From assembly GCF_009746125.1 (NCBI RefSeq), contig NZ_CP041352.1, forward strand, positions 1,205,847 to 1,269,846: DNA of 64,000 nt, read 5' to 3'. Source of the stretch: Casimicrobium huifangae. GTDB lineage: Bacteria; Pseudomonadota; Gammaproteobacteria; Burkholderiales; Casimicrobiaceae. Numbering within the stretch: the stretch's first letter is position 1; the number at the start of each line of letters is the position of its first letter. Position numbers and translations under genes: made by a program. The notes beneath the pieces are model-generated. The model saw nothing but the letters and a program-made list of their open reading frames with translations, made no database searches and was not told the origin of the DNA. This document shows, piece after piece, positions 1 through 64,000 of the stretch.

Positions 1-299
1 ACCAGGTCGTTGGAAATTGCATTGGCGACGACCAGCTCGCTGTCGTCCAGCGTCGGGATCAGGTGGTGTGGCTCCTTGCCCACCGGGTAGGTATCGACCA
101 CCTTGCGTGTGGCACGGTCGATGACCGATACCGTGCCGTCGCCGGAATTAAGCACCACGGCCCGTTCGCCGGGCGCCAGCGCGCCGGCGGCAGCGATGCC
201 GGCGGCCAGGACCACGCCGACGAGCGCGCGCACGGCGGCACGCAGATTGAATCCGCTGGCAGTGACAACGGGACGGAAAGGCAGGCAGCTTGCGATCAT
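1..299 (-). CDS. YVTN-family beta-propeller protein, N-terminal part (runs off the window)
   Basis: The reading frame opens with ATG at 299 on the minus strand and is still open at base 1, so only about 99 residues are seen. A hydrophobic Ala/Val-rich stretch around residues 20-42 looks like a signal peptide or N-terminal anchor. It is followed by a blade of the type found in YncE/YVTN propellers (VLNSGDGTVSVIDRATRKV, then YPVGKEPHHL). Such proteins are usually periplasmic or secreted, and most have no proven function. It diverges from xrtH across a 200-base promoter-sized gap. No strong ribosome binding site precedes the ATG, so the true start could differ slightly. Confidence 0.6.
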   Translation of the reverse strand, partial: MIASCLPFRPVVTASGFNLRAAVRALVGVVLAAGIAAAGALAPGERAVVLNSGDGTVSVIDRATRKVVDTYPVGKEPHHLIPTLDDSELVVANAISNDL

Positions 300-505
300 G
301 GCCGCGATTGTACGGACGCGCCACACGCGCCAGTTGCGGCATCGCAAGCAAGCCGCAGTCGGGCCGTGGCTGCCGTCGCGTGCGGCGTGGCGGGCTATCG
401 GGTACGATTCCTAGGTTGCGCGTCCGTGCCAGGCTGATGCCTGCGGCCAGATTTGGTCCGCAAATGGCCTTCAAAGAGTGATGCGCTGGCTGTCATTGGT
501 GTTCG

Positions 506-1039
506 ATGGTTCGTTTTCTCGTTCTCTTTCTGGTCATTCAGGCGGTGCTCTTCGGTGCCCAGCTCACGCCCTGGGGGCAGGAGTATTTCGTCATCCCGTG
601 GACCAACGGTCTGGCGCACTTCTGCGCGCAGTTGGTGGCACTGGTGGACAGCAGCGCCGAGGCGATTGGCAAGGTGTTGCGCAGCACGTCAAACGGGTTT
701 GCTGTGAGCATTGAAGCCGGATGCAACGGGGTCGAGGCGACGCTGGTGCTGATTGCGGCGATCCTTGCGTTCCCGTCCACCTGGAAGCAGAAGCTCTGGG
801 GGCTGGCGCTGGGTTTTGTCGCAGTGCAGGGCCTCAACGTCGTTCGCATCATCAGCCTGTTTTATCTGGGCCAGTGGAACATGACGGCGTTCGAATGGGC
901 GCACCTCTATATCTGGCAGGCGCTGATCATGCTCGACGTGCTGATCGTCTGGCTGATCTGGGTGCGCCGCATCAACCGTGCAGCGCATCGCGACGAGCCG
1001 CCGTCAGGCGATGGCGGTGTAGCGCCGCAAGCTGCCTAG
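506..1039 (+). CDS. xrtH: Exosortase H (IPTL-CTERM type sorting transpeptidase)
   Basis: This is a 177-residue polytopic inner-membrane protein. It carries the exosortase/archaeosortase triad: Cys73 in EAGCNGVEA, Arg114 in NVVRI and His133 in EWAHLYIWQ. Exosortases are predicted to cut C-terminal sorting tails and process proteins at the cell surface. The compact size and the partner gene directly downstream (16-base gap) match exosortase H, which acts on IPTL-type tails. A plausible substrate lies in this window at 48107-50302. The start ATG at 506 gives a membrane segment immediately (FLVLFLVIQAVLFG). Family assignment is firm from the triad; the H subtype is inferred from the partner and tail type. 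Confidence 0.85.
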   Translation: MVRFLVLFLVIQAVLFGAQLTPWGQEYFVIPWTNGLAHFCAQLVALVDSSAEAIGKVLRSTSNGFAVSIEAGCNGVEATLVLIAAILAFPSTWKQKLWGLALGFVAVQGLNVVRIISLFYLGQWNMTAFEWAHLYIWQALIMLDVLIVWLIWVRRINRAAHRDEPPSGDGGVAPQAA

Positions 1040-1054
1040 TTCGCTGACCGTCGC

Positions 1055-1717
1055 ATGCCCAAGACCATCAGCCGGTTCTTCCTGCGCATCCTGGCCTGGG
1101 TGCCGTTGGTGTTTTTGTGCTGGTACCTGCTGGTGCCGGTGTTGCATTGGCCCATTCGCTGGTTCCTGTCGGGCATGGCGCTGCTGGGTGTGCCCGAGTT
1201 CGTGACCTCGGTGCAACAGACGTTGCATGGCTTCGAATTTCTCACCAATCTGTCACCGGGCGTGACGCCGGGGCAGGTGTTTCGCCCCGATGCCACGGTA
1301 AGCACTGAAGTTGATGCCCGTCTCTACAGCTACGGCACGGCGCTGATGGCAGCGCTGACGATGGCAGCGTGGCACCCGCAGCGCTGGCGCAACCTCTGGT
1401 ACGGCTGGCTCGCTCTGCTGCCGTTTCAGATGCTGGCCGTATTCGCGGTGGGCATGAAGCAGATTCTTCTCAATACCGGCGCCGCCGTGCGTGAGCAGGC
1501 GGCCTGGGCGCAATGGCAACTGGAAGCCATCGCTTACCTCTATCAGTTCTCCACGCTAATCATGCCGCCAGTCACCGCGCTGGTGGTCTGGTTTGTCCTG
1601 CACCGCAAATTTGTTGAGCAATTTGTCGGCGCCGACGTGATCGCGATGATCCGTGCCAGCGAAAAGGGCGCGATGTCGGCGCGATCGGCGCCGATACCGA
1701 AGCCGAAGCGGCCCTAG
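1055..1717 (+). CDS. Exosortase H-associated membrane protein
   Basis: A 220-residue protein with an N-terminal membrane helix (residues 9-28, FLRILAWVPLVFLCWYLLVP), a periplasmic stretch, and two or three further hydrophobic segments (about 90-105, 118-135 and 165-185). It ends in a basic cytoplasmic tail. It follows xrtH by 16 bases and is almost certainly co-transcribed. A protein of this size and topology accompanies exosortase H in betaproteobacteria and is known only by that association. A role as scaffold or maturation partner of the sortase is inference. No catalytic motif is visible. Confidence 0.75.
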   Translation: MPKTISRFFLRILAWVPLVFLCWYLLVPVLHWPIRWFLSGMALLGVPEFVTSVQQTLHGFEFLTNLSPGVTPGQVFRPDATVSTEVDARLYSYGTALMAALTMAAWHPQRWRNLWYGWLALLPFQMLAVFAVGMKQILLNTGAAVREQAAWAQWQLEAIAYLYQFSTLIMPPVTALVVWFVLHRKFVEQFVGADVIAMIRASEKGAMSARSAPIPKPKRP

Positions 1718-1738
1718 CAACGGGCGATCCGATTGCCT

Positions 1739-1757
1739 TGCGACACAAAATGTCGCA
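1739..1757. promoter_or_regulatory. Perfect 7-bp inverted repeat, candidate operator of the nuclease/WYL operon
   Basis: TGCGACA, five bases (CAAAA), then TGTCGCA lies 21 bases upstream of the nuclease ATG at 1778. A perfect two-arm palindrome at this distance from the first gene of an operon that encodes a helix-turn-helix WYL regulator is what an autoregulated operator would look like. Binding is inferred, not shown. Confidence 0.5.
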
Positions 1758-1777
1758 GCACGCGCTACGCTTGCCGC

Positions 1778-3361
1778 ATGCCGAAACTACTCTCCAAGTC
1801 AAAACTCGTTGCCTTCCGCCTCTGCCCGAAGCGCTTGTGGCTTGCCGTGAACCGGCCGTCGTTGCGCGAAGTGAGTGACGCCACGGCGCGCAACTTTGAC
1901 GCGGGCCATCAGGTTGGCGCGGTGGCGCGGCGGGTGTACGACGCCCGCGAGCGCGGTACGCTGGTCGACATTGACGACCTTGGCTTTGCCGGTGCGTTGC
2001 GGCGCAGTCGTGCCTTGCTGGGCGCCAAGTCGCCACAACCGGTGTTCGAGGCCGGTTTCGCCGCTGCGGGCGTGCTGGCATTTGCCGACGTGATGTTGCC
2101 GGCCACTCGTCCGCGCTCGGGCATGCCGCCGGAGCGAAGCACATCGTGGCGAATGATTGAGGTGAAATCCACCACCACGCTCAAGGACTATCACCGCGAT
2201 GATGTCGCGATCCAGACCTTTGCCGCGCTGCAGTCGGGGATTGAGCTGTCGGCGGTTGCGGTGGCCCATTTGAACAAGGGGTCGGTGTATCCGGGCGACC
2301 GCAATTACGGTGGCCTCTTCTGCGAGGTGGATCTCACCGCTGAAGTGATGACGCGGCAGGCCGAGGTGGCCGAATGGGTCGATGACGCACATCGTTTCTC
2401 GCAGCGACAGCGCGAGCCGCGTCAGGCGATGGGCGCGCAATGTGCGGAGCCGTTTGAATGCGCTTACCGCGCCCATTGCGAAGCGCGCACGCCCCCAGTC
2501 AAGGCGGCGAAGTATCCCGTCATCTGGTTGCCGCAGGTGCGCACCACAGCGTTGAAAGAGCGCATCGCGGCGCTGTCGGCGCAAGCGCGGGCGCCCGACA
2601 TGCGCCATATCGATGACAGCTTGCTGAGCACGGAGCAGTTACGGGTGAAAACGGCGACGCTTGCTGGCAAAGTTGCGTTTGACCGGCGCAAGAGCCGCGC
2701 CGCGCTCGCACCGCATGGCGAGGCGCCCACCTTTCTCGACTTTGAGACCATCGCGTTCGCGGTGCCACGGTGGGCAGGCACCACACCGTGGCAGCAAGTG
2801 CCATTTCAGTTTGCGGCTCACCGCGTCGAGGCGGACGGTACGCTCAGCGAACATGGTCACCTTGACCTGACGGGCAATGATCCGCGCCCCGGCCTCGTCC
2901 GCGCCCTGGTGCACACGTTTGGTGGGACGCACCGCGCGAGGCCGGTGTTCGCCTACAACGCAGGGTTCGAGCGAACCTGCCTGGAACAACTCGCTGCCGC
3001 CGTGCCACGCCACCGCCGCGAGCTGTTGGACATCGCGGCGCGGCTGGTCGACCTGCTGCCCGTAACCCGTGCCCACTACTACCACCCGGCACAGTGTGGC
3101 AGCTGGAGCATCAAACAGGTGCTGCCCACCATTGCCCCCGATCTCGACTATCAGGCGCTCGACGGCGTCCAGCACGGACAGGCCGCGCAGGACGTCTACC
3201 TCGAAGCCATCGCAGCCGAAACCAGCGAGCAGCGCCGCACACAGATTGATGCCCAGCTCCGCGACTATTGCGCGCTCGACAGCTACGCGATGGTGGTGCT
3301 GTGGGCGAAGCTCGCAGGGCGAGCGGTGCCAGCCGCACCCTCTGCCATGAGCGCGGAGTAG
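1778..3361 (+). CDS. DUF2779 protein: Cas4/RecB-like nuclease fused to an RNase H-like exonuclease domain
   Basis: This 527-residue protein has two nuclease halves. The N-terminal half resembles Cas4/AddB PD-(D/E)XK enzymes. It has Cys16 in RLCPKRLW, Asp104 in AFADV, the E128-V-K130 pair in MIEVKS, and a cysteine group at 222, 228 and 234. Together with Cys16 that group could hold a 4Fe-4S cluster. The C-terminal half has DEDD/RNase H-type motifs: D321-F-E323, YNAGFE at 393-398, and YCALD ending at Asp501. The architecture matches DUF2779, a family with no established role. The reading frame is open further upstream, but the Met at 1778 begins the conserved KLLSKSKL stretch. It is followed six bases later by a WYL regulator, so the two are probably one operon. 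A role in DNA repair or defence is inferred from domains and neighbours. Confidence 0.8.
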   Translation: MPKLLSKSKLVAFRLCPKRLWLAVNRPSLREVSDATARNFDAGHQVGAVARRVYDARERGTLVDIDDLGFAGALRRSRALLGAKSPQPVFEAGFAAAGVLAFADVMLPATRPRSGMPPERSTSWRMIEVKSTTTLKDYHRDDVAIQTFAALQSGIELSAVAVAHLNKGSVYPGDRNYGGLFCEVDLTAEVMTRQAEVAEWVDDAHRFSQRQREPRQAMGAQCAEPFECAYRAHCEARTPPVKAAKYPVIWLPQVRTTALKERIAALSAQARAPDMRHIDDSLLSTEQLRVKTATLAGKVAFDRRKSRAALAPHGEAPTFLDFETIAFAVPRWAGTTPWQQVPFQFAAHRVEADGTLSEHGHLDLTGNDPRPGLVRALVHTFGGTHRARPVFAYNAGFERTCLEQLAAAVPRHRRELLDIAARLVDLLPVTRAHYYHPAQCGSWSIKQVLPTIAPDLDYQALDGVQHGQAAQDVYLEAIAAETSEQRRTQIDAQLRDYCALDSYAMVVLWAKLAGRAVPAAPSAMSAE

Positions 3362-3366
3362 CCGCC

Positions 3367-4335
3367 GTGCCCCAACGCCCCGCCGGCCTTGAAACCCTGC
3401 AACTCGCGTTGCAGTTGCTGCGCAACATCCCGCGCAGCCGCTTTGTGACCTCCCGCGACATGCAGGAGCGCCTGGCCGCGAAGGGGATTGAGCGCGACTT
3501 GCGCACCGTGCAGCGGCAGCTCGACATGCTCGCCGAAGCGTTTGACATTGAGCGTGACATGCGCAGCAAACCCTACGGCTACAAGTGGAAGCCGCGGGCG
3601 CAGGCGCTGTCGCTGCCGGGGCTCAGTGCATCGGAATCGTTGCTGTTCGCGCTTGGGCAAGCGCATCTCGCGCATCTGCTGCCTGCTCGGGCAGCACGCG
3701 AAATGCGCAGTTTCTTCGAGCAGGCGGAGGACAACCTTCGCCGCGTTGAATTCAACGATGGAAAACCCGCCGTATCGCGCGAACGCGCCTGGCTCAAAAA
3801 GGTGCGGGTGGTGCCGGTAACGCAGCCGCTCTTGCCGCCCAAGATTCGCGACGGAGTGTTCGATGCCGTGAGCAACGCCCTTTTCAACGACCACTGGCTC
3901 GCGGTGGACTACGTCAACGCCAGCGGTAAACGGGTGCGCGCGCATGTCATGCCGCTTGGTCTGGCGCAACAGGGCGTGCGCCTGTTTGTCGTCTGCCGCT
4001 TCGAGGGCTACGATGAAGAGCGCGCCCTCGCCCTGCACCGCATCCAGTCTGCGCGGGAGACCGACGAAGCGTTCGTGCGCCCCGCAGATTTCGACCTTGA
4101 ACGCTTTGACAACGAAGGACGATTCGGTTTTGGTGAAGGCAAGCGCATCCGCGTGCGCCTCGCCGTGTCCGACGCGCTGCGCCTGATCCTTGAAGAAACA
4201 CCGCTCGCTGAAGACCAGATCATCCGGCGCACGCGCGGCAAGAACATCGTCACCGCGACCGTCGTCGAATCCCAGCAGTGGTATCGGTGGTTGCGGGGGC
4301 AGGGGGAGGAGGCAAGTTTGCTCAGCGCAGAGTAG
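3367..4335 (+). CDS. WYL-domain helix-turn-helix transcriptional regulator
   Basis: The likely start is GTG at 3367, six bases after the nuclease stop, giving 322 residues. The open frame extends into the upstream gene, but that part is its antiphase shadow. The N-terminus holds a winged helix-turn-helix (about residues 1-65: FVTSRDMQERL, RDLRTVQRQLDML). A central WYL-like ligand-binding domain (about 165-225) includes HWLAVDYVNASGKR and AHVMPLGL, and a C-terminal effector extension follows. WYL regulators often respond to nucleic-acid ligands and commonly control DNA-repair or anti-phage genes. Tight coupling to the nuclease and the palindrome at 1739 suggest autoregulation. What it senses cannot be read from sequence. 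Confidence 0.85.
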   Translation: MPQRPAGLETLQLALQLLRNIPRSRFVTSRDMQERLAAKGIERDLRTVQRQLDMLAEAFDIERDMRSKPYGYKWKPRAQALSLPGLSASESLLFALGQAHLAHLLPARAAREMRSFFEQAEDNLRRVEFNDGKPAVSRERAWLKKVRVVPVTQPLLPPKIRDGVFDAVSNALFNDHWLAVDYVNASGKRVRAHVMPLGLAQQGVRLFVVCRFEGYDEERALALHRIQSARETDEAFVRPADFDLERFDNEGRFGFGEGKRIRVRLAVSDALRLILEETPLAEDQIIRRTRGKNIVTATVVESQQWYRWLRGQGEEASLLSAE

Positions 4336-4368
4336 TCGCTCTCCGATCCGACTTCCTTTTCCCGATAG

Positions 4369-5139
4369 TCAATTGATGTAGCCGTAGCCTTTTTGATGAT
4401 GGCGAATCTTGTTTCCATCAGCGTCAACCAGTTGTCGCCCAAGTAACTTGTGTTTCGGAAGAAGTTGTCCGATGAACTCGTACTTCGGCTTGTTCGGATC
4501 GGCGCTTCCAAAAGCCCTTGTGGACATTGTCGTCCCCGCCGGATACCACTGCAAGATCCTGTATGCCCGCACAACAACACTCTCAACGAGTGCAAGTGCC
4601 GTTGCATAAGGCAACACGCCATCTGGTCCCGGCGTGCGGGTTTTGGCCGCAACTGCGTGCCAAAACTGTCTGACGCTGTCATAGATTTCCACCTCAGTTG
4701 CTGAAGCAGAGAATGACTGGTTGACGAAGAACATCATGTAGGGTTCCTCGATATCGTTGATTGCTAACGGTTGCGCTCCATGAACACGTTCGAAGTCCGT
4801 CGCCGATACCCGACCACGCTGTGTACCGTGCCCGCGAACTTCATTGGTGAGGTTTTCTATTCCAATTGCATCGATCAACGATGCCTCCACCTCGTGGGCA
4901 ACAGTGACCGAGAGCCCATATCGAAGAATGTCCACCCTGGGTTCGACATGTGCATTTCGAATTTCATCGATTCGCGCTCGCTTGCGTTCACCCCCACCGC
5001 TGGGGCTTAGGTGATCGAAGGCGCGATTATTCGCATTGCCCTTTCCGATGTAGAAAATTTTTCCATTGCGCGGATCAACGAGGGCGTACACATAGGCCTC
5101 GATTTTCTCCTGCGATGGTTTGCTCAATTTTTTGTTCAT
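4369..5139 (-). CDS. LEM-3-like GIY-YIG domain protein (COG3680-like)
   Basis: A 256-residue protein. Residues 15-45 carry the GIY-YIG core (VYALVDPRNG, then FYIGKGNANN with conserved Gly and Lys), followed by an Arg-rich helix and a Glu (EASLID) at about residue 85. This matches the LEM-3-type GIY-YIG branch, in which the characterised animal member is a DNA endonuclease. Bacterial members are uncharacterised. The C-terminal 130 residues are unassigned. The coding region is visibly richer in A/T than its neighbours, which suggests recent acquisition. It lies 64 bases downstream of the AAA+ gene on the same strand and converges on the WYL gene. AAGGGAAG sits just upstream of the ATG as a ribosome binding site. 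Confidence 0.75.
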   Translation of the reverse strand: MNKKLSKPSQEKIEAYVYALVDPRNGKIFYIGKGNANNRAFDHLSPSGGGERKRARIDEIRNAHVEPRVDILRYGLSVTVAHEVEASLIDAIGIENLTNEVRGHGTQRGRVSATDFERVHGAQPLAINDIEEPYMMFFVNQSFSASATEVEIYDSVRQFWHAVAAKTRTPGPDGVLPYATALALVESVVVRAYRILQWYPAGTTMSTRAFGSADPNKPKYEFIGQLLPKHKLLGRQLVDADGNKIRHHQKGYGYIN

Positions 5140-5202
5140 GCTGACTTCCCTTTCATGGTGATTCGCTGGTGGCTACAAAGGCCACGTCCAGCCGGACTTC
5201 CA

Positions 5203-7635
5203 TCAAAAGCCCATCCGCCGCCCCGACCCACCGTCGCGCATTTTCACCTCACCCCGCAGTCGTTCAAGTACGTCAACCAGGGATGCGTCGCCCTCTGCGT
5301 AGCGAATCGTCCGCGCTACTGACGCAAAGTCACCGAGCGTAAAACCTTCTAGCGGTCCGATGGTGCATTGCTCTTGCCACTCATCGGGATCAGCAACAAG
5401 CGTCAGCAGCATCCGCCGACACTGCGCCGCTGTCAGCGGCAAAAACTCCAGCTTGTAGGCAAACCGCCGCACGGCGGCTTTGTCGATCACGTCGATCAGG
5501 TTGGTGGCGGCGATGAAGATGCCGTCGAAGCGTTCCATGCCTTGCAACAGCTCGTTCACCTGGCTGCGCTCCCAGCTGTGCTCGGCGTGTCGACGGTCGT
5601 AGAGAAAACTGTCGGCCTCGTCGAGCAGCAGCACGGCACTATCGGCGCGCGCCTCGGCGAACATGTCGCGCAGATTGCGCTCGGTTTCGCCCACCCATTT
5701 GCTTTGCAGATCGGACGCGCGGCGGTAGAGCAGAGGTTTGTCCAGTTGCTCAGCGACATATTCCGCGAAACTCGTCTTGCCTGTGCCCGGTGCGCCATAG
5801 AGGCAAAGGCTTAGCGGCAGCCCGCGCCGCATCAGATCAAGCAGCGTATCCGGTTGCACGTTGCCTGCGATATTGATGAGTGTGGGGTCGTAGCGCATCG
5901 AATTCAGCCGCGCGTCGACATGATCGCTCAGCCCGGCCGCCGCGAGGCCTGCCTGCAGCGTGCGTTCGGCGAGGCACTGCTGCCGGGCGGCGAGCGTGCC
6001 CGCCGCATCGCACGATGCGTCTGAGGCCAGGCGCGCAAAGCGCAGCGCAGAGGCGATGGCGGCGGGGCTGGCATCGGCATAGCGCGCGAGTGGTGCGGCC
6101 ACAGCTTCGGCCACGCCTTGCGCGGTGGCATGCCGCACGGCAATGCGTTCGCGAATGCGCTGGCTGGGGCGGCGCATTTCCAGGTGAAAACTGAAGCGGC
6201 GCAGATAGGCCGGATCAATCTGCGAGATCGCGTTGCTGATCCAGATGATTGGCACCGGCGTGCTTTCGAGCAGTTGATTGATCCACCCCTTGCGCGGGCC
6301 ACCCGCATGGCGCTTGCCAGGCGTGAAATCGAAGCCAAAGAATGACGGTGCCTGCGGAAAGGCGTCCTCGGCCTCATCGAAGACAAGCACAGCGCGATCC
6401 TTGCCGCGCAGTAATTGCTGCGAGCTGCGCGCACTGCCCAACCGATCCGCCACGGGGTCGGTGGATGGCGCGTCATCGTCCCGCACCTGCACCGGCACTT
6501 CGTAGCCGTGCAAGCCGGCCGCCTGCAGCAACCAGCGCGCGAACTCGGTCTTGCCGGTGCCTGGCGGGCCGTAGATGAGGATGTTGATGCCGGTTTCGCC
6601 CTCGCCGGCGCTCTGGCGCAGAAACCGGATCAGGGCGTCGGCATCAGCGCGAAGGTGCTGAAAGTCGGCGTCGTCCAGCGTCGGCAGGGGGCTCGCGTGA
6701 TAAAGCGCTGCCGTGAGCTTTGCCAGCGTGAATTCGCCCGTCGACGTGGCGAGTAACGGGCGCAAGGCCGGGTGCAGCGCGGGTGGGTCGGAGAAACCGG
6801 GGAACGGTCCATTTCCGAAGTGATAGTGAAACCGCACGAGCCCCGATTGGTAGAGCGGCCCCTTCGCGGCCAGACAGTCGCGCAGCACGCGCCGATCGAG
6901 CGGCAGCACGGTGCTGTACGCGCGGCCCGCATCGTTGGCGGCGTGTGCCAGTTCGTCGAGCAAACGGTAGCACCACTCGAACTGCGTGGCGTGCCACACC
7001 AGCCGCGCCACCATACATTCAGCGGGAGACCAATCAAACCAGGTCGCCAGCTTTTGCAGGCGTGCAAGGGTTACCGCTTCGGCTGCGTCGCGCTGTTGCT
7101 CCGCTGCGGCGAGTGATGCCGTCAGCACGCCTCGCATCCAGTCGGGCGCGCAGGAGCGCAATGTGATGAGTGCCGCGTCGTAGCTCAGCGGGTGATCGCA
7201 AAGCTTCACATCGACGGCTTGCATAGTGGCCCGCCTGTCGGCCGTCTCGGCGCGGCGCACGATACGGATATGGCGGCGGCCAGCAGAAAGCCATGTTGGC
7301 AAATCCCCTCCGCCGGTACCGCAATCGTCTTCGACCGAAGTGAACGCGGCGCGCACCCGCTTCATTGCGTCTTTTGGCCACACAATGTGACCGATGAGCA
7401 GGCTGAAAAGCCGCGCCTCAGCCACTGCGTCAGTGCCCGCCGGGTCGGTTAGCAGCAGGCGGAGGAGGTACGGGGCGCAAACCATGCGCTCAAATTCGGC
7501 ATCATCTTGAAGCTCTGTTATCGGGGCAACGTCTCCAGCCGTCGGTTGAAGGTTTTCGTTGATTTGAGAATTGGCGCTGGACACAGGCTTCTCCAATGCT
7601 GATGGGGAGTGCCAGTGTGAGTGGCGCAGCGACAA
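5203..7635 (-). CDS. Tandem AAA+ ATPase
   Basis: An 810-residue protein. The first 340 residues form an unassigned, probably helical domain. Two AAA+ modules follow. The first has Walker A GPPGTGKT at 356-363, Walker B VLVFDEAED near 416-424 and RRF at 479-481. The second has Walker A GAPGTGKT at 614-621, Walker B VLLLDEADS near 668-676, sensor-1 AATN at 709-712 and RRF near 723. Both sites look catalytically intact. The second module resembles FtsH/katanin-like AAA domains (KWVGETERNLR). The gene starts 82 bases after the Y-family polymerase on the same strand, and the two probably share the SOS-controlled promoter. Remodelling of a DNA-bound complex is a reasonable inference; the substrate is unknown. 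Confidence 0.8.
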   Translation of the reverse strand: MSLRHSHWHSPSALEKPVSSANSQINENLQPTAGDVAPITELQDDAEFERMVCAPYLLRLLLTDPAGTDAVAEARLFSLLIGHIVWPKDAMKRVRAAFTSVEDDCGTGGGDLPTWLSAGRRHIRIVRRAETADRRATMQAVDVKLCDHPLSYDAALITLRSCAPDWMRGVLTASLAAAEQQRDAAEAVTLARLQKLATWFDWSPAECMVARLVWHATQFEWCYRLLDELAHAANDAGRAYSTVLPLDRRVLRDCLAAKGPLYQSGLVRFHYHFGNGPFPGFSDPPALHPALRPLLATSTGEFTLAKLTAALYHASPLPTLDDADFQHLRADADALIRFLRQSAGEGETGINILIYGPPGTGKTEFARWLLQAAGLHGYEVPVQVRDDDAPSTDPVADRLGSARSSQQLLRGKDRAVLVFDEAEDAFPQAPSFFGFDFTPGKRHAGGPRKGWINQLLESTPVPIIWISNAISQIDPAYLRRFSFHLEMRRPSQRIRERIAVRHATAQGVAEAVAAPLARYADASPAAIASALRFARLASDASCDAAGTLAARQQCLAERTLQAGLAAAGLSDHVDARLNSMRYDPTLINIAGNVQPDTLLDLMRRGLPLSLCLYGAPGTGKTSFAEYVAEQLDKPLLYRRASDLQSKWVGETERNLRDMFAEARADSAVLLLDEADSFLYDRRHAEHSWERSQVNELLQGMERFDGIFIAATNLIDVIDKAAVRRFAYKLEFLPLTAAQCRRMLLTLVADPDEWQEQCTIGPLEGFTLGDFASVARTIRYAEGDASLVDVLERLRGEVKMRDGGSGRRMGF

Positions 7636-7716
7636 ATGGTGTCGTTGGCGATGCAGCGAATCTGGATTGTGCCGAAAACGGGCAACCAGACGTCGGTGTC
7701 GCGCTGGTCAGGCGCT

Positions 7717-8976
7717 TTACTTGTGCCGCGTTTTTGCCACAGGTGCAGCGTCGGATTCAACCACCAGATCCGGGATGTGATTGAACGCAATCGCCATGCG
7801 CGCCGATTGCTGCGCGCTGAAGGCGCCGCCCCAGAACAGCGTGTTCTTGCCGTACTTGAGGTTGAGCTGATCGACCACGCGATCAAGCTTTTCGGTGTTG
7901 GGCTGGGTGTCGAACAACGACAGTGATTGCCCCTCGCGCGGCAACAGGCCGGACAGCGCCATGCCGACCGCAGTGGGCGGGGTGTTGCGCACGTTGCGGT
8001 CGTTGAGCAGTTTTTCGTAGAGCGCGGTGATGCCGTGCAGGATGGCTGGCGTGCGGTCGGTGGCGTCGATGCGCTGATGCGCCTTCGCCTTTTCGCCGCC
8101 ACGCAGCTTGAGATAGATCGAGATATCGGTGGCGACAAATTCGGCGTCGCGCAGCCGCATCGCGGCCTTCTGCGTCAGCCGCGAGAGCACCGCCTGTGCC
8201 CGCGTGTGCGAGCGCTTGTCCGGTGCCAGCACATGCGAGTGGCTGATGGACGAGGTGTTGGTCTCGCGCTGCTGCACGTCCTCGCCGCGCAGCTTCTGCC
8301 AGAAGCGCTCGCCCTCGACGCCGCCCCAGACTTCGCGCAGCCGGGCCACATCGGCTGCCAGCAGCTGGGGGGTCGTGGTGATGCCATGATCGTTGAGCCG
8401 CTGCAGCATCTTGCGGCCGATGCCGACGAAGTGATTGAGCCGTAGCGGCATCAGCACGTTGGGCAGGTCGGACGGCTCGATAACGACCAGGCCGTCAGGC
8501 TTCACCATGTCGCTCGCGGTCTTGGCAAGGAAGGTGTTGGGCGCGATACCGACTGAGCAGGTGATGCATTCGCCGAGCTGCTGGCGTAGCCGGTATTTGA
8601 TCTCCCGCGCCAGCCCTTCAGCGGCCGGGCGCGGCTGGTCGCGGCCGCTGAGGCGAATCCACATCTCGTCGATGGAATTGACGGCAGCGATGGGGGCGAC
8701 ACTCTCCACCACGGCCTTCGCCTTCTGGTGGAACTCGACGTAGACGGTCGGCCGCGACTCAACCAGCACGATCTCGGGGCACAGCCGTTTGGCGTCGGCG
8801 ACGTTGGTCAAGGTCTTCACGCCAAAGCGCTTGGCCTCGATGCTGGCAGCGATAGCGCAGGTGGTGTCGGCGATCATCGGGACCACCGCCACCGGACGAC
8901 CGCGCAGCTCGGGCCGCAACTGCTGCTCGACCGAAGCAAAATAGCTGTTGAAATCAACGTACAGCGCGCGAAGCAT
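7717..8976 (-). CDS. Y-family DNA polymerase (UmuC/DinB superfamily)
   Basis: A 419-residue translesion-polymerase homologue. The metal-binding acidic residues are present: Asp8 in YVDFNSYFASVEQ and Asp103-Glu104 in SIDEM, the same numbering as DinB. Asn10 replaces the Asp of DinB and resembles UmuC. A thumb with helix-hairpin-helix character (NHFVGIGRKMLQRL) and a little-finger domain follow. The C-terminus has QSLSLFD, a plausible beta-clamp motif. This subgroup is often mislabelled as ImpB of type VI secretion; it is a polymerase. A perfect CTGT-N8-ACAG SOS box starts 13 bases upstream of the ATG, so LexA control is likely. It heads a three-gene run with the AAA+ and GIY-YIG genes. Confidence 0.85.
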   Translation of the reverse strand: MLRALYVDFNSYFASVEQQLRPELRGRPVAVVPMIADTTCAIAASIEAKRFGVKTLTNVADAKRLCPEIVLVESRPTVYVEFHQKAKAVVESVAPIAAVNSIDEMWIRLSGRDQPRPAAEGLAREIKYRLRQQLGECITCSVGIAPNTFLAKTASDMVKPDGLVVIEPSDLPNVLMPLRLNHFVGIGRKMLQRLNDHGITTTPQLLAADVARLREVWGGVEGERFWQKLRGEDVQQRETNTSSISHSHVLAPDKRSHTRAQAVLSRLTQKAAMRLRDAEFVATDISIYLKLRGGEKAKAHQRIDATDRTPAILHGITALYEKLLNDRNVRNTPPTAVGMALSGLLPREGQSLSLFDTQPNTEKLDRVVDQLNLKYGKNTLFWGGAFSAQQSARMAIAFNHIPDLVVESDAAPVAKTRHK

Positions 8977-8988
8977 CAGGTAATTTTA

Positions 8989-9004
8989 CTGTACAAAAGA
9001 ACAG
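8989..9004 (-). promoter_or_regulatory. SOS box (LexA operator) of the polymerase operon
   Basis: CTGTACAAAAGAACAG matches the gamma/betaproteobacterial LexA consensus CTGT-N8-ACAG at all eight fixed positions. It lies 13-28 bases upstream of the polymerase start codon, where a bound repressor would block transcription. Confidence 0.8.
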
Positions 9005-9070
9005 ATTTGACGCGCGATGATTGATGCCTCACGCAACTTAATTTTTATATGGCATTTTCATGGAAAGCGC

Positions 9071-9152
9071 TATTGAATGGGGCTTAAAAGCCCAAATGGC
9101 CAGAAGTCGACTTTAGGCCTTTTGCACCACTGAGCCCCAATAGAATGCGGCA
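9071..9152 (+). repeat. Dispersed intergenic repeat, copy 1
   Basis: The copy has a GGGCTTAAAAGCCC stem, a central AAGTCGACTTTA and a GAGCCCC distal arm with AATGCGGC. This order is shared with four other intergenic copies in the window (near 28.3, 31.9, 47.1 and 59.9 kb). It sits in the 220-base gap between the polymerase and the patatin gene. It contains no open frame. Confidence 0.6.
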
Positions 9153-9226
9153 CTGATGTCAAAGCTGATGCGTAATTCTTCCACTGTGATTAACCGGTTT
9201 CCACCGCTCCTGCGGGGTCCGCGCGA

Positions 9227-10330
9227 ATGAACGCGTTACAGATCTTTGCCGGACCGCGCGCGCTCGCCCACCTGCGCGCTCACGGACTCGCACCCGCGCA
9301 TGTGCGGGCGATTCCAGCTGCAGCAGGCGGCCCGAAGGGCTTGACGTTGCTGCCGCTGGATCGCTTTCTGTTTGGCGAGTGGCTGCCGCAGTCCGTGCAG
9401 CCGGTCGATCTGATCGGCGCTTCGATCGGTGCCTGGCGGATGGCAGCGGCGATGCTCGACCAGCCTGCCGCAGCGCTCGCGTCGCTGGAGCACGCCTACA
9501 TCCATCAGGACTACGACGTCCCCCCCGGTCGCAAGGCGCCGACCCGCGACCACATCAGCGAGCGTTTCGCCGAAGGCATCCACGCGATGTTCGGCCAGCG
9601 GGTGCAGGAAGTGCTCGGCCACCCGCGCTACCGCCTGCATGTAGTGACCTCCCGCGGGCGCCACATCCTGCATCGCGACAATCGGGTGCGTTCGCCGCTG
9701 GGCTATGCCGGAGCCTTCTTCACCAACATCGCATCGCGCAAGGCAATGGGTGCGTGGCTGGAACGTGCCGTGTTCTCCTCGCATCTCGCGGCAGGTGCGC
9801 CGTTGCCATTCGCCGCGAACGACTACCGCACGCGCCGCTACGCGCTGTCGCCCGTCAACTTCGCGCCGGTGGTGCAGGCGTCATGCTCGATCCCGTTCCT
9901 GCTCAACGCCGTGCACGACATCCCCGGCGCGCCACCCGGAGCCTATTGGGACGGCGGCATAACCGACTATCACCTGCATCTCGACTATCGCCTGCCACCG
10001 GATCGCGCTGACGCAGCGTCCAGCGTGGTGCTGTACCCGCACTTCCAGCGTGCCGTCGTGCCTGGCTGGCTCGACAAGTCGCTGAAATGGCGGCACCGCA
10101 GCACTCATTTCCTCGACGACGTCATCGTGCTGGCACCCAAGCCGGAGTGGGTGGCGACGCTGCCCAACCAGAAACTTCCCGATCGCACCGACTTCGCCCG
10201 CTACGGCCGCGATCTGGCGGCACGGGTAAAGGCCTGGGACACGGCCGTCGCCGAGAGTCAGCGGCTGTGCGATGAGTTTGCGGCTTGGGTGGCCGGCAGC
10301 GAGCCCGCCGCCGTTGTCGAACCGTTGTAG
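9227..10330 (+). CDS. Patatin-like phospholipase
   Basis: A 367-residue protein with the patatin Ser-Asp dyad: GASIGAW (GXSXG) near residue 66 and YWDGGI near residue 244. An oxyanion-type glycine loop (AAAGGPKG) lies near residue 31. Patatins hydrolyse acyl esters of phospholipids or neutral lipids. There is no signal peptide, so it is probably cytoplasmic or membrane-associated. It stands alone, with a 31-base gap to the next gene on the same strand, so weak co-transcription is possible. The start ATG at 9227 follows a GC-rich leader without a clear Shine-Dalgarno sequence. Confidence 0.8.
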   Translation: MNALQIFAGPRALAHLRAHGLAPAHVRAIPAAAGGPKGLTLLPLDRFLFGEWLPQSVQPVDLIGASIGAWRMAAAMLDQPAAALASLEHAYIHQDYDVPPGRKAPTRDHISERFAEGIHAMFGQRVQEVLGHPRYRLHVVTSRGRHILHRDNRVRSPLGYAGAFFTNIASRKAMGAWLERAVFSSHLAAGAPLPFAANDYRTRRYALSPVNFAPVVQASCSIPFLLNAVHDIPGAPPGAYWDGGITDYHLHLDYRLPPDRADAASSVVLYPHFQRAVVPGWLDKSLKWRHRSTHFLDDVIVLAPKPEWVATLPNQKLPDRTDFARYGRDLAARVKAWDTAVAESQRLCDEFAAWVAGSEPAAVVEPL

Positions 10331-10361
10331 TGGCTGCCCGCAAGGGCGCTAGCATCGCTGC

Positions 10362-11372
10362 ATGCAACCAAGTTCCGCCTCTGAACAGCCCGGCGCCGCC
10401 TCGGGGACACGCCGCCTCGTCTCGCTGATCATTCCCATGTACAACGAGGCTGATGCGCTGGACGCGTTGTTCGCGCGCCTCGACGCCGTCTTGCCCGAGC
10501 TGGCCGACTACGACTTCGAAGTGGTCTGCGTCAACGACGGCAGCAGCGACGGCACCGTTGCCGCATTGGAGGCGCATTGCACCAATCCCGGCGACAGCTT
10601 CACCCGGCGTGCACTGGTGGTGGTTGATCTCAGCCGCAACTTTGGCAAGGAAGCCGCGCTTTCCGCCGGATTGCATGTGGCTGCGGGTGACGCGGTGATT
10701 CCGATCGATGCCGATCTGCAGGATCCGCCCGAGGTCATTTCAGAGCTGTTGGCCAAATGGCGTGACGGCTTTGAGGTCGTGCTGGCCAGACGCAGTGATC
10801 GGTCTACGGATTCGGCCGCCAAGCGACTGACCGCGCGGGCCTTTTACCGCGTCCACAATGCCGTCGCCGACGTGCGCATCCCTGATGATGTGGGCGACTT
10901 TCGTCTCATGGACCGGGTGGTTGTGGAGGCTCTGAAGGCACTGCCAGAAAGTCGGCGTTTCATGAAAGGGTTGTTTGCATGGGTCGGGTTCCGTACCGCG
11001 ACGGTAGAGTACAAACGTGACCCGCGCAGCGCGGGCAGCAGCAAATTCAACACCTGGAAGCTCTGGAACTTCGCGCTTGAAGGTATCGCCAGTTTCTCCA
11101 TCTCGCCACTCCGCATCTGGACCTACATCGGCCTGCTGGTAGCCTCGGTCGCAATGGCTTGGGGCGGCTGGATCGCACTGCGCACGCTAATCTGGGGCGT
11201 TGATGTGCCCGGCTACGCGTCGTTGCTGGTGGCCGTGCTCTTCATCGGTGGATTGCAATTGATCGGCATCGGCATGATCGGTGAGTACCTGGGGCGCACC
11301 TTTGTCGAAAGCAAGCGGCGGCCGCCATTTCTGGTTCGCAGGGTGCTACGGTCTGGCGGACTGAAATCGTGA
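10362..11372 (+). CDS. GtrB/DPM1-like polyprenyl-phosphate glycosyltransferase (GT2)
   Basis: A 336-residue protein. The GT-A domain begins with SLIIPMYNE and has the nucleotide-sugar motif DADLQDPPE near residue 118. Two C-terminal membrane helices (about 247-272 and 286-307) end in IGEYLGRTFVESKRRPPF, typical of GtrB/YfdH and ArnC-like enzymes. These load a sugar from a nucleotide donor onto undecaprenyl phosphate at the cytoplasmic face. Its stop overlaps the next gene's GTG start by four bases, implying translational coupling. No GtrA-type flippase gene is adjacent. The sugar transferred is not predictable. Confidence 0.85.
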   Translation: MQPSSASEQPGAASGTRRLVSLIIPMYNEADALDALFARLDAVLPELADYDFEVVCVNDGSSDGTVAALEAHCTNPGDSFTRRALVVVDLSRNFGKEAALSAGLHVAAGDAVIPIDADLQDPPEVISELLAKWRDGFEVVLARRSDRSTDSAAKRLTARAFYRVHNAVADVRIPDDVGDFRLMDRVVVEALKALPESRRFMKGLFAWVGFRTATVEYKRDPRSAGSSKFNTWKLWNFALEGIASFSISPLRIWTYIGLLVASVAMAWGGWIALRTLIWGVDVPGYASLLVAVLFIGGLQLIGIGMIGEYLGRTFVESKRRPPFLVRRVLRSGGLKS

Positions 11373-13111
11373 CCAGCGTCACTGGCGTCCGTGGACGGTT
11401 CGTCGCTCTCGTCGTATCGCTGCCTGTACTAGCAATTGCATTGGTCAACGTATCGATCACCGTCAATACGGTCTGGCTTTACACGCTCATTGAGCCGTTT
11501 CAGGACCAGTTTCGGCTTTACGAGCGATATCTGACGCATCCCTTCCCGTTGTCGGTGTTCGAACTTGAGAATGGCCATCGGCCGGTGCTTCCGGGCCTGA
11601 TTCGCTGGCTCGAATTACGGTATCTGGACGGCGCGCAGTCTCTGCAATTCTGGACATCGTGGGGCGCCGCTTTAGCTGCCACGATGGCGGTGCTGATTTG
11701 CGCCTGGCGGAGCGGAGGTTTGACGAGAGGGATTCTCACTTTCTCGGTGCTTGCGAATACGGTGTACTGGAACGCGAATGCACGCATGTTCGTACATGCT
11801 TACGAAGCTACCCACGTTTGGTACATATTCGCCGTGCTGGTCGCCGCCTTGATGCTCGTAGGCACGAGGGAGCAATGCGATTGGAAACGGGTGATGACGG
11901 CATGTGGTCTCGCTGTCGTCGCCACGTTTTCGTTTGGTCCGGGTATTGTGGTCTTCGCAGCGGTATTCGTGGCGCTTGCCTATCGACGGGAACGGCCAGC
12001 CGCCGCGATCTTTGTCGCGGTTGCGGCAGCGACGATCGTACTCATTTACACCTTCGCCTTGCCCGGAGGAGATGGCGTGCGCGGAGCAGCGGGCGACGAT
12101 TCACTGCTCGTGAAGCGTGCGTATTTCGTAGCGCTACGCCTGGGCGCATTTTGCGTCGCGCTGATACCGGAAGTTGCGGGGCTTGGCGCGCCGTACCACG
12201 CGCTGGTGTTGACGGCTAGTACTCTGCTGATTCTTGGCACAGCGCTAGACATGTGGCAGCGGTATCGGGCCGACAGGAAACCTGAGCCATTCGAGGTGAT
12301 CGCTGTAGGGGTATTCGTATTCGGCATCATCACGAACGTGCTCATCGCATTCAATCGCGCGCCGCACTTTGCCGTGCATCCTCAAGATGCCCTGGCCGAT
12401 CGCTACCTGTTTTGGTCGGCAACCTGCTGGGCCGGTACCGGCCTTTACTGGATTGCGCGTGCGGGTTCAAAGGCGACACCTTTCACAGGTCGCCTTGTGG
12501 CGCTTGTGGCGGTGACCGCGTTGGCTGGCTTCGTTTCACTGGATCAGGCGGGATGGTGGCGCTCGTGGGCGGCCAGTACGTTTCGACTCACCGAACTGAC
12601 CGCTGTTGCGTATCGACACGGCATCCCCCACACGCACCGATTCATGGAGATTAGCGGACAGGACGACAATGTCTTTCAGGCTGAGGTGGGCGCGTTGCGG
12701 CGCTCTCAGGTCATGATCTTTTCACCTCGACGCTACGGCCCCGAGATCGGTGAACGATACGACTTCAGTCCGCCGGCGTCGGTTCTGGGTGCTGAATCAT
12801 CCGTGGACAACAAGGACATGCCTCCTGGCTCCCCGTGGAATATTGTCTCGATGGCGGTCACACGCGTTGACGCCTTCCGCAACGCCGATGCCCACTGGCG
12901 GCTGATGGATCGCACTGGCACTCTGGTTGGCGCCTGCGCCAGTACTGGCTACCTGCGCGAATCGAACGACATGGCCCGCTACCTTCGGCGAATCGTCAAC
13001 CGGCTCGACTGTTACGTGAGACGAGATAGTGCGTCGCAAGCTATGCTGGTGGCCGTAAACGGCAGAGAGGTCACGGTGCTAGGCACGCTGATTGTCCGGC
13101 AGGCAAAGTGA
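11369..13111 (+). CDS. Polytopic membrane protein, putative GtrC-like glycosyltransferase
   Basis: A 580-residue integral membrane protein with about ten hydrophobic helices in the first 410 residues, then a soluble domain of about 170 residues. It starts with GTG inside the stop of the GtrB-like gene (four-base overlap). That order, a GT2 polyprenyl transferase followed by a large membrane protein, is how O-antigen-modifying gtr operons are built. The third component uses the lipid-linked sugar in the periplasm. I see an early acidic periplasmic-loop segment (EPFQDQFRLYE) but no diagnostic motif, so the glycosyltransferase role is inferred from position and topology. Codon use looks less GC-biased than the genes around it. 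Confidence 0.55.
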   Translation: MTSVTGVRGRFVALVVSLPVLAIALVNVSITVNTVWLYTLIEPFQDQFRLYERYLTHPFPLSVFELENGHRPVLPGLIRWLELRYLDGAQSLQFWTSWGAALAATMAVLICAWRSGGLTRGILTFSVLANTVYWNANARMFVHAYEATHVWYIFAVLVAALMLVGTREQCDWKRVMTACGLAVVATFSFGPGIVVFAAVFVALAYRRERPAAAIFVAVAAATIVLIYTFALPGGDGVRGAAGDDSLLVKRAYFVALRLGAFCVALIPEVAGLGAPYHALVLTASTLLILGTALDMWQRYRADRKPEPFEVIAVGVFVFGIITNVLIAFNRAPHFAVHPQDALADRYLFWSATCWAGTGLYWIARAGSKATPFTGRLVALVAVTALAGFVSLDQAGWWRSWAASTFRLTELTAVAYRHGIPHTHRFMEISGQDDNVFQAEVGALRRSQVMIFSPRRYGPEIGERYDFSPPASVLGAESSVDNKDMPPGSPWNIVSMAVTRVDAFRNADAHWRLMDRTGTLVGACASTGYLRESNDMARYLRRIVNRLDCYVRRDSASQAMLVAVNGREVTVLGTLIVRQAK

Positions 13112-13295
13112 CATACCGCTCCGTCTGCAGGGACGTCCCGGCAGGTGACGTTTCAAGACGCCTCGCGGCACCCTGTTTCGGCAGGGCACAACATACATAA
13201 CCTCGGATCGCTGTCGCTAGCACCACGCCGGGCGTTATGCGCACGCTATGAGACCGCTTGTCGAGACGAAGTGGCCCGCGTGCCTCGAACGCTCG

Positions 13296-14963
13296 CTAAG
13301 ACCGTCGCGCCATCTCGATCTCCCGATCCCGCAACACCTTGCGCTGGATCTTGCCGGTTGTGGTCATCGGCAGTTCGCTGACGAATTCGAACTCCTTGGG
13401 ATACTCGTAGGGCGCAAGCTTGCCGCGAACGTGTTTAGCCAGATCTTCTTCGAGGCTGGTTCCCGGTTCGTATCCCGCCGCCAGGACGATGAATGCCTTG
13501 ACGATTGAGCCGCGGTCGCGATCCGGCTTGCCGATGACGGCGGCCATGGCCACGGCTGGATGCTGTAACAGGCAGCTTTCCACTTCGGCGGGGCCGATGC
13601 GGTAGCCAGCGCTCTTGATGACGTCGTCGCTGCGGCCCTCGTACCAGAGATAACCATCGGCATCCATTCGCGCCATGTCACCAGTGCGACACCAGTCGCC
13701 GTCGTACTTGGCCTTGGTGCCAGCTTCATTATCGAGATAACCGAGAAAGAACACCGGGTCGGGGTCGCCGTGGATATCGCGTTTGTTGACGGCGACGTCG
13801 CCCGTCTCGCCAACCTTTGCAACGCGCCCGAGGGCGTCGACAACGGCCACCTGATGACCCGGATAGGCGCGGCCCATGCTGCCCGGTCGGGCCGGCCACA
13901 GTTTGGCGCAATTGCCCACCACGTAGTTCAGCTCGGTCTGGCCAAACATCTCATTGGGAGTGACACCGAGCGCCTTCTGCGTCCAGTTGAAGACAGTCTC
14001 GCCGACGCTTTCGCCGGCACTCATGATCGAACGCAACTTGAGCGTGTAGCGCTCGCGTGGATTGGGCACCGCCTTCATCATCATCTTGAGCGCGGTCGGG
14101 AACAGGAAGGTACAGGTGACCTTGTGCCGCTCCATCAACGACAGCGCGCGCTCGGGATCAAAGCGTCCTCGATAGCCAACCAGAGTGTGGCCAAAAAACA
14201 GCGTGGGCAGCAGTGCATCCCACAAGCCTCCGGTCCAGGCCCAGTCGGCCGGCGACCAGAAGACATCGCCTGGCTGCGGGAACAGGTTATGTGAAAAGAT
14301 GAATCCCGACGAGTTACCATACATCGCGCGATGCGGAATCACGGCACCCTTCGGCGGACCGGTGGTGCCACTGGTGTAGATGATCATTGCCGCGTCGTCC
14401 GCGCGCGTAGCCGCTACCGGATGATCTGGTCGCCCGCTGGCGAGCAGATCTGACCAGTCGAGAACGCCGTCAGCCTTGGCGCCGGCGCAGGCGATGATGT
14501 GTTGCAGGCCGGTGAGCGAGCTGCGTATCGCGAGCACGTTAGGCAGCGAAGATGAGTCGCAGATCGCGATCTTGCACCGTGCGTTGCCAAGGCGATATTC
14601 GAGTGCATCCGGCCCGAACAGGACAGTCAGTGGAACGGCGACGGCACCAAGGTGCAACACCGCCAGCAGCGAGACTGCGGTCTCAATTCGTTGGGGCAGG
14701 CAGATGGCAACGCGATCCCCTGGCCCGACGCCAAGCCCGGCCAGCGCCGACGCCATCGCAGTTACCCGCTCCGAGAGCTCGGCGAAGCTGATGCGATCCG
14801 TCGCACCAGATTCGTCCTCCCAGACGATCGCTGTACGCACCGCGCGGGTCGGGTCGGACCGCCAGCGATGTGCGCAAGCCGTCGCGATATTGAATGAATC
14901 CGGAACCAGCCATCGCCAGCGGCTGTATTCCCTGGCGTATTGATCAGTCTGTGGCATTGCCAT
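13296..14963 (-). CDS. AMP-dependent acyl-CoA synthetase
   Basis: A 555-residue adenylate-forming enzyme with the P-loop-like motif IIYTSGTTGPPKG near residue 200, GQTELN near 350, a YRTGD-equivalent WCRTGDMARM near 430 and the catalytic lysine in TTGKIQRK near 540. These enzymes join a carboxylic acid to CoA via an acyl-AMP. The overall layout is closest to medium-chain/ACSM-type synthetases, but the chain length cannot be fixed by eye. It is monocistronic here. The 184 bases between it and the upstream membrane-protein gene contain nothing I recognise. Confidence 0.85.
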   Translation of the reverse strand: MAMPQTDQYAREYSRWRWLVPDSFNIATACAHRWRSDPTRAVRTAIVWEDESGATDRISFAELSERVTAMASALAGLGVGPGDRVAICLPQRIETAVSLLAVLHLGAVAVPLTVLFGPDALEYRLGNARCKIAICDSSSLPNVLAIRSSLTGLQHIIACAGAKADGVLDWSDLLASGRPDHPVAATRADDAAMIIYTSGTTGPPKGAVIPHRAMYGNSSGFIFSHNLFPQPGDVFWSPADWAWTGGLWDALLPTLFFGHTLVGYRGRFDPERALSLMERHKVTCTFLFPTALKMMMKAVPNPRERYTLKLRSIMSAGESVGETVFNWTQKALGVTPNEMFGQTELNYVVGNCAKLWPARPGSMGRAYPGHQVAVVDALGRVAKVGETGDVAVNKRDIHGDPDPVFFLGYLDNEAGTKAKYDGDWCRTGDMARMDADGYLWYEGRSDDVIKSAGYRIGPAEVESCLLQHPAVAMAAVIGKPDRDRGSIVKAFIVLAAGYEPGTSLEEDLAKHVRGKLAPYEYPKEFEFVSELPMTTTGKIQRKVLRDREIEMARRS

Positions 14964-15016
14964 TGGTAGTTCCAGCGCCGCGCGCAGCTCGCGATGCCGC
15001 TCCGTAAAATAGCTTC

Positions 15017-15172
15017 GTGAACGATCTTACGCCATCTGTCAATGACCGCCGCAAGACCACGCTTGGCCGCATGCTAGTCTGGCTGGCTGTTGCGGTGGCG
15101 CTCGGCCTGACCTACGCTGCTTATGGGCAGATGGAGCTCATGTTGCAATGGGTGACGGCACGGTTGTGCTAA
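15017..15172 (+). CDS. Small single-pass membrane protein (51 residues)
   Basis: A GTG-started frame of 51 residues. It has a polar, Arg-rich N-terminus (VNDLTPSVNDRRKTTLGR), one hydrophobic helix (about 19-36, MLVWLAVAVALGLTYAAY) and a short tail ending in Cys. It diverges from the acyl-CoA synthetase and converges on the giant glycosyltransferase, filling the gap between them. Charged head plus clean helix is what real small membrane proteins look like, but there is no family match and no strong ribosome binding site. Confidence 0.45.
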   Translation: MNDLTPSVNDRRKTTLGRMLVWLAVAVALGLTYAAYGQMELMLQWVTARLC

Positions 15173-15196
15173 CACCTTCCAAATCCCTTGGGGGGA

Positions 15197-18100
15197 TCAC
15201 GCCGTGGGGCGGGCCAAGCCCCCAAAGACTGCGCGCACCGCCGGCGTAGCCGCCTCGGGCGAGAAATGCGCCTGAACGTTGGCGATACCGGCCGCCGAAA
15301 GTTTGTTCCACAGGGCTGCGTCCTGATAGACGTCAGCAATCGCCTGCGCAAATGCCTCGGCGTCGTCGGCAACCAGCACGTCCTCGCCCGGGCGCAGTTT
15401 CATGCCCTCAACAGCACAGGTCGTGGCCACCACCGGGATGCCATGATTCATCGCTTCGTTGATCTTGCCCTTGACCCCTGCGCCGAAACGCAGCGGTGCG
15501 ATCGATACTCGGGCCGCCCCGAGAAGCGGGGCAGTATCTTCAACGAAGCCACGAATGAGAACGCCATCACGCTGCAGCGCTGCAATCTCGTCGGGCATAT
15601 TGCTGCCGACGATGGTGGTTATCGCATCCGGAAGGCGCCGGCGCAAGTGTGGCAATACTTCGGTGATGTACCACTTGACTGCATCGACGTTGGGCGGATG
15701 CCGGAAGCCGCCAACAAACAGGATGCCGGCGCGGCCATCGGCTGATGCGTTGGTCACGGCGGGCGACTGAATGGTGGAAATGATGTCGACACGTGCGCCA
15801 GGCAGCAGGCTGGCCAGGAGCCTTTGCTCGAAGTCCGATACTACGAGGGTGATGTCGCTGCGTGCGATGACGGCCAGCTCACGAGTGCGCGTAGCGGCAG
15901 CGGAGCGCGCCATCGCCGGGTTGCCGTTGATGGCCGCCTCGCGCTCCTCGCGGACGAAGTGCAGATCGACGGTGTCAAAGACAATTTTCGCCTTCGGGGC
16001 ATAGCTGCGGATGCTGTGCACGTATTGTGTCGCGATGTAGTAGCGGCAAAGCACAATGGTGTCCAGCGTTGGTCCGCGTTCGCGCAAGACAGCGCGTACA
16101 TTGCGCGCAAACGGGGCATGCAGGACTTCGACGCCCATTGCGCGCAGCTGGTTGGCATAGCGCGGATCGCCATCGAGATTGTCGGCGACAAAAGTCACAT
16201 GGTGCCCGTCGCGGCGCAGGATGTGCAGCAGATTCAGCATGCGCACCGATCCGGCGTCCTGATCGGGGGTGATCATGCACGCCTCAACGATCAGGATGTT
16301 GCTTCGGGTACCACGATGCGCTTCCTGTTCGGGCTCGACCGCGTTGTCACGATGATTGGCAAGCGTGTCCTTCCAGCGTTCGTGGAACTTGCCAGCGTTA
16401 GTTACCTGGTGCGCCTTGATGCCACTGGTTTCATCACGACCGTGGCTGACACCCTCAAGATGAAAGATTTCGGCGGCTGGTTGATACAGCACCCGAAGGC
16501 CGCGCGCGCGTACCTGAAATGCCAGATCGGTGTCTTCGTAGTAGGCCGGGGCGTAGTAGCTGTCAAATCCGCCAATGGAGAGAAACAGATCGCGGCGTAT
16601 TGCCAGCGCGGCCCCTGAGCAGTAATCGGCATCGCGAACGTAGTTGAAGCGCGGGTCGTCACGGTTTTGTCCGCGTCCCCAGTTCCACGCGCTGCCGTCA
16701 CGCCAGACGATGCCACCAGCCTCCTGCAGGCTGCCGTCGGCATTGAGCAGCTTGGCACCCACCAGCCCGACATTGTCGTGCTGGGTGAAAGTGTCGATCA
16801 ATGCGTCCAGAGCCCCCGGCCGTACCACCGTATCGTTGTTGAGGATGACCAGCCAGTCGCCTCGTGCCGCCTGCACGCCGGCGTTGACGTTGCCGATGAA
16901 GCCGAGATTGCGTTCATTGCGCAAGATCCGGAGGCCGGTCACCGGGGCCAGCGCCAATGCGGCCGGCTCGGGCGAACAATCGTCCATCACCACGATCTCG
17001 TACGGCTGGCGCGGAGGATGAGCAGCGATGCTCTTCAGGCAGGCGAATGTGGTTTCATGCTGGCCGTAGACCGGGATCACAATGGAAATCACCGGGTGTT
17101 CGGGCGCTGTCATCATCGCCAGCGGAACAATGTGATCGACGGGACCAGCGGGCAGCTCAATGACTGGAGCCTCCGGGCGGGGGCGGAACTCCAGTCGCAG
17201 CCGTTCGAGCACACTGCGCCAGCCGGCTCGGCGATACCGGATCATGCCGCCACGCGCCAGCGCCGGGGCGCGGCGCAGCAGGCTGAACGCTACCTGCGCA
17301 ACGCGTGAGGCGCGCTGCACAACCCTAACCACCAGCCGCAGCGGTCGCGTCAATTTCCATGAGGTGCTCGCAAGCAGATTGTCGCGCTCGCGCTGGAATT
17401 GCGCCGACTCGCGTTCGAGAAAGGCAATGTGTTCACGCGCGCTGACGGCCCTGACATCGGCCGCATCGAGCGCCTCGCGCAGGTTGGTCGCACTGTCTTC
17501 GAGATCGGCAACCAGTGTCTCGGCCGCATTCAACTGGGTAACGACAGTCGCAAATTGTGAGCGGCCAATGACGCTCGTCTCACCCGGAGGCAATGTCTGC
17601 AGCTCATGTTCCACCACCTGAAGGGATTGGCGATGCCCGCCGTAGACTCCGACGCGGAAGATATCCAGCAGCGGTCGTGCGTCATCTGCTGCTGCGTCGC
17701 CGTCGCGCCAGCCAGCGTCTATCGTCGCGAGCAATGCCGCCGGGTCTCCGGCCGCCACGGCGCTGGCAATGCCTTGCAGATAAATATCGCCATACGTTTC
17801 GGCCGCAAGGCTCGCGGAAACCAGTCGCTCGGGATTGATGCGGTGATGAGCCTGAGTCTGTGCACTTGCTGCGGCCAGCAATGCGTCATGCCACCTCCTG
17901 GCCGTGCTGTCGTGCGGCAGCAGCGTGGCGCCCGGCTCGCCCTGCAGGCGCCCGGCAAGGGCACCAATGGCGGACGCGACAATCGGCAACCCGGTCGCCA
18001 GCGCGGCCGACAGCGTGAACGAATACGTTTCCGGAACCTGCGAGGGCAACCAGATGACATCCGGGCGCTCGGTTGCTATCAACTGGCCGAGTGCATCGCC

Positions 18101-18907
18101 AGCGTAGGACCCCGTCGCTGTAATAGTTTCCGGCAGCGGTTCTGCAGCATGTCCGATCAAGCGGATCACCAGCGGTGATCGCGTTGCCACGGCATAGGCT
18201 GCGACATCCGTGGCAACGTTCAATCCTTTCGCCGGTGACAGTGCACCCAGCAGCGCCACCTTCACGACGGTGGGTAATGTGAAAGGCCGCTCCGGGTGGG
18301 CGAGGATCTGCGCGTTCAAGGCAGGCACATAGCGCCGCACGCCGTCCGCCACACTCGCACTCGGTGCAAACACCCGTTGAGCGCGCTGCAATACGGACGC
18401 AAATGCCTCTCGCCACTCGGTGATGCTCATGTTCCACGCGTGCGGGCGGGCAGACAGGCAGTTGCTGCAACCGGCCGCGTCGGGCTCACCGCAGTAACGC
18501 CCTTCGGCGTTGACCAGCTGATATTGCGGACATACGGTGAAGTAATCGTGCAGCGTAACGTCGAGTGGCAGACCAAGTGCAAGGTCCAGCGTCAGCACCC
18601 CGGCTGGCAGGCCATGCACATGATGCAAGTGCATTCTGGAAAAGTTCAGATTGCGCAATGCCTCTACGAGCGACTGCCAGTTGTCGCAGGCAATCCGCCG
18701 GCGCGGGCCGTCGCCAATCTGCATTTCAACATGCTGCGAACCGGCCGGTCGCATCACCATGACTCGTGCTCGTGGGCCAAGCAACGTGCTCAACGCAGTG
18801 ACATGCTGCTCGACGCCGCCTCCCCATGCGTGAGTGACAAACAACAGCCGTGGTGCGCCGGCTCCAGCAAACTGGACCAATGCAAGGCGATCTGCTTCCT
18901 GCAGCAC
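15197..18907 (-). CDS. Giant three-domain glycosyltransferase (GT4 - GT2 - GT4)
   Basis: A 1236-residue protein with three transferase modules. The N-terminal GT-B/GT4 unit spans about residues 15-370 (LFVTHAWGGGVEQHV; SQVPETYSFTLSAALATGLP). A linker with a predicted coiled coil lies near 440-510. A GT-A/GT2 domain spans about 600-860 (SIVIPVYGQ, VVMDDCSPE, ILNNDTVV). A second GT4-type domain spans about 880-1236 (FVGGFRHPPNVDAVKW; IAPLRFGAGVKGKINEAM). No membrane segment is seen. Proteins like this build surface polysaccharide or glycosylate appendages. Its start lies three bases after the methyltransferase stop, so they form one unit. Sugar specificities are unknown. Confidence 0.8.
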   Translation of the reverse strand: MLQEADRLALVQFAGAGAPRLLFVTHAWGGGVEQHVTALSTLLGPRARVMVMRPAGSQHVEMQIGDGPRRRIACDNWQSLVEALRNLNFSRMHLHHVHGLPAGVLTLDLALGLPLDVTLHDYFTVCPQYQLVNAEGRYCGEPDAAGCSNCLSARPHAWNMSITEWREAFASVLQRAQRVFAPSASVADGVRRYVPALNAQILAHPERPFTLPTVVKVALLGALSPAKGLNVATDVAAYAVATRSPLVIRLIGHAAEPLPETITATGSYAGDALGQLIATERPDVIWLPSQVPETYSFTLSAALATGLPIVASAIGALAGRLQGEPGATLLPHDSTARRWHDALLAAASAQTQAHHRINPERLVSASLAAETYGDIYLQGIASAVAAGDPAALLATIDAGWRDGDAAADDARPLLDIFRVGVYGGHRQSLQVVEHELQTLPPGETSVIGRSQFATVVTQLNAAETLVADLEDSATNLREALDAADVRAVSAREHIAFLERESAQFQRERDNLLASTSWKLTRPLRLVVRVVQRASRVAQVAFSLLRRAPALARGGMIRYRRAGWRSVLERLRLEFRPRPEAPVIELPAGPVDHIVPLAMMTAPEHPVISIVIPVYGQHETTFACLKSIAAHPPRQPYEIVVMDDCSPEPAALALAPVTGLRILRNERNLGFIGNVNAGVQAARGDWLVILNNDTVVRPGALDALIDTFTQHDNVGLVGAKLLNADGSLQEAGGIVWRDGSAWNWGRGQNRDDPRFNYVRDADYCSGAALAIRRDLFLSIGGFDSYYAPAYYEDTDLAFQVRARGLRVLYQPAAEIFHLEGVSHGRDETSGIKAHQVTNAGKFHERWKDTLANHRDNAVEPEQEAHRGTRSNILIVEACMITPDQDAGSVRMLNLLHILRRDGHHVTFVADNLDGDPRYANQLRAMGVEVLHAPFARNVRAVLRERGPTLDTIVLCRYYIATQYVHSIRSYAPKAKIVFDTVDLHFVREEREAAINGNPAMARSAAATRTRELAVIARSDITLVVSDFEQRLLASLLPGARVDIISTIQSPAVTNASADGRAGILFVGGFRHPPNVDAVKWYITEVLPHLRRRLPDAITTIVGSNMPDEIAALQRDGVLIRGFVEDTAPLLGAARVSIAPLRFGAGVKGKINEAMNHGIPVVATTCAVEGMKLRPGEDVLVADDAEAFAQAIADVYQDAALWNKLSAAGIANVQAHFSPEAATPAVRAVFGGLARPTA

Positions 18908-18910
18908 TGT

Positions 18911-19801
18911 TTAGCGTCCTCCGGCGATGCGGCGGGCAGCGCGCACCAACCACGGCTCGGCTGCGGCGGATGCATCTGGCGCAGCGACCGCGTCCGACGG
19001 CATTGCGATGGCTGCGGCTTCAAGTTCGCGAATGCGGTCATGCAGCATCCGGTTTTCGCGGTAGGTGCGTGACCACTCGGCATAGACCGATTGTTCGCGA
19101 TCGGTGACCAAAGTTACGGTCGGGACAACCTGCGCGAGTGATGCGCCTTCGCGGGCAGCGAATACCAGGAAATAGAGTTCGTCTGGCCAACCGTCGTTAC
19201 CATCTGCGGTCAGCGCTTCGGCTGCAGTTGCCGTCGCACTCAACGGCCAGATCATCGAGTGGAAAGCCGGGCGCTGGGCAAACCACTGCTGGGCCGGAAA
19301 GTGTCGATCAAGCAAAGTCTTGAGTTCAGCACGATCAAGTTCCTTGACATGGAACTCATTGTGATAACCCGTCTTGTCACTGTATTCGGGCCGATTGGGC
19401 GAGGAGATGATCAGCATGCCGCCCGGCGCCAGCAGGCGGTCAATCTCCCGCATGAACGCCTCATGCTCGGTCATGTGTTCGATGGTTTCGAACGAAACGA
19501 TGACGTCGAAGCTCGCGTCCGGCAAAGGAATCTGCGCGACGCTGGCGGTGACAAAACGCAGATTGCCGGCAGCGTATCGGTCGCTGGCATGTCGGGTCGC
19601 TTCCGGCGAAACATCGACGCCGACGACAGAGGCAGCCTTGCCCGCCAACAGCGACGAGCCGTAGCCCTCGCCGCTGGCGGCGTCCAGCACCCGCTTGCCT
19701 GCTACATGGCGTTGCGCCAGCAGATAGCGATGCCAGTGCTCGTAGACCATCTCGCCCGCACACTCGGGCAGGAAGCGCTCGCCGGTGAAACTGAGGGTCA
19801 T
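18911..19801 (-). CDS. Class I SAM-dependent methyltransferase, polysaccharide-associated
   Basis: A 296-residue protein with the Rossmann methyltransferase motifs: VLDAASGEGYGSSLL (motif I) near residue 39, VGVDVSPEA (motif II) near 60, FDVIVSFETIEHM near 98 and LLAPGGMLIISSPN near 122. A short C-terminal coiled segment contains RENRMLHDRIRELEA. The start codon overlaps the hslR stop by four bases, and its stop is three bases before the giant glycosyltransferase. Such methyltransferases commonly modify sugars or cap glycan chains. The target is inferred from the neighbour. Confidence 0.75.
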   Translation of the reverse strand: MTLSFTGERFLPECAGEMVYEHWHRYLLAQRHVAGKRVLDAASGEGYGSSLLAGKAASVVGVDVSPEATRHASDRYAAGNLRFVTASVAQIPLPDASFDVIVSFETIEHMTEHEAFMREIDRLLAPGGMLIISSPNRPEYSDKTGYHNEFHVKELDRAELKTLLDRHFPAQQWFAQRPAFHSMIWPLSATATAAEALTADGNDGWPDELYFLVFAAREGASLAQVVPTVTLVTDREQSVYAEWSRTYRENRMLHDRIRELEAAAIAMPSDAVAAPDASAAAEPWLVRAARRIAGGR

Positions 19802-20259
19802 GATCGCTCGCGACCGTCATCGCGGCCGGAATAGTTACGGGAGAACAGGTCGGCGAGGCGACGCCGGTCCTGTTTGGTGGGGCGACCACGCAGCAAGGTC
19901 TGCGCGCCTGCGGCCTCACGCATCGCCTGACGATCGAGACGACGCTTGATGCTGTCGTCCGTTTCCCGGTAGAGCAGGGCGGCATCAGTGGCCGAACCAC
20001 GACGTTCGGATAGTGCCAGCACCAGCACCTCTTGAATCATGTCGCCGCGCTGGATCACATAGCCGTCGCCAACGCGGACTGCCAGAGCCGGCTTGACGCG
20101 CTCGCCTGCGACTGACCCACTGGCGGCGCGGCGCACGTGCCCGGCATCAATGGCATCGGTGGCCAGTGAACGGGTTTTGAAGAAGCGGGCGGCCCATAAC
20201 CATTTGTCAATGCGGACCGGGGGCTGCTGCGACGGGGAAATCGATGCTGCGCTTGCCAC
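19798..20259 (-). CDS. hslR: Hsp15-like S4 RNA-binding heat-shock protein
   Basis: A 153-residue protein. The S4 domain starts with VRIDKWLWAARFFKTRSLA and continues through AIDAGHVRR. A basic C-terminal tail carries GRPTKQDRRRLADLF, typical of Hsp15. In E. coli Hsp15 binds free 50S subunits still carrying peptidyl-tRNA and helps recycle them after heat stress. The GTG at 20257-20259 is preferred: it lies two bases after the hslO stop and just upstream of the conserved domain. The longer open frame on this strand runs back through hslO and is a shadow. The hslR-hslO pairing is a known stress operon arrangement. Confidence 0.85.
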   Translation of the reverse strand: MASAASISPSQQPPVRIDKWLWAARFFKTRSLATDAIDAGHVRRAASGSVAGERVKPALAVRVGDGYVIQRGDMIQEVLVLALSERRGSATDAALLYRETDDSIKRRLDRQAMREAAGAQTLLRGRPTKQDRRRLADLFSRNYSGRDDGRERS

Positions 20260-20261
20260 GA

Positions 20262-21173
20262 TCAGTGCACGGTGCCCGAGCCCGGCGGGTGCGAGGCATC
20301 GACGTGGTCGAACAGATCGGCCAACTGGGTGGCGCTCACTTCGTAGCGCTTGCCGCAGAACTCGCAACGAGATTCGACCCGGCCCTGCTCGGCAATCAGC
20401 GGCTGCAATTCTTCGCGGCCGACCAGCCGAAGCGCGTTGAGCACACGCTCCACCGTGCACGAGCAGGAGAAGGACAGGGCCTGCGCGGCATGCACACGTA
20501 CATCGTGGCCGGTAAACACGAACGGTAACCATTCGCTGTACGGGAATGGCATGAACGGCAACGCGAAAGCAGTCTCTGCCTGCGCCACCACGGCCTCCCA
20601 GGCGCTGTCGGAAGCTTCATCACGACTGTCAGGCAGGCGCTCCAGCAGCATCGCCTCCAGCGCATCGCCGTCCTGGCGAAGCCACAGGCGGGTCTGCGTC
20701 TGCTGCGAATTGGTCAGGTAGTCGGCCAGCAGTGACGAGACGCTGCCAGCGTGCAGCGCCACAATGCCCTGATACATCTGCCCTTCCTCGGGCGCAATGG
20801 TCAACACAAAACGACCGCTGCCGTCGGGCGCGACCAGTGACGAAAGGTCGGCGTCCGCGGCGATGTTGGCGTCCTCGCGCACATTGGCATAGGCGCGAAA
20901 AGTCAGGCGATCCGTCGCCTCGACGCAGAGCAGTGGCACCGCGCCATCGCCCTGCGCCTGCAGCACGACCTGCGCGGGTTGTTTCAGATTGCTGGCCAGC
21001 AGCGCTGCTGCGCCCACCAGCTGCCGCAGCAGCAATGACACCGCGACCGGATAGTCATGATGTTGCAGCATCGACACCATGCTCTCATCAAGGCGTGCGA
21101 CAACGCCGCGCGCCGGTGCCGTTTCCAGCCAGAAACGCGTCAGTTGATCAAAACCTGCCGTGATCCGGTCCAT
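20262..21173 (-). CDS. hslO: Redox-regulated chaperone Hsp33
   Basis: A 303-residue protein of the usual Hsp33 length. The C-terminal zinc/redox switch has all four cysteines, in SFSCSCTVERV (CXC) and RCEFCGKRY (CXXC). The N-terminal core has GEDANI-type and APEEGQMYQGIV segments typical of the family. Hsp33 is a cytoplasmic holdase that is switched on when oxidation releases zinc. It is followed at two bases by hslR, and a BPH proteasome-like gene ends 23 bases upstream, so three protein-quality-control genes are adjacent. Confidence 0.9.
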   Translation of the reverse strand: MDRITAGFDQLTRFWLETAPARGVVARLDESMVSMLQHHDYPVAVSLLLRQLVGAAALLASNLKQPAQVVLQAQGDGAVPLLCVEATDRLTFRAYANVREDANIAADADLSSLVAPDGSGRFVLTIAPEEGQMYQGIVALHAGSVSSLLADYLTNSQQTQTRLWLRQDGDALEAMLLERLPDSRDEASDSAWEAVVAQAETAFALPFMPFPYSEWLPFVFTGHDVRVHAAQALSFSCSCTVERVLNALRLVGREELQPLIAEQGRVESRCEFCGKRYEVSATQLADLFDHVDASHPPGSGTVH

Positions 21174-21195
21174 CGTTTGCCCTGCAGCTGGATGC

Positions 21196-21780
21196 TCAGG
21201 CCGTTACTGGCGCGGGCGCCATCGGGAAAGTAATGACTTGCATCGGCAATGCGGAGTTCTTGTCGAAGGTGGCACCGCCTTCGATTCCGGCGCGCGCCAC
21301 GGCCTCTGCCGAATCAAGGCGGTCATAAAGCGCGTTCATGGCACCCAGCGCGTATTCGCGCCCCGAGCCTGCGGCCCAGAAGCGTTTGAACTCGAACACT
21401 TCGCGCATCGAATAGATGCCGTAGATGCCAGTCGGGTTGGCGATCAACGCGGTGATGTGGGTGCTCTCATAGGCATCCTCGTCTTCTTCCTTGGGGTTCA
21501 GGAAGTGCTGGTCCTTGAGGATGGCGTGCAGCTTGCGGAAGGTCTCGAAAATTTCCGCCTTGCTGTTGAAGTTCAGATCCTTCGAAGTCGAAAACAGGTT
21601 TTCGTAGACCAGTTGATGGGCGGCGCTGCCGCAGAGTGCGATCACGGTGTCGCCGTAGCGGACCATTTTTTCGGAGGAGGCGTCGAAACTGTCGGACAGG
21701 CGAGTGTCACCGAAGGTGGTGAGCGAGTCTGCGGCGATGGCCGCCATATTGCCTTTGCGCACCACTACAAGGGTGGTCAT
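21196..21780 (-). CDS. BPH-type proteasome homologue (Ntn-hydrolase peptidase)
   Basis: A 194-residue protein starting MTTLVVVRKG, with AIAADSLTTFGDTRL behind it. This is the HslV/proteasome beta-subunit pattern, in which Thr2 becomes the catalytic N-terminus after Met removal. A central GSAAHQLVYEN and a GSGREYALGAM segment fit the Ntn fold. It lacks HslV-specific neighbours: there is no hslU here. It matches the betaproteobacterial proteasome homologue (BPH), reported as a double-ring complex without a known dedicated ATPase. HslV is the alternative, but the length and sequence differ. It lies between gluQ (36-base gap) and hslO (23-base gap) on the same strand. Confidence 0.75.
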   Translation of the reverse strand: MTTLVVVRKGNMAAIAADSLTTFGDTRLSDSFDASSEKMVRYGDTVIALCGSAAHQLVYENLFSTSKDLNFNSKAEIFETFRKLHAILKDQHFLNPKEEDEDAYESTHITALIANPTGIYGIYSMREVFEFKRFWAAGSGREYALGAMNALYDRLDSAEAVARAGIEGGATFDKNSALPMQVITFPMAPAPVTA

Positions 21781-21815
21781 AACAGGTGCTTTCTTTTTTT
21801 TCGGGGAACCTTAAA

Positions 21816-22754
21816 TTATAGATTTTGCGTAAGGGCGTCTGTTGGTGGCCCGGACAGGCGGTCCGGGCGCCAGTTCCTGGCTGCCAGCGACCAGAATTCA
21901 GGCACCGAGCTGGCGTTCTTCAGCGGGTCCTGGCGCAGGAAAGCCCATGCCGCGTGCAGTGTGACGAGCACGTTGTTGGTCGCGAGCGGTGTAGCCCGAG
22001 TCTGCTTCGAGAGTTTTTCGCCAGCGGCGTTGCGCGCCAGCGGGACATGCAGATAGCCCGGCGTTCGATAGCCGAGGCAACGCTGCAGATAGAGTTGCCG
22101 GGGTGTGTTGCCGAGCAGATCAGCGCCACGCACCACCTGTGTCACGCCCTGCAGTTCGTCGTCCACCACCACCGCGAGCTGGTAGCTGTAGATGCCATCG
22201 GCGCGGCGCAACACGAAGTCACCCAGTTCGGTCGACAGACGCTGCGTGATGGCGCCTGCCGCACGATCGACAAAGGAGACTTCGTCAGCGCCCATCGCGG
22301 GCACACGCACGCGCGATGCGTTGCTGGCAAATGGCAAGCGGCGTTCGCGACAGGTGCCGGGGTAGATCGCTTCTCCCTCAAAATTGCGCGGCGCTGCCTC
22401 CAGTTGCTTGCGTGTGCAGGCACAGGCGAACAACAGATGATTTGTGCGCAACTGTGCCAGGGCTTGCTCGTATAGGGCAGAGCGTTCGCTCTGGCGAACG
22501 ATGTCGCCGTCGTGCACAAAGCCATAGCACGCTAGCTGGGTGAGGATGGTGCGCTCCGCCGTGGCAGAACAGCGCGTAGTGTCGACGTCCTCGATGCGAA
22601 TCAGCCAGCGGCCATGGTGGGCGCGGGCATCAGCGTAGCTGGCCATTGCCGCGACGAGCGAACCGAAGTGCAGCGGACCGGTGGGTGAGGGCGCGAAACG
22701 CCCGACATACGGGCGGCCTGCCGCGCCGGTCAGGGCGTCTTGGTGGGCGTCCAC
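21816..22754 (-). CDS. gluQ: Glutamyl-Q tRNA(Asp) synthetase
   Basis: A 312-residue truncated GluRS-like enzyme. It has the HIGH-type motif FAPSPTGPLHFGS, the zinc ligands in CACTRKQL and YPGTC, and the KMSKS-type EKLSKQ. The anticodon-binding half of GluRS is absent, as expected for GluQRS, which adds glutamate to queuosine 34 of tRNA-Asp. It overlaps the end of the lytic transglycosylase gene by 25 bases, so the two are coupled. Confidence 0.9.
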   Translation of the reverse strand: MDAHQDALTGAAGRPYVGRFAPSPTGPLHFGSLVAAMASYADARAHHGRWLIRIEDVDTTRCSATAERTILTQLACYGFVHDGDIVRQSERSALYEQALAQLRTNHLLFACACTRKQLEAAPRNFEGEAIYPGTCRERRLPFASNASRVRVPAMGADEVSFVDRAAGAITQRLSTELGDFVLRRADGIYSYQLAVVVDDELQGVTQVVRGADLLGNTPRQLYLQRCLGYRTPGYLHVPLARNAAGEKLSKQTRATPLATNNVLVTLHAAWAFLRQDPLKNASSVPEFWSLAARNWRPDRLSGPPTDALTQNL

Positions 22755-23326
22755 TTCCAGCGGCTTTCGAGCAGGCCGAGCACGGCGTTCGGATACTCGA
22801 AGCGCCCGAGCGAGCCGTTGTAGCGGGCCAGCGCGCGAACGACGTCACCCTTCTCGATATCGAGGTAATGGCGCAGGATCACGCAGCCATAGCGCAGATT
22901 GGTGCGCAGGTGAAAGAGATTGTGGTCGGCCGTGCCAATCAGGCGCACCCAGAACGGCATCACCTGCATGTAGCCGCGGGCCGAGGCGCTGGAGATTGCG
23001 TATTTACGAAACGCGCTCTCGTGATTGATCACCGCCAGCACCAGTTGCGGGTCGAGGCCGGCGCGGCTGGCCTCGTATTGCACGGTGACCAGAAACTCGC
23101 GTCGCTGTTCGTTGTCCTTCATGCGCGACGCCAGCCGCGCTGACATTTCCGCCAGCCACGCCTGCGTCTCGTGGACATCGCCAATCAGCCTTGGCGCAGC
23201 ACGGTCGGCGATTGCGGACGCCATCGAAGTCTGTACGCTGGCGGAGAGCTTTTCTTCGGCCTGCGCGCCGGCAAACGCGTACCCCGCAGACAGCAGAGCA
23301 GCGGATGCTGCGAACGCGCGCAACAT
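22730..23326 (-). CDS. Secreted lytic transglycosylase (SLT domain)
   Basis: About 198 residues from the Met at 23326. This Met gives a clean signal peptide (LRAFAASAALLSAGYAFA) with an AFA-G cleavage site. The frame is open to 23416, so a longer start is possible. The SLT fold is clear: LVLAVINHESAF with the catalytic Glu, SSASARGYMQVMPFW, LFHLRTNLRYGCVIL and ALARYNGSLG. These enzymes cut peptidoglycan glycan strands in the periplasm. It sits between proS and gluQ, an order seen in many betaproteobacteria, and overlaps gluQ. Confidence 0.85.
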   Translation of the reverse strand: MLRAFAASAALLSAGYAFAGAQAEEKLSASVQTSMASAIADRAAPRLIGDVHETQAWLAEMSARLASRMKDNEQRREFLVTVQYEASRAGLDPQLVLAVINHESAFRKYAISSASARGYMQVMPFWVRLIGTADHNLFHLRTNLRYGCVILRHYLDIEKGDVVRALARYNGSLGRFEYPNAVLGLLESRWKWTPTKTP

Positions 23327-23428
23327 CCGGAACGACCAGCTCGCGAACACGCGCGAGGATGTGGTGGTGACGATGGTCATCGTGGTCGATGGCTCACTAC
23401 AACCCCGCGGCAACACCAGAAATGCAAC

Positions 23429-25153
23429 TCAGGCGAGAGCGCCGCGGACATGGGCCACGATGTCAGCCAGCGCTATCTTGCTGGCCGCCTCAGCACGCCG
23501 CGCCTGATACTCGACCATGCCTTCCTTGAGGCCGCGGTCGCCCACAGTGATGCGGTGCGGGATGCCGATCAGTTCGAGATCAGCAAACATCACACCGGGG
23601 CGCTCTCCGCGATCATCCAGCACTACGTCGATGCCGGCCACTGCCAGCTCATCATGCAGCTTGTCGGCCGCCGCCTTGACCTCAGCACTGCGGTCATAGC
23701 CCACCGCTGCAATGGCGACCGTGAACGGCGCCATTGGCACAGGCCACGCGATGCCTTTGGCGTCGTGGTTCTGCTCGATGGCGGCGGCTACGACGCGGGT
23801 CACGCCGATGCCATAGCAGCCCATCTCCATGACCTGCTCCTTCTGGTCCTTGTCGAGGAAGCGGGCGCCGAGCGCCGCCGAGTAACGCTGGCCCAGCGCA
23901 AAGACATGGCCCACTTCGATGCCACGACGGAGCTTGAGCGCTCCCTTGCCGTCGGGCGAAGGGTCGCCTTCGACGACGTTGCGGATGTCAGCAACAACAT
24001 CCGGTTCGGCGCAGTCGCGGCCCCAGTTGGCGCCGGTGACGTGATAACCCGATTCATTGGCGCCGCAGATGAAGTCCGCCATCGCAGCCGCCGTGCGGTC
24101 AGCGACCACCAGTACCTTGCCTGGATGAGCCTTGCCGTGGCGCGGCACCGGGCCGCAGTAGCCAGGCTCAACGCCGAGGTGTGCCTCGATTTCTTCTGGT
24201 GTGGCTGGACGGAAGTTGGCGAGCTGCGGCAGCTTGCCCAGCTTGATCTCGTTGACCATGTGATCGGCGCGCAGCATGCAGAGTACGAAGCCGGCGTCGC
24301 TCACATACATCATTGCCTTGAGTTGTGCCGGCAGCGGTTGCTTGAGGAATTCGCCGACGTCTTCGCAGGTTTTTTTGTCGGGCGTATGCACCAGCGTCAG
24401 CGCCTGCGTCGGAGCCGGACGCGCCGTTGCCGGGGCGAGGGCTTCGGCCATCTCGACATTGGCTGCGTAGTCGGAATCCGGGCAGTAGGCGATGACGTCT
24501 TCGCCGCTTTCGGCGAGTACCTGAAATTCATGCGACGCGAAACCGCCGATGTTGCCGGTGTCGGCGTTGACCGCGCGGAATTCGAGGCCCAGACGCGAGA
24601 AGATGCGGCTGTAGGCGTCGTACATCGCCTGATAGCTTTTCATCAGGCTGTCCTTGTCGACGTCGAACGAATAGGCATCCTTCATGATGAACTCACGCGA
24701 GCGCATCACCCCGAAGCGCGGGCGGCGCTCGTCGCGGAACTTGGTCTGGATATGGTAGAAGTTGATCGGCAGTTGTCGCCACGAGCGCAACTCCTGGCGG
24801 GCAATGTCAGTGATCACTTCCTCGCTGGTGGGCTGCACGATGAAGTCGCGCTCATGGCGATCCTTCACCCGCATCATCTCGGGGCCCATCTTCTCCCAGC
24901 GGCCCGACTCCTGCCACAGCTCGGCTGGCTGCACCACCGGCATTAGCAGCTCGATCGCGCCGGCGGCGTTCATCTCTTCACGCACCACCTGCTCGACCTT
25001 GCGCAGCACCCGCACGCCGAGCGGCATCCACGTATAGATGCCGGCGCCGAGCTTTTTGATCATGCCCGAACGCATCATCAATTGGTGGGAGACGATTTCG
25101 GCTTCGGCCGGCGCCTCTTTGGTGGTGGAGATGAAGAATTGGCTCAGTTTCAT
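23429..25153 (-). CDS. proS: Proline-tRNA ligase
   Basis: A 574-residue bacterial-type ProRS from Met at 25153 ([15 protein letters not shown], the usual N-terminus; the frame is open five codons more). Class II motifs are present: motif 2 in [17 protein letters not shown] and motif 3 in [15 protein letters not shown]. An editing-domain insertion lies between them (roughly residues 220-400), and a C-terminal anticodon domain ends with [10 protein letters not shown]. It charges tRNA-Pro in the cytoplasm. It diverges from the N-formylglutamate amidohydrolase gene. Confidence 0.95.
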
Positions 25154-25259
25154 GGGCGAGGGCAGCAACGGCGACCATCTGGCAGGCGGGAGCGCGCCAG
25201 TGTTTCGCGGCAGAGCAAGCGTGATCGTAAAACCGGCAATTTTCGCTTATTCTCGAAAT

Positions 25260-26126
25260 ATGAACGATTTCGTCGCTGTCCGAGTGGTGAGCCCGCCTGC
25301 GGGCGTAAGGCAAGTGCCACTGGTGCTTGATTCGCCGCACAGCGGGCGCGTGTATCCCGCCGATTTTGGCTACGCCTGTGACTTCGCGCATTTGCGCAAG
25401 GCGGAGGACACCGATGTTGACGACTTGTTTGGCGACGCGCCGTCGCTCGGCGCCACGCTGATCTGCGCCGAATTTCCGCGCAGTTACCTGGATCCGAACC
25501 GGCGCGTGGAAGACGTTGACGAGAGCCTGATGGACGGGCGCTGGCCGCACCCGGTGGATCACTCGCCAAAGACGCGGTCGGGCATCGGGCTGGTGTGGCG
25601 GGTGCTGGACGACAAATCGCCGATCTACAGCCGCAAGCTAAGCGTTGCCGAGGTCGAACGGCGGATCAGCCATTGTCACGCGCCGTATTGGGCGGCGGTG
25701 ACGCGCGCGATCGAGGCGGCGCATGGCGCATCGGGCCGCGTAGTGCATCTCAATTGCCATTCGATGCCGGCGGAGGCCGGGCCGGTGTCATGGGTGAAGC
25801 AGGGCACCCGCTTTGCCGACATTGTGCTCGGCGACCGCGATGGCAGCACCTGCTCCCCGGCGTTGACAACGCTGATCGCCGAGGCGTTTCGCAGCGAAGG
25901 GCTGAGCGTGGCGATCAACGACCCCTACAAGGGCGTGGAACTGGTCAAGCGTTTCGGACGCCCGCAGGACGACCGGCACAGCATCCAGATCGAAATCAAC
26001 CGCAAGCTTTACATGAACGAAGCGACCCGCGAGCGCACCGACGACTATCCGGCGCTGAAGGCGCTGCTGACGCGGGTGACAGCGCGCATTGCTGCGTTCG
26101 CAGCGGCTGCGCCGGCTGCGGCCTGA
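25260..26126 (+). CDS. N-formylglutamate amidohydrolase
   Basis: 288 residues from ATG at 25260. The frame is open upstream, but that part lies over the proS promoter. It has the family signature segments LVLDSPHSGRVYP, DTDVDDLFGDAP, HLNCHSMP, DPYKGVELVKRFG and IQIEINRKLYMNE, with the metal-binding His/Glu residues. The enzyme hydrolyses N-formyl-L-glutamate in histidine degradation. No hut genes are adjacent here, so a different N-acyl substrate is possible. Confidence 0.85.
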   Translation: MNDFVAVRVVSPPAGVRQVPLVLDSPHSGRVYPADFGYACDFAHLRKAEDTDVDDLFGDAPSLGATLICAEFPRSYLDPNRRVEDVDESLMDGRWPHPVDHSPKTRSGIGLVWRVLDDKSPIYSRKLSVAEVERRISHCHAPYWAAVTRAIEAAHGASGRVVHLNCHSMPAEAGPVSWVKQGTRFADIVLGDRDGSTCSPALTTLIAEAFRSEGLSVAINDPYKGVELVKRFGRPQDDRHSIQIEINRKLYMNEATRERTDDYPALKALLTRVTARIAAFAAAAPAAA

Positions 26127-26163
26127 AGCAGGCGCAGCGGCGTAGCGCTGATGACGCGAACGG

Positions 26164-26781
26164 CTAGAAGCGGTAGCCGACGCCGACCGAGATAGCCAGC
26201 GGGTCAAGCTTCACGTGGCTGATTTTGGTGCCGTCGAGGTACACGTCGGAACCCAGCCAGATCTTCTTGACATCAACGTTGATCGACCACTTCTTGTCAA
26301 CCGGGATGTCCACGCCGACCTGCAACGCCGGCTTCAGGCTGTAGGCATCCAGCGTGACCCGCTTGCCGAGCGCAGTCATGTTGTTGTTCATCGTGTAGGT
26401 CAGGTTCACACCGGCGCCGACGTAGGGCTGGATGGCAGCGTTCGGGAACGGACGGTATTGCAGCGTGAGCGTTGGCGGCAGATGCTTGAAGGTGCCAATG
26501 GCGGCGCCGCCAACGCTGACGGTCTGCTTCTGCGGATAAGTCAGGATCAGCTCGGCCGATACGTTCGGCGTGAAGAACCAGGTGAGATCAACTTCCGGAA
26601 TGGTCTTGTCATTGACGGTAATAGCGTCTGCCGGTGCAACGCCAGCGATGGCGTCCGACTTGTTGGCCATATCGAGATTCACCGCTCGCGCGCGCACCAT
26701 CAGGTTGGACAGGTCGGTCGCGCTGGCTGGCAGGGCGGCGATGCCGATTGCGGCGGCGATGGCGAGAGAGAGGGCTTTCAT
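26164..26781 (-). CDS. OmpW-family outer-membrane protein
   Basis: A 205-residue precursor with a signal peptide (MKALSLAIAAAIGIAALPASA) and the eight-strand barrel pattern of OmpW: VDLTWFFTPNVSAELILTY, HLPPTLTLQYRPF, QPYVGAGVNLTYT and a terminal GVGYRF with C-terminal Phe. OmpW forms a small channel for hydrophobic solutes. A perfect 10-base inverted repeat with an FNR-like core lies 180 bases upstream, which fits the oxygen-dependent control known for enterobacterial ompW. Confidence 0.9.
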   Translation of the reverse strand: MKALSLAIAAAIGIAALPASATDLSNLMVRARAVNLDMANKSDAIAGVAPADAITVNDKTIPEVDLTWFFTPNVSAELILTYPQKQTVSVGGAAIGTFKHLPPTLTLQYRPFPNAAIQPYVGAGVNLTYTMNNNMTALGKRVTLDAYSLKPALQVGVDIPVDKKWSINVDVKKIWLGSDVYLDGTKISHVKLDPLAISVGVGYRF

Positions 26782-26960
26782 GTACTTTCCTTTTCAGCGT
26801 CACGATTCCGCGCTGCGCGCCCGCGCAACGCTGGTAGCGTCAATCTGGTGACGACGCCCTGCGGTTTGTCCGCATGTTGGTTCGGGACGCCTCCCATCGG
26901 GATGCCGTCTTCGCGACACTCACCAGATCAACGAAGAAATACTACGAATAACTACAAACC

Positions 26961-26986
26961 CATTTTTTGATGATGGTCAAAAAATG
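26961..26986. promoter_or_regulatory. FNR/CRP-type palindrome between ompW and the 27083 gene
   Basis: CATTTTTTGA, six bases, TCAAAAAATG: a perfect 10-base inverted repeat. Its core TTGAT-GATG-GTCAA differs from the FNR consensus TTGAT-N4-ATCAA at one base. It stands between two diverging genes, about 180 bases from ompW and 97 from the + strand gene, so it could serve either. Confidence 0.55.
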
Positions 26987-27082
26987 CTGCAATGCCGCAT
27001 TTGATGTTGATTTGGTGTTGCATTCGTGGTCTGTGTCGCGGCGGCAAGTGGGGTGCGCGCGTGGCGTCCCTAAAATCGCCGC

Positions 27083-28240
27083 ATGCAATCGCTTCCGCAG
27101 TTCCATCTACCCGACCCGCGCGCCTTCCCGATTTATGAAGGCGCCTTGGCCAACCCGTTGATCGACCTTGCTTTGGCCGCACTCGCTGCGGAACAGGGCG
27201 TGATTCAGGAGAAGCGGGAGACCGAGCTCCGTGCCGCGATGGCTGCAATGCTGAGCGCGGCCGACACCGGCGCGATTGCCGATGCGCTCGCCCGTGCGCC
27301 GTCGCTGGCGGCCCAACGCACGCTGGCGCGGGTGCTCGCCATGGCACAGGTCGAGGCGGGCCGGGCTGCGGGCGACGCCGCGTTGCCAACCACCGTGTTC
27401 GCCATCCCGCTGGTGATCGTGGCCGCCGATGGCTCGCCAGTTACCGTGCCCGGTGCGCTGCCCGACAGCAACGAATTCGTGGCCTTGATGAAGACGGGCG
27501 GCGCGCTCCGCGCCAACCAGACCTTTGCGCTATCGAACGCCCTGGTTTCACCGGCCGCGTTTGCGCTGGATAAATTGCCGTCAACGCTCGCCTGGTGGTC
27601 GCTGACGCCGGGTGCTCCCGTCGCCGTCGAGCGCGCACCGATGCCGGTGCCGGCCAATCAGGAGAGCGTGTTCCTGCGCTTTCTGGTGGGCACTGCGCTG
27701 GCCGGACCGGGCGTGGACCTGCTGACTGAGCGCGATACCGGCAAATGGGGCATGCCGTTCACCCAGGCCTTTGCGAAACAACTGGGTGGCGGCGGCCTGT
27801 CATTGCTGGCCATGCCGCGGCCGCCGCAGACGCCGCTGGCCGCGCTCTATCAGGGCCGCGCGGCGCAGCGCGAAGTCTCGCTGCAGCTGTTCGCCACCAA
27901 CGCCATCCGCAAGTTCCGCTCCGGCGTGGGCGAACCGGAGGCCGTGATTTCGGCGCACCGGATGGCCGACGGCAGCGGCGAGGTGCGGCTGTCGCTGTCG
28001 AACCCGTTTGACGAAAAGGGCGCCGAGGGCTTCCGCGCCGAGCTGCACGCCACCGACCGCGCGCAGGACGTGGCCGTGCTGATGCAGGATTTGCTGCGCG
28101 AATGCAATGTGCAATCGGTCACCACGCTGGCCGAGGTCTTCCCCGACATCGACGCCGGAACGCGGCTGCCGATGCTGTTCCGTGCCGACGCGCTGGACGG
28201 CGTGGGCGACAAGTCCATTCGTTCGGCGCAATTGCACTGA
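27083..28240 (+). CDS. Conserved hypothetical protein (385 residues)
   Basis: I do not recognise this family. The protein is soluble and Ala/Leu-rich with no signal peptide. Residues 1-100 are mainly helical, and there is a mixed domain with TVFAIPLVIVAADGSPVTVPG near 105-125. The C-terminal half has regular alternating strands (AVISAHRMADGSGEVRLSLS) and ends DKSIRSAQLH. GC-rich codon use matches resident genes, and the reading frame is long and clean, so it is a real gene. The diverging ompW and the shared palindrome are the only context. Confidence 0.65.
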   Translation: MQSLPQFHLPDPRAFPIYEGALANPLIDLALAALAAEQGVIQEKRETELRAAMAAMLSAADTGAIADALARAPSLAAQRTLARVLAMAQVEAGRAAGDAALPTTVFAIPLVIVAADGSPVTVPGALPDSNEFVALMKTGGALRANQTFALSNALVSPAAFALDKLPSTLAWWSLTPGAPVAVERAPMPVPANQESVFLRFLVGTALAGPGVDLLTERDTGKWGMPFTQAFAKQLGGGGLSLLAMPRPPQTPLAALYQGRAAQREVSLQLFATNAIRKFRSGVGEPEAVISAHRMADGSGEVRLSLSNPFDEKGAEGFRAELHATDRAQDVAVLMQDLLRECNVQSVTTLAEVFPDIDAGTRLPMLFRADALDGVGDKSIRSAQLH

Positions 28241-28290
28241 GGCGTTGGCCCGAAGTGCACGGCCTTGTGGCTTGTTGGTAAAAATGTTGT

Positions 28291-28368
28291 CCAAATTGGG
28301 CTTACAGGCCGATTTTGCTGAAAGTCGACTTCCTTCGATTTTGGGCTTGATGCCCTTTTTGAATGGGG
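28291..28368 (-). repeat. Dispersed intergenic repeat, copy 2
   Basis: This is a copy in reverse orientation: CATTCAAAAAGGGCATCAAGCCC on the minus strand, then GAAGTCGACTTTC, then GGCCTGTAAGCCC. It occupies part of the 348-base gap before dsbB. The rest of that gap shows no gene or hairpin I can support. Confidence 0.6.
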
Positions 28369-28588
28369 ATTTCGCAAGAAAGATGATGACCGAATCTGTA
28401 GTTTGATGTAGCAAAACGCCCCGCCTGACGATCACTTTCCCCCGAGTCCGACATTCAAGACCACCCGTCGAACTCCGCGCCGCATCGTCGTTCAAACCTT
28501 CGCCGCAGCCATTCGTCGCTCCGGCGTTCCACCATCCCCGCCCGCCGATCCGGTGCGGCGATACTCGCTTACTGGAAAATATCGCCCC

Positions 28589-29098
28589 GTGAATCCCGTC
28601 AATCTGTTTCCCTCCCGCCGCCTGGCCTACCTGTTCGGCTTCGTCGTCTGTGCCTCGCTGATGGGCTACGCCCTCTACCTGCAATACGTCGAAATGCTCG
28701 AACCCTGCCCCATGTGCTGGTTCCAGCGCATCGCGCTGGTTTTCCTGGGCGTCGTGTTTCTGGTGGGCGCCGTGCTGAATCCCGGTCGCTCCGGCGCCCG
28801 GATGCTGGCCTGGGCGTCGCTGGTCACGGGCGGCTCGGGCGTGGTGCTGGCCGCGCGGCACCTCTACATCCAGTCGCTGCCAGCCGACCAGTTGCCCAGT
28901 TGCGGCATGGGCATCAGCTACATGCTGGAGACCTTGCCGTTTCTCGACGTCTTCGCCCGCGCACTGAAAGGCAGCGTGGAGTGCAACAAGATCGACCTCA
29001 TCCTCGGACTGCCGATTCCCGCGTGGAATCTGCTGTTCTTCCTCGCGGCCGTTATCGCGGCATTCCTGCTCATCAACCATCGCGCCCACAAGGCGTAG
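28589..29098 (+). CDS. dsbB: Disulfide bond formation protein DsbB
   Basis: 169 residues with the four-helix DsbB layout. The quinone-side pair is in EPCPMCWFQR (CXXC, near residue 41). The second periplasmic pair is formed by LPSCGMG and VECNKID. GTG at 28589 is preferred because it places the first membrane helix (LAYLFGFVVCASLMGYAL) near the start; an earlier in-frame GTG exists at 28553. DsbB reoxidises DsbA and passes electrons to ubiquinone in the inner membrane. A prolyl oligopeptidase gene starts 11 bases later. Confidence 0.9.
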   Translation: MNPVNLFPSRRLAYLFGFVVCASLMGYALYLQYVEMLEPCPMCWFQRIALVFLGVVFLVGAVLNPGRSGARMLAWASLVTGGSGVVLAARHLYIQSLPADQLPSCGMGISYMLETLPFLDVFARALKGSVECNKIDLILGLPIPAWNLLFFLAAVIAAFLLINHRAHKA

Positions 29099-29109
29099 CT
29101 TTCCCGTTC

Positions 29110-31224
29110 ATGAAATCCATCGTTCCCGCCGCGGTCGCGGTTGCACTCACTCTAGTCGCGGTTCCCACCGCGTCTCAGGCTCAAGCCCTCAACCCGCCGC
29201 CGACGCCAGCGCGGCCGGTCACCGACGTCGTGCACGGCATGACGCTCACCGACCCCTACCGCTGGCTGGAAGACAACAAGAACGAAGAGGTCGTCAAGTG
29301 GACACGCGCGCAGCATGACGCCGCGCTGGCCTGGATGGACAAAAACGTGCCGGAGGTGCCCGGCCTCAAGGACGAGCTGACCCGTTACACCGACCGCACG
29401 ATCACCTCGCCGCCGTCGTTCTACAAGGGCCGCGAGTTCTTCACCCGCAAGGTCAAGGGTGATGCGCAGGCCAAGCTCTACACCCGTATCGACGGCAAGG
29501 AAGTGCTGCTGTTTGATCCGATGAAGATTGACCCAAGCGGCAAGTCGGCACTCTCTGGCCGGGCCTATTCGCGTGACGCCAGCATCCTGGCAGTCGGTCT
29601 GCAACGCGCCGGTGACGAACTGCCGACGCAGTTCTTCATCAACAGCAAGACTGGCGAACAGGTCTACGCACCGCTGCCGCAGGTGTGGAGCGTGTCGTGG
29701 ACGAAGGACAACGCCGTCGCTTACGTGCAGCCGCGTACTCAGGAGCAGGTGAGCAAGCAGTTGCCGCTCTACACGCAGCGCATGGATCTGCGCAAGCCCA
29801 TCCTCGGGCAGCCGGTGGTACACAAGTTCACTGACGCCAAGCAGTGGGGCGGTGTCGCCGATTACGAGTATTCGCCGTACACCGTGTTCAGTACCGGTGA
29901 AGGCAAGCGCGCGCAGTATTCGATCGCAAAGACCGACAGCAGCGAAACACCGCGGGTGATCTTCGCCGAGAAGGATGCCAACGCGTCGATCGAAATGATT
30001 GGCGACAGCATTTACGCATGGACCAACGCCGGTGCGCCGAACGGTCGCCTGCTCAAAGGCAGCGTGGCGAAGCCCGAGTTCAAGGACTGGAAGCAGATCG
30101 TCGCCGAGCAGAAGGACGTGGTGCTTGAATCATTCGTGGTGACGAAGAAGAACATCATCGTTCGCGAAAAGCGTGAGCTGCTCGAGCGCCTGCGCGTGCT
30201 CGACCTCAACGGCAAGCATGTGCGCGACCTGCCGGCGCCCGAGTTCGGCAGCGTCAGCAGCATCTCCTACGATCGCGACAGCAATACGCTCTACGCCGCG
30301 CTGGCCACCTTTACCGCGCCGTTCAAGCTCTACAAGCTGGATGCTGACAAGCTTGAGTGGAAGTTCCTGTATCAGGACGAAACCGTGCTCGACACCAGCA
30401 ACATCGAGACCAAGATGGTCTACGTGACCAGTCGTGACGGCGCCAAAGTGCCGATGTTCGTGAGCACTAAAAAGGGCGTCAAGCTCGACGGCAGCAACCC
30501 GACCGTCATCTACGGCTACGGCGGCTTCAACATCGGCATCAAGGTCGGCTATCTCGGCGCGTTTGCCACCCTGGTAAACCGTGGTGTGGTGGTGGCGCAG
30601 CCGGGTTTGCGCGGTGGTGACGAGTTCGGCGAGCGCTGGCACGAAGGCGGCATGCTCGGCAACAAGCAGAACGTGTTTGACGATCTCTACGCCAGCGCCG
30701 AATGGCTGATCAGTCAGGGTTACACCAGCAACAAGCGGCTGGTGGCCTTTGGTGGCAGCAACGGTGGCCTGCTGGTTGGCGCAGCCGCGACGCAGCGCCC
30801 GGATCTGTTCAGCGGCATCGTGTGCTCGGTGCCGCTGCTCGACATGGTGCGCTATCACAAATTCCGTATCGCCCGCTACTGGATCCCGGAGTACGGCGAC
30901 CCCGACAAAGCGGCTGATTTCGCTTGGCTGCTGCGCTACTCGCCGTATCACAACGTCCGCGCTGGCGTGAACATGCCAACGATGCTGGTGATCGCTGGCG
31001 AAAACGATACTCGCGTTGACCCGCTGCATGCGAAGAAGTTTGTCGCACTGGCGCAGAACAATCCGGGGCAGGTGAATCCTGTGTTGCTCAAGATGGACTA
31101 CGACTCCGGCCACGGCAGCGGCAAGTCCACCGCGCAGCAGGTCGAAGACCGCGAAACCTGGCTCAAATTCATCCTCGCCATGACCGGCGCATCGAAACCG
31201 GCGGCCACGGCTGCCAAACCGTGA
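29110..31224 (+). CDS. Prolyl oligopeptidase family serine peptidase (S9A), exported
   Basis: 704 residues from ATG at 29110, with a signal peptide (MKSIVPAAVAVALTLVAVP, cut near ASQAQA). The seven-bladed N-terminal propeller spans about 80-420. The alpha/beta-hydrolase domain has the nucleophile in FGGSNGGLLVG, Asp in ENDTRVDPLHA and His in DSGHGSG. POP enzymes cleave short peptides after proline; export suggests a periplasmic role. The next gene begins 11 bases after the stop. The longer open frame upstream is a shadow of dsbB. Confidence 0.9.
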   Translation: MKSIVPAAVAVALTLVAVPTASQAQALNPPPTPARPVTDVVHGMTLTDPYRWLEDNKNEEVVKWTRAQHDAALAWMDKNVPEVPGLKDELTRYTDRTITSPPSFYKGREFFTRKVKGDAQAKLYTRIDGKEVLLFDPMKIDPSGKSALSGRAYSRDASILAVGLQRAGDELPTQFFINSKTGEQVYAPLPQVWSVSWTKDNAVAYVQPRTQEQVSKQLPLYTQRMDLRKPILGQPVVHKFTDAKQWGGVADYEYSPYTVFSTGEGKRAQYSIAKTDSSETPRVIFAEKDANASIEMIGDSIYAWTNAGAPNGRLLKGSVAKPEFKDWKQIVAEQKDVVLESFVVTKKNIIVREKRELLERLRVLDLNGKHVRDLPAPEFGSVSSISYDRDSNTLYAALATFTAPFKLYKLDADKLEWKFLYQDETVLDTSNIETKMVYVTSRDGAKVPMFVSTKKGVKLDGSNPTVIYGYGGFNIGIKVGYLGAFATLVNRGVVVAQPGLRGGDEFGERWHEGGMLGNKQNVFDDLYASAEWLISQGYTSNKRLVAFGGSNGGLLVGAAATQRPDLFSGIVCSVPLLDMVRYHKFRIARYWIPEYGDPDKAADFAWLLRYSPYHNVRAGVNMPTMLVIAGENDTRVDPLHAKKFVALAQNNPGQVNPVLLKMDYDSGHGSGKSTAQQVEDRETWLKFILAMTGASKPAATAAKP

Positions 31225-31235
31225 GAACGACAAAC

Positions 31236-31814
31236 ATGAGCTTCACCCTCCGTCATTCGCTGGCTGCTGTGCTGGCTGTTTGCTCCGCTGCCCTGGCAGC
31301 GGCACAAGGCGTGCAGATCACCCTGCCGCCGGGCGTGACCGGCAGCAAGGAGCCGCCACCCACCGTCGCAGGCGCAGCGGTTCCGGGCAGCATCGACAAA
31401 CTGGGCTGGATGGCGGGCTGCTGGCAGGGCACGTCGGACGTGGATGGCTCCAATGTCCGCGAACTCTGGCTGGCGCCAGCTGCAGGCACCATGATGGGCG
31501 TATCGCAGACGCTACTGCGGGAGAAGTCCGTCGGCTGGGAGGCGATGCGTCTCTACGACGAAGGCAACACGGTGAAGGCCTGGCTGCGTCCCGGCGCCCG
31601 GCGTGAATTCACGATGGCAATGGAAAAGTTCGAGGACGGTTTTGTGAGCTTTGCCGTCACCGAGGGCGACACCACCACCCGGCTGATCTACCACCGCCGC
31701 AATGGCAACGAGATTGGCGCCTCGTTTCGCCTGATTCGCGGCGAAGACCGCCGTGGCGTTGACTTTTCATTCAAACGGATCGAGTGTTCCACGTTGATGG
31801 GCGGCGCAAAGTAG
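31236..31814 (+). CDS. DUF6265 family exported protein
   Basis: 192 residues from ATG at 31236, with a signal peptide (LAAVLAVCSAALAAAQG). The mature protein has the lipocalin-like DUF6265 pattern: LGWMAGCWQGTSD, ELWLAPAAGTMMGVSQTL, WEAMRLYDEGNTVKAWL and RLIYHRRNGNEIGASFRL. An in-frame GTG at 31221 overlaps the preceding stop but would put five polar residues before the signal peptide. The function of DUF6265 is unknown. It is probably co-transcribed with the peptidase. Confidence 0.8.
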   Translation: MSFTLRHSLAAVLAVCSAALAAAQGVQITLPPGVTGSKEPPPTVAGAAVPGSIDKLGWMAGCWQGTSDVDGSNVRELWLAPAAGTMMGVSQTLLREKSVGWEAMRLYDEGNTVKAWLRPGARREFTMAMEKFEDGFVSFAVTEGDTTTRLIYHRRNGNEIGASFRLIRGEDRRGVDFSFKRIECSTLMGGAK

Positions 31815-31846
31815 TTCGAGGGAGTTCGAGAGGCACGACGGCTTTT

Positions 31847-31938
31847 GGCCGAAATAGCCGTTTCATCAGGGCTGAGCGGCCAACGCAGGCAAAGTCGACG
31901 TCTTGCGTTTTCAGGGCTCAAGCCCTTATTGAATGGGC
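31847..31938 (-). repeat. Dispersed intergenic repeat, copy 3
   Basis: The clearest copy. On the minus strand it reads CCCATTCAATAAGGGCTTG, then GAAAACGCAAGACGTCGACTTTG, then GCGTTGGCCGCTCAGCCCTGAT. It lies between the DUF6265 gene and the rpsO promoter in a 321-base gap. Confidence 0.65.
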
Positions 31939-31992
31939 GATTCAGCAAAAAGCTGCCGCTGCCCGTCTGTTGCGAGGCGCGTGTACAGGTCC

Positions 31993-32021
31993 TCGACTGG
32001 CAGGCGTTTTCCGTTTACAAT
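31993..32021 (+). promoter_or_regulatory. Candidate sigma-70 promoter of rpsO
   Basis: TCGACT, 17 bases, TACAAT. The -10 hexamer matches 5 of 6 and the -35 matches 4 of 6. It is placed 115 bases upstream of the rpsO ATG, leaving a leader of about 110 bases. Confidence 0.45.
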
Positions 32022-32135
32022 CATCGGCTTACTTCGAAAAAATCATTCGTCCCTCGGGGTGCCTGCCAAGCTTCGCTGCAAAGCGATACCGGTAGCGCTT
32101 CTCTGATTGACGGCTAAAAGAGAACAGGAATCATC

Positions 32136-32405
32136 ATGGCACTCACGCCGGAACAAACCGCAAAAATCATCGCTGACCACGGCCGCTCCAAGGGCGACAC
32201 CGGTTCGACGGAAGTGCAAGTTGCACTGCTGACCGCCAACATCAACGGCCTGTCGGATCACTTCAAGGCCCACGCCAAGGATCACCACAGCCGTCGCGGC
32301 CTGCTCAAAATGGTGAACCAGCGCCGCAGCCTGCTCGCCTATCTGCGCAACACCGACCGCGCCCGCTATCAGGCGCTGATCGAAAAACTCGGTCTGCGTA
32401 AGTAA
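32136..32405 (+). CDS. rpsO: 30S ribosomal protein S15
   Basis: An 89-residue protein, exactly the normal S15 length: [38 protein letters not shown] and RRSLLAYL. S15 binds 16S rRNA early in 30S assembly. It is followed by a terminator and then pnp, the classic rpsO-pnp order. ACAGGA precedes the ATG. Confidence 0.97.
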
Positions 32406-32425
32406 TTTGCACCGCTGCCTGATCG

Positions 32426-32460
32426 AAAAGCCACCTTGCGTTGTCGCGGGTGGCTTTTTT
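32426..32460 (+). terminator. Rho-independent terminator after rpsO
   Basis: AAAAGCCACC pairs with GGTGGCTTTT across a 13-base loop and runs into a T tract, 21 bases after the rpsO stop. Confidence 0.8.
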
Positions 32461-32472
32461 CGTTTCGCCACT

Positions 32473-32720
32473 GAGGACGTCGGGCTCCGCCCTAAGACGA
32501 CGGCCTTGCTTCGCGGCCTAGGACGACGCTTGCTGCGCTCGCTAGGACGGGACACCGGTGGTAAGGCGGCGAGCATTTGTGCTCGTTTCAGGCCGTTACC
32601 AGGTTATTCAGTATGAAAAGCGGAGCAACACCTACTTGGTCTTGCGTCCTAGCTCGCGAAGCGAGCGCCGTCCCAGGCCGCGCAGCAGGCCGTCGTCCTA
32701 GCGCGTAGCGCGACGTCCTG
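32473..32720. repeat. Paired hairpin arrays forming a long inverted repeat in the rpsO-pnp spacer
   Basis: The left arm (32473-32550) has three units of the form GGACGNC, stem-loop, TA. Its stems are GGGC/GCCC, GGCC/GGCC and GCTTGC/GCTCGC-like. The right arm (32644-32720) is an imperfect reverse complement of it. Read on the minus strand, it gives GGACGTC-GCGC/GCGC, GGACGAC-GGCC/GGCC and GGACGGC-GCTCGC/GCGAGC. About 95 bases separate the arms. There is no plausible gene in this 357-base gap. It lies in the probable 5' leader of pnp. Confidence 0.75.
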
Positions 32721-32762
32721 CCCCCCAGTTTCCCCAACGACAAAAGAGAAAGGATCAGCCCG

Positions 32763-34895
32763 ATGCTGACCGCAACCAAAAAGTCCATCGAGTATGGCAA
32801 ACACACCCTCACGCTTGAGACCGGCGAAATCGGTCGTCAGGCCGATGCCGCCGTGCTGGTCCGTTATGGCGACACCGTGGTGCTCGTCTCCGCCGTCGCC
32901 AAGACGAGCGTGAAAGAAGGCCAGGACTTCTTCCCGCTCACCGTGGACTATCAGGAGAAGTTCTACGCCGCCGGCAAGATCCCCGGTGGCTTCTTCAAGC
33001 GCGAAGGCCGTCCGACCGAGAAAGAGACGCTGACCGCGCGCCTGATTGATCGCCCGATCCGCCCGCTGTTCCCGGATGGCTTCTACAACGAAATCCAGGT
33101 CATCGCGACCGTGATGTCGATGGACCCTGAGATCGATCCGGATATCCCCGCGATGATCGGCGCCTCTGCCGCACTGTACCTGTCGGGCGTGCCGTTCGCC
33201 GCCCCGATCGCTGCCGCCCGCGTCGGCTACGCCAATGGCGAGTACATCCTGAACCCGACCGCGACCGAACTCAAGACGTCCGAGATGGATCTCGTGGTCG
33301 CCGCGACCGAGACCGCCGTGATGATGGTCGAATCGGAAGCCGCTGAGCTGCCCGAAGACGTGATGCTCGGCGCCGTGTGGTGGGGCCACGCCCAGCAGCA
33401 GCCGGTGATCGACATGATCATGGCGCTCGGCGAAGTCGCCGGCAAGCCGGCCTGGGACTGGCAGGCTCCTGCGAAAGACCCGGCACTGGTCGCGAAGGTC
33501 GTCGAGATCGCCGGCCCGGGCTTCGATGAGGCCTACAAGATCAAGTCGAAGAGCGCGCGCAGCGCCAAGCTCAAGGAAGTCTCCGCTGCCGCCGAGGCCG
33601 CGCTGATTCCGGCCGACGCCGATACGCTGACCAAGAACAACATCAAGAACGAGCTGTTCGCCCTCGAGGCGAAGACCGTTCGCGAGCAGATCCTGCGCGG
33701 CGAGCCGCGCATCGACGGCCGCGACACGCGCACCGTGCGGCCGATCTCGATCCGCACCGGCGTGCTGCCGCGTACGCACGGGTCGGCACTGTTCACGCGT
33801 GGCGAAACGCAGGCGCTGGTCGTCGCGACGCTCGGCACCAAGCAGGACGAGCAGATCATCGACGCGCTGGGCGGCGAATACCGCGATCGCTTCATGCTGC
33901 ACTACAACATGCCGCCGTTCGCTACTGGCGAAACGGGCCGCGTTGGCTCGCCGAAGCGCCGCGAAATCGGCCACGGCCGCCTCGCCAAGCGCTCGCTGGT
34001 GACGGTGCTGCCGCCCGAAAAGGACTTCTCGTACTCGATGCGCGTCGTCTCGGAGATCACTGAATCGAACGGCTCCTCGTCGATGGCCTCGGTGTGTGGC
34101 GGCTCGCTGGCACTGATGGACGCTGGCGTGCCGCTCAAGGCCCCGGTTGCAGGCATCGCAATGGGCCTGATCAAGGAAGGCAACCGCTTCGCCGTGCTGA
34201 CCGACATCCTCGGTGACGAGGATCACCTGGGCGACATGGACTTCAAGGTGGCCGGCACCGACCGTGGCGTGACCGCGCTGCAGATGGACATCAAGATCCA
34301 GGGCATCACCAAGGAAATCATGGGCGTTGCGCTGGCTCAGGCCAACGAAGCGCGTCGTCACATCCTCGGCATCATGCACGAGGCAATGCCGCACAACCGT
34401 ACCGAGATGAGCGCCTACGCACCGCGAATGATCACCTTCAAGATCAATCCGGAGAAGATCCGCGACGTGATCGGCAAGGGCGGCGCCGTTATCCGTGCGC
34501 TGTCGGAAGAAACCCGTTGCCAGATCGACATCCAGGACGATGGCACCATCACCATCGCCTCGCCGAACGCCGACGATCTCGCCGAATGCAAGAAGCGTAT
34601 CGATGGCATCACGGCCGAAGTCGAAGTGGGCAAGGTCTACGAAGGTCCGATCATCCGCATCATGGACTTTGGCGCCGTGATCCAGCTGCTGCCGGGCCGC
34701 GATGGCCTGCTGCACATCTCGCAAATTGCCAACGAGCGTGTCAACGCCGTCACCGACTTCTTCAAGGAAGGCGACCTGGTCAAGGTCAAGGTGCTTGGCT
34801 TCGACGACAAGGGCCGCGTCAAGCTGTCGCGCAAGGTGCTGCTTGACGAGCAGGCTGCTGCTGACAATGCGGACGCAGGCAACGCACCGCAGTAA
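32763..34895 (+). CDS. pnp: Polyribonucleotide nucleotidyltransferase (PNPase)
   Basis: A 710-residue protein of normal length. It has two RNase PH-like domains (about 1-220 and 310-540, with [25 protein letters not shown] and [11 protein letters not shown]), a helical linker, a KH domain from about residue 556 ([13 protein letters not shown]) and an S1 domain from about 620 ([18 protein letters not shown]). PNPase degrades RNA 3'-5' by phosphorolysis in the cytoplasm. AAAGGA precedes the ATG. The leader carries an unusual hairpin array, and the KH-S1 end has a second copy at 43162-43629. Confidence 0.97.
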
Positions 34896-34913
34896 ACGGC
34901 TCGTTCCTTGTAG

Positions 34914-34941
34914 AAAAAACGGGGCTTCGGCCCCGTTTTTT
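34914..34941 (+). terminator. Rho-independent terminator after pnp
   Basis: AAAAAACGGGGC-TTCG-GCCCCGTTTTTT is a perfect 12-base stem with a stable TTCG loop, 19 bases after the pnp stop. The A tract makes it usable from both strands. Confidence 0.9.
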
Positions 34942-35007
34942 GTTCGTACGAGTGATTGTGCAGATCAGTCCGCTATCGCCACTCCGCCTTGTTGCCGCCG
35001 CCGCGCT

Positions 35008-36738
35008 CTACGGTGCGACTGCAATGCCACATTGCGATACAAGATAGTGACGAACGGCCGTCCAGTTGTTGCGAGGCCCGCTCAACGTGATGCCTTGCAG
35101 GACCGAAGGCCCAGACATGCCGAGCGCCACACGGGCGATGATGAGCGCGTCCGTGGTCGCGCCCACACGTCCATCGCCGTCCACATCCATGGTGCACATG
35201 CGTGCGCCGAATGGGCCACCATTGAGTCGCGCAATACAGGCCATGTTGATGCCACCGGCCCCCTCGCAGGCACCAGCAACCAGCAGTTTTCCGTCTGACT
35301 GCAGTGCCAGCGCGCGGGCGGCGTCATTTCTCTGCCCTACCGTACTCATCTCCAGATTGACACGGCCATTGCCATAGCCGGTCGGTCCGTCGAAAGAGGC
35401 ATCGAGCGCACCGTCTGGTGCGAGCCGTGCGACGCAAAAGTTGTTCTCATTGAGCAAACTGCACAGCCCGATCAGAACGATGCGCCCGTCGGGCTGGACG
35501 GCGATTGCGGTGACCTGATCGTACGTTTGCCCCATCGGGAAGACCGCGACACCGCCACCGCCGCCAGCGGACCCCTCGAAACGGTCATCCAGAGTGCCGT
35601 CGCCGTTCAGTCGCACCACCGCGAAATGACTGGCGCTGTTGGACACGACCGAACGACCCGCAATGAGCACGCGGCCATCGGGTTGCAGCGCTGCGGCGCT
35701 GACGTTTGCCTCGATCGCACCGACGGCGTAGGCGACGCGTCCAGTCCCGATGCTGCCACTGTTGTTTGAAAACGTGGCGTCAAAGCTGCCGCTGCCGGTG
35801 AGGCGTGCAGCGCAAAAACTGCGTTTGACGTTGGGATCCGTGTTCGGCCAGCAACTGCCAGTGACTACCAACCTTCCGTCTGCTTGTTGCAGCAACCCCG
35901 CAGCGTCAAAATCATAGGCACCGACCGGGAAGCGCACCAGACCATTGCTATTGGCCGGCGGCGGACCTGAGAACGTGGTATCCAGTGTCCCGTTACTGTT
36001 GAGCCGGATCACACAAGCTTCGCTGTACACGCCAGCGTTCATCGACACTCGGCAGTCACCGGAAATCACAATTTTCCCGTCTGGCTGAACCAGTACATTT
36101 CGTGCCCGTGCAATGCCCAGATTCGTGAGCAGCGCGCGACCAGCGCCATTCTGGTTCGGCCCGACAAACGTCGCGTCCAGCGTTCCGTTGGCGTTCAGGC
36201 GCGCGACGCAAAACTGGTAGCCCACCACGCCATCCCAACACTCACCGGCGAGAACCATCTTGTCATCCGCTTGCATGGCGATGGCGTTGGCCCGGTCATC
36301 GGTGGCATGTTGCGGCAGTGCGAAGCCTCCATTGCCGTTGCCCGTGGCGCCAACAGGCCCGACGAACGTTGTGTCGAGGCCGCCATTGGCGGTGAGACGC
36401 TGTACGCACATCGCCGGGTTACCGTTCGTGGCAGCGTTCGAGCAGTAACCAGCCAGCACAATGCTGCCGTTCGGCTGCGTAGCAACGGCCAGGACATAGG
36501 CGTTGCCACCGGGAACGACCGCGAGATTGGCAATCCTCCCGGTACCGCTCGCAAAACCTGCAGGAGCAGGGGCGTCGTCAAGCGTACCGGGCACGGGTTC
36601 GACGCCATGCGCCGGGTTGAGTACAAATGCGGTCAGCGCTGCCGCTATGGTCAGCGCAGTGGGGTAGTTGCAGCGCACGCTAACCGGTACGAAGCGGGAT
36701 GACAGACAACGGGCAATCGGGGGACGGGACAGTGTCAT
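35008..36738 (-). CDS. Exported delta-60 repeat beta-propeller protein with a dockerin-like tail
   Basis: A 576-residue protein. An N-terminal hydrophobic segment (ALTIAAALTAFVLNPAHG) suggests export. Seven or more delta-60 repeats follow from about residue 75 to 510, each with an LQPDGRVLIAG-type strand, a CVARLNANGTLD-type strand and FDGP-like turns. The last 60 residues contain MDVDGDGRVGATTDALIIAR, which resembles one half of a calcium-binding dockerin repeat. Delta-60 proteins are secreted or surface-bound with unknown ligands. It converges on pnp and diverges from the AraC-type regulator. Confidence 0.75.
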   Translation of the reverse strand: MTLSRPPIARCLSSRFVPVSVRCNYPTALTIAAALTAFVLNPAHGVEPVPGTLDDAPAPAGFASGTGRIANLAVVPGGNAYVLAVATQPNGSIVLAGYCSNAATNGNPAMCVQRLTANGGLDTTFVGPVGATGNGNGGFALPQHATDDRANAIAMQADDKMVLAGECWDGVVGYQFCVARLNANGTLDATFVGPNQNGAGRALLTNLGIARARNVLVQPDGKIVISGDCRVSMNAGVYSEACVIRLNSNGTLDTTFSGPPPANSNGLVRFPVGAYDFDAAGLLQQADGRLVVTGSCWPNTDPNVKRSFCAARLTGSGSFDATFSNNSGSIGTGRVAYAVGAIEANVSAAALQPDGRVLIAGRSVVSNSASHFAVVRLNGDGTLDDRFEGSAGGGGGVAVFPMGQTYDQVTAIAVQPDGRIVLIGLCSLLNENNFCVARLAPDGALDASFDGPTGYGNGRVNLEMSTVGQRNDAARALALQSDGKLLVAGACEGAGGINMACIARLNGGPFGARMCTMDVDGDGRVGATTDALIIARVALGMSGPSVLQGITLSGPRNNWTAVRHYLVSQCGIAVAP

Positions 36739-36893
36739 GTTGGGGGAAGGTGGATGTTGGCGGAGAAAATGTAGATGCGACCCGGCGCAGCACGGTAGTC
36801 AAAAAGCGAAAACAGTAGGCGAAAAGCGCAAGCATCCGACCAGGTGTCGCAAAATGCGCGCAAGCAGATTCCACTGTGTCGCCAGACGGCCAA

Positions 36894-38366
36894 ATGTTCC
36901 CGAGAATGGTTGACGATGTAATGTCCGACGCTGCCGCGCTCGCCCGTGCTGCCGAGTTCGCCGCGTTCAACGGACAGCTCGAAGACGCCCAGCAACTACT
37001 TGAGCGTTGCACGGACAGCTTGCCGCAGGAGCCCGCAGCGGAGGGTGCGGTGGCGCTGGCGCGCGCCGAACTTGCCTTTCAGCGGTCAAACTATGCCGAG
37101 GCTGCTGCACTTGCCGACCGCGCAGCCACGCGACTCCTGCTCGTTGGCGATGCCGAGGGCGAACTGCGGGCGCTGGAGCTGCACCCGCGCGTCTGGGCAC
37201 GGCATGGTGAGGAAGAGCGTGTGCAGCGTCGCTGCGAGCAACTGCTCGAGCGCTGGCGCGCGAGGACCGGGAACGAGGCTGTCGAAGGTCAGGTTCGATG
37301 TCTCACCCTCATTACCTTCATGCACGCACGCCGGTTTCGATACGAGGATGGTATTGCAACCGGTAGTCTCGCGGTGCGTCTTGCCCGCGACACTGCGCGC
37401 ATGCATTCCCTGCTTCCGCGCGCGGCCAACGCACTTGCGGGGTTGCATTTCGCCAAAGCCTGCGCCCTGCATCCGGCGACCGGATGGGCTTCGCACATTA
37501 CGTCCCTGGCGCCGACGGACCACCCTGATGTGTTGGAACACTGCAGAGTCGCGATGGCGCTGCTCGGCGAGGTGCGACCGTACTCGAAAGCCGGCGGCAA
37601 CCAGTATCAGGATGCGCTGATCGGATCGAACATGGGGCAATTGCAGGTACTGATGGGAGCCCCTGACGCCGCGCTTCCAGACATGCAGCGTTTTCTAGAC
37701 GTCAGTCGGCAACGCCAAAACCGTTACATGGAGGCCGATGCGCTGCAGGCCATCGGCTGGGCGCATCTGGTGGGTGGACGATTGCCCGACGCGCAGGCAG
37801 CGCTGATGCATGCACTCGGTATTGCTGCATCGCTGCAGGCCGCACCGCTGCTGATCACCATTCACTACGACCTGTCGACGATTCTGGAGCGGGCGGGCGA
37901 GGTTGCGCGGGCGTTGCACCACTATCGCGAGTACGCACGACTCTGGCGACGGGCGCACCAGCAACTGGCGGCTCAGCCGTCACCGCATGCGCGACGCCGG
38001 CTCGAGCCCTTCTACCTTAAGCGCGCGGAGGCACTGATCCGCGCATCGCTGCCTCATTCGCCGTCAGCTGAAGAGATCGCCCAGCACTCTGGCGCGTCCA
38101 TTCGAGCGGTACAACTGGCGTTTCGCGAGTATCGTGGAATGACACCGCACAAGTATTCGCTCGCGTTGCGCTATCAGGCTGCGCACGACGCGCTGGCATC
38201 AAGGCAGGCGGCACGCGGCATTGGTCAGATTTGCAGCGAACTCGGATTTGATGACCCCTCACGATTTGCGCGTGAGTTTCGCAAGCGCTTTGGCCTGCTT
38301 CCGTCCGCGTTCAGTCGTGATGCAGAGCCAGGCCGGAATCGGGCTTCGGCCGCAGGTGGCGTGTGA
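36894..38366 (+). CDS. AraC-family regulator with a TPR-like sensor region
   Basis: About 490 residues. Residues 10-370 are helical and repeat-like (AEFAAFNGQLEDAQQLLER; SNMGQLQVLMGAPDAALPDM; ALQAIGWAHLVGGRLPDAQA), resembling a tetratricopeptide solenoid. The C-terminal 100 residues form the AraC DNA-binding domain with two helix-turn-helices (AEEIAQHSGASIRAVQLAF; RGIGQICSELGFDDPSRFA) and end FRKRFGLLPSAFSR. Several in-frame starts exist (36876 GTG; 36894, 36906 and 36921 ATG) and none has a strong ribosome binding site. The three secreted proteins downstream are plausible targets. Confidence 0.8.
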   Translation: MFPRMVDDVMSDAAALARAAEFAAFNGQLEDAQQLLERCTDSLPQEPAAEGAVALARAELAFQRSNYAEAAALADRAATRLLLVGDAEGELRALELHPRVWARHGEEERVQRRCEQLLERWRARTGNEAVEGQVRCLTLITFMHARRFRYEDGIATGSLAVRLARDTARMHSLLPRAANALAGLHFAKACALHPATGWASHITSLAPTDHPDVLEHCRVAMALLGEVRPYSKAGGNQYQDALIGSNMGQLQVLMGAPDAALPDMQRFLDVSRQRQNRYMEADALQAIGWAHLVGGRLPDAQAALMHALGIAASLQAAPLLITIHYDLSTILERAGEVARALHHYREYARLWRRAHQQLAAQPSPHARRRLEPFYLKRAEALIRASLPHSPSAEEIAQHSGASIRAVQLAFREYRGMTPHKYSLALRYQAAHDALASRQAARGIGQICSELGFDDPSRFAREFRKRFGLLPSAFSRDAEPGRNRASAAGGV

Positions 38367-38571
38367 GCCTGACTCCGACTTGCGATTCCTGCCTGACGCG
38401 GCATCATCCCTTGCGTAGAGCGGAACATTGCAGCCGTGCGACGCACGTGTACGCCGCAACAGGCAAAAAGCGCAAGTCGCGTGACTGGCCGCCAAAAAGG
38501 CATGTGGGCGAGTGCGTGGCCACAGCCCTGACGATGCAGATCATTCATACTCTACCGGAGGGGACAGTCAC

Positions 38572-39348
38572 ATGGTTAACAAACATGGAGCTACGGTCGC
38601 GCGCCTGGCGTGGCTCGTCGGCGCGATGCTGGGCGCGACGATTGCTGCGGCTGCGGACGACCGTATCGAGGCGGTGTCGCTGATGCGCGACGACGGCGGC
38701 AAACCGGGCGCCATTGTTGCCCAGTTCACACCACAAGATCGCAAGCAGCACTTCGCCGTCAAGTTGCGCAAGCTGGAACTCGGCAAGAACCGCTTCCAGG
38801 CCCGTTTTGTTGGAGTCGAAACGGCCGCGGGCAACAACGTTGAAGTGTTCAGGACCGGCGACATCGGCAACTCACTGATTGCCAACACCATTACCGCGCA
38901 ATTGTCCCTGCCCCGCGACTGGCCGCTCGGACGCTACGCTATCGAAGTGGTGATGAATGACCAGCCCATTGGGAGGCGCGAATACATTGTGTCGCCGGAG
39001 TGGTCGAAGCAGGCTGTCGAACGATGGATCCTGTACGCCGACGACGGCAAAGGCAATCCGACAGAACGCAAGCTCAGTGCGTTCAGCACGAAACAGCGCA
39101 CACTGCATTTCGAAGCCCAGACGTCCGGCTATGTGCCACGCGGCGCGCGCGTGACTTGGGTGTTGCGCACTCAGGCGGGGCAGGAGGTCATGCGTGGAGA
39201 CAACACCGTTGGCAAAGACTCCCAGGTATTCAATCGACTTACTTCGTTTGTCACATTGCCGCGGGACTGGCCAATCGGTGGCTACACCATGCAACTTCTG
39301 GACGGAACGCGGGTTGTCGGCGAACACAAATTCAACGTGACGCAATGA
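38572..39348 (+). CDS. Exported protein with two related beta-sandwich-like repeats
   Basis: 258 residues from ATG at 38572 behind GGAGGGG. A signal peptide (ARLAWLVGAMLGATIAAAA) is followed by two similar halves of about 110 residues. Each has a long strand-rich segment and then the same closing motif: SLPRDWPLGRYAIEV in the first half and TLPRDWPIGGYTMQL in the second. Each half ends with a short beta tail (GRREYIVS, GEHKFNVT). The internal duplication is plain, but I do not recognise the family. The stop overlaps the next start by four bases (ATGA). Confidence 0.65.
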   Translation: MVNKHGATVARLAWLVGAMLGATIAAAADDRIEAVSLMRDDGGKPGAIVAQFTPQDRKQHFAVKLRKLELGKNRFQARFVGVETAAGNNVEVFRTGDIGNSLIANTITAQLSLPRDWPLGRYAIEVVMNDQPIGRREYIVSPEWSKQAVERWILYADDGKGNPTERKLSAFSTKQRTLHFEAQTSGYVPRGARVTWVLRTQAGQEVMRGDNTVGKDSQVFNRLTSFVTLPRDWPIGGYTMQLLDGTRVVGEHKFNVTQ

Positions 39349-40523
39349 CAAGCACACGACGCAAGGCAGGGGCGGTCACGGCGGCTTTGCTGCCGCTGTT
39401 GTCGGCGGCGGCAGGCATACTGCACGCCGCAGAACCCCCCGTTTTCCCCCAGAGCACGACTGGAGCAACGATCGCCACGCGCGTTGCGCCAATGGCGCAT
39501 GGGCGCGTTGTGCACTTTGCCCTCACGCCAGACCGGACCCATGCCGTGCTGTTCGAGCGCATCGCGCCGCCCGGTGCCAACGCCGTGTGGCAACTCCGGG
39601 TGCTTGATGACAGGGGGGGCACGTTGCGTGAGCGCAGGCTGCGTCCTGGCTACGACCCCACGCAACCCGACATGTACTTCACGGATCGCGGTGAACTATT
39701 GATTGACGACGGCAGCTACTTCTATGTTGTGGATCTCCACACGTTGCGTACTGAGCAGACGCCACAATGCCGCAAGCACGCTTATCCCGGTCGCGATGCG
39801 CATGCTGCGGAGATTGAAACGCAGCTCCGCAGCGATCGCACGGCGGAGCTTGCCCGTCTTGCCCGGGCGCATGGTGTGCGCGAGGCGGATGTGGAAGGCG
39901 AGGATCTTCGCACGTTGCCGGTACCGATCGTCGAGGCGCGACGGCGCTGGGCACAGACACTGGGCGAGCAAAAGAGCCGACTGATAGAAGCGCGTTACAT
40001 GGCGCTGATTGAGCGATTTGCAGCGGCTACGCCAGAACTGGTGGGTATTCAGGTGGAACGGCCACAGCTCACGTCCTACTACGTTCGTGTGAACGCTGAC
40101 GGCAAGTACTGGTACTGCGATCTCGAAGGCCGTGCGCAGAAGTACGCCGTGCGCTGGGCGCGGCGCGCAGGGGCCAAGGGTGTGACGCCGCTCTCCCTGA
40201 CGCGCGGCGAACTCACCCGCGAAGGCGACGTTGTCCATGACGGCCCGGCGTCGATTCAGGTGCTCAAGGCCTCCCGTACGACGCCGTGGACGTGCTCGTG
40301 GCAGGTGGGGTGCGTGGACCGCTCTGACTATCGCTTGCGGCTGGCTGGATTGCCAGGGCAGGCCGCGCCTGTCGAGGTGGCGACGAAAGATGGCAGCCTA
40401 TCGCGCGGACTAGCAGGCGGTGGCGCGTTCCGGTTCGCCAATGGGCACTGGTTGCTGGAGCACGACGGGCTGTACCTTTTCACCGCGGCATCCGCGATTC
40501 CCAGTGGCAAATCGACGCCATGA
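39345..40523 (+). CDS. Exported protein of unknown function
   Basis: 392 residues from ATG at 39345, overlapping the preceding stop by four bases. A signal peptide (AVTAALLPLLSAAAGILHAA) is followed by strand-rich sequence with propeller-like segments (HFALTPDRTHAVLFERI; LRVLDDRGGTLRERRL; FTDRGELLIDDGSYFYVVD). A charged helical insertion lies near residues 140-230, and six Cys are spread in the mature chain. No family is recognised. It was probably co-transcribed with the gene before it. Confidence 0.6.
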   Translation: MTSTRRKAGAVTAALLPLLSAAAGILHAAEPPVFPQSTTGATIATRVAPMAHGRVVHFALTPDRTHAVLFERIAPPGANAVWQLRVLDDRGGTLRERRLRPGYDPTQPDMYFTDRGELLIDDGSYFYVVDLHTLRTEQTPQCRKHAYPGRDAHAAEIETQLRSDRTAELARLARAHGVREADVEGEDLRTLPVPIVEARRRWAQTLGEQKSRLIEARYMALIERFAAATPELVGIQVERPQLTSYYVRVNADGKYWYCDLEGRAQKYAVRWARRAGAKGVTPLSLTRGELTREGDVVHDGPASIQVLKASRTTPWTCSWQVGCVDRSDYRLRLAGLPGQAAPVEVATKDGSLSRGLAGGGAFRFANGHWLLEHDGLYLFTAASAIPSGKSTP

Positions 40524-40838
40524 CCCCGCATCATGAAAATCCCCACTCTACAGGCGTTCACGGCGATCTGCGGATCGCTCGCCGTCGCAGCACAAGATTG
40601 GGCGACCCGGGTACGCACACCACGGCAGGTCGGCAGGTCTGCGCTGTCCCATGTCAAGCAGCGGCGCGGGCGCGACAGTGCTGCGCCCCGGCGCGTCTTG
40701 CCGCACGACGTCGCCGCAGCCATGACGTTGGTGCGCATCGCGCTCATCGAATTTGCCTGGCGTGACGAAAGCGCCGCAGCGATTGCCCACGTCCAGCGCC
40801 ATACGAGCACTGGCAGGACTGTTGATCGCACGCCGGCG

Positions 40839-41951
40839 ATGCGACCACACGTTCAACGTCGACCGCGACAGAAGCACTGTGGCGCGGTTGTCGCAGTGGT
40901 CTTGAGCGTATGGCTCGTGCTGTTGTTGATGCCCGCGACGGTCTCTGCCCAGCAAATGACTGCCCAGCCCACAAGCGCTGCTTGGTCGGGGGCATCGGTC
41001 ATTCATCGCGCCGATCATCCGCGCGTGGTCAGCACCGACCGTGATCGCATGGTACTTCTCGTGGCACCATTTCTGCGTGGAGTGCAGGACGGTACGAGTG
41101 GATTGCTTTCGCTGCATCTTGCGATGCCCGCCATTGCGCCTGAAATACTGTTCCGCAGTACCACCGACTTGCTGCCGAACCACCTCGCGCCCGTTCTGGA
41201 TGATGGCACCCATGTCTACTGGCTGAGTGGCCTACGCATCATGCAGACCAGCAAGACCACCCGACAGTCTCGACAGTTGAGCGACAAAGGTGCGCTGGCG
41301 ATGGCCGTGCACGGAAACGCGATTTACACCTTCAATCACAACAATGAGCGCAAGTTGTTGCGCGTTGACTCCAAGACCGGAGAGGTGCGTGAAGTTGCAA
41401 AACTGCCCTTCGTGGCAAGCTCGCTGCACGTCGATGCCAATGGCGCGTGGCTGCTGACCACGCCCTCACCGCTTCGGCAAGTCACTGCGATTGTGCGCTT
41501 CGACTTCGGCAATCGCCAATGGGCAGCCGTGTACGCGTCTGCCGATGCGCAGACGCAAATTCGCGCTCTGGTACCGGTGGGCGAAGCGAACACCATGCAG
41601 TCCGACGCGACGTTCCGCAGCATGTATTTCGTCGAACGCAATCTCGTGAAAAACCGTGCGGTCGTACGACATCTCAACGTACTCACGGGCATCATCACTG
41701 CCCTGGACATTGATGCGATTGATGAGCTTTCACCTATCAAGGCGGATGAGTTAGCGCTTTACTACTTTGCCCCGGAGAGTCGCCAACTCAATTCGCCGAT
41801 GTTGCTGTATCGGTACTCGGACGGCAGCGGCAAGCAGCTGGTGAGTCGAGGCACCACGTGGCCAACTAGCATGACCATACAGAGGTTCGATAGCAAAAGC
41901 CGCGCTCTCGTTTGGACTGACATCACTTGCGTGTATTCGCTCAGTTGGTAG
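40839..41951 (+). CDS. Exported propeller-like protein of unknown function
   Basis: 370 residues if started at ATG 40839, where a strong signal peptide begins (basic RPHVQRRPRQKH, then AVVAVVLSVWLVLLLMPATVSA). The frame is open to ATG 40533, ten bases after the preceding gene. That longer version would bury the signal sequence, although its own N-terminus (TLQAFTAICGSLAVAAQ) is also hydrophobic, so a frameshift or gene remnant in the 315-base gap 40524-40838 is possible. The mature part has strand repeats with YWLSG, GNAIYTFN, KLLRVDSKTGEVREV and GAWLLTT, as in WD/YVTN-like propellers. It ends VWTDITCVYSLSW. Confidence 0.55.
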   Translation: MRPHVQRRPRQKHCGAVVAVVLSVWLVLLLMPATVSAQQMTAQPTSAAWSGASVIHRADHPRVVSTDRDRMVLLVAPFLRGVQDGTSGLLSLHLAMPAIAPEILFRSTTDLLPNHLAPVLDDGTHVYWLSGLRIMQTSKTTRQSRQLSDKGALAMAVHGNAIYTFNHNNERKLLRVDSKTGEVREVAKLPFVASSLHVDANGAWLLTTPSPLRQVTAIVRFDFGNRQWAAVYASADAQTQIRALVPVGEANTMQSDATFRSMYFVERNLVKNRAVVRHLNVLTGIITALDIDAIDELSPIKADELALYYFAPESRQLNSPMLLYRYSDGSGKQLVSRGTTWPTSMTIQRFDSKSRALVWTDITCVYSLSW

Positions 41952-42217
41952 TGGCATTGAACGACTGTCGAGCCATGCGCCATACAAGGCGCAGCACGTC
42001 CGTGCACCTAAGTCATCGCCGGATTTCCGGACGAACACAGAGTTTGTACTCGTTGGTCTCTGGGCGGTTTCCTGGCGCGTCGCCGCAACGGTTGTCGTGG
42101 TGGGTGGCTTTATCGCCGGCGGGATACATTGACTAGGGACAGGCCGGCGGGCTGCGCCACACCGGATGACCTGTTCGCGTGGTGGCGTCGCAGGATGCCA
42201 CGGGAGGGCCACCTGAG

Positions 42218-42698
42218 TCAGTATTCCAGCGATATTCGCAGTATGTCTTCGTAGGTTCCGCCCGGCAGGTCGACATAATCGCACACGCGGATCCGGGCGT
42301 CCAGTCTTACCTCGGCGGACCGCTGCCAACCTGACGCGATCCTGCGGTCACCCTGAGTTGCAAGCTCGTAGGGCATAGCCTCACCACTGAACCGACGCAA
42401 GGTGCGCATGCCACATCGCGGATCAAATGCTCGTCCGTTGTCTACCAAAACACGGTAAGTCGTGCCGCGAGTGCAAGCCACTCGAACCAGACCGAAAGCA
42501 GCGCCATCGGTCGCGCGTCCCGGGTCGAACCCCCCCCGAACGGCACGTCGCCGGAGGATTCGATCCGGCACCGCGGCACAACGACTGCGCTCACCTCAAA
42601 TGTTGCCAGGTGCTCCTGCGCATGCGCGGCGCCACCGCGTTCGCGCTGGCGAGAACGACAAGGAAAATTCGAAGGCTTCGCGCAGTCGACAGGCTCAC
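42218..42698 (-). pseudogene. Frameshifted spore coat U (SCPU) domain protein gene
   Basis: Three frames on the minus strand together spell one SCPU protein. First comes a signal peptide from GTG at 42698 (SLRIFLVVLASANA). A shift leads to AAHAQ-EHLATFEVSAVVVPRC. A second shift leads to AFGLVRVACTRGTTYRVLVDNG and the closing LPGGTYEDILRISLEY. The second shift falls at a run of eight G (eight C on the + strand, 42530-42537). SCPU proteins are secreted pilus-like or adhesin components exported by chaperone-usher systems; no usher is near. Two shifts favour a decayed gene, but the homopolymer leaves room for phase variation or a sequencing error. The 266 bases downstream of the preceding gene show no gene. 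Confidence 0.6.
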
Positions 42699-42904
42699 GG
42701 CAGCGCGCGTTTCGCTTCGAGAAGTCGGGCGGACAAGAGGCGCTGGATCGGCGGAGGCGCTGGTATGGTCTGAATCTCCCGGTGTGCTGCGGCCCGGTTT
42801 TCGCGGTCCAGCGCAGCGTCAATCCGTACAACCGCAATGGTGATTGCTCGTCGCAAGGACGCAGGGCGCAGTCGCAATCGCTGCAAGGGAAACGCCGACG
42901 GCAA

Positions 42905-43151
42905 TTGCCGGGATTAAGGCAACGCTGAACAAGCCGTCGGAATCGGCGAGATGAGGTGCGAGGGTAGAAGATCAAGGAAGCGGGGTACGAATTCATCGAA
43001 ACTCGCCCCGGGAGGTGCACGCGGCGAGCGCGAAAGCGTCCCCGGCGCCCGCAGCGGACGCACCCATGCCAAGCTCCTGCGAGCCAGGTACAGATTGGCC
43101 AGACCCAGCACCACGAGCGAACGCGTGGCGTTCTTGGCTAGTTGCACGATA
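42905..43151 (-). mobile_element. IS5-family insertion sequence remnant (transposase C-terminus and one end)
   Basis: Reading from 43147 on the minus strand, [24 protein letters not shown] matches the C-terminal end of IS5-type transposases (usually YRGLAKN...LANLYLARR). The rest of the transposase is missing, and one extra base appears to break the YRG part. About 210 bases further on, GGCAACGCTGAACAAGCC (plus strand, near 42918) looks like the terminal inverted repeat. It closely resembles the ends of the MITE at 58569. The truncated side abuts the pnp-derived copy at 43152-43162. Confidence 0.6.
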
Positions 43152-43161
43152 CGCGCCGCGC

Positions 43162-43629
43162 ATGGTTACTTTCAAGATCAATCCGGAGAAGATCCGCGAC
43201 GTGATCGGCAAGGGCGGCGCCGTCATCCGCGCGCTGTCGGAAGAAACCCGCTGCCAGATCGACATTCAGGACGATGGCACGATTACCATCGCTTCGCCGA
43301 ACGCCGATGACCTCGCCGAATGCAAAAAGCGTATCGACGGCATCACGGCCGAAGTGGAAGTGGGCAAGGTCTACGAAGGCCCGATCATCCGCATCATGGA
43401 CTTCGGCGCCGTGATCCAGCTGCTGCCTGGGCGTGACGGCCTGCTGCACATCAGCCAGATCGCCCATGAGCGCGTCAACGCCGTCACCGACTTCTTCAAG
43501 GAAGGCGACCTGGTCAAGGTCAAGGTGCTTGGCTTCGACGACAAGGGCCGCGTCAAGCTGTCGCGCAAAGTGCTGCTTGACGAGCAGGCGGCGGCGGACA
43601 ACGGTGGCGCTGGCAACACGCCACAGTAG
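43162..43629 (+). CDS. Stand-alone KH-S1 RNA-binding protein derived from PNPase
   Basis: 155 residues equivalent to PNPase residues 556-710: a KH domain with [13 protein letters not shown], then an S1 domain ([18 protein letters not shown]). No catalytic RNase PH domain is present. Against pnp I count about 30 silent codon changes and only five amino-acid changes (Ile to Val at residue 2, Asn to His in the S1 domain, three in the C-terminal tail). A 95-base stretch is identical. The ATG at 43162 corresponds to Met556 of PNPase. The frame is open to GTG 43015, but that part is IS5 remnant. No good ribosome binding site precedes 43162. Its own terminator follows. It may be a functional RNA-binding protein or a very recent remnant of a second pnp. 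Confidence 0.6.
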
Positions 43630-43652
43630 TCACGCTGGTTATGACCGAAAAG

Positions 43653-43677
43653 CGGGGCGCGAGCCCCGTTTTTTTTT
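43653..43677 (+). terminator. Rho-independent terminator after the KH-S1 gene
   Basis: CGGGGC-GCGA-GCCCCG followed by nine T, 24 bases after the stop. It is the counterpart of the pnp terminator: the stem is the same, while loop and flanks have changed. Confidence 0.85.
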
Positions 43678-43756
43678 GCGAAATTTCCGATGCTGGACGC
43701 CGTGACGAACCCACAGCGTTTATCCTTCCACCTACCTCAGACCATTGGGTTTACTC

Positions 43757-44215
43757 ATGAGATTCAACGCTCTACCAGCATTTGCCCGTCGATCATGCCT
43801 GCTGGCAATTGCCAGCATGTCTGCTGGCTTCTTTGCCTCGGCCTCAGCGCAGGATCTCGCCAGAAGCGTTGTGGGGTCCTGGAGGCTGGTCTCGCATACC
43901 GTCACTACGGCCGGCACGACGTTTGATTCACATTCGGCTCTCCTGCAGCAGCGCCCGTGCGCAGCCAAGATTCGCTACAACATTGGGGCTGACGGAACGT
44001 ATCGCCTCGATGCTTCGGCGAGTGACTGTGACGAGAAGTACAAGTCTGCGCAACAGAAACTGTATGCCAAGACGAAGTGGAAGCTCGATGGCAACAAGAT
44101 CACTACGTCGTCGACGAATTTCGCTGTCGGCCAGACGTACAGCGCCTCAATCTCGGGTAGTCGCATGACGTGGATAGGAACCGAGGGGCAGGGGACACTG
44201 GTGTTCGAACGCTGA
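43757..44215 (+). CDS. Exported lipocalin-like domain protein
   Basis: 152 residues from ATG at 43757, with a signal peptide (SCLLAIASMSAGFFASASAQ). The mature part begins VVGSWRLVSHTVTT, the usual opening of the lipocalin-like family, and closes with SRMTWIGTEGQGTLVFER. Two Cys (CAAKIRYN, SDCDEKY) could form a disulfide. The ligand is unknown. It follows the KH-S1 terminator by 80 bases and appears to be its own unit. Confidence 0.65.
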   Translation: MRFNALPAFARRSCLLAIASMSAGFFASASAQDLARSVVGSWRLVSHTVTTAGTTFDSHSALLQQRPCAAKIRYNIGADGTYRLDASASDCDEKYKSAQQKLYAKTKWKLDGNKITTSSTNFAVGQTYSASISGSRMTWIGTEGQGTLVFER

Positions 44216-44422
44216 TGCAAGCGGCGCGGCGCAACAGGATAGATCGCCTTTCCGGTCGCCACCCCGCCGCAACCGATCTCGCAGAAGCTGCCGAATTGCA
44301 GCTCATGTTGACCTTGTGGCTCGATCGGTGCTGGCAGCACTTGCACAGAATGCGGTGCAGATCGGTGCCCTTACGTTGAACAGCAGGTGCTCACGGGCGC
44401 GGGCTCAACTTTGCAGGACTCC

Positions 44423-44968
44423 ATGAACACACGGGAACAAGCCGCTTTGCTGACAAGCCTGAAGGCACGGTTCGCGAACAACCCGGCGCGCCACAAGGGG
44501 CTGAATTGGGATGCAGTTCAGGCGCGCCTCGCCAGCTCCCCCAAAGCGCTGCAGGTACTTGCCGAAATGGAGCGTACCGGCGGCGAACCCGACGTGATCG
44601 CCTACGACAAAGCGACTGACCAATACGTCCTTTGCGATTGTTCTGCCGAAAGTCCGGCGGGTCGGCGAAGCCTCTGTTTCGACGGAAAAGCGCTTGCCGC
44701 ACGCAAGGAGAACAAGCCGAAGGGCAGCGCGCTGGATGCGGCACAGGCCATGGGTGTCGAGCTGATGACCGAGCAGCAGTACCGCCAGTTGCAGCAGCTT
44801 GGTCAATTCGACCTCAAGACGTCCAGCTGGGTGGCCACACCAGACGAGGTGCGTGCCCTCGGCGGCGCGCTCTTCTGCGACCGTCGCTACGGCAAGGTGT
44901 TCGTTTATCACAACGGTGCCGAGTCGTACTACGCCGCCCGCGGTTTTCGCGGTATGTTGCGCGTTTAG
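44423..44968 (+). CDS. DUF4256 family protein
   Basis: 181 residues from ATG at 44423 (the frame is open 12 codons more). Typical DUF4256 segments: LLTSLKARFANNPARHKGLNW, ALQVLAEMERTGGEPDVI, YVLCDCSAESPAGRRSLCFD, SALDAAQAMGVELMTEQQY and TSSWVATPDEVRALGGALFCDRRYG. It is cytoplasmic. The family is widespread in bacteria with no established activity; conserved Cys and Asp residues hint at an enzyme or metal site. About 200 bases on either side contain nothing I recognise. Confidence 0.85.
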   Translation: MNTREQAALLTSLKARFANNPARHKGLNWDAVQARLASSPKALQVLAEMERTGGEPDVIAYDKATDQYVLCDCSAESPAGRRSLCFDGKALAARKENKPKGSALDAAQAMGVELMTEQQYRQLQQLGQFDLKTSSWVATPDEVRALGGALFCDRRYGKVFVYHNGAESYYAARGFRGMLRV

Positions 44969-45206
44969 CCAATACCTCCAGCACGGCACAGCCCTCACCA
45001 CGACGCGGAGAGCGGGTGTTCCCTTGCTTTCCGAGACCAGACGTCTGTATGTCGCAGTCTTGGCGCCCTTGTTACCGGCAGTGTTGGTTTCAGCGTAGAG
45101 TGGAGCGCCTAAACTGCGGCAAAAGCAAGTTTCAAACGATAAATTGAATCGGTCGTAAGTCACAATCCAACTCAACCCGTTTTTGGTTGTTGCGAAGGAG
45201 AAAACC

Positions 45207-46997
45207 ATGCCGACTTACACCCCGCCGCTGCGCGACATGCGCTTTGTGATGGAAGAGTTGCTCGATGTGCCCGGCGAGTTGAAGGCGCTCCCTGCCCATG
45301 CCGAGAACGACATGGACACCATCATGGCGATCGCCGAAGAGGGCGGCAAGTTCGCCGCTGAGGTGCTGTTCCCCCTGAACCAGTCCGGCGATCGCGAAGG
45401 CTGCGTGCTCGACCAGAAGACGCACGAGGTCAAGGCGCCCAAGGGTTACAAGGAAGCCTACAAGCAGTTCGTCGAAGGCGGCTGGGCAGCGCTGTCGTGT
45501 GACCCCGAGTACGGTGGCCAGGGCCTGCCTATCGTGGTCAACCAGTGCGTCTACGAGTTCCTCAATTCGGCGAATCAGGCGTGGACGATGTATCCGGGCC
45601 TCACGCACGGCGCCTACGAATGCCTGCACGAGCACGGCACGCCCGAGCAAAAGGCGCTCTACCTGCCCAAGATCACGACCGGCGAGTGGACCGGTACCAT
45701 GTGCCTGACCGAGCCGCACTGCGGCACCGATCTCGGCCTGCTGCGCACCAAGGCGGAGCCGAACGCGGACGGCAGCTACACCATCACCGGCAACAAGATT
45801 TTCATCAGCTCTGGCGAGCATGACCTCGCCGAGAACATTGTGCACCTTGTGCTAGCACGCCTGCCCGATGCGCCGCAGGGCTCGAAAGGCATCTCGCTGT
45901 TCATCGTGCCGAAGTTCATCGCCAATCCGGACCAGTCGATCGGCGAGCGCAACAAGATTTACTGCACCGGCCTCGAACACAAGATGGGCATTCACAGCAA
46001 TGCCACCTGCCAGATCGCGCTTGACGGCGCAAAAGGCTGGCTGGTTGGACAGCCCAACAAGGGGCTCGCCGCGATGTTCGTGATGATGAATGCCGCGCGC
46101 ATCGGCGTTGGCATGCAGTCGCAGGGCCTGACTGAGGTCGCCTACCAGAATGCATTGGCCTACGCCAAGGACCGCATCCAGATGCGCTCGCTGGCCGGCC
46201 CCAAGAACCCCGACAAGCCAGCCGACTCGATCCTCGTGCACCCCGATGTGCGCAAGATGCTGCTGACCGCCAAGGCCTATGCCGAGGGTGGCCGCGTGCT
46301 GTCGTTGTACTGCGCCCTGCTGATCGACAAGGAGCTCAATCACCCCGACGAAGCGGTGCGCAAGGAATGCGCGGAGATGGTGGCGCTGCTCACCCCCATC
46401 GTCAAAGCCTTCATCACCGACAACGGCTGGATCGCCACCTCGCACTGCATGCAGGTGTTCGGCGGCCACGGCTACATCGCCGAATGGGGCATGGAACAGT
46501 TCGTGCGCGACGCCCGCATCAACATGATTTACGAAGGCACCAACACCATCCAGTCGCTGGATCTGCTGGGCCGCAAGGTGCTCGGCAACCAGGGCGCGAC
46601 GCTCAAGAAGCTCGGCGCGATCATGGAAGACTTTGCCGAAAGCTGCGAAGGCGACGAGGCGATGCAGGAGTTCATCGGCCCGATGCTGAAAGCAGCCGAG
46701 CTGTGGTCCACGCTGACCTTCGAAATCGGCAGTCAGGCCATGAAAAACCCGGAAGTGGTCGGCGCCGCTGCAGTGGACTACATGCGCGTTGCTGGTCACA
46801 CGGTGTTCGCGTTCTGGTTTGCGAAGATGGCGAAGATCGCGCTTGCGAAGAAGGATTCGGGCGATCCGTTCTACGCGGCCAAGCTGCAGACGGCGCGCTT
46901 CTACTTCGCCAAGCTGTTGCCCGAAATCGAGAGCTGCGCGATCACGGCGCGCGCGGGCCTCAAGCCGCTGATGGAGACGGAGCTGGCGCTGGCCTAG
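45207..46997 (+). CDS. Acyl-CoA dehydrogenase, long form (DmdC-like)
   Basis: 596 residues from ATG at 45207 behind GAAGGAG. It has the acyl-CoA dehydrogenase fold with the signature MCLTEPHCGTDLGLLRTKA, the FAD segment KIFISSGEHDL, and the late motif VFGGHGYIAEWGMEQFVRDARI with INMIYEGTN, where the catalytic Glu is expected. The extra N-terminal domain (about 60 residues) and C-terminal domain (about 130 residues) mark the long branch that includes 3-methylmercaptopropionyl-CoA dehydrogenase. Many Burkholderiales members act on other acyl-CoAs, so substrate is uncertain. Monocistronic with a terminator. Confidence 0.9.
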   Translation: MPTYTPPLRDMRFVMEELLDVPGELKALPAHAENDMDTIMAIAEEGGKFAAEVLFPLNQSGDREGCVLDQKTHEVKAPKGYKEAYKQFVEGGWAALSCDPEYGGQGLPIVVNQCVYEFLNSANQAWTMYPGLTHGAYECLHEHGTPEQKALYLPKITTGEWTGTMCLTEPHCGTDLGLLRTKAEPNADGSYTITGNKIFISSGEHDLAENIVHLVLARLPDAPQGSKGISLFIVPKFIANPDQSIGERNKIYCTGLEHKMGIHSNATCQIALDGAKGWLVGQPNKGLAAMFVMMNAARIGVGMQSQGLTEVAYQNALAYAKDRIQMRSLAGPKNPDKPADSILVHPDVRKMLLTAKAYAEGGRVLSLYCALLIDKELNHPDEAVRKECAEMVALLTPIVKAFITDNGWIATSHCMQVFGGHGYIAEWGMEQFVRDARINMIYEGTNTIQSLDLLGRKVLGNQGATLKKLGAIMEDFAESCEGDEAMQEFIGPMLKAAELWSTLTFEIGSQAMKNPEVVGAAAVDYMRVAGHTVFAFWFAKMAKIALAKKDSGDPFYAAKLQTARFYFAKLLPEIESCAITARAGLKPLMETELALA

Positions 46998-47018
46998 CCA
47001 TCTTCAACCACCCTGACG

Positions 47019-47050
47019 ACGGCCTGCTGGTTCCCAAGCGGGCCGTTTTC
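47019..47050 (+). terminator. Probable terminator of the acyl-CoA dehydrogenase gene
   Basis: ACGGCC pairs with GGCCGT across a 16-base loop and is followed by TTTTCATTTT, about 20 bases after the stop. The large loop lowers confidence. Confidence 0.5.
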
Positions 47051-47098
47051 ATTTTGTGCAGGCCGGCATTTGCGTGGCCTGTATCTTTTCGGGTAAAC

Positions 47099-47181
47099 GC
47101 CCACTGAATGCGGCATACAGGGCGATTTATGGGGAAATCGACTTTTCAGTACTTTTTGCCTTGATCCCATTCTGATTAAGC
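47099..47181 (-). repeat. Dispersed intergenic repeat, copy 4 (divergent)
   Basis: On the minus strand: AGAATGGGATCAAGGC, then GAAAAGTCGATTTCC, then CGCCCTGTATGCCGCATTC. The central GTCGAC has become GTCGAT, and this is the weakest copy. It sits in the 324-base gap before the beta-helix gene; the rest of that gap shows nothing else. Confidence 0.45.
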
Positions 47182-47321
47182 CTTTGCAGTGATTTTTTTG
47201 GAAAGCTGTTGATCTCCAGCTTGCCAGGGACGCGGCGACCGAATCTGCTCGAAACGAGACTTTTCCGGACTAACTCATCTATGCTGCCGGGAAAGCAATC
47301 AGTCACCGGACCGGAGCGATC

Positions 47322-48089
47322 ATGAAAGCCTCAACCTTCGCCATCGCGTTGTTGTGCGTAATTCCCTCGTTGTCCTTTGCGCAAGCTTCGCGCACCTGGG
47401 TGTCAGGCGTGGGCGATGACGCCAACCCATGCAGCCGTACGGCGCCGTGCAAGACGTTCGCAGGAGCAATTTCCAAGACTGCCGCCGGTGGCGAGATCAA
47501 CGCGCTGGATCCGGGTGGTTTCGGTGCCGTCACCATTACCAAGTCGATCACGCTGGACGGCGGCAGTGCCTTCGCCAGCATCCTGGGCGCCGGGACCCAT
47601 GGCATCATCATCAACGTCACCACAGCGCCGTACAACGTCACGTTGCGCAATCTCTCCATTCAGGGTGTCGGTACCGGCTTGAGCGGTATCAGGGCGCTTA
47701 GTACGACCACCGGTACGCTGCACATTGAAAACGTGCAGATCCGCAACTACGGTGCATCCAGTTCGCCTGCCGTCAACATCGCGCCCGGCGCCGCGCTGGA
47801 TTTGCTGGTGCAGGATACCGTGATCGAAAACTGCGCCGGCTCGCCCGGCATTTCACTGACGGCACCGGCGTCCGGCAACCTGCGCGCGAATGTCAGTCGA
47901 GTCACGGTCGCCAACTGCGGCACGGCACTGGCAGCCACCGGTGCTGCAACCAGCGTCCGCCTGTCTGATTCGTCGCTGCTGGATGACAACACCGTCGGCT
48001 GTAGCACCGCTTCCGGCGCAACGATCCAGTCGTTTGGCAACAACCGTCTGGCGGCGAGCTGCACTGTTACCAGCGTTCCGTTGCGCTGA
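47322..48089 (+). CDS. Secreted right-handed beta-helix (pectin-lyase-fold) protein
   Basis: A 255-residue precursor with a signal peptide (STFAIALLCVIPSLSFAQ). The mature start RTWVSGVGDDANPCSRTAPCKTF is characteristic of a secreted beta-helix group common in Burkholderiales. Short helix rungs follow (VTITKSITLDG, VTLRNLSIQG, LHIENVQIRN, LLVQDTVIENC). No catalytic residues of polysaccharide lyases can be recognised, so binding or structure is as likely as catalysis. The DUF11 protein begins 17 bases downstream, so the two may be one surface unit. Confidence 0.7.
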   Translation: MKASTFAIALLCVIPSLSFAQASRTWVSGVGDDANPCSRTAPCKTFAGAISKTAAGGEINALDPGGFGAVTITKSITLDGGSAFASILGAGTHGIIINVTTAPYNVTLRNLSIQGVGTGLSGIRALSTTTGTLHIENVQIRNYGASSSPAVNIAPGAALDLLVQDTVIENCAGSPGISLTAPASGNLRANVSRVTVANCGTALAATGAATSVRLSDSSLLDDNTVGCSTASGATIQSFGNNRLAASCTVTSVPLR

Positions 48090-48106
48090 TCGCGGCGACA
48101 TCCGCC

Positions 48107-50302
48107 ATGAACGGTTCCATCCTTCGCGCCAGCGGGCGCGTCAACGGCGGCCGGCTGACGTTGGCGTCGCTGTTGCGGACAGTCTGTCATCCGCCATCGT
48201 TGCGGCGTCTCGGCCGGTGGGCGATCTCGTTGATTGCGGTGCTGGCTGCGCCGTCGGCGTTCGCCCAACTGTCGGACATCGCTGTGATCAAGCTCGGCCC
48301 CGACACAGCCGGTGCCGGCACCAACATCACCTACAGAACAACCATCGTGAACGCAGGCCCGGATGCGTCCGGGACCATCACCATTTCCGATCCGCTTGCC
48401 GCCGGCATGACGTTCATTTCGTTCGCGCAGACGCAGGGTGCGGCCATGACCTGCACCACGCCGGCCGTGAATGGCACGGGTAGCGTCGATTGCACGCTGC
48501 CAGACCTTGCTTTCGGTGCCTCGGTCCAGTACGACCTGACCTTGCACATTGATGCCATGACGCCGGCAGGAACGGTCCTGATGAGCGGTGCCGTGGCGAC
48601 CATGGGGCCAACGCAACCGTACAGCCTTGACGACACGGAAGAAAACAGCGTCGGCGTTGCCGGCACTTACATCCTGGGCGCCGCCGTGGCTGACGTCGCG
48701 ATCAGCAAGACCTCGGCAGCGGCTGTTGCACCCAATGGCAACATCACCTACACCATCACGGTCAGTAACGTCGGGCCCGCTGCGGCGACAGGCGTCACCT
48801 TCACCGACAATCTGCCGTCAGGAACCACCTTCGTCTCCCTGCAGCAGACCAGCGGCTCGACGTTCACGTGCACTTCGCCGGCCATCGGTGCCAATGGAGC
48901 GGTGAGTTGCAGTCTTGCCAGCATGAGCATCGGCAACGCAGTGTTCTCGCTGGTGGTCAATTCTCAGGCGCCTTCCGGCACCGTGATCGAAAACCAGATC
49001 ACCGTGACCAGCACGTCGGTCGACGGCAACGACGAAAACAATGCGAGCCAGGCTTCGACAAGGGTTGAGGCGTCCGATCTGACCTTGAGCATGAGCGCAC
49101 CGGCAACCGTCGCACGCGGCAGCGCACTGAGCTATGTGCTGACGCTTGGCAACGCCGGGCCGGACGCAGCACAGAACGTTGGCTTTGTCGAATCGCTGCC
49201 GGCCGGTACAACCTTCGCCTCATGGGCGCAGAATTCCGGCCCGACGTTCGCCTGCAGTTATCCGGCAGTGGGCGCGACTGGCTCGGTGAGTTGCACCGCG
49301 CCGTTTCTGCTCAACAGCGCGGCGGCACAGTTCACCCTCACGGTGACCGCCGCGACTGCCGGCAGCGCGACCAGCTCGGCCACTGCTGCCTCGGATACAC
49401 CCGATCTCATTCCGTCAGGCAGCTTCGGTGCCGCCGCCTCGGCAACCACCAGTGTGCTGGCGCCACCCACCATTGCGATGGCCTTCACGCCGGCGGTGAT
49501 CGCACCCGGACAATCGAGCACGCTGACGATCACGCTGGGCAACCCCGCTCCCAATGCCGTGGCGTTGAGCGGAGTGGCCATTGCCGACGCGTTGCCGCCG
49601 GGGCTCACCGTTGCCAGTGCGTCGACGACGGTTTGTGGCGGCACGCTGACGACCACCGCACCCGGCAGCATCAACCTGTCGGGCGCCACGATCGCTGCGG
49701 GCAGCATGTGTGCTTTCAGTGTGACCGTGACGGCGCCGGCGGCGGGCATCTTTGTCAACACCACGGGTGCTGCGTCTTCCAGCAACGGTGGCAATGGCGG
49801 GACTGCCACTGCAACGCTTGCTGCGGCGCTGCCGTTGCTGATTGCGCAGACCGCCAGCCCGGTCAGCATTCAGACAGGCTCCACCACGACGCTGACCTAT
49901 GTGCTGACCAACCCGAACAGCGTCACGCTGACCGACTTGGGCCTCTCCGACGCCTTGCCTGTTGGCCTGCGGCTTGCTGGCAATCCTGGCGCTACCAATA
50001 CTTGTGGCGGCACATTGACGGCAGTTGCAGGTGGCGCAACGGTTGCGCTCGCGGGCGTCTCGCTGGCGGCAGGCGCGAGCTGCACGGTTAGCGTCGTGGT
50101 GCAGGGTGTCGCGATTGGCACCTGGTACAACACCGTGGCAGTGACTGCGCTGAGTGGCGGCGCTGGCAATACGGCGACCGCTGCGGTGACGGTGTTTGCC
50201 AATGTGCCCACGATCGGGGTGTTTGCGAAGCTGGTTCTGGCCTTGCTGATACTGGCGGTTGGGCTGGCGTCGCTGCGACGCTGGCCGCTTCGCGGCGGTT
50301 GA
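48107..50302 (+). CDS. DUF11 repeat surface protein with IPTL-CTERM-like sorting tail
   Basis: 731 residues. An N-terminal membrane/signal segment (WAISLIAVLAAPSAFAQ) lies near residues 38-54. Three DUF11-type domains with NAGPDASGTITISDPL / NVGPAAATGVTFTDNLP / NAGPDAAQNVGFVESLP segments are followed by two more Ig-like domains. The C-terminus reads VPTIGVFAKLVLALLILAVG then LRRWPLRGG, that is, a PTxxxF-type motif, one helix and an Arg cluster. This is the layout of IPTL-CTERM tails (normally IPTLSEWG), with Phe in place of Trp. It is therefore a likely substrate of the exosortase H encoded at 506-1039. A structural or adhesive surface role is inferred. Confidence 0.75.
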   Translation: MNGSILRASGRVNGGRLTLASLLRTVCHPPSLRRLGRWAISLIAVLAAPSAFAQLSDIAVIKLGPDTAGAGTNITYRTTIVNAGPDASGTITISDPLAAGMTFISFAQTQGAAMTCTTPAVNGTGSVDCTLPDLAFGASVQYDLTLHIDAMTPAGTVLMSGAVATMGPTQPYSLDDTEENSVGVAGTYILGAAVADVAISKTSAAAVAPNGNITYTITVSNVGPAAATGVTFTDNLPSGTTFVSLQQTSGSTFTCTSPAIGANGAVSCSLASMSIGNAVFSLVVNSQAPSGTVIENQITVTSTSVDGNDENNASQASTRVEASDLTLSMSAPATVARGSALSYVLTLGNAGPDAAQNVGFVESLPAGTTFASWAQNSGPTFACSYPAVGATGSVSCTAPFLLNSAAAQFTLTVTAATAGSATSSATAASDTPDLIPSGSFGAAASATTSVLAPPTIAMAFTPAVIAPGQSSTLTITLGNPAPNAVALSGVAIADALPPGLTVASASTTVCGGTLTTTAPGSINLSGATIAAGSMCAFSVTVTAPAAGIFVNTTGAASSSNGGNGGTATATLAAALPLLIAQTASPVSIQTGSTTTLTYVLTNPNSVTLTDLGLSDALPVGLRLAGNPGATNTCGGTLTAVAGGATVALAGVSLAAGASCTVSVVVQGVAIGTWYNTVAVTALSGGAGNTATAAVTVFANVPTIGVFAKLVLALLILAVGLASLRRWPLRGG

Positions 50303-50450
50303 CGCCGGCGATGCCCGGCGTGTCAGACCGCTGACCGCGCCGGGCGTACTTCACGCATCGAATTCGTTATTGCGTCGCAAGGCCGGCGCGCGCTGCGTTA
50401 TTGCTGGTGGGCATCAAGTATTCTCGCGCGCTTGCAGCCAGTTGAGGACG

Positions 50451-53120
50451 ATGATGCGGAATGTTCGAGTGAGTTGCGCGGCACTGGCCGTGTTTTCTAC
50501 GATGGTGACGCTAACCATGTCGGGCGCGTTGGCGGCACGCGAGGGCTACCAGGTGCTGTGGCATGGTCAGTGGGTCGACTACGTCGAGGACGGCGACTAC
50601 GCCGTCACCGACGGTGACATCATCATCGGCCACAAGAATGCAGTGCGCGACGGGGGCAAGGCGCTCACGATCGACGCATCGAACCGCCTTTGGTTGCGTG
50701 CCGCCAGTGGCATCGTCGAGGTTCCCTACACGACGGAAGCGGGTAGTGCGGCCAACATTTCCGGTGCGGTTGCCGAGATCAACCGTGTGCTGGCCGGTGT
50801 CCTGCAATGGGTGCCACGAACGGACCAGCCCGACTACGTGACCTTCAATCTGACTTCGGCGAACTCCGGCGCCTGCGCCAGCTTTGTCGGTCGCTCCGGC
50901 GGCAAGCAGCAGATTACGGGTGACCCCGAGTGTGGCGTATCGACACTGGTGCACGAAATGGGTCACGCAATGGGGCTCTGGCATGTGCAGCAGGACGCCA
51001 GCGCAGGATCGTTCGTCGACTTGCGCATGGACAAGATGGACCCCTCCAAGCGCGGCAACAACCAGCCCATCTTTGGCACGCGCACCGTTGCCGGCTACGA
51101 CTATGCGTCCATCATGCACTACTCGCGGACGTCGTTCCCGGCTTCGGGTGACCGCGTGACGCTGGAAACGAAGCCTCCTGGAATCGACGTTGGTGGCAGC
51201 GGTACTTACTCCGCTGCCGACATTGACGCGTTGCTGCGTCTGTACGGTGGTGCACCTGCTCGAACCACGGTGACCAGTAATCCGCCCGGCCTGTCGGTCA
51301 TGGTTGATGGAGTCGCGGTCACCACACCGGCGACATTTGACTGGCCGATTGGCAGTGTGCATCGCGTCTGGGTGCTGGACCAGCTGCAGTCGATGGGCGG
51401 CTTCCAGTTTGGCTTTGGCCGCTGGAGCCATGACGCCAGTGATGCCCCCTCGCGCCAGCTCACCTGGCAGGTAACGCCGGGCGATGGTTCGCTGGCGAGT
51501 CCGACGACCGCGCCATCCTCAACGGTGCTCACGGCCAACTTCGTTCGCCTGATCAACGTGACAGCGACGCCGGAAGTGCAAACCGGTGGTACGTCGCAGG
51601 TAGTAGCCCGCAACGCGCCGTGGCCGGGCACGACGTCACTGTACCCGCAGTTCAGCCGTTTTGACCTTCGCGCCAGCCCGGCGCCTGCTTACCAGCACTA
51701 CTTCACCTGGGGCGCTGCATTCGCATCGGATGGTGCCGCTGCCGTCGCGCCGCAGGTGTCGCTGCTGGCTTCCGGAAGTGTTGCTGCACAAACGGTGGGT
51801 GCCTTGTTCCACAACGGGCCCACACTCATCGTGGATGTCGCTGGCAACGGCATCGTCGACGGTGTCACACTGAAGGTAACAGCGCCCGGTGGTGCGGCCA
51901 GCAGCGCCATCGCGCCCCGTCTGGCGCGGACGACTGCGGGAACATGGAAGTTCGAGATGGCGTCCCCGCAATTGCTGGGCTCCAGCATCCGCCACTACTT
52001 TGACAGCTTTGAGGGTTTCGACAACGCTGCAACTGGCGAGGTCGCGATGCCGGCCAGCGGCGCCCGTGCGGTGACGGTCCGCGCGCACCGGGAGGTGTCG
52101 CCGTTCAAGCAGGTGATCCCTTCGTGCGCCGGCAGTATCAACCTGAGCGACAACGGAACCTGGCTGCGCACCGGTGCTGCGCTTAACGTCACACTGAATA
52201 CTGCCCTCGGCGGTGCTTTTACCGGCTGGAGCGGCACGCTGGCCACGCTTGGCGGCAAGCCGACGTCGGTGGCGACCACGGTAGGCGCGGCTGTCCCGGA
52301 ATACGTGGCGTACTTCAACGCGGCTGCCGAGCCGCTGCGTCTTGAGTCGGTGTCGCCAGCGGTGATCGGAGACGACTCGACCGCCACAACGGTCACGATT
52401 ACCGGTACCGGTTTTACGCCGCAAACGGCGGTCACCATTGCCGGTGTGGCGCAGGTGCCGAGCTTCGTCGATAGTCGCACCCTGCGGGTCACGGTCAATC
52501 GCGGCTTCATCACCGCCCAGGGACGGCAAACCGTCTATGCCACCAACGCGATCAATCTTGGCTGCTCGGTGGCGAGCAATTCGCTGGCGATGGAAGTTCT
52601 CCCCGCTGGTGTCAAGGTGGGTGTCGCACTGACGGAGTATTACAACGCCGCGCTCGACTACTACTTCCTGACCGGCCGCGCACTCGACAAGAGCATTCTC
52701 GATACCGTTGCCGGCTGGGCGCGCACTGGCAACGAAATCCGGCTGTATGCCGCTCGAAACGAGGAAACACTACCGCTGGAGCGACACTTCTTCGCTCGCG
52801 TCGCTCGTAGCGGCACTCGTGGCAGTCACTTTTTTACCGCGCTGCCGTCCGACCAGTTGCTGATGACCTCAGTGAACCCTGCCAACGGGGCGCTTGACGC
52901 CATGCCGTACCTTGAAGGCATCGAAGGGTACGCAGTGCCAAAATCAGCAACTGGAACCTGTCCGGCCGGCACGATACCGATCTATCGCGCCTTCAAGGGT
53001 CCGCCGCGCTACGCTGACGACGGCAATCACCGTTTCAGTGTCAGTCTCGCGCAGCACCAGGATATGGTGACCCGGCTCGGCTGGGCTGATGAAGGTGTAG
53101 TGTTCTGCGGCTTGCAGTGA
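50451..53120 (+). CDS. Secreted astacin-family metalloprotease with TIG and DUF5648 domains
   Basis: 889 residues from ATG at 50451, with a signal peptide (SCAALAVFSTMVTLTMSGALA). The astacin catalytic domain (about 75-270) has the zinc site LVHEMGHAMGLWH (His168, 172, 178) and the Met-turn SIMHYS. Ig-like linkers follow. A TIG/IPT domain near 620-705 begins LESVSPAVIGDDSTATTVT. The last 165 residues match DUF5648 (VALTEYYNAALDYYFLTG, SHFFTALP, FKGPPRYADDGNHRF, LGWADEGVVFCG). It is probably secreted to digest extracellular protein. The tail lacks an exosortase signal. An open frame upstream to 50259 is not needed. Confidence 0.8.
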   Translation: MMRNVRVSCAALAVFSTMVTLTMSGALAAREGYQVLWHGQWVDYVEDGDYAVTDGDIIIGHKNAVRDGGKALTIDASNRLWLRAASGIVEVPYTTEAGSAANISGAVAEINRVLAGVLQWVPRTDQPDYVTFNLTSANSGACASFVGRSGGKQQITGDPECGVSTLVHEMGHAMGLWHVQQDASAGSFVDLRMDKMDPSKRGNNQPIFGTRTVAGYDYASIMHYSRTSFPASGDRVTLETKPPGIDVGGSGTYSAADIDALLRLYGGAPARTTVTSNPPGLSVMVDGVAVTTPATFDWPIGSVHRVWVLDQLQSMGGFQFGFGRWSHDASDAPSRQLTWQVTPGDGSLASPTTAPSSTVLTANFVRLINVTATPEVQTGGTSQVVARNAPWPGTTSLYPQFSRFDLRASPAPAYQHYFTWGAAFASDGAAAVAPQVSLLASGSVAAQTVGALFHNGPTLIVDVAGNGIVDGVTLKVTAPGGAASSAIAPRLARTTAGTWKFEMASPQLLGSSIRHYFDSFEGFDNAATGEVAMPASGARAVTVRAHREVSPFKQVIPSCAGSINLSDNGTWLRTGAALNVTLNTALGGAFTGWSGTLATLGGKPTSVATTVGAAVPEYVAYFNAAAEPLRLESVSPAVIGDDSTATTVTITGTGFTPQTAVTIAGVAQVPSFVDSRTLRVTVNRGFITAQGRQTVYATNAINLGCSVASNSLAMEVLPAGVKVGVALTEYYNAALDYYFLTGRALDKSILDTVAGWARTGNEIRLYAARNEETLPLERHFFARVARSGTRGSHFFTALPSDQLLMTSVNPANGALDAMPYLEGIEGYAVPKSATGTCPAGTIPIYRAFKGPPRYADDGNHRFSVSLAQHQDMVTRLGWADEGVVFCGLQ

Positions 53121-53140
53121 GGCAATTCGGCCGGCGCGAT

Positions 53141-54703
53141 TCAGCGCTTGCCGCCAAAGATCGATCCCAGCACCCCGCGCACGACGCGCCGCCCAACCTC
53201 GGAGCCGATGGCGCGCGCAGCAGACTTCATCGCTGCCTCACCGACCGTCTGCCTGCTGCGCGGCGAGGTCTTGCTGCCCAGTACATCGCCGATCATGCCG
53301 CCCATCTTGCTGAAGAAGCCGCCGTCTTCGGCAGGCGCCGGTGCGGCAGCGTCGCTTCCGGCGTCGGATGCGGGAGCGCTGGACTCGGCCGCTGTGTCGG
53401 GTTTGTTGCCGCCCATGCGGCTGGCGACGCGACCCGTGAGGTGCTCGTAGGCACTCTCGCGATCCTCGGTTTTGTCATACACACCAGCGACCAGCGAGTT
53501 CTTCACCAGCGCCTCACGCTCGGCCGGAGTTACCGGCCCAATGCGCGATGACGGCGGGAGCATCCAGGCACGTTCCACCGGATTGGGGCGACCTTTCTCG
53601 TCGAGAAACGACACCAGCGCTTCGCCGGTCGCGAGCTCGGTGATGACTTGCTCGGTATTGATTTTCGGATTTGGGCGGAACGTCGAGGCGGCCGTGCGCA
53701 CGGCCTCGGCATCGCGTGGTGTGAATGCACGCAGCGCATGTTGCACGCGGTTGCCGAGCTGGCCAAGCACCACGTCGGGCACGTCGAGCGGGTTCTGGGT
53801 GACGAAGTAGACGCCGACGCCTTTTGAGCGCACCAGACGCACCACCTGCTCGATGCGCGCGCGCAGCTCGGGCGGCGCCTCGTTAAACAGCAGGTGCGCC
53901 TCGTCAAAAAAGAACACCAGCTTCGGCTGATCGGGGTCGCCGACTTCGGGCAGGCTCTCGAATAGCTCCGACAGCAACCACAACAAGAATGTCGCGTAGA
54001 TGCGCGGGCTGTTCAGCAGCTTGTCAGCGGCGAGAATATTGATCACGCCTTTGCCATCCACGGTCTGCATCAGATCAGAAAGATTGAGTGCCGGCTCGCC
54101 GAAGAATTTCTCGCCGCCCTGCGATTCCAGCGTCAGGATGCCACGCTGGATGGCGCCGATGCTGGCACCGGAGATGTTGCCGTAGTGCAGCATGTACTCC
54201 TTCGCGTTCTCGCCCGCATGGGCGAGCATTGCGCGCAGGTCTTTCAGATCAAGCAGCAACAGACCCTTGTCGTCGGCGATCTTGAACACCGCGGTCAGCA
54301 CGCCACTTTGGGTGTCGTTCAGGTTCAGGATGCGGGACAGCAGCAGCGGCCCCATCTCGGCAACCGTGGCGCGCAGGGGATGACCCTGCTCACCAAACAC
54401 GTCCCAGCAGGTGACCGGGAAGGCCTCGTTGGCATAGCCGGTGAGCTTGAGCAGGTTCACGCGATCGGTGACGCGCTGGTTGCCCCCGCCTGATTGCGAC
54501 AGCCCGGTCAGATCGCCCTTCACGTCCGCCATGAACACCGGCACGCCAAGCCTCGAAAAACCCTCCGCTAGCACTTGCAGGCTGACCGTTTTGCCGGTGC
54601 CGGTGGCGCCAGTAATCAGGCCGTGCCGGTTGCCGAGTTTCGGCAGCAGCATCAGGTCGGCATTGGTATCGGTGGTGCGGGCGACGAGGAAGGGATTGGC
54701 CAT
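53141..54703 (-). CDS. HerA-like (YjgR/DUF853) ATPase
   Basis: 520 residues from Met at 54703 (MANPFLVARTTD; three more codons are open). Walker A GATGTGKT lies near residue 34, Walker B KLVFFFDEAHLLF near 262, and VYFVTQNPLDVPD near 298 carries the sensor. The Ala/Pro/Asp-rich linker (about 435-465) and the basic Gly-rich tail ending SIFGGKR are typical of this group. HerA/FtsK-type ATPases pump DNA or remodel complexes; YjgR itself is uncharacterised. The gene converges on the astacin gene and diverges from the dehydrogenase. Confidence 0.85.
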   Translation of the reverse strand: MANPFLVARTTDTNADLMLLPKLGNRHGLITGATGTGKTVSLQVLAEGFSRLGVPVFMADVKGDLTGLSQSGGGNQRVTDRVNLLKLTGYANEAFPVTCWDVFGEQGHPLRATVAEMGPLLLSRILNLNDTQSGVLTAVFKIADDKGLLLLDLKDLRAMLAHAGENAKEYMLHYGNISGASIGAIQRGILTLESQGGEKFFGEPALNLSDLMQTVDGKGVINILAADKLLNSPRIYATFLLWLLSELFESLPEVGDPDQPKLVFFFDEAHLLFNEAPPELRARIEQVVRLVRSKGVGVYFVTQNPLDVPDVVLGQLGNRVQHALRAFTPRDAEAVRTAASTFRPNPKINTEQVITELATGEALVSFLDEKGRPNPVERAWMLPPSSRIGPVTPAEREALVKNSLVAGVYDKTEDRESAYEHLTGRVASRMGGNKPDTAAESSAPASDAGSDAAAPAPAEDGGFFSKMGGMIGDVLGSKTSPRSRQTVGEAAMKSAARAIGSEVGRRVVRGVLGSIFGGKR

Positions 54704-54808
54704 GAAAATCAACTCAAGCAGATCGGGAATGCTGCTGCGTACTGTAGCGGTTTTACCGATCGAAATGCCGCGTCGGAGGCCGTCTGTCGTGATATCCGAT
54801 AATTGAGC

Positions 54809-54824
54809 TTAACGTTAACGTCAA
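54809..54824. promoter_or_regulatory. Near-perfect palindrome upstream of the dehydrogenase gene
   Basis: TTAACGTTAACGTCAA is symmetrical at 7 of 8 half-site positions about GTTAAC. It lies 24 bases before the start of a short-chain dehydrogenase of fatty-acid or branched-chain catabolism. It resembles the type of site bound by LiuR-like MerR regulators of those pathways; that link is inference from shape and context. Confidence 0.4.
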
Positions 54825-54847
54825 TTGAGAGCGGGAAGGGGAGCACA

Positions 54848-55600
54848 ATGGATCTTTCGGGCAAGGTAGTGGTCGTCACCGGCGGTGCGTCGGGGTTGGG
54901 TGCCGCGACCGCGCGTGCGGCGGCGGCCAAAGGCGCCAAGGTGGTGATTGCCGACATTCAGGACGGCACCGCCGTTGCCGCTGAGTTGGGCGGCCAGTAT
55001 GTCAAGTGCGACGTCACCAACGAGGCGGACGCCAAGGCCGTGGTTGCAGCGGCGGTTGCGCTGGGTGAACTGCGCGGCCTGATCAATTGCGCCGGTATCG
55101 GTACGCCGCAAAAGGTGGTCGGCAAGGAAGGCCCGAGCGGTATCGCGCAATTCAGCAAGGTGGTGGCGATCAATCTGATCGGCAGCTACAACCTGATCAA
55201 TCAGGCCTCGGCCGCGATGCAGGCGCTGCCAGCGCTGGCGGATGGCGAGCGCGGCGTCATCGTCAACACGGCGTCGGTGGCTGCCTTCGACGGCCAGATC
55301 GGGCAGGCGGCCTACGCTGCCTCGAAGGCCGGGGTCGTCGGCATGACGCTGCCAATCGCCCGCGAGATGGCGCGCTTTGGCATTCGCATCATGACCATTG
55401 CGCCGGGCTTGTTCGAGACCCCGATGATGGCCTCGCTGCCCGCCGAAGTGCAGGCAAGTCTCGGCGCGTCGGTGCCGTTCCCGCCGCGCCTCGGCCGCCC
55501 GACGGAATTTGCAGCAATGGCAATGCATATCTTTGACAACACCATGCTCAATGGCGAGGTGATTCGTCTGGACGGCGCGATCCGGATGGCGGCCAAGTGA
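54848..55600 (+). CDS. Short-chain dehydrogenase, 3-hydroxyacyl-CoA dehydrogenase type 2-like
   Basis: 250 residues from ATG at 54848 behind AAGGGGAG. Motifs: [12 protein letters not shown] (nucleotide binding), [25 protein letters not shown], a catalytic Ser in [10 protein letters not shown] and YAASKAG with catalytic Tyr and Lys. The segment [14 protein letters not shown] and the terminal [12 protein letters not shown] match the HSD17B10-like 3-hydroxyacyl-CoA dehydrogenases. It probably works in beta-oxidation or isoleucine breakdown using NAD. It starts its own transcript from the promoter region containing the palindrome at 54809. Confidence 0.85.
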
Positions 55601-55616
55601 CGCATTGGTCCGGCAG

Positions 55617-55636
55617 GCGGGCGACCAGTCGCCCGC
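55617..55636 (+). terminator. Strong GC hairpin after the dehydrogenase gene
   Basis: GCGGGCGAC-CA-GTCGCCCGC: a perfect 9-base stem 17 bases after the stop. There is no T tract, so it may act as an RNA-stabilising or Rho-assisted end. Confidence 0.45.
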
Positions 55637-55655
55637 GTCCGGAGACCGATGCGTC

Positions 55656-55695
55656 ATCCCGGACCAGCGACACGAAGTGAGCGCCGATCCGGGAT
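55656..55695. repeat. REP-like palindrome
   Basis: ATCCCGGA at the left and TCCGGGAT at the right enclose 24 bases. The TCATCCCGGA...CCGGGATCCA layout is that of REP-like hairpins scattered through many proteobacterial genomes. Confidence 0.45.
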
Positions 55696-55739
55696 CCAGC
55701 ACGTAGCCCGCGAGCAACGCGAGCAAATTCCGTGAAGCA

Positions 55740-56480
55740 GTGAAACTCCAGCAAATCCTGTTCAGCCAGGGCTTTGGCACCCGCCGCCAGTGTGATGCGC
55801 TGATCGACAGCGGCGCCGTCAGCGCCGCCGGTCAGGTGCTGCGAAGCGCCAGCGCCGACATCGCTACGGATGGCCTGGTGCTCACCATCGGTGGCGAGCA
55901 CTGGCCGTTTCACGAACGCGCCTACGTGATGCTGCACAAGCCTGCGGGCTACGAGTGCTCGCATGAACCGAAGCACTGGCCCAGCGTCTACGAACTGCTG
56001 CCGCTACCGCTGCGGCAACGGCCGACCAAATCGGCTGTGAACGGCGTGCAGGCAGTGGGGCGGCTGGATCAGGATACGACCGGCTTGCTGATTCTCTCCG
56101 ACGACGGCCAGTTCATTCATCGCATGGCGTCGCCGAAGCATCATGTGCCCAAGGTTTACGAGGTCACCACCAAGCACGCAGTGACTGAGGCCGATGTCGA
56201 TGCCTTGCTGCACGGTGTGGTGCTCAATGACGATCCGGTGCCGGTTGCTGCGGCGGCGTGTGAGCGCGTAACGCCCACGCATTTGCGGCTGACACTCACC
56301 GAGGGCAAGTATCACCAGGTGAAGCGCATGATCGCGGCCGTTGGCAACCGCGTGGAGGCGCTGCATCGCGCACAGATGGGTGGGCTCGTGCTCGATCCGG
56401 TGCTCATGCCCGGCCAGTGGCGTTGGCTGACCGCCGACGACCTGGCGAAGCTGCGACGCGAAGCCCCGCCAGACAAATAG
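55740..56480 (+). CDS. rsuA: RsuA-family 16S rRNA pseudouridine synthase
   Basis: 246 residues from GTG at 55740. An N-terminal S4-like RNA-binding domain (KLQQILFSQGFGTRRQCDALI) is followed by the RluA/RsuA catalytic domain with the Asp in AVGRLDQDTTGLL, the YVMLHKPAGYEC segment and GKYHQVKRMIAAVGNRV. Normal length for RsuA, which modifies uridine 516 of 16S rRNA; RluE/RluF-type specificity is the alternative. It converges on the MaoC gene. Confidence 0.8.
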   Translation: MKLQQILFSQGFGTRRQCDALIDSGAVSAAGQVLRSASADIATDGLVLTIGGEHWPFHERAYVMLHKPAGYECSHEPKHWPSVYELLPLPLRQRPTKSAVNGVQAVGRLDQDTTGLLILSDDGQFIHRMASPKHHVPKVYEVTTKHAVTEADVDALLHGVVLNDDPVPVAAAACERVTPTHLRLTLTEGKYHQVKRMIAAVGNRVEALHRAQMGGLVLDPVLMPGQWRWLTADDLAKLRREAPPDK

Positions 56481-56492
56481 GCGCGAGGTCGC

Positions 56493-56948
56493 CTACGAAT
56501 AGGCCCGCGACACCAGCTCGGCAACACAGGCAGGTTTGGCGTGGCCTTCCATCTCGATGGTGCATTCCCAGGTCATCTGCATGCCGCCTTTGATCTCCTC
56601 GATGGCGGCGAGCTTGAAGCGGCCACGCACCCGCGAGTTCACCTTCACCGGTGCCATGAAGCGCACGCGGTTGGTGCCGTAGTTCACGCCCATCTTGACA
56701 CCGGTGTACTCCATGCAGTTGTCCTTCAGCATCGGTACCAGCGAGAGCGTCAGGAAGCCGTGCGCAACGGTCGCGCCGAATGGTGACTCCTTCGCGGCGC
56801 GCTCGGGATCAACGTGAATCCACTGATGATCGCCGGTCGCCTCGGCGAACCGATTGATCCGTTCCTGACTGATTTCCACCCAGTCGGAGACGGCCACTTC
56901 AAGACCAAGCCAGGTGGTGAGCGAGGGGAGTGCGAGGCGGGTTTTCAT
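56493..56948 (-). CDS. MaoC-like (R)-specific enoyl-CoA hydratase
   Basis: A 151-residue single hot-dog domain with the hydratase-2 motif: ATGDHQWIHVDPERA followed by PFGATVAHGFLTLSL, giving the catalytic Asp and His. It adds water to trans-2-enoyl-CoA, giving the R-3-hydroxyacyl-CoA that feeds polyhydroxyalkanoate or lipid pathways. It lies 24 bases downstream of the alpha/beta hydrolase gene on the same strand, so they are probably co-transcribed. Confidence 0.85.
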   Translation of the reverse strand: MKTRLALPSLTTWLGLEVAVSDWVEISQERINRFAEATGDHQWIHVDPERAAKESPFGATVAHGFLTLSLVPMLKDNCMEYTGVKMGVNYGTNRVRFMAPVKVNSRVRGRFKLAAIEEIKGGMQMTWECTIEMEGHAKPACVAELVSRAYS

Positions 56949-56972
56949 GAGCGAGAGTGTACCGGCGTCGCC

Positions 56973-57887
56973 TCAGACCGTTGCGCCGGTCAATTGCTGA
57001 TGATGTTCTGCCACAAACCCGCGCAGCACCGCATTGACCTCATCGGCCCGCTCGCGGGCGACCCAGTGCCCGGCGCCGTCGACATGATGCAGTCGCAGAT
57101 CCGGCACCAGCGTCTCGATGCCGTCGAGCAGTACCGGCCGCAGCGCCGGGTCGCCGGTGCCCCAGATGATTTGCGTCGGCACTGTCACGCGAAACTGTTC
57201 GGGCTTCAGCGCGGCGGCGACGGCGGCTGCGCGCCCCGGTTCGTCGGCGGTGTCCGGGTGCAGCGGCGAGGCCCGGTAGTAGTTGCAGCCACCGGTCAGC
57301 CCGCGTTGCCAGCATTGACGGTAGGCCGCGCGCTCGGCCTCGCTCATCGGGTCGAGCATGGCGAGCAGGCGGGCAAAGTTATCCTGTGCCAGTGCTGTTT
57401 CCGCGCCGGGTCGTCGCAGCCAGTTCATGTATTCACTGGCGGCGATCTGCGCCGGGTCGTGTGCGAGCGCGCGGGCGAAAGGGATCGCGTGCGGCGAGTT
57501 GATGATGGCGAACTTGCGCATCAGCTCCGGGCGTTGCGCCGCCAGTCCCCAGGCGACGGCACCACCCCAGTCGTGCGCGATCACGGCGTGCACCGGGGCG
57601 CCGAGCGCATCGATCACGGCCACCAGATCGCCGATCAAATGCGCCGCCTTGTAGGCGCCGACGTCGGCTGGCTGCGACGACAGATTGAAGCCGCGCAGAT
57701 CGATCGCCACGCAGCGGTAGTCGCGGGTGAACTCGGCGAGCTGCCGCCGCCAGGTGAACCAGAACTCCGGGAAGCCGTGCACGAAGAGCAGCGTCGGTGC
57801 GCCCGCCGGCCCGCCCACCTTGGCGTGCAGGCGAATGCCCGGTGCGGTGTCGAAGTATTGCGATTCCAGGTTCAGCACGTCGTCCAT
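56973..57887 (-). CDS. Alpha/beta hydrolase, epoxide/haloalkane-type
   Basis: 304 residues from Met at 57887 (MDDVLNLESQYFDT); 14 more codons are open. The oxyanion segment HGFPEFWFTWRRQL and the nucleophile elbow IAHDWGGAVAW, with Asp rather than Ser, are those of epoxide hydrolases and haloalkane dehalogenases. Acid and base follow in WGTGDPALRP and VDGAGHWVARER. Soluble FAE-type epoxide hydrolase is most likely; dehalogenase is less so. Paired with the MaoC gene. Confidence 0.8.
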   Translation of the reverse strand: MDDVLNLESQYFDTAPGIRLHAKVGGPAGAPTLLFVHGFPEFWFTWRRQLAEFTRDYRCVAIDLRGFNLSSQPADVGAYKAAHLIGDLVAVIDALGAPVHAVIAHDWGGAVAWGLAAQRPELMRKFAIINSPHAIPFARALAHDPAQIAASEYMNWLRRPGAETALAQDNFARLLAMLDPMSEAERAAYRQCWQRGLTGGCNYYRASPLHPDTADEPGRAAAVAAALKPEQFRVTVPTQIIWGTGDPALRPVLLDGIETLVPDLRLHHVDGAGHWVARERADEVNAVLRGFVAEHHQQLTGATV

Positions 57888-58076
57888 CGCCGCAATGTAG
57901 AGCATTCCGGGCGCCGCCATGGTCTGCAACAGCCGTGCGCCGCCTGCGGCTGGCGAAGCGGCGATGCCATTGGCGCCCAGCTTATGCGATTCATCGCACG
58001 CCAGTGGCGCGGTAAACGCCCTTGCGCAGAATTCGTCTCACTGCGATGTCGCAGTGCTCTTTCGGGGGACCGACAC

Positions 58077-58439
58077 ATGAATCCGCTCAACATGCTCTTC
58101 AACAACCCGGTGTCCGATGTCATTCGCGCCGTGGTGATGCCGTTCAAGTTCATCTTCGTCGTTGGCCTCTGCTGGTTCATCAACTACATGACCTTCACTG
58201 GTACGTGGTGGGTCAAGTGGGTCGCATTCGGCATGGGCATCGCGGTGCTGGTGGCCTGGGCGCGGTTGATCAAGTCGCTGTTTGTGGTCGCCATCGTCGC
58301 CGCCATTGGTTACTTCATCTACAAGCGCTACGGCGCCGAAGCGAAGGCGAAGTACGACAGCTGGCGCAACGAAGGCACGCCGAAGCAGCCGGCTGAAGCC
58401 ATGCAGTACGCGCTGGAAGGCAAGCCGGCGTCGGCGTGA
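58077..58439 (+). CDS. Small membrane protein of unknown function
   Basis: 120 residues from ATG at 58077 behind GGGGGA. Three hydrophobic helices (about 17-37, 44-60 and 65-82) are followed by a charged tail (KRYGAEAKAKYDSWRNEG). The frame is open far upstream, but that is a shadow of the hydrolase. No family is recognised. A GTGGGCAAC hairpin follows 13 bases after the stop and may end its transcript. Confidence 0.65.
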   Translation: MNPLNMLFNNPVSDVIRAVVMPFKFIFVVGLCWFINYMTFTGTWWVKWVAFGMGIAVLVAWARLIKSLFVVAIVAAIGYFIYKRYGAEAKAKYDSWRNEGTPKQPAEAMQYALEGKPASA

Positions 58440-58452
58440 GGCTTGGGGGCGC

Positions 58453-58472
58453 GTGGGCAACACGTTGCCCAC
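58453..58472. repeat. GTGGGCAAC hairpin (REP-like)
   Basis: GTGGGCAAC-AC-GTTGCCCAC is a perfect 9-base stem followed by CCTACG. A related hairpin occurs at 63056. Similar GTGGGCA palindromes recur in many proteobacterial intergenic regions. Confidence 0.5.
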
Positions 58473-58568
58473 CCTACGCTCGGATGGCATGCGGCTGCGG
58501 AATGCGAGCCGCGCACCGATAGCGGTCAACACCTGGCTTGAACGACAGCGCTTTGTCGCAAAATGCGT

Positions 58569-58731
58569 AGGAAACGCTGAACAAGTCCCTCACGAGCCGC
58601 GCATCGCCGGAGTCGGGCGGCTGGCTTCGTTGCAAAGCCTCGTCGTAGCCCCGCTACGACTGCGTTTTGCGCCTCGCCATCCATCCCGATCCGCCGCGCG
58701 CAGCTTCGCGGCGACTTATTCAGCGTTTCCT
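58569..58731. mobile_element. MITE of about 163 bases with 19-bp terminal inverted repeats
   Basis: The left end AGGAAACGCTGAACAAGTC and the reverse complement of the right end AGGAAACGCTGAATAAGTC agree at 18 of 19 bases. There is no coding capacity inside; an internal GTCGTAGC/GCTACGAC stem is present. The ends resemble the terminus of the IS5-family remnant at 42905-43151, so this is probably a non-autonomous derivative moved by an IS5-type transposase. Confidence 0.7.
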
Positions 58732-58791
58732 TTGATTGGCCACACGGATCCCCTCCCGCGTGGCCGCGGCCATTTTCCAAGGAGACATTTG

Positions 58792-59409
58792 ATGAAGCTC
58801 TACTACAGCAACGGTGCCTGTTCGCTTTCCCCCCACATCGTGCTGCGTGAATCGGGCTTGCCGTTCACGCTGGTGCGTGCCAGCACCAAGACGCACGCGC
58901 TCGACGACGGCACCGACTATTACACGATCAACCCGAAAGGCTCCGTCCCGCTGCTTGAGCTTGACAATGGTGAACGCCTGAGTGAAGGCCCGGCCATCGT
59001 GCAATACATCGCCGATCAGGCCGCAGGCAAGAACCTCGCCCCTGCCAACGGTACGTTCGAGCGCTATCGTGTGCAGGAATGGCTCAACTTCATTACCAGC
59101 GAGCTGCACAAGGGCTATTCGCCGCTGTTCCGTCCCACCACGCCGGAGGACTTCAAACCGGTGTTGCGCGAGCTGTTGCTGAAGAAGTATGAATTTGTTG
59201 ACGCAAAGCTCGCCGGCAAGCAATACCTGATGGGCGACAGCTTCACCGTGCCGGATGCTTACCTGTTCACGGTGACCAACTGGGCAAAACACGTCGGGCT
59301 CGACCTTTCCAAGTTTGCCAACCTGCAGGCGTTCATGGCGCGCATGTCGGCCCGCCCGGCAGTACAAGCGGCGCTTGAGGCCGAAGGTCTGGTCAAGAAG
59401 GCCGCGTAG
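58792..59409 (+). CDS. Glutathione S-transferase (beta-class type)
   Basis: 205 residues from ATG at 58792 behind AAGGAGA. The thioredoxin-like half begins MKLYYSNGACSLSPHIVL, with Cys10 in the beta-class position; NPKGSVPLLEL and SEGPAIVQYIAD bind glutathione. The helical half has YLMGDSFTVPDAYLFTVTNW. It conjugates or reduces with glutathione in the cytoplasm. The MITE ends 60 bases upstream and may contribute to its promoter. The next gene's GTG overlaps the stop by one base. Confidence 0.9.
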   Translation: MKLYYSNGACSLSPHIVLRESGLPFTLVRASTKTHALDDGTDYYTINPKGSVPLLELDNGERLSEGPAIVQYIADQAAGKNLAPANGTFERYRVQEWLNFITSELHKGYSPLFRPTTPEDFKPVLRELLLKKYEFVDAKLAGKQYLMGDSFTVPDAYLFTVTNWAKHVGLDLSKFANLQAFMARMSARPAVQAALEAEGLVKKAA

Positions 59410-59828
59410 TGAGCACCGCTGCCACGCCGCTGAGTCCGGCTGCCGAAGCCACGCTGGCGGCGTGGCACGCGATGATCCGCTCGCGCGACACCAGCGGCCT
59501 GCCAGCGCTGCTGGCGCCGGACGCCGTGTTCCGCTCGCCCGTCGCGCACAAGCCCTACGCGGGCGCGCCGGCCGTCGCGCTGATCCTGCAAACGGCGGAG
59601 CAAGTGTTCTCGAACTTTGCCTATCACCGCACGCTGGTCAGCGAGGATGGCCATTCGGTCGTCCTCGAATTCAGCGCCGATGTCGGCGACAAGTCACTCA
59701 AGGGCATCGACATGATCCGCTTCGGGGCCGACGGCAAAATCGTCGAGTTCGAAGTGATGGTGCGGCCAGCCAGCGGCGTGCAAGCACTGGGCGAAGCGAT
59801 GGGCGCGCGGCTGACGGGGCGCGTGTAG
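59409..59828 (+). CDS. NTF2-like (SnoaL-type) small protein
   Basis: 139 residues from GTG at 59409, which shares one base with the GST stop, so the two are translationally coupled. It has the cone-shaped NTF2 fold pattern: LAAWHAMIRSRDTSGLPALLAPDAVFRSP, HRTLVSEDGHSVVLEFSADV and GIDMIRFGADGKIVEFEVMVRP. Members include ketosteroid isomerase-like enzymes and pure binding proteins; no catalytic residue can be assigned. Confidence 0.75.
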   Translation: MSTAATPLSPAAEATLAAWHAMIRSRDTSGLPALLAPDAVFRSPVAHKPYAGAPAVALILQTAEQVFSNFAYHRTLVSEDGHSVVLEFSADVGDKSLKGIDMIRFGADGKIVEFEVMVRPASGVQALGEAMGARLTGRV

Positions 59829-59856
59829 GCGAGAAAGCTGATTGGCTTTTTGGTGA

Positions 59857-59950
59857 AACCCTTATTCAATAAGGGCTAACCAGTAGAAAACGCCAAATAT
59901 CGACTTTGCGACTAATGCGGCTGTAGCCCCTATGAAATGGGCTTTCTAGC
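59857..59950 (+). repeat. Dispersed intergenic repeat, copy 5
   Basis: CCCTTATTCAATAAGGGCT, then GAAAACGCCAAATATCGACTTTGCG, then AATGCGGCTGTAGCCCCTATG. It aligns closely with copy 3 read on the other strand. It lies in the 233-base gap before the terminator at 60007. Confidence 0.65.
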
Positions 59951-60006
59951 CGAAAGTTGATGCGCAATGCGGCTGATGTACGCCGTGCTACGGCGCCTCT
60001 GAAAAG

Positions 60007-60046
60007 CAAAAAAGGCCCGCGCCACTGGCGTCGGGCCTTTTCTTTT
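60007..60046 (-). terminator. Bidirectional terminator of the crystallin-like gene
   Basis: AAAGGCCCG at 60011-60019 pairs with CGGGCCTTT at 60032-60040, flanked by A and T tracts on both sides; an inner GCC/GGC pair shortens the loop. It begins 16 bases beyond the stop of the minus-strand gene ending at 60062. Confidence 0.8.
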
Positions 60047-60061
60047 GTCGAGGAGGGAGCG

Positions 60062-60886
60062 CTACTGACGCGGCTCGCCCAGTCGGTTGACCAGAATCGT
60101 GCGTCCCGGCGGGTAGCTCATCTGGATGTAGTGATCCTGACCACGGAAGTTGTAGGTCACCTCGTAGTAGGAGGCCTGACCGCCCACGTTCTCGCAACGA
60201 CGAACGTTGCGCGAGTAAGGCAGGCTGCCGCCGCCAGCGTTGGCACCGATCGCGGCACCAGCAACTGCGCCTGCCGCCGTCGCGGCGTCGTTGCCGCGAC
60301 CGCTGCCGACCTGATGACCCAGCACGCCGCCAATGATGCCGCCGATGATTGCCGCGCCCACGTTCGGGTTACCCGAGCCCGGCACCGCCTGCTGCTCGTA
60401 CCAGCAGCGCTGCTCGCCAGTGCCGCTGATCGCGCGCACTGATGTCACCGGCGCTTCGAAGACCTGCTCGTTGGGGCGCCGGTAGTAGCCGTAGTTCGGT
60501 GCGCCCTGTGGCGGCGCCGCATCCCAATTGCCTTCGCCGCGCCGGTACGGGCGCACGGAGGTGATGTTGTCCTGCATGCCGAGCGACTCCAGCGAACCGT
60601 AACTTCCCGGCTGCAGCACCACGCAGCGGCCACGGAAGTTGTCGTCTTCGCAGACCAGCCAGGTGCCGTTGTCAACGTAGGCAGACGACGCGATGTCATT
60701 GAAACCGTTGGCCTTCAGATTGGGGACGCGCGAATTGATGGTGACCGCACGGCCACGAAAGCCATCGTGTTCATAAAGCGTGACACCGGCGTGGGCGAGC
60801 CCGGCGGCGAGTACGCCAGCCAGTGCCAGCAGGGCGCGCGGTAGCCAGCGTGAAGTGCAGCGGCGGGCGGTGGAATTGAAATGCAT
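60062..60886 (-). CDS. Exported beta/gamma-crystallin protein with glycine-zipper segment
   Basis: 274 residues from Met at 60886, chosen because AAGGA lies nine bases upstream of it (the frame has an earlier Met at 60904). A signal peptide (LPRALLALAGVLAAGLAHA) is followed by two beta/gamma-crystallin Greek-key halves (VTLYEHDGFRGRAVTI; WLVCEDDNFRGRCVVLQPGSYGSL). A glycine-zipper 2TM segment (VGAAIIGGIIGGVLGHQVG, then AGAVAGAAIGANAGG) comes next, with a short C-terminal beta domain. Similar fusions are periplasmic or outer-membrane associated and possibly calcium-binding. Confidence 0.8.
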   Translation of the reverse strand: MHFNSTARRCTSRWLPRALLALAGVLAAGLAHAGVTLYEHDGFRGRAVTINSRVPNLKANGFNDIASSAYVDNGTWLVCEDDNFRGRCVVLQPGSYGSLESLGMQDNITSVRPYRRGEGNWDAAPPQGAPNYGYYRRPNEQVFEAPVTSVRAISGTGEQRCWYEQQAVPGSGNPNVGAAIIGGIIGGVLGHQVGSGRGNDAATAAGAVAGAAIGANAGGGSLPYSRNVRRCENVGGQASYYEVTYNFRGQDHYIQMSYPPGRTILVNRLGEPRQ

Positions 60887-61066
60887 CGGGCAAATCCTTC
60901 TCATGTTCAGTGAAGCGCTATCAGTGTATGCCCGCGGGATGGGCGTTGCATGCCTCTGTCATGGTGGCCATTGCGATGTTGTCGTACAACTGCTCGACGA
61001 AGTGCTACGCTTCAGCCAACAATGGCGACGCGCCACACTCTTTCCGGCGCTTCCACAGGAGGAACC

Positions 61067-62074
61067 ATGGCTACCGCACACCGCTTCATTTCACGCCGCC
61101 GATTGCTGGCGAACGCCCTGCTGACCTGCGTCGCCGTAGTTGCAGCAATGGCTGTCGCACCGGCGCAAGCACAATCGCTCGCTGGCAAAACCATCCGCAT
61201 CATCGTGCCCTACGCGCCGGGCGGGACATCAGACATCCTCGCACGGGCGCTGTCCGGCGAAGTCGGCAAGGCGCTCGGTGCCACCGTGGTTGTCGATAAC
61301 AAGCCGGGCGCCAACGGCGTGCTCGGCAGTGATCTGGTCGCCAAGTCCGCACCCGATGGCACCACGCTGTTGCTGACCGATGTCAGCGGCCTGACCAGCG
61401 CTCCCGCGCTCGGCGCCAAGATGCCGTTCGATCCGGCGAAGGATCTCGCTCCGATCACCATGATCACTTACTCGCCGCACCTGCTGGTGGTGAATCCGGG
61501 CGTCGCCGCGAAGACATTGCCAGAGCTGGTGGCGGCCTCGAAGGCCAAGGCCGGTGGCTTCAGCGCCGCGACGGTCGGTGCCGGCAGCGCGCCGCATCTC
61601 GCCAGCGCGCTGTTCGCGCGACTGGCCGGCATCGACTGGGTGTTTGTGCCGTACAAGGGTGGCGGCCAGGCGCTGACGGATGTCGTCGCCGGCCACGCGC
61701 AAGTGATGTTCAACGGCATGCTCGCCACTTTGCCGATGGTGAAGAGCAATCAGCTCCGCGTGCTCGCGGTGTCCAGCGACAAGCGCTGGCCGACACTGCC
61801 GGACGTGCCGACCGTTGCCGAATCCGGCTATCCCGGCTTCCTCACCGGCTCGTTCCAGGGCCTGTTCGCCGCCGCCAAGACACCGCCAGAAATCATCACC
61901 CGACTCAACGCCGAATTCGGCAAAGCGCTCGCCGCGCCGGAGATGCGTGAGCGCTTGATGTCGCAAGGCGCCGAGCCGCGCCCGATGCCGGTCGCCCAGT
62001 TCACCGACTTCCTCAAGGCGGACGGCGCCAAGTGGGCGCAGCTGGCGAAAGAGACGGGGATCAAGATCGACTGA
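61067..62074 (+). CDS. Bug-family tripartite tricarboxylate transporter substrate-binding protein
   Basis: 335 residues from ATG at 61067 behind AGGAGGA. A signal peptide with a twin-Arg-like start (SRRRLLANALLTCVAVVAAMAVAPAQA) precedes the Bug fold: IRIIVPYAPGGTSDILARAL, VVDNKPGANGVLGSDLVAKS, FVPYKGGGQALTDVVAGHA and PTVAESGYPGF. Bug proteins capture carboxylates in the periplasm for TctAB transporters or signalling. No TctA/TctB gene is adjacent, which is usual for orphan Bug genes. Confidence 0.9.
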   Translation: MATAHRFISRRRLLANALLTCVAVVAAMAVAPAQAQSLAGKTIRIIVPYAPGGTSDILARALSGEVGKALGATVVVDNKPGANGVLGSDLVAKSAPDGTTLLLTDVSGLTSAPALGAKMPFDPAKDLAPITMITYSPHLLVVNPGVAAKTLPELVAASKAKAGGFSAATVGAGSAPHLASALFARLAGIDWVFVPYKGGGQALTDVVAGHAQVMFNGMLATLPMVKSNQLRVLAVSSDKRWPTLPDVPTVAESGYPGFLTGSFQGLFAAAKTPPEIITRLNAEFGKALAAPEMRERLMSQGAEPRPMPVAQFTDFLKADGAKWAQLAKETGIKID

Positions 62075-62197
62075 GCAGGCTAACACCCCGGCAATCTGCG
62101 GACGCTCGCGGTGTTTGTCCGCGTGGCGGCGTGGTACGCTGCCTTGGCAGCCGCGTATTCAGTGGGCCGTAGCGGCGAATTCACAAGGGGATGCGCA

Positions 62198-63013
62198 ATG
62201 CGATCGGGGCGTGTGAGATACCGCGATGGGCTGCTCGGCCAGTGCATAAGCATCGCGCAGGCAGCGCTCGCTTTTCTGGGCGTGCTCGCTGCCTTTGTCT
62301 GTCACGCGGCCGATTCGCCTGCGACGTCCGGGGCAGGCGTCACCGGTGCAACCGTCCGCCTGCTTGTGCATGACACGCTGACGCGCCAGATTGAGCTGGT
62401 GGTCGCGCGACCGGAAATTGGCAGTGCGATTGATCGCAACAAGCGCGAACGGGTACACATTGACGACAGCGAGTTGCGCAATCTGGTGGTGCGGCGCGCG
62501 CAGGTAGCGTTGCCGCAGGAGGGTGTGCAGGTCGAAGCGCTGTCAGCCACCGGCGACGCAGCAGCTGCGAGCGACAACACGGATTCCGGCGAGATAGCTG
62601 ACGACCGCCTGGCCGCGCTCGTCAGCGCGGCGCGTGGGCGCGATGCACGCTGGTTGCTGCTGGTTTCACCGCTTCGCGGGCAAGCGATGCTGCGCCGCGC
62701 GAGGAGTCACGTTGGGCATGGCGCAGTCGAAGGCGTCGGCTTTTATGTCGATGCCAACGCGCGGTTTCCAAATCGCGTCGCCCGGCCGTACGTCGCCTGC
62801 TATGCCTACGTTCGTGTGCAACTTGTCGACGTGCAGCTCGGCAAGATCGTCGCCGACGAATGGGAGCACGAATCATCCAGTCGCTCGCTCAGTGGACGCG
62901 ACACCAGCTTTGACGCCATGACACCAGAGCAACGTTCAAAGTGGCTGCGTGCAGTGCTGCGCGCCGCGCTTGATCGCGCTTTGCCAAAGGTGGCCTCCGC
63001 CGTGCGCGGCTGA
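62198..63013 (+). CDS. Exported hypothetical protein
   Basis: 271 residues from ATG at 62198. A signal peptide (ISIAQAALAFLGVLAAFVCHAA) is followed by an unassigned alpha/beta domain: VRLLVHDTLTRQIELVVARP, DARWLLLVSPLRGQAMLRRA, VEGVGFYVDANARF and YAYVRVQLVDVQLGKIVADE. The layout of a stress-type output (an RVQLVD strand then KIVADE) resembles other periplasmic proteins of unknown role. No family is recognised. It is separated from the Bug gene by about 120 bases. Confidence 0.65.
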   Translation: MRSGRVRYRDGLLGQCISIAQAALAFLGVLAAFVCHAADSPATSGAGVTGATVRLLVHDTLTRQIELVVARPEIGSAIDRNKRERVHIDDSELRNLVVRRAQVALPQEGVQVEALSATGDAAAASDNTDSGEIADDRLAALVSAARGRDARWLLLVSPLRGQAMLRRARSHVGHGAVEGVGFYVDANARFPNRVARPYVACYAYVRVQLVDVQLGKIVADEWEHESSSRSLSGRDTSFDAMTPEQRSKWLRAVLRAALDRALPKVASAVRG

Positions 63014-63055
63014 GTAGCGCTAGCCGATACTAAAGACATGTGGTTTGGCCGCAGG

Positions 63056-63074
63056 GTGGGCACACCGTGCCCAC
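63056..63074. repeat. GTGGGCAC hairpin (REP-like)
   Basis: GTGGGCAC-ACC-GTGCCCAC, a perfect 8-base stem between two convergent genes. It is related to the hairpin at 58453. Confidence 0.45.
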
Positions 63075-63122
63075 GCGCTGCCACCGTATTTCAAGCGCCG
63101 ACCTAGCGTCCGGCGGTGCCTG

Positions 63123-64000
63123 TCAATCCACCGTCGCTCCCGAAGCCGCCACCACCTTCGCCCACTTCTCGGTCTCGGCCACGATGGTCTTGCCGAAGTC
63201 TTCCGGAGTACCAGGGATGGGTGAACCGCCCAGTTCGGCGAGGCGCGCGCGCAGCTTCGGGTCGGCCAGCGCCTTGTTGACGGCAGCGTTCATCTTGTCG
63301 ATGGCTTCGCGCGGCGTGCCTTTGGGCATGCCCACGCCGAACCAGGCTGTGGCCTCGTAACCGGGTACGGTGTCGGCTACGGTCGGCACGTCGGGCAACG
63401 ACGGATCACGCGCGGTAGAGGTGACCGCGAGCGCGCGCAAATTGCCGCTCTTGATATGCCCGGCCGACGACGGCAGGTTGTCAAAGAACACCTGCACCTG
63501 GCCGCCGATCAGATCAGTCAGCGCCGGCCCGGCGCCCTTGTAGGGCACGTGAACCATGTTGCAGCCGGTCATCGATTTGAACAGCTCGCCAGAGAGATGC
63601 GTCGAGGTGCCGCTACCTGAGGATGCCATGCTCACCTTGCCGGGATTGGCCTTGCAGTAGGCAAGAAATTCCGCGACCGTTTTCATCGGCAACTTGGTTG
63701 TCAGGACCATCACGTTCGGCGTGCGCACGAGGCCGGCAACGGGCGCGATGTCGCGCACAAAGTTGAATGAGAGCTTTTTGTAGAGCGAGGCATTGATGCC
63801 GTTGGCCGGGTTCACCAGCAGCATGGTGTAGCCGTCGGGTGGCGAATTGATGACGAACTCGGTGCCGATGTTGTTGCCGGCACCGGGCTTGTTCTCCACC
63901 ACCACCTGCTGGCCGATGTTCTCCGACAGCCACTGCGCCACGATGCGCGCCAGCACGTCGGTCGTGCCCGCAGGCGGGTAAGGCACCACCCACTTGATCG
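63123..64000 (-). CDS. Bug-family substrate-binding protein, 5' end beyond the window
   Basis: About 292 residues are visible. The frame is still open at base 64000 (IKWVVPYPPAGTTDVLAR), so the signal peptide and first strand are missing. Motifs: VVENKPGAGNNIGTEFVINS, MVHVPYKGAGPALTDLIGGQ, NLRALAVTSTARDPSLPDVP and the closing EKWAKVVAASGATVD. Same family and role as the gene at 61067 on the opposite strand, but divergent in sequence, so the two are paralogues rather than a recent duplication. Confidence 0.9.
   Translation of the reverse strand, partial: IKWVVPYPPAGTTDVLARIVAQWLSENIGQQVVVENKPGAGNNIGTEFVINSPPDGYTMLLVNPANGINASLYKKLSFNFVRDIAPVAGLVRTPNVMVLTTKLPMKTVAEFLAYCKANPGKVSMASSGSGTSTHLSGELFKSMTGCNMVHVPYKGAGPALTDLIGGQVQVFFDNLPSSAGHIKSGNLRALAVTSTARDPSLPDVPTVADTVPGYEATAWFGVGMPKGTPREAIDKMNAAVNKALADPKLRARLAELGGSPIPGTPEDFGKTIVAETEKWAKVVAASGATVD

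What the first reader, a model, noticed from the sequence alone, without database searches (positions are those of the whole stretch)
42905..43677. Free-standing KH-S1 copy of the PNPase tail, joined to an IS5 remnant and kept almost free of amino-acid changes
Seen: 43162-43629 duplicates pnp codons 556-710 with about 30 silent and five replacement codon changes, a 95-base identical block, and its own terminator with a preserved stem. The upstream edge is truncated IS5 transposase sequence. Inference: either selection keeps a separate RNA-binding protein, or the fragment is the end of a second pnp acquired from a relative and then cut by the IS. The silent changes may predate the truncation, and the identical block suggests gene conversion.
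Basis: partly seen in the sequence, partly recalled or inferred. Interest (0 to 1): 0.8.

Follow-up and report, generated by a model that had tools for sequence, protein, structure and literature searches.

The report
Displaced pnp gene tail, recombination scar
The spare tail of the RNA-decay gene pnp looks like a leftover of DNA exchange between related species rather than a new RNA-binding gene, and comparison of two species shows it trading sequence with the working pnp.

Summary
43150-43628 is an ungapped 91% copy of the 3' end of pnp (34416-34894), fused to the 3' end of an IS5-family element. The standalone-gene reading gains no support. Divergence of fragment from pnp (dS 0.34-0.40, dN/dS 0.04-0.07) resembles that between pnp genes of different species, so the silent changes can predate truncation. 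A second species, G011, has the same joint. Between G000 and G011, 33174-45349 (12.2 kb) is nearly identical, while the aligned part of the upstream flank is 73-91% identical. Of 37 differences in that block, 36 fall in the two pnp tails. Fourteen consecutive variable sites are swapped: G000's pnp carries what G011's fragment carries, and the reverse. In nine of the 14 other genus members with pnp found, an acyl-CoA dehydrogenase gene follows after an interval of very different length. G015 carries a separate pnp-tail fragment there. Best account: imported DNA joined homologously on one side and illegitimately on the other, leaving a second tail; the cassette later moved between species, and the tails exchange sequence. 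Expression, excision and the reads behind the swap could not be tested. A new example of a known process.

The parts
32763..34895 (+). intact pnp (710 aa PNPase)
34416..34895 (+). 3' part of intact pnp, repeat copy 1
   Evidence: 91% to copy 2
34646..34739 (+). segment of pnp (codons 628-659) whose 14 variable sites are swapped with the fragment between G000 and G011
33174..45349 (.). block near-identical between G000 and G011: 37 differences in all, 36 of them in the two pnp tails
35083..41987 (.). cargo (borders approximate), not found at this locus by DNA search in the other genus members except G011; five larger ORFs
35008..36738 (-). DUF5122 beta-propeller protein
36876..38366 (+). AraC-type regulator
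38512..39348 (+). hypothetical protein
39330..40523 (+). hypothetical protein without Pfam match (start codon not determined; the listed ORF begins at 39000)
40533..41951 (+). hypothetical protein without Pfam match
41988..42917 (.). DNA native to the pnp downstream interval (84-85% to G012, near pnp and before acad); holds an SCPU-domain ORF 42218-42571 (-)
42918..43149 (-). IS5-family remnant: terminal repeat GGCAACGCTGAACAAG plus 3' end of transposase
43148..43150 (.). illegitimate joint IS interior | pnp, about 2 nt microhomology (TA), read by eye
43150..43629 (+). pnp tail fragment (KH and S1 domains), repeat copy 2
43380..43473 (+). the 14 sites at which the G000 and G011 fragments differ, all swapped with pnp
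43653..43677 (+). stem plus T-run (terminator-like) behind the fragment
   Evidence: seen in sequence; stem listed on the minus strand only
43745..44215 (+). lipocalin-like ORF, found in G000 and G011 only, 2 of 80 genomes
44387..44968 (+). DUF4256 ORF, 6 of 80 genomes
45183..46997 (+). acyl-CoA dehydrogenase (acad), the gene that follows the pnp interval in nine other genus members

Best explanation
The fragment is a recombination scar: a second pnp 3' end left when DNA from a related lineage was built into the pnp-acad interval. One side joined by homology (pnp or acad). The other joined illegitimately, fusing the interior of a resident or incoming IS5 copy to pnp codon 552-553. The working gene kept a complete tail and terminator. 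Afterwards the cassette (most of pnp, cargo, fragment, start of acad) passed between two species by ordinary homologous recombination. The two tails, direct repeats 8.7 kb apart, exchanged a patch of 94-212 bp reciprocally; one excision of the 8.7 kb segment in one identical stretch and re-entry in another, or a double crossover between sister copies, would give this. SHOWN: duplication, IS joint, position before acad, near-identical 12.2 kb block in G011, differences confined almost wholly to the tails, swap pattern in the assemblies, separate fragment in G015. INFERRED: one homologous plus one illegitimate side, which copy is original, direction of transfer, circle intermediate, uptake by natural transformation.
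For: (1) Fragment-pnp divergence is near between-species size (dS 0.34-0.40, against 0.41-0.54 to G012), with dN/dS 0.04-0.07. (2) acad follows pnp in nine of 14 other genus members with pnp found, at about 0.2 kb (G016) to 10.3 kb (G011), so the fragment lies inside a variable interval. (3) 41988-42917 is native downstream DNA, IS5 sits in it behind TTAA, and the IS is cut inside its transposase with about 2 nt shared with pnp. (4) G011 has the same joint; 33174-45349 is near-identical where the aligned upstream flank is 73-91%. (5) 36 of 37 differences in that block lie in the tails; 14 consecutive variable sites are swapped. (6) In the tree of codons 621-659 G000 pnp pairs with G011 fragment (90) and G011 pnp with G000 fragment (70); outside it pnp pairs with pnp (92) and fragment with fragment (98). 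(7) G015 has a separate fragment (from codon 591, 87% to its own pnp) before acad. (8) Second tails are rare elsewhere: 1 of 250 genomes drawn from the order, G000 itself. (9) A ComEC-type protein is present, weak.
Against: No donor with the fragment's sequence was found; outside the swap, pnp and fragment are each other's nearest relatives (support 80), which an old within-lineage duplication would also give. The homologous side of the founding event cannot be identified because the later transfer overwrote the pnp and acad flanks. Eight further sites in pnp (codons 605-685) differ between G000 and G011 and need at least one more event. The swapped segment is only 117 bases in the tree, and the divergent G016 falls beside one of the swapped pairs there. 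G011 is a draft of about 80 contigs, so mis-threading of the two repeats cannot be excluded without reads. ComEC also occurs in E. coli (control). The G005 second hit is a 141-base contig overlap, not a second copy.
Confidence: 0.72

Rival explanations
1. Old tandem duplication of the cell's own pnp region, followed by IS5 insertion and a deletion joining IS interior to the second pnp copy.
For: Outside the swapped segment pnp and fragment are sister to each other before G012 (support 80); IS5 is at the joint.
Against: dS 0.34-0.40 with no broken invariant residue would need a second pnp that stayed whole for long. In 64 family genomes, 52 of them with a hit, the only second tail hits were those of G000, G011, G015 and the G005 contig overlap. 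The cargo and the lipocalin gene are new to the locus, which a duplication alone does not bring.
Confidence: 0.17
2. A free-standing KH-S1 RNA-binding protein maintained by selection.
For: Open frame intact, KH_1 and S1 both score above the Pfam cut-off; none of 71 residues invariant in 15 genus pnp genes is broken in the fragment; fragment-pnp dN/dS (0.057, 0.065 over codons 556-709) lies slightly below the eight intact pairs compared (0.075-0.153).
Against: The same conservation is expected if truncation is recent. The start is internal Met556 with no Shine-Dalgarno seen upstream by eye; the promoter scan found none on the plus strand in 42800-43800. The G015 fragment breaks 4 of the 71 invariants; in leave-one-out 14 of 15 intact genes break 0-2 and the divergent G016 breaks 9. 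All fragment differences between G000 and G011 are swaps with pnp.
Confidence: 0.05
3. The reciprocal swap is an assembly artefact of the G011 draft (this concerns the swap only, not the fragment).
For: G011 is a draft; two similar repeats 8.7 kb apart are hard for short reads.
Against: In G011 the copies differ at codons 620 and 628 (23 identical bases between) and at 659 and 677 (53 between), so reads of ordinary length would link the phases; contig ends of this draft match one IS end over 54-55 bases, which hints at a word length of about 55. Eight non-swap differences in pnp also exist.
Confidence: 0.15

Closest known systems
Displaced 3' ends in Vibrio cholerae type VI effector arrays (PMC5361080, passages seen)
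   Same: Proposed there: an incoming module anchors by homology on one side, joins illegitimately on the other, and shifts the old gene's 3' end downstream; such arrays then move between strains by homologous recombination.
   Different: Here the gene is a housekeeping RNase that stays whole, the cargo is unrelated to it, the joint runs through an IS, and the two tails exchange sequence.
Homology-facilitated illegitimate recombination (abstract start of PMC3240628 in the listing; passages of PMC2884548)
   Same: One homologous and one illegitimate end; the passages name S. pneumoniae, A. baylyi and P. stutzeri, the abstract E. coli conjugation.
   Different: Inferred here from anatomy; the homologous end is not identified.
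Minimal mobile elements of Neisseria (recalled; search listing only)
   Same: Variable cassettes between two conserved genes, moved by recombination in the flanks, no recombinase.
   Different: Part of the interval is a duplicated gene tail.
Integrase islands that replace a gene's 3' end and displace the old end (recalled)
   Same: Intact gene, cargo, displaced 3' fragment in direct orientation.
   Different: No integrase or other recombinase recognised in the proteins scanned; the repeat is 479 bp and diverged, not a short identical att site.

Membership tests
Insertion by homology-facilitated illegitimate recombination | one joint without homology or with microhomology | tested here: met
   IS interior | pnp joint with about 2 nt shared, read by eye
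Insertion by homology-facilitated illegitimate recombination | the other joint in homologous DNA | tested here: inconclusive
   borders of the block at 33174 (pnp) and 45349 (acad) are homologous but belong to the later transfer
Integrase-driven genomic island | integrase or other recombinase gene in the cargo | tested here: not met
   10 proteins of the region scanned against Pfam, no recombinase; small ORFs not scanned
Integrase-driven genomic island | short identical att repeats | tested here: not met
   repeat is 479 bp at 91%; within it a 95-base identical block
Minimal mobile element | different cargo between the same two conserved genes in relatives | tested here: met
   pnp-acad interval about 0.2 to 10.3 kb, different content where compared
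IS5-family insertion sequence | terminal inverted repeats and IS5 transposase | tested here: met
   related complete copies: inverted repeats of 16-20 nt about 1.17 kb apart in G000, 319-320 aa transposases over the NCBIfam IS5 cut-off; the remnant itself keeps one end only
Maintained KH-S1 protein gene | expression and phenotype | not testable with these tools
   no RNA or protein data
Maintained KH-S1 protein gene | purifying selection after truncation | tested here: inconclusive
   no post-truncation substitutions other than swaps between the two copies known

The most novel reading that the evidence does not exclude
The two pnp tails act as homology-based attachment sites: RecA-type recombination between them releases an 8.7 kb circle, leaves an intact pnp whichever point is used, and lets the circle re-enter pnp of the same or another species. 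A housekeeping gene's end would thereby serve as a recombinase-free port for cargo in this genus.
Probability: 0.25. Interest if true: 0.65.

Novelty: new member of a known kind. Interest (0 to 1): 0.42.

Why it matters
It weakens a tempting reading as a new RNA-binding gene. It also gives a recent natural example (12.2 kb nearly identical between two species whose aligned flank differs by 9-27%) in which all but one of the differences lie in a pair of direct repeats. Such a pair makes it possible to ask how often cargo enters and leaves next to an important gene without any recombinase, and it warns that low dN/dS in a gene fragment can be inherited from the time when it was whole.

Tried and rejected
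Free-standing selected gene: no support beyond what recent truncation gives. Mobile unit of IS5 plus pnp tail: rejected, only one copy of the joint in the genome. G005 as a third case: its second hit begins a contig that overlaps the pnp contig by exactly 141 identical bases, so it is the same copy. G087, whose only tail hit has a short open frame: the hit touches the contig end, so it is a cut pnp, not a free tail. Donor search with the DUF4256 and lipocalin proteins in 80 genomes: the lipocalin was found in no genome but G000 and G011, so no relative showed the order pnp-lipocalin-DUF4256. A plasmid origin: 14 records matched, the best covering 81% of the query at 72.6%. Literature: listings for pnp with genomic island, pnp with partial duplication, and displaced/orphan/excision showed no description of this arrangement; only the listings were seen. 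PMC3784515: outline and abstract only. Organism name: the own record may be left out of the named collection, so not determined.

Full report
WHAT IS THERE. The window lies in a 4.47 Mb single-contig genome (G000). pnp occupies 32763-34895, and 43150-43628 repeats its last 479 bases without a gap at 91%. The copy reads codons 556-710 with 30 silent and 5 replacement codon changes, a stop, and behind it a stem with a T-run. The longest identical run, 31 codons, was reached in 87 of 20,000 shuffles, which points to local conversion. To the left lies the 3' end of an IS5-family element in antisense. Its terminal repeat starts at 42918 after TTAA, and its transposase is cut near the C-terminus at about 43149. 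The family name rests on complete related copies in G011 and G000, both over the NCBIfam IS5 cut-off. The joint shares about two bases (TA) between IS and pnp, read by eye.

POSITION. Of 17 genus genomes searched, 15 gave a pnp tail; G003 and G004 gave none. In nine of the 14 others an acyl-CoA dehydrogenase gene (acad) follows pnp: G008, G010, G011, G012, G013, G014, G015, G016, and G005 across a contig overlap. The distance from pnp to acad is about 0.2 kb in G016, 0.8 in G013, 1.7 in G008, 2.4 in G005, 2.8 in G010, 3.6 in G015, 6.2 in G014, 8.8 in G012 and 10.3 in G000 and G011. In G002, G006, G007 and G009 acad was not found in the 7-16 kb held beyond pnp, and in G001 the contig ends. In G012 DNA matching 41988-42703 follows about 0.2 kb behind pnp, and that matching 42710-42917 lies shortly before acad. 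So 35083-41987 is cargo, with approximate borders, and the IS sits in DNA native to the interval. The cargo encodes a DUF5122 beta-propeller protein, an AraC-type regulator and three proteins without a clear family; no recombinase was recognised among the ten proteins scanned. The lipocalin-like gene right of the fragment occurs in 2 of 80 genomes searched (G000 and G011), the DUF4256 gene in 6 of 80, G000 included.

A SECOND SPECIES HAS IT. G011 carries the same joint, cargo and fragment. Where the window aligns with its contig between 1 and 31206, identity is 73-88%, with several stretches of kilobases not aligned; it is 91% at 31992-32405, then almost perfect. Differences per stretch: 32742-33400, 13; 33401-34415, 0; pnp tail, 22; 34896-43149, 1 in 8254; fragment, 14; 43629-45200, 0; 45201-46499, 91; 46500-46906, 4. 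The block 33174-45349 was therefore shared very recently between the two species, and nearly all of its differences lie in the two tails.

THE SWAP. At 14 consecutive variable sites (34646-34739, codons 628-659) G000 pnp equals G011 fragment and G011 pnp equals G000 fragment. Further left (to codon 610) and right (from codon 691) the ordinary pattern pnp with pnp, fragment with fragment prevails, with eight single-copy differences in pnp between codons 605 and 685. A tree of codons 621-659 groups G000 pnp with G011 fragment (90) and G011 pnp with G000 fragment (70); outside it the pairs are pnp-pnp (92) and fragment-fragment (98). The segment is only 117 bases, its deeper branches are weak, and the divergent G016 falls beside the second pair. 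One excision of the 8.7 kb segment by recombination in one identical stretch and re-entry in another gives this pattern, as does a double exchange between sister copies. The eight further sites need something more, for example a retained piece of a resident allele.

NO SIGN OF A SELECTED PROTEIN BEYOND INHERITED CONSERVATION. dN/dS of fragment against pnp is 0.057 (G000) and 0.065 (G011) over codons 556-709, and 0.041 and 0.051 over codons 556-700. For the eight pairs of intact tails that I compared it ran from 0.075 to 0.153 and from 0.045 to 0.114. The fragment thus lies at or slightly below the low end, which I do not take as evidence of extra constraint because few replacements are counted. 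The fragment breaks none of 71 residues invariant in 15 intact genes, which fits recent truncation as well as constraint. The G015 fragment, with dS 0.41 to its own pnp, breaks 4. Leave-one-out breaks for the intact genes were 0-2 in 14 of 15 and 9 in the divergent G016. All fragment differences between the two species are swap sites, so no other later substitution exists to test.

HOW COMMON. Second tail hits were seen in 4 of 64 family genomes, 12 of which gave no hit. The one in G005 is a contig overlap, leaving G000, G011 and G015, all in this genus. In 250 genomes drawn from the order, at least 95% complete, 1 had two hits at the threshold, G000 itself; 246 had one and 3 none; G011 and G015 were not among those drawn. 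G015's fragment starts at a different codon, lies directly behind a different, 428-aa gene and has its own stem with T-run, so I count two founding events.

MECHANISM. Imported DNA that pairs with pnp or acad on one side and is joined illegitimately on the other leaves two pnp tails without ever breaking pnp. Passages that I saw describe the same logic as a proposal for V. cholerae effector arrays (PMC5361080) and for variable segments in general (PMC2884548). The founding event here cannot be reconstructed further: later transfer replaced the flanks, no donor was found, and pnp and fragment are each other's nearest relatives outside the swap (support 80), so an old tandem duplication remains possible. 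A ComEC-type protein is present, but the same search also rings in E. coli, so it says little.

VERDICT. Observation confirmed; the interpretation as a selected RNA-binding gene is not supported, its alternative is largely right. The value lies in the variable pnp-acad interval with two separate tail fragments and in the exchange between tails.

Noticed in passing
G015:C37 (L049), fragment at locus 4872-5213 minus strand: A separate pnp-tail fragment follows directly on the stop codon of a 428-aa ORF (L049 5217-6503, minus; by eye it looks secreted and dockerin-like at its C-terminus, no family scan made) and precedes acad.
   Followed up: partly
window 32440-32720: The rpsO-pnp spacer (rpsO named by eye) holds repeated motifs such as ctaggacg/gctcgc and is not aligned between G000 and G011.
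   Followed up: no
window 45201-46906: acad is mosaic between G000 and G011: 91 differences in 1299 bases to 46499, then 4 in 407 up to the contig end.
   Followed up: no
G011 contig ends (L043-L048): Six G011 contigs end inside or at the end of the same IS5-family element, so it is probably multicopy there.
   Followed up: partly
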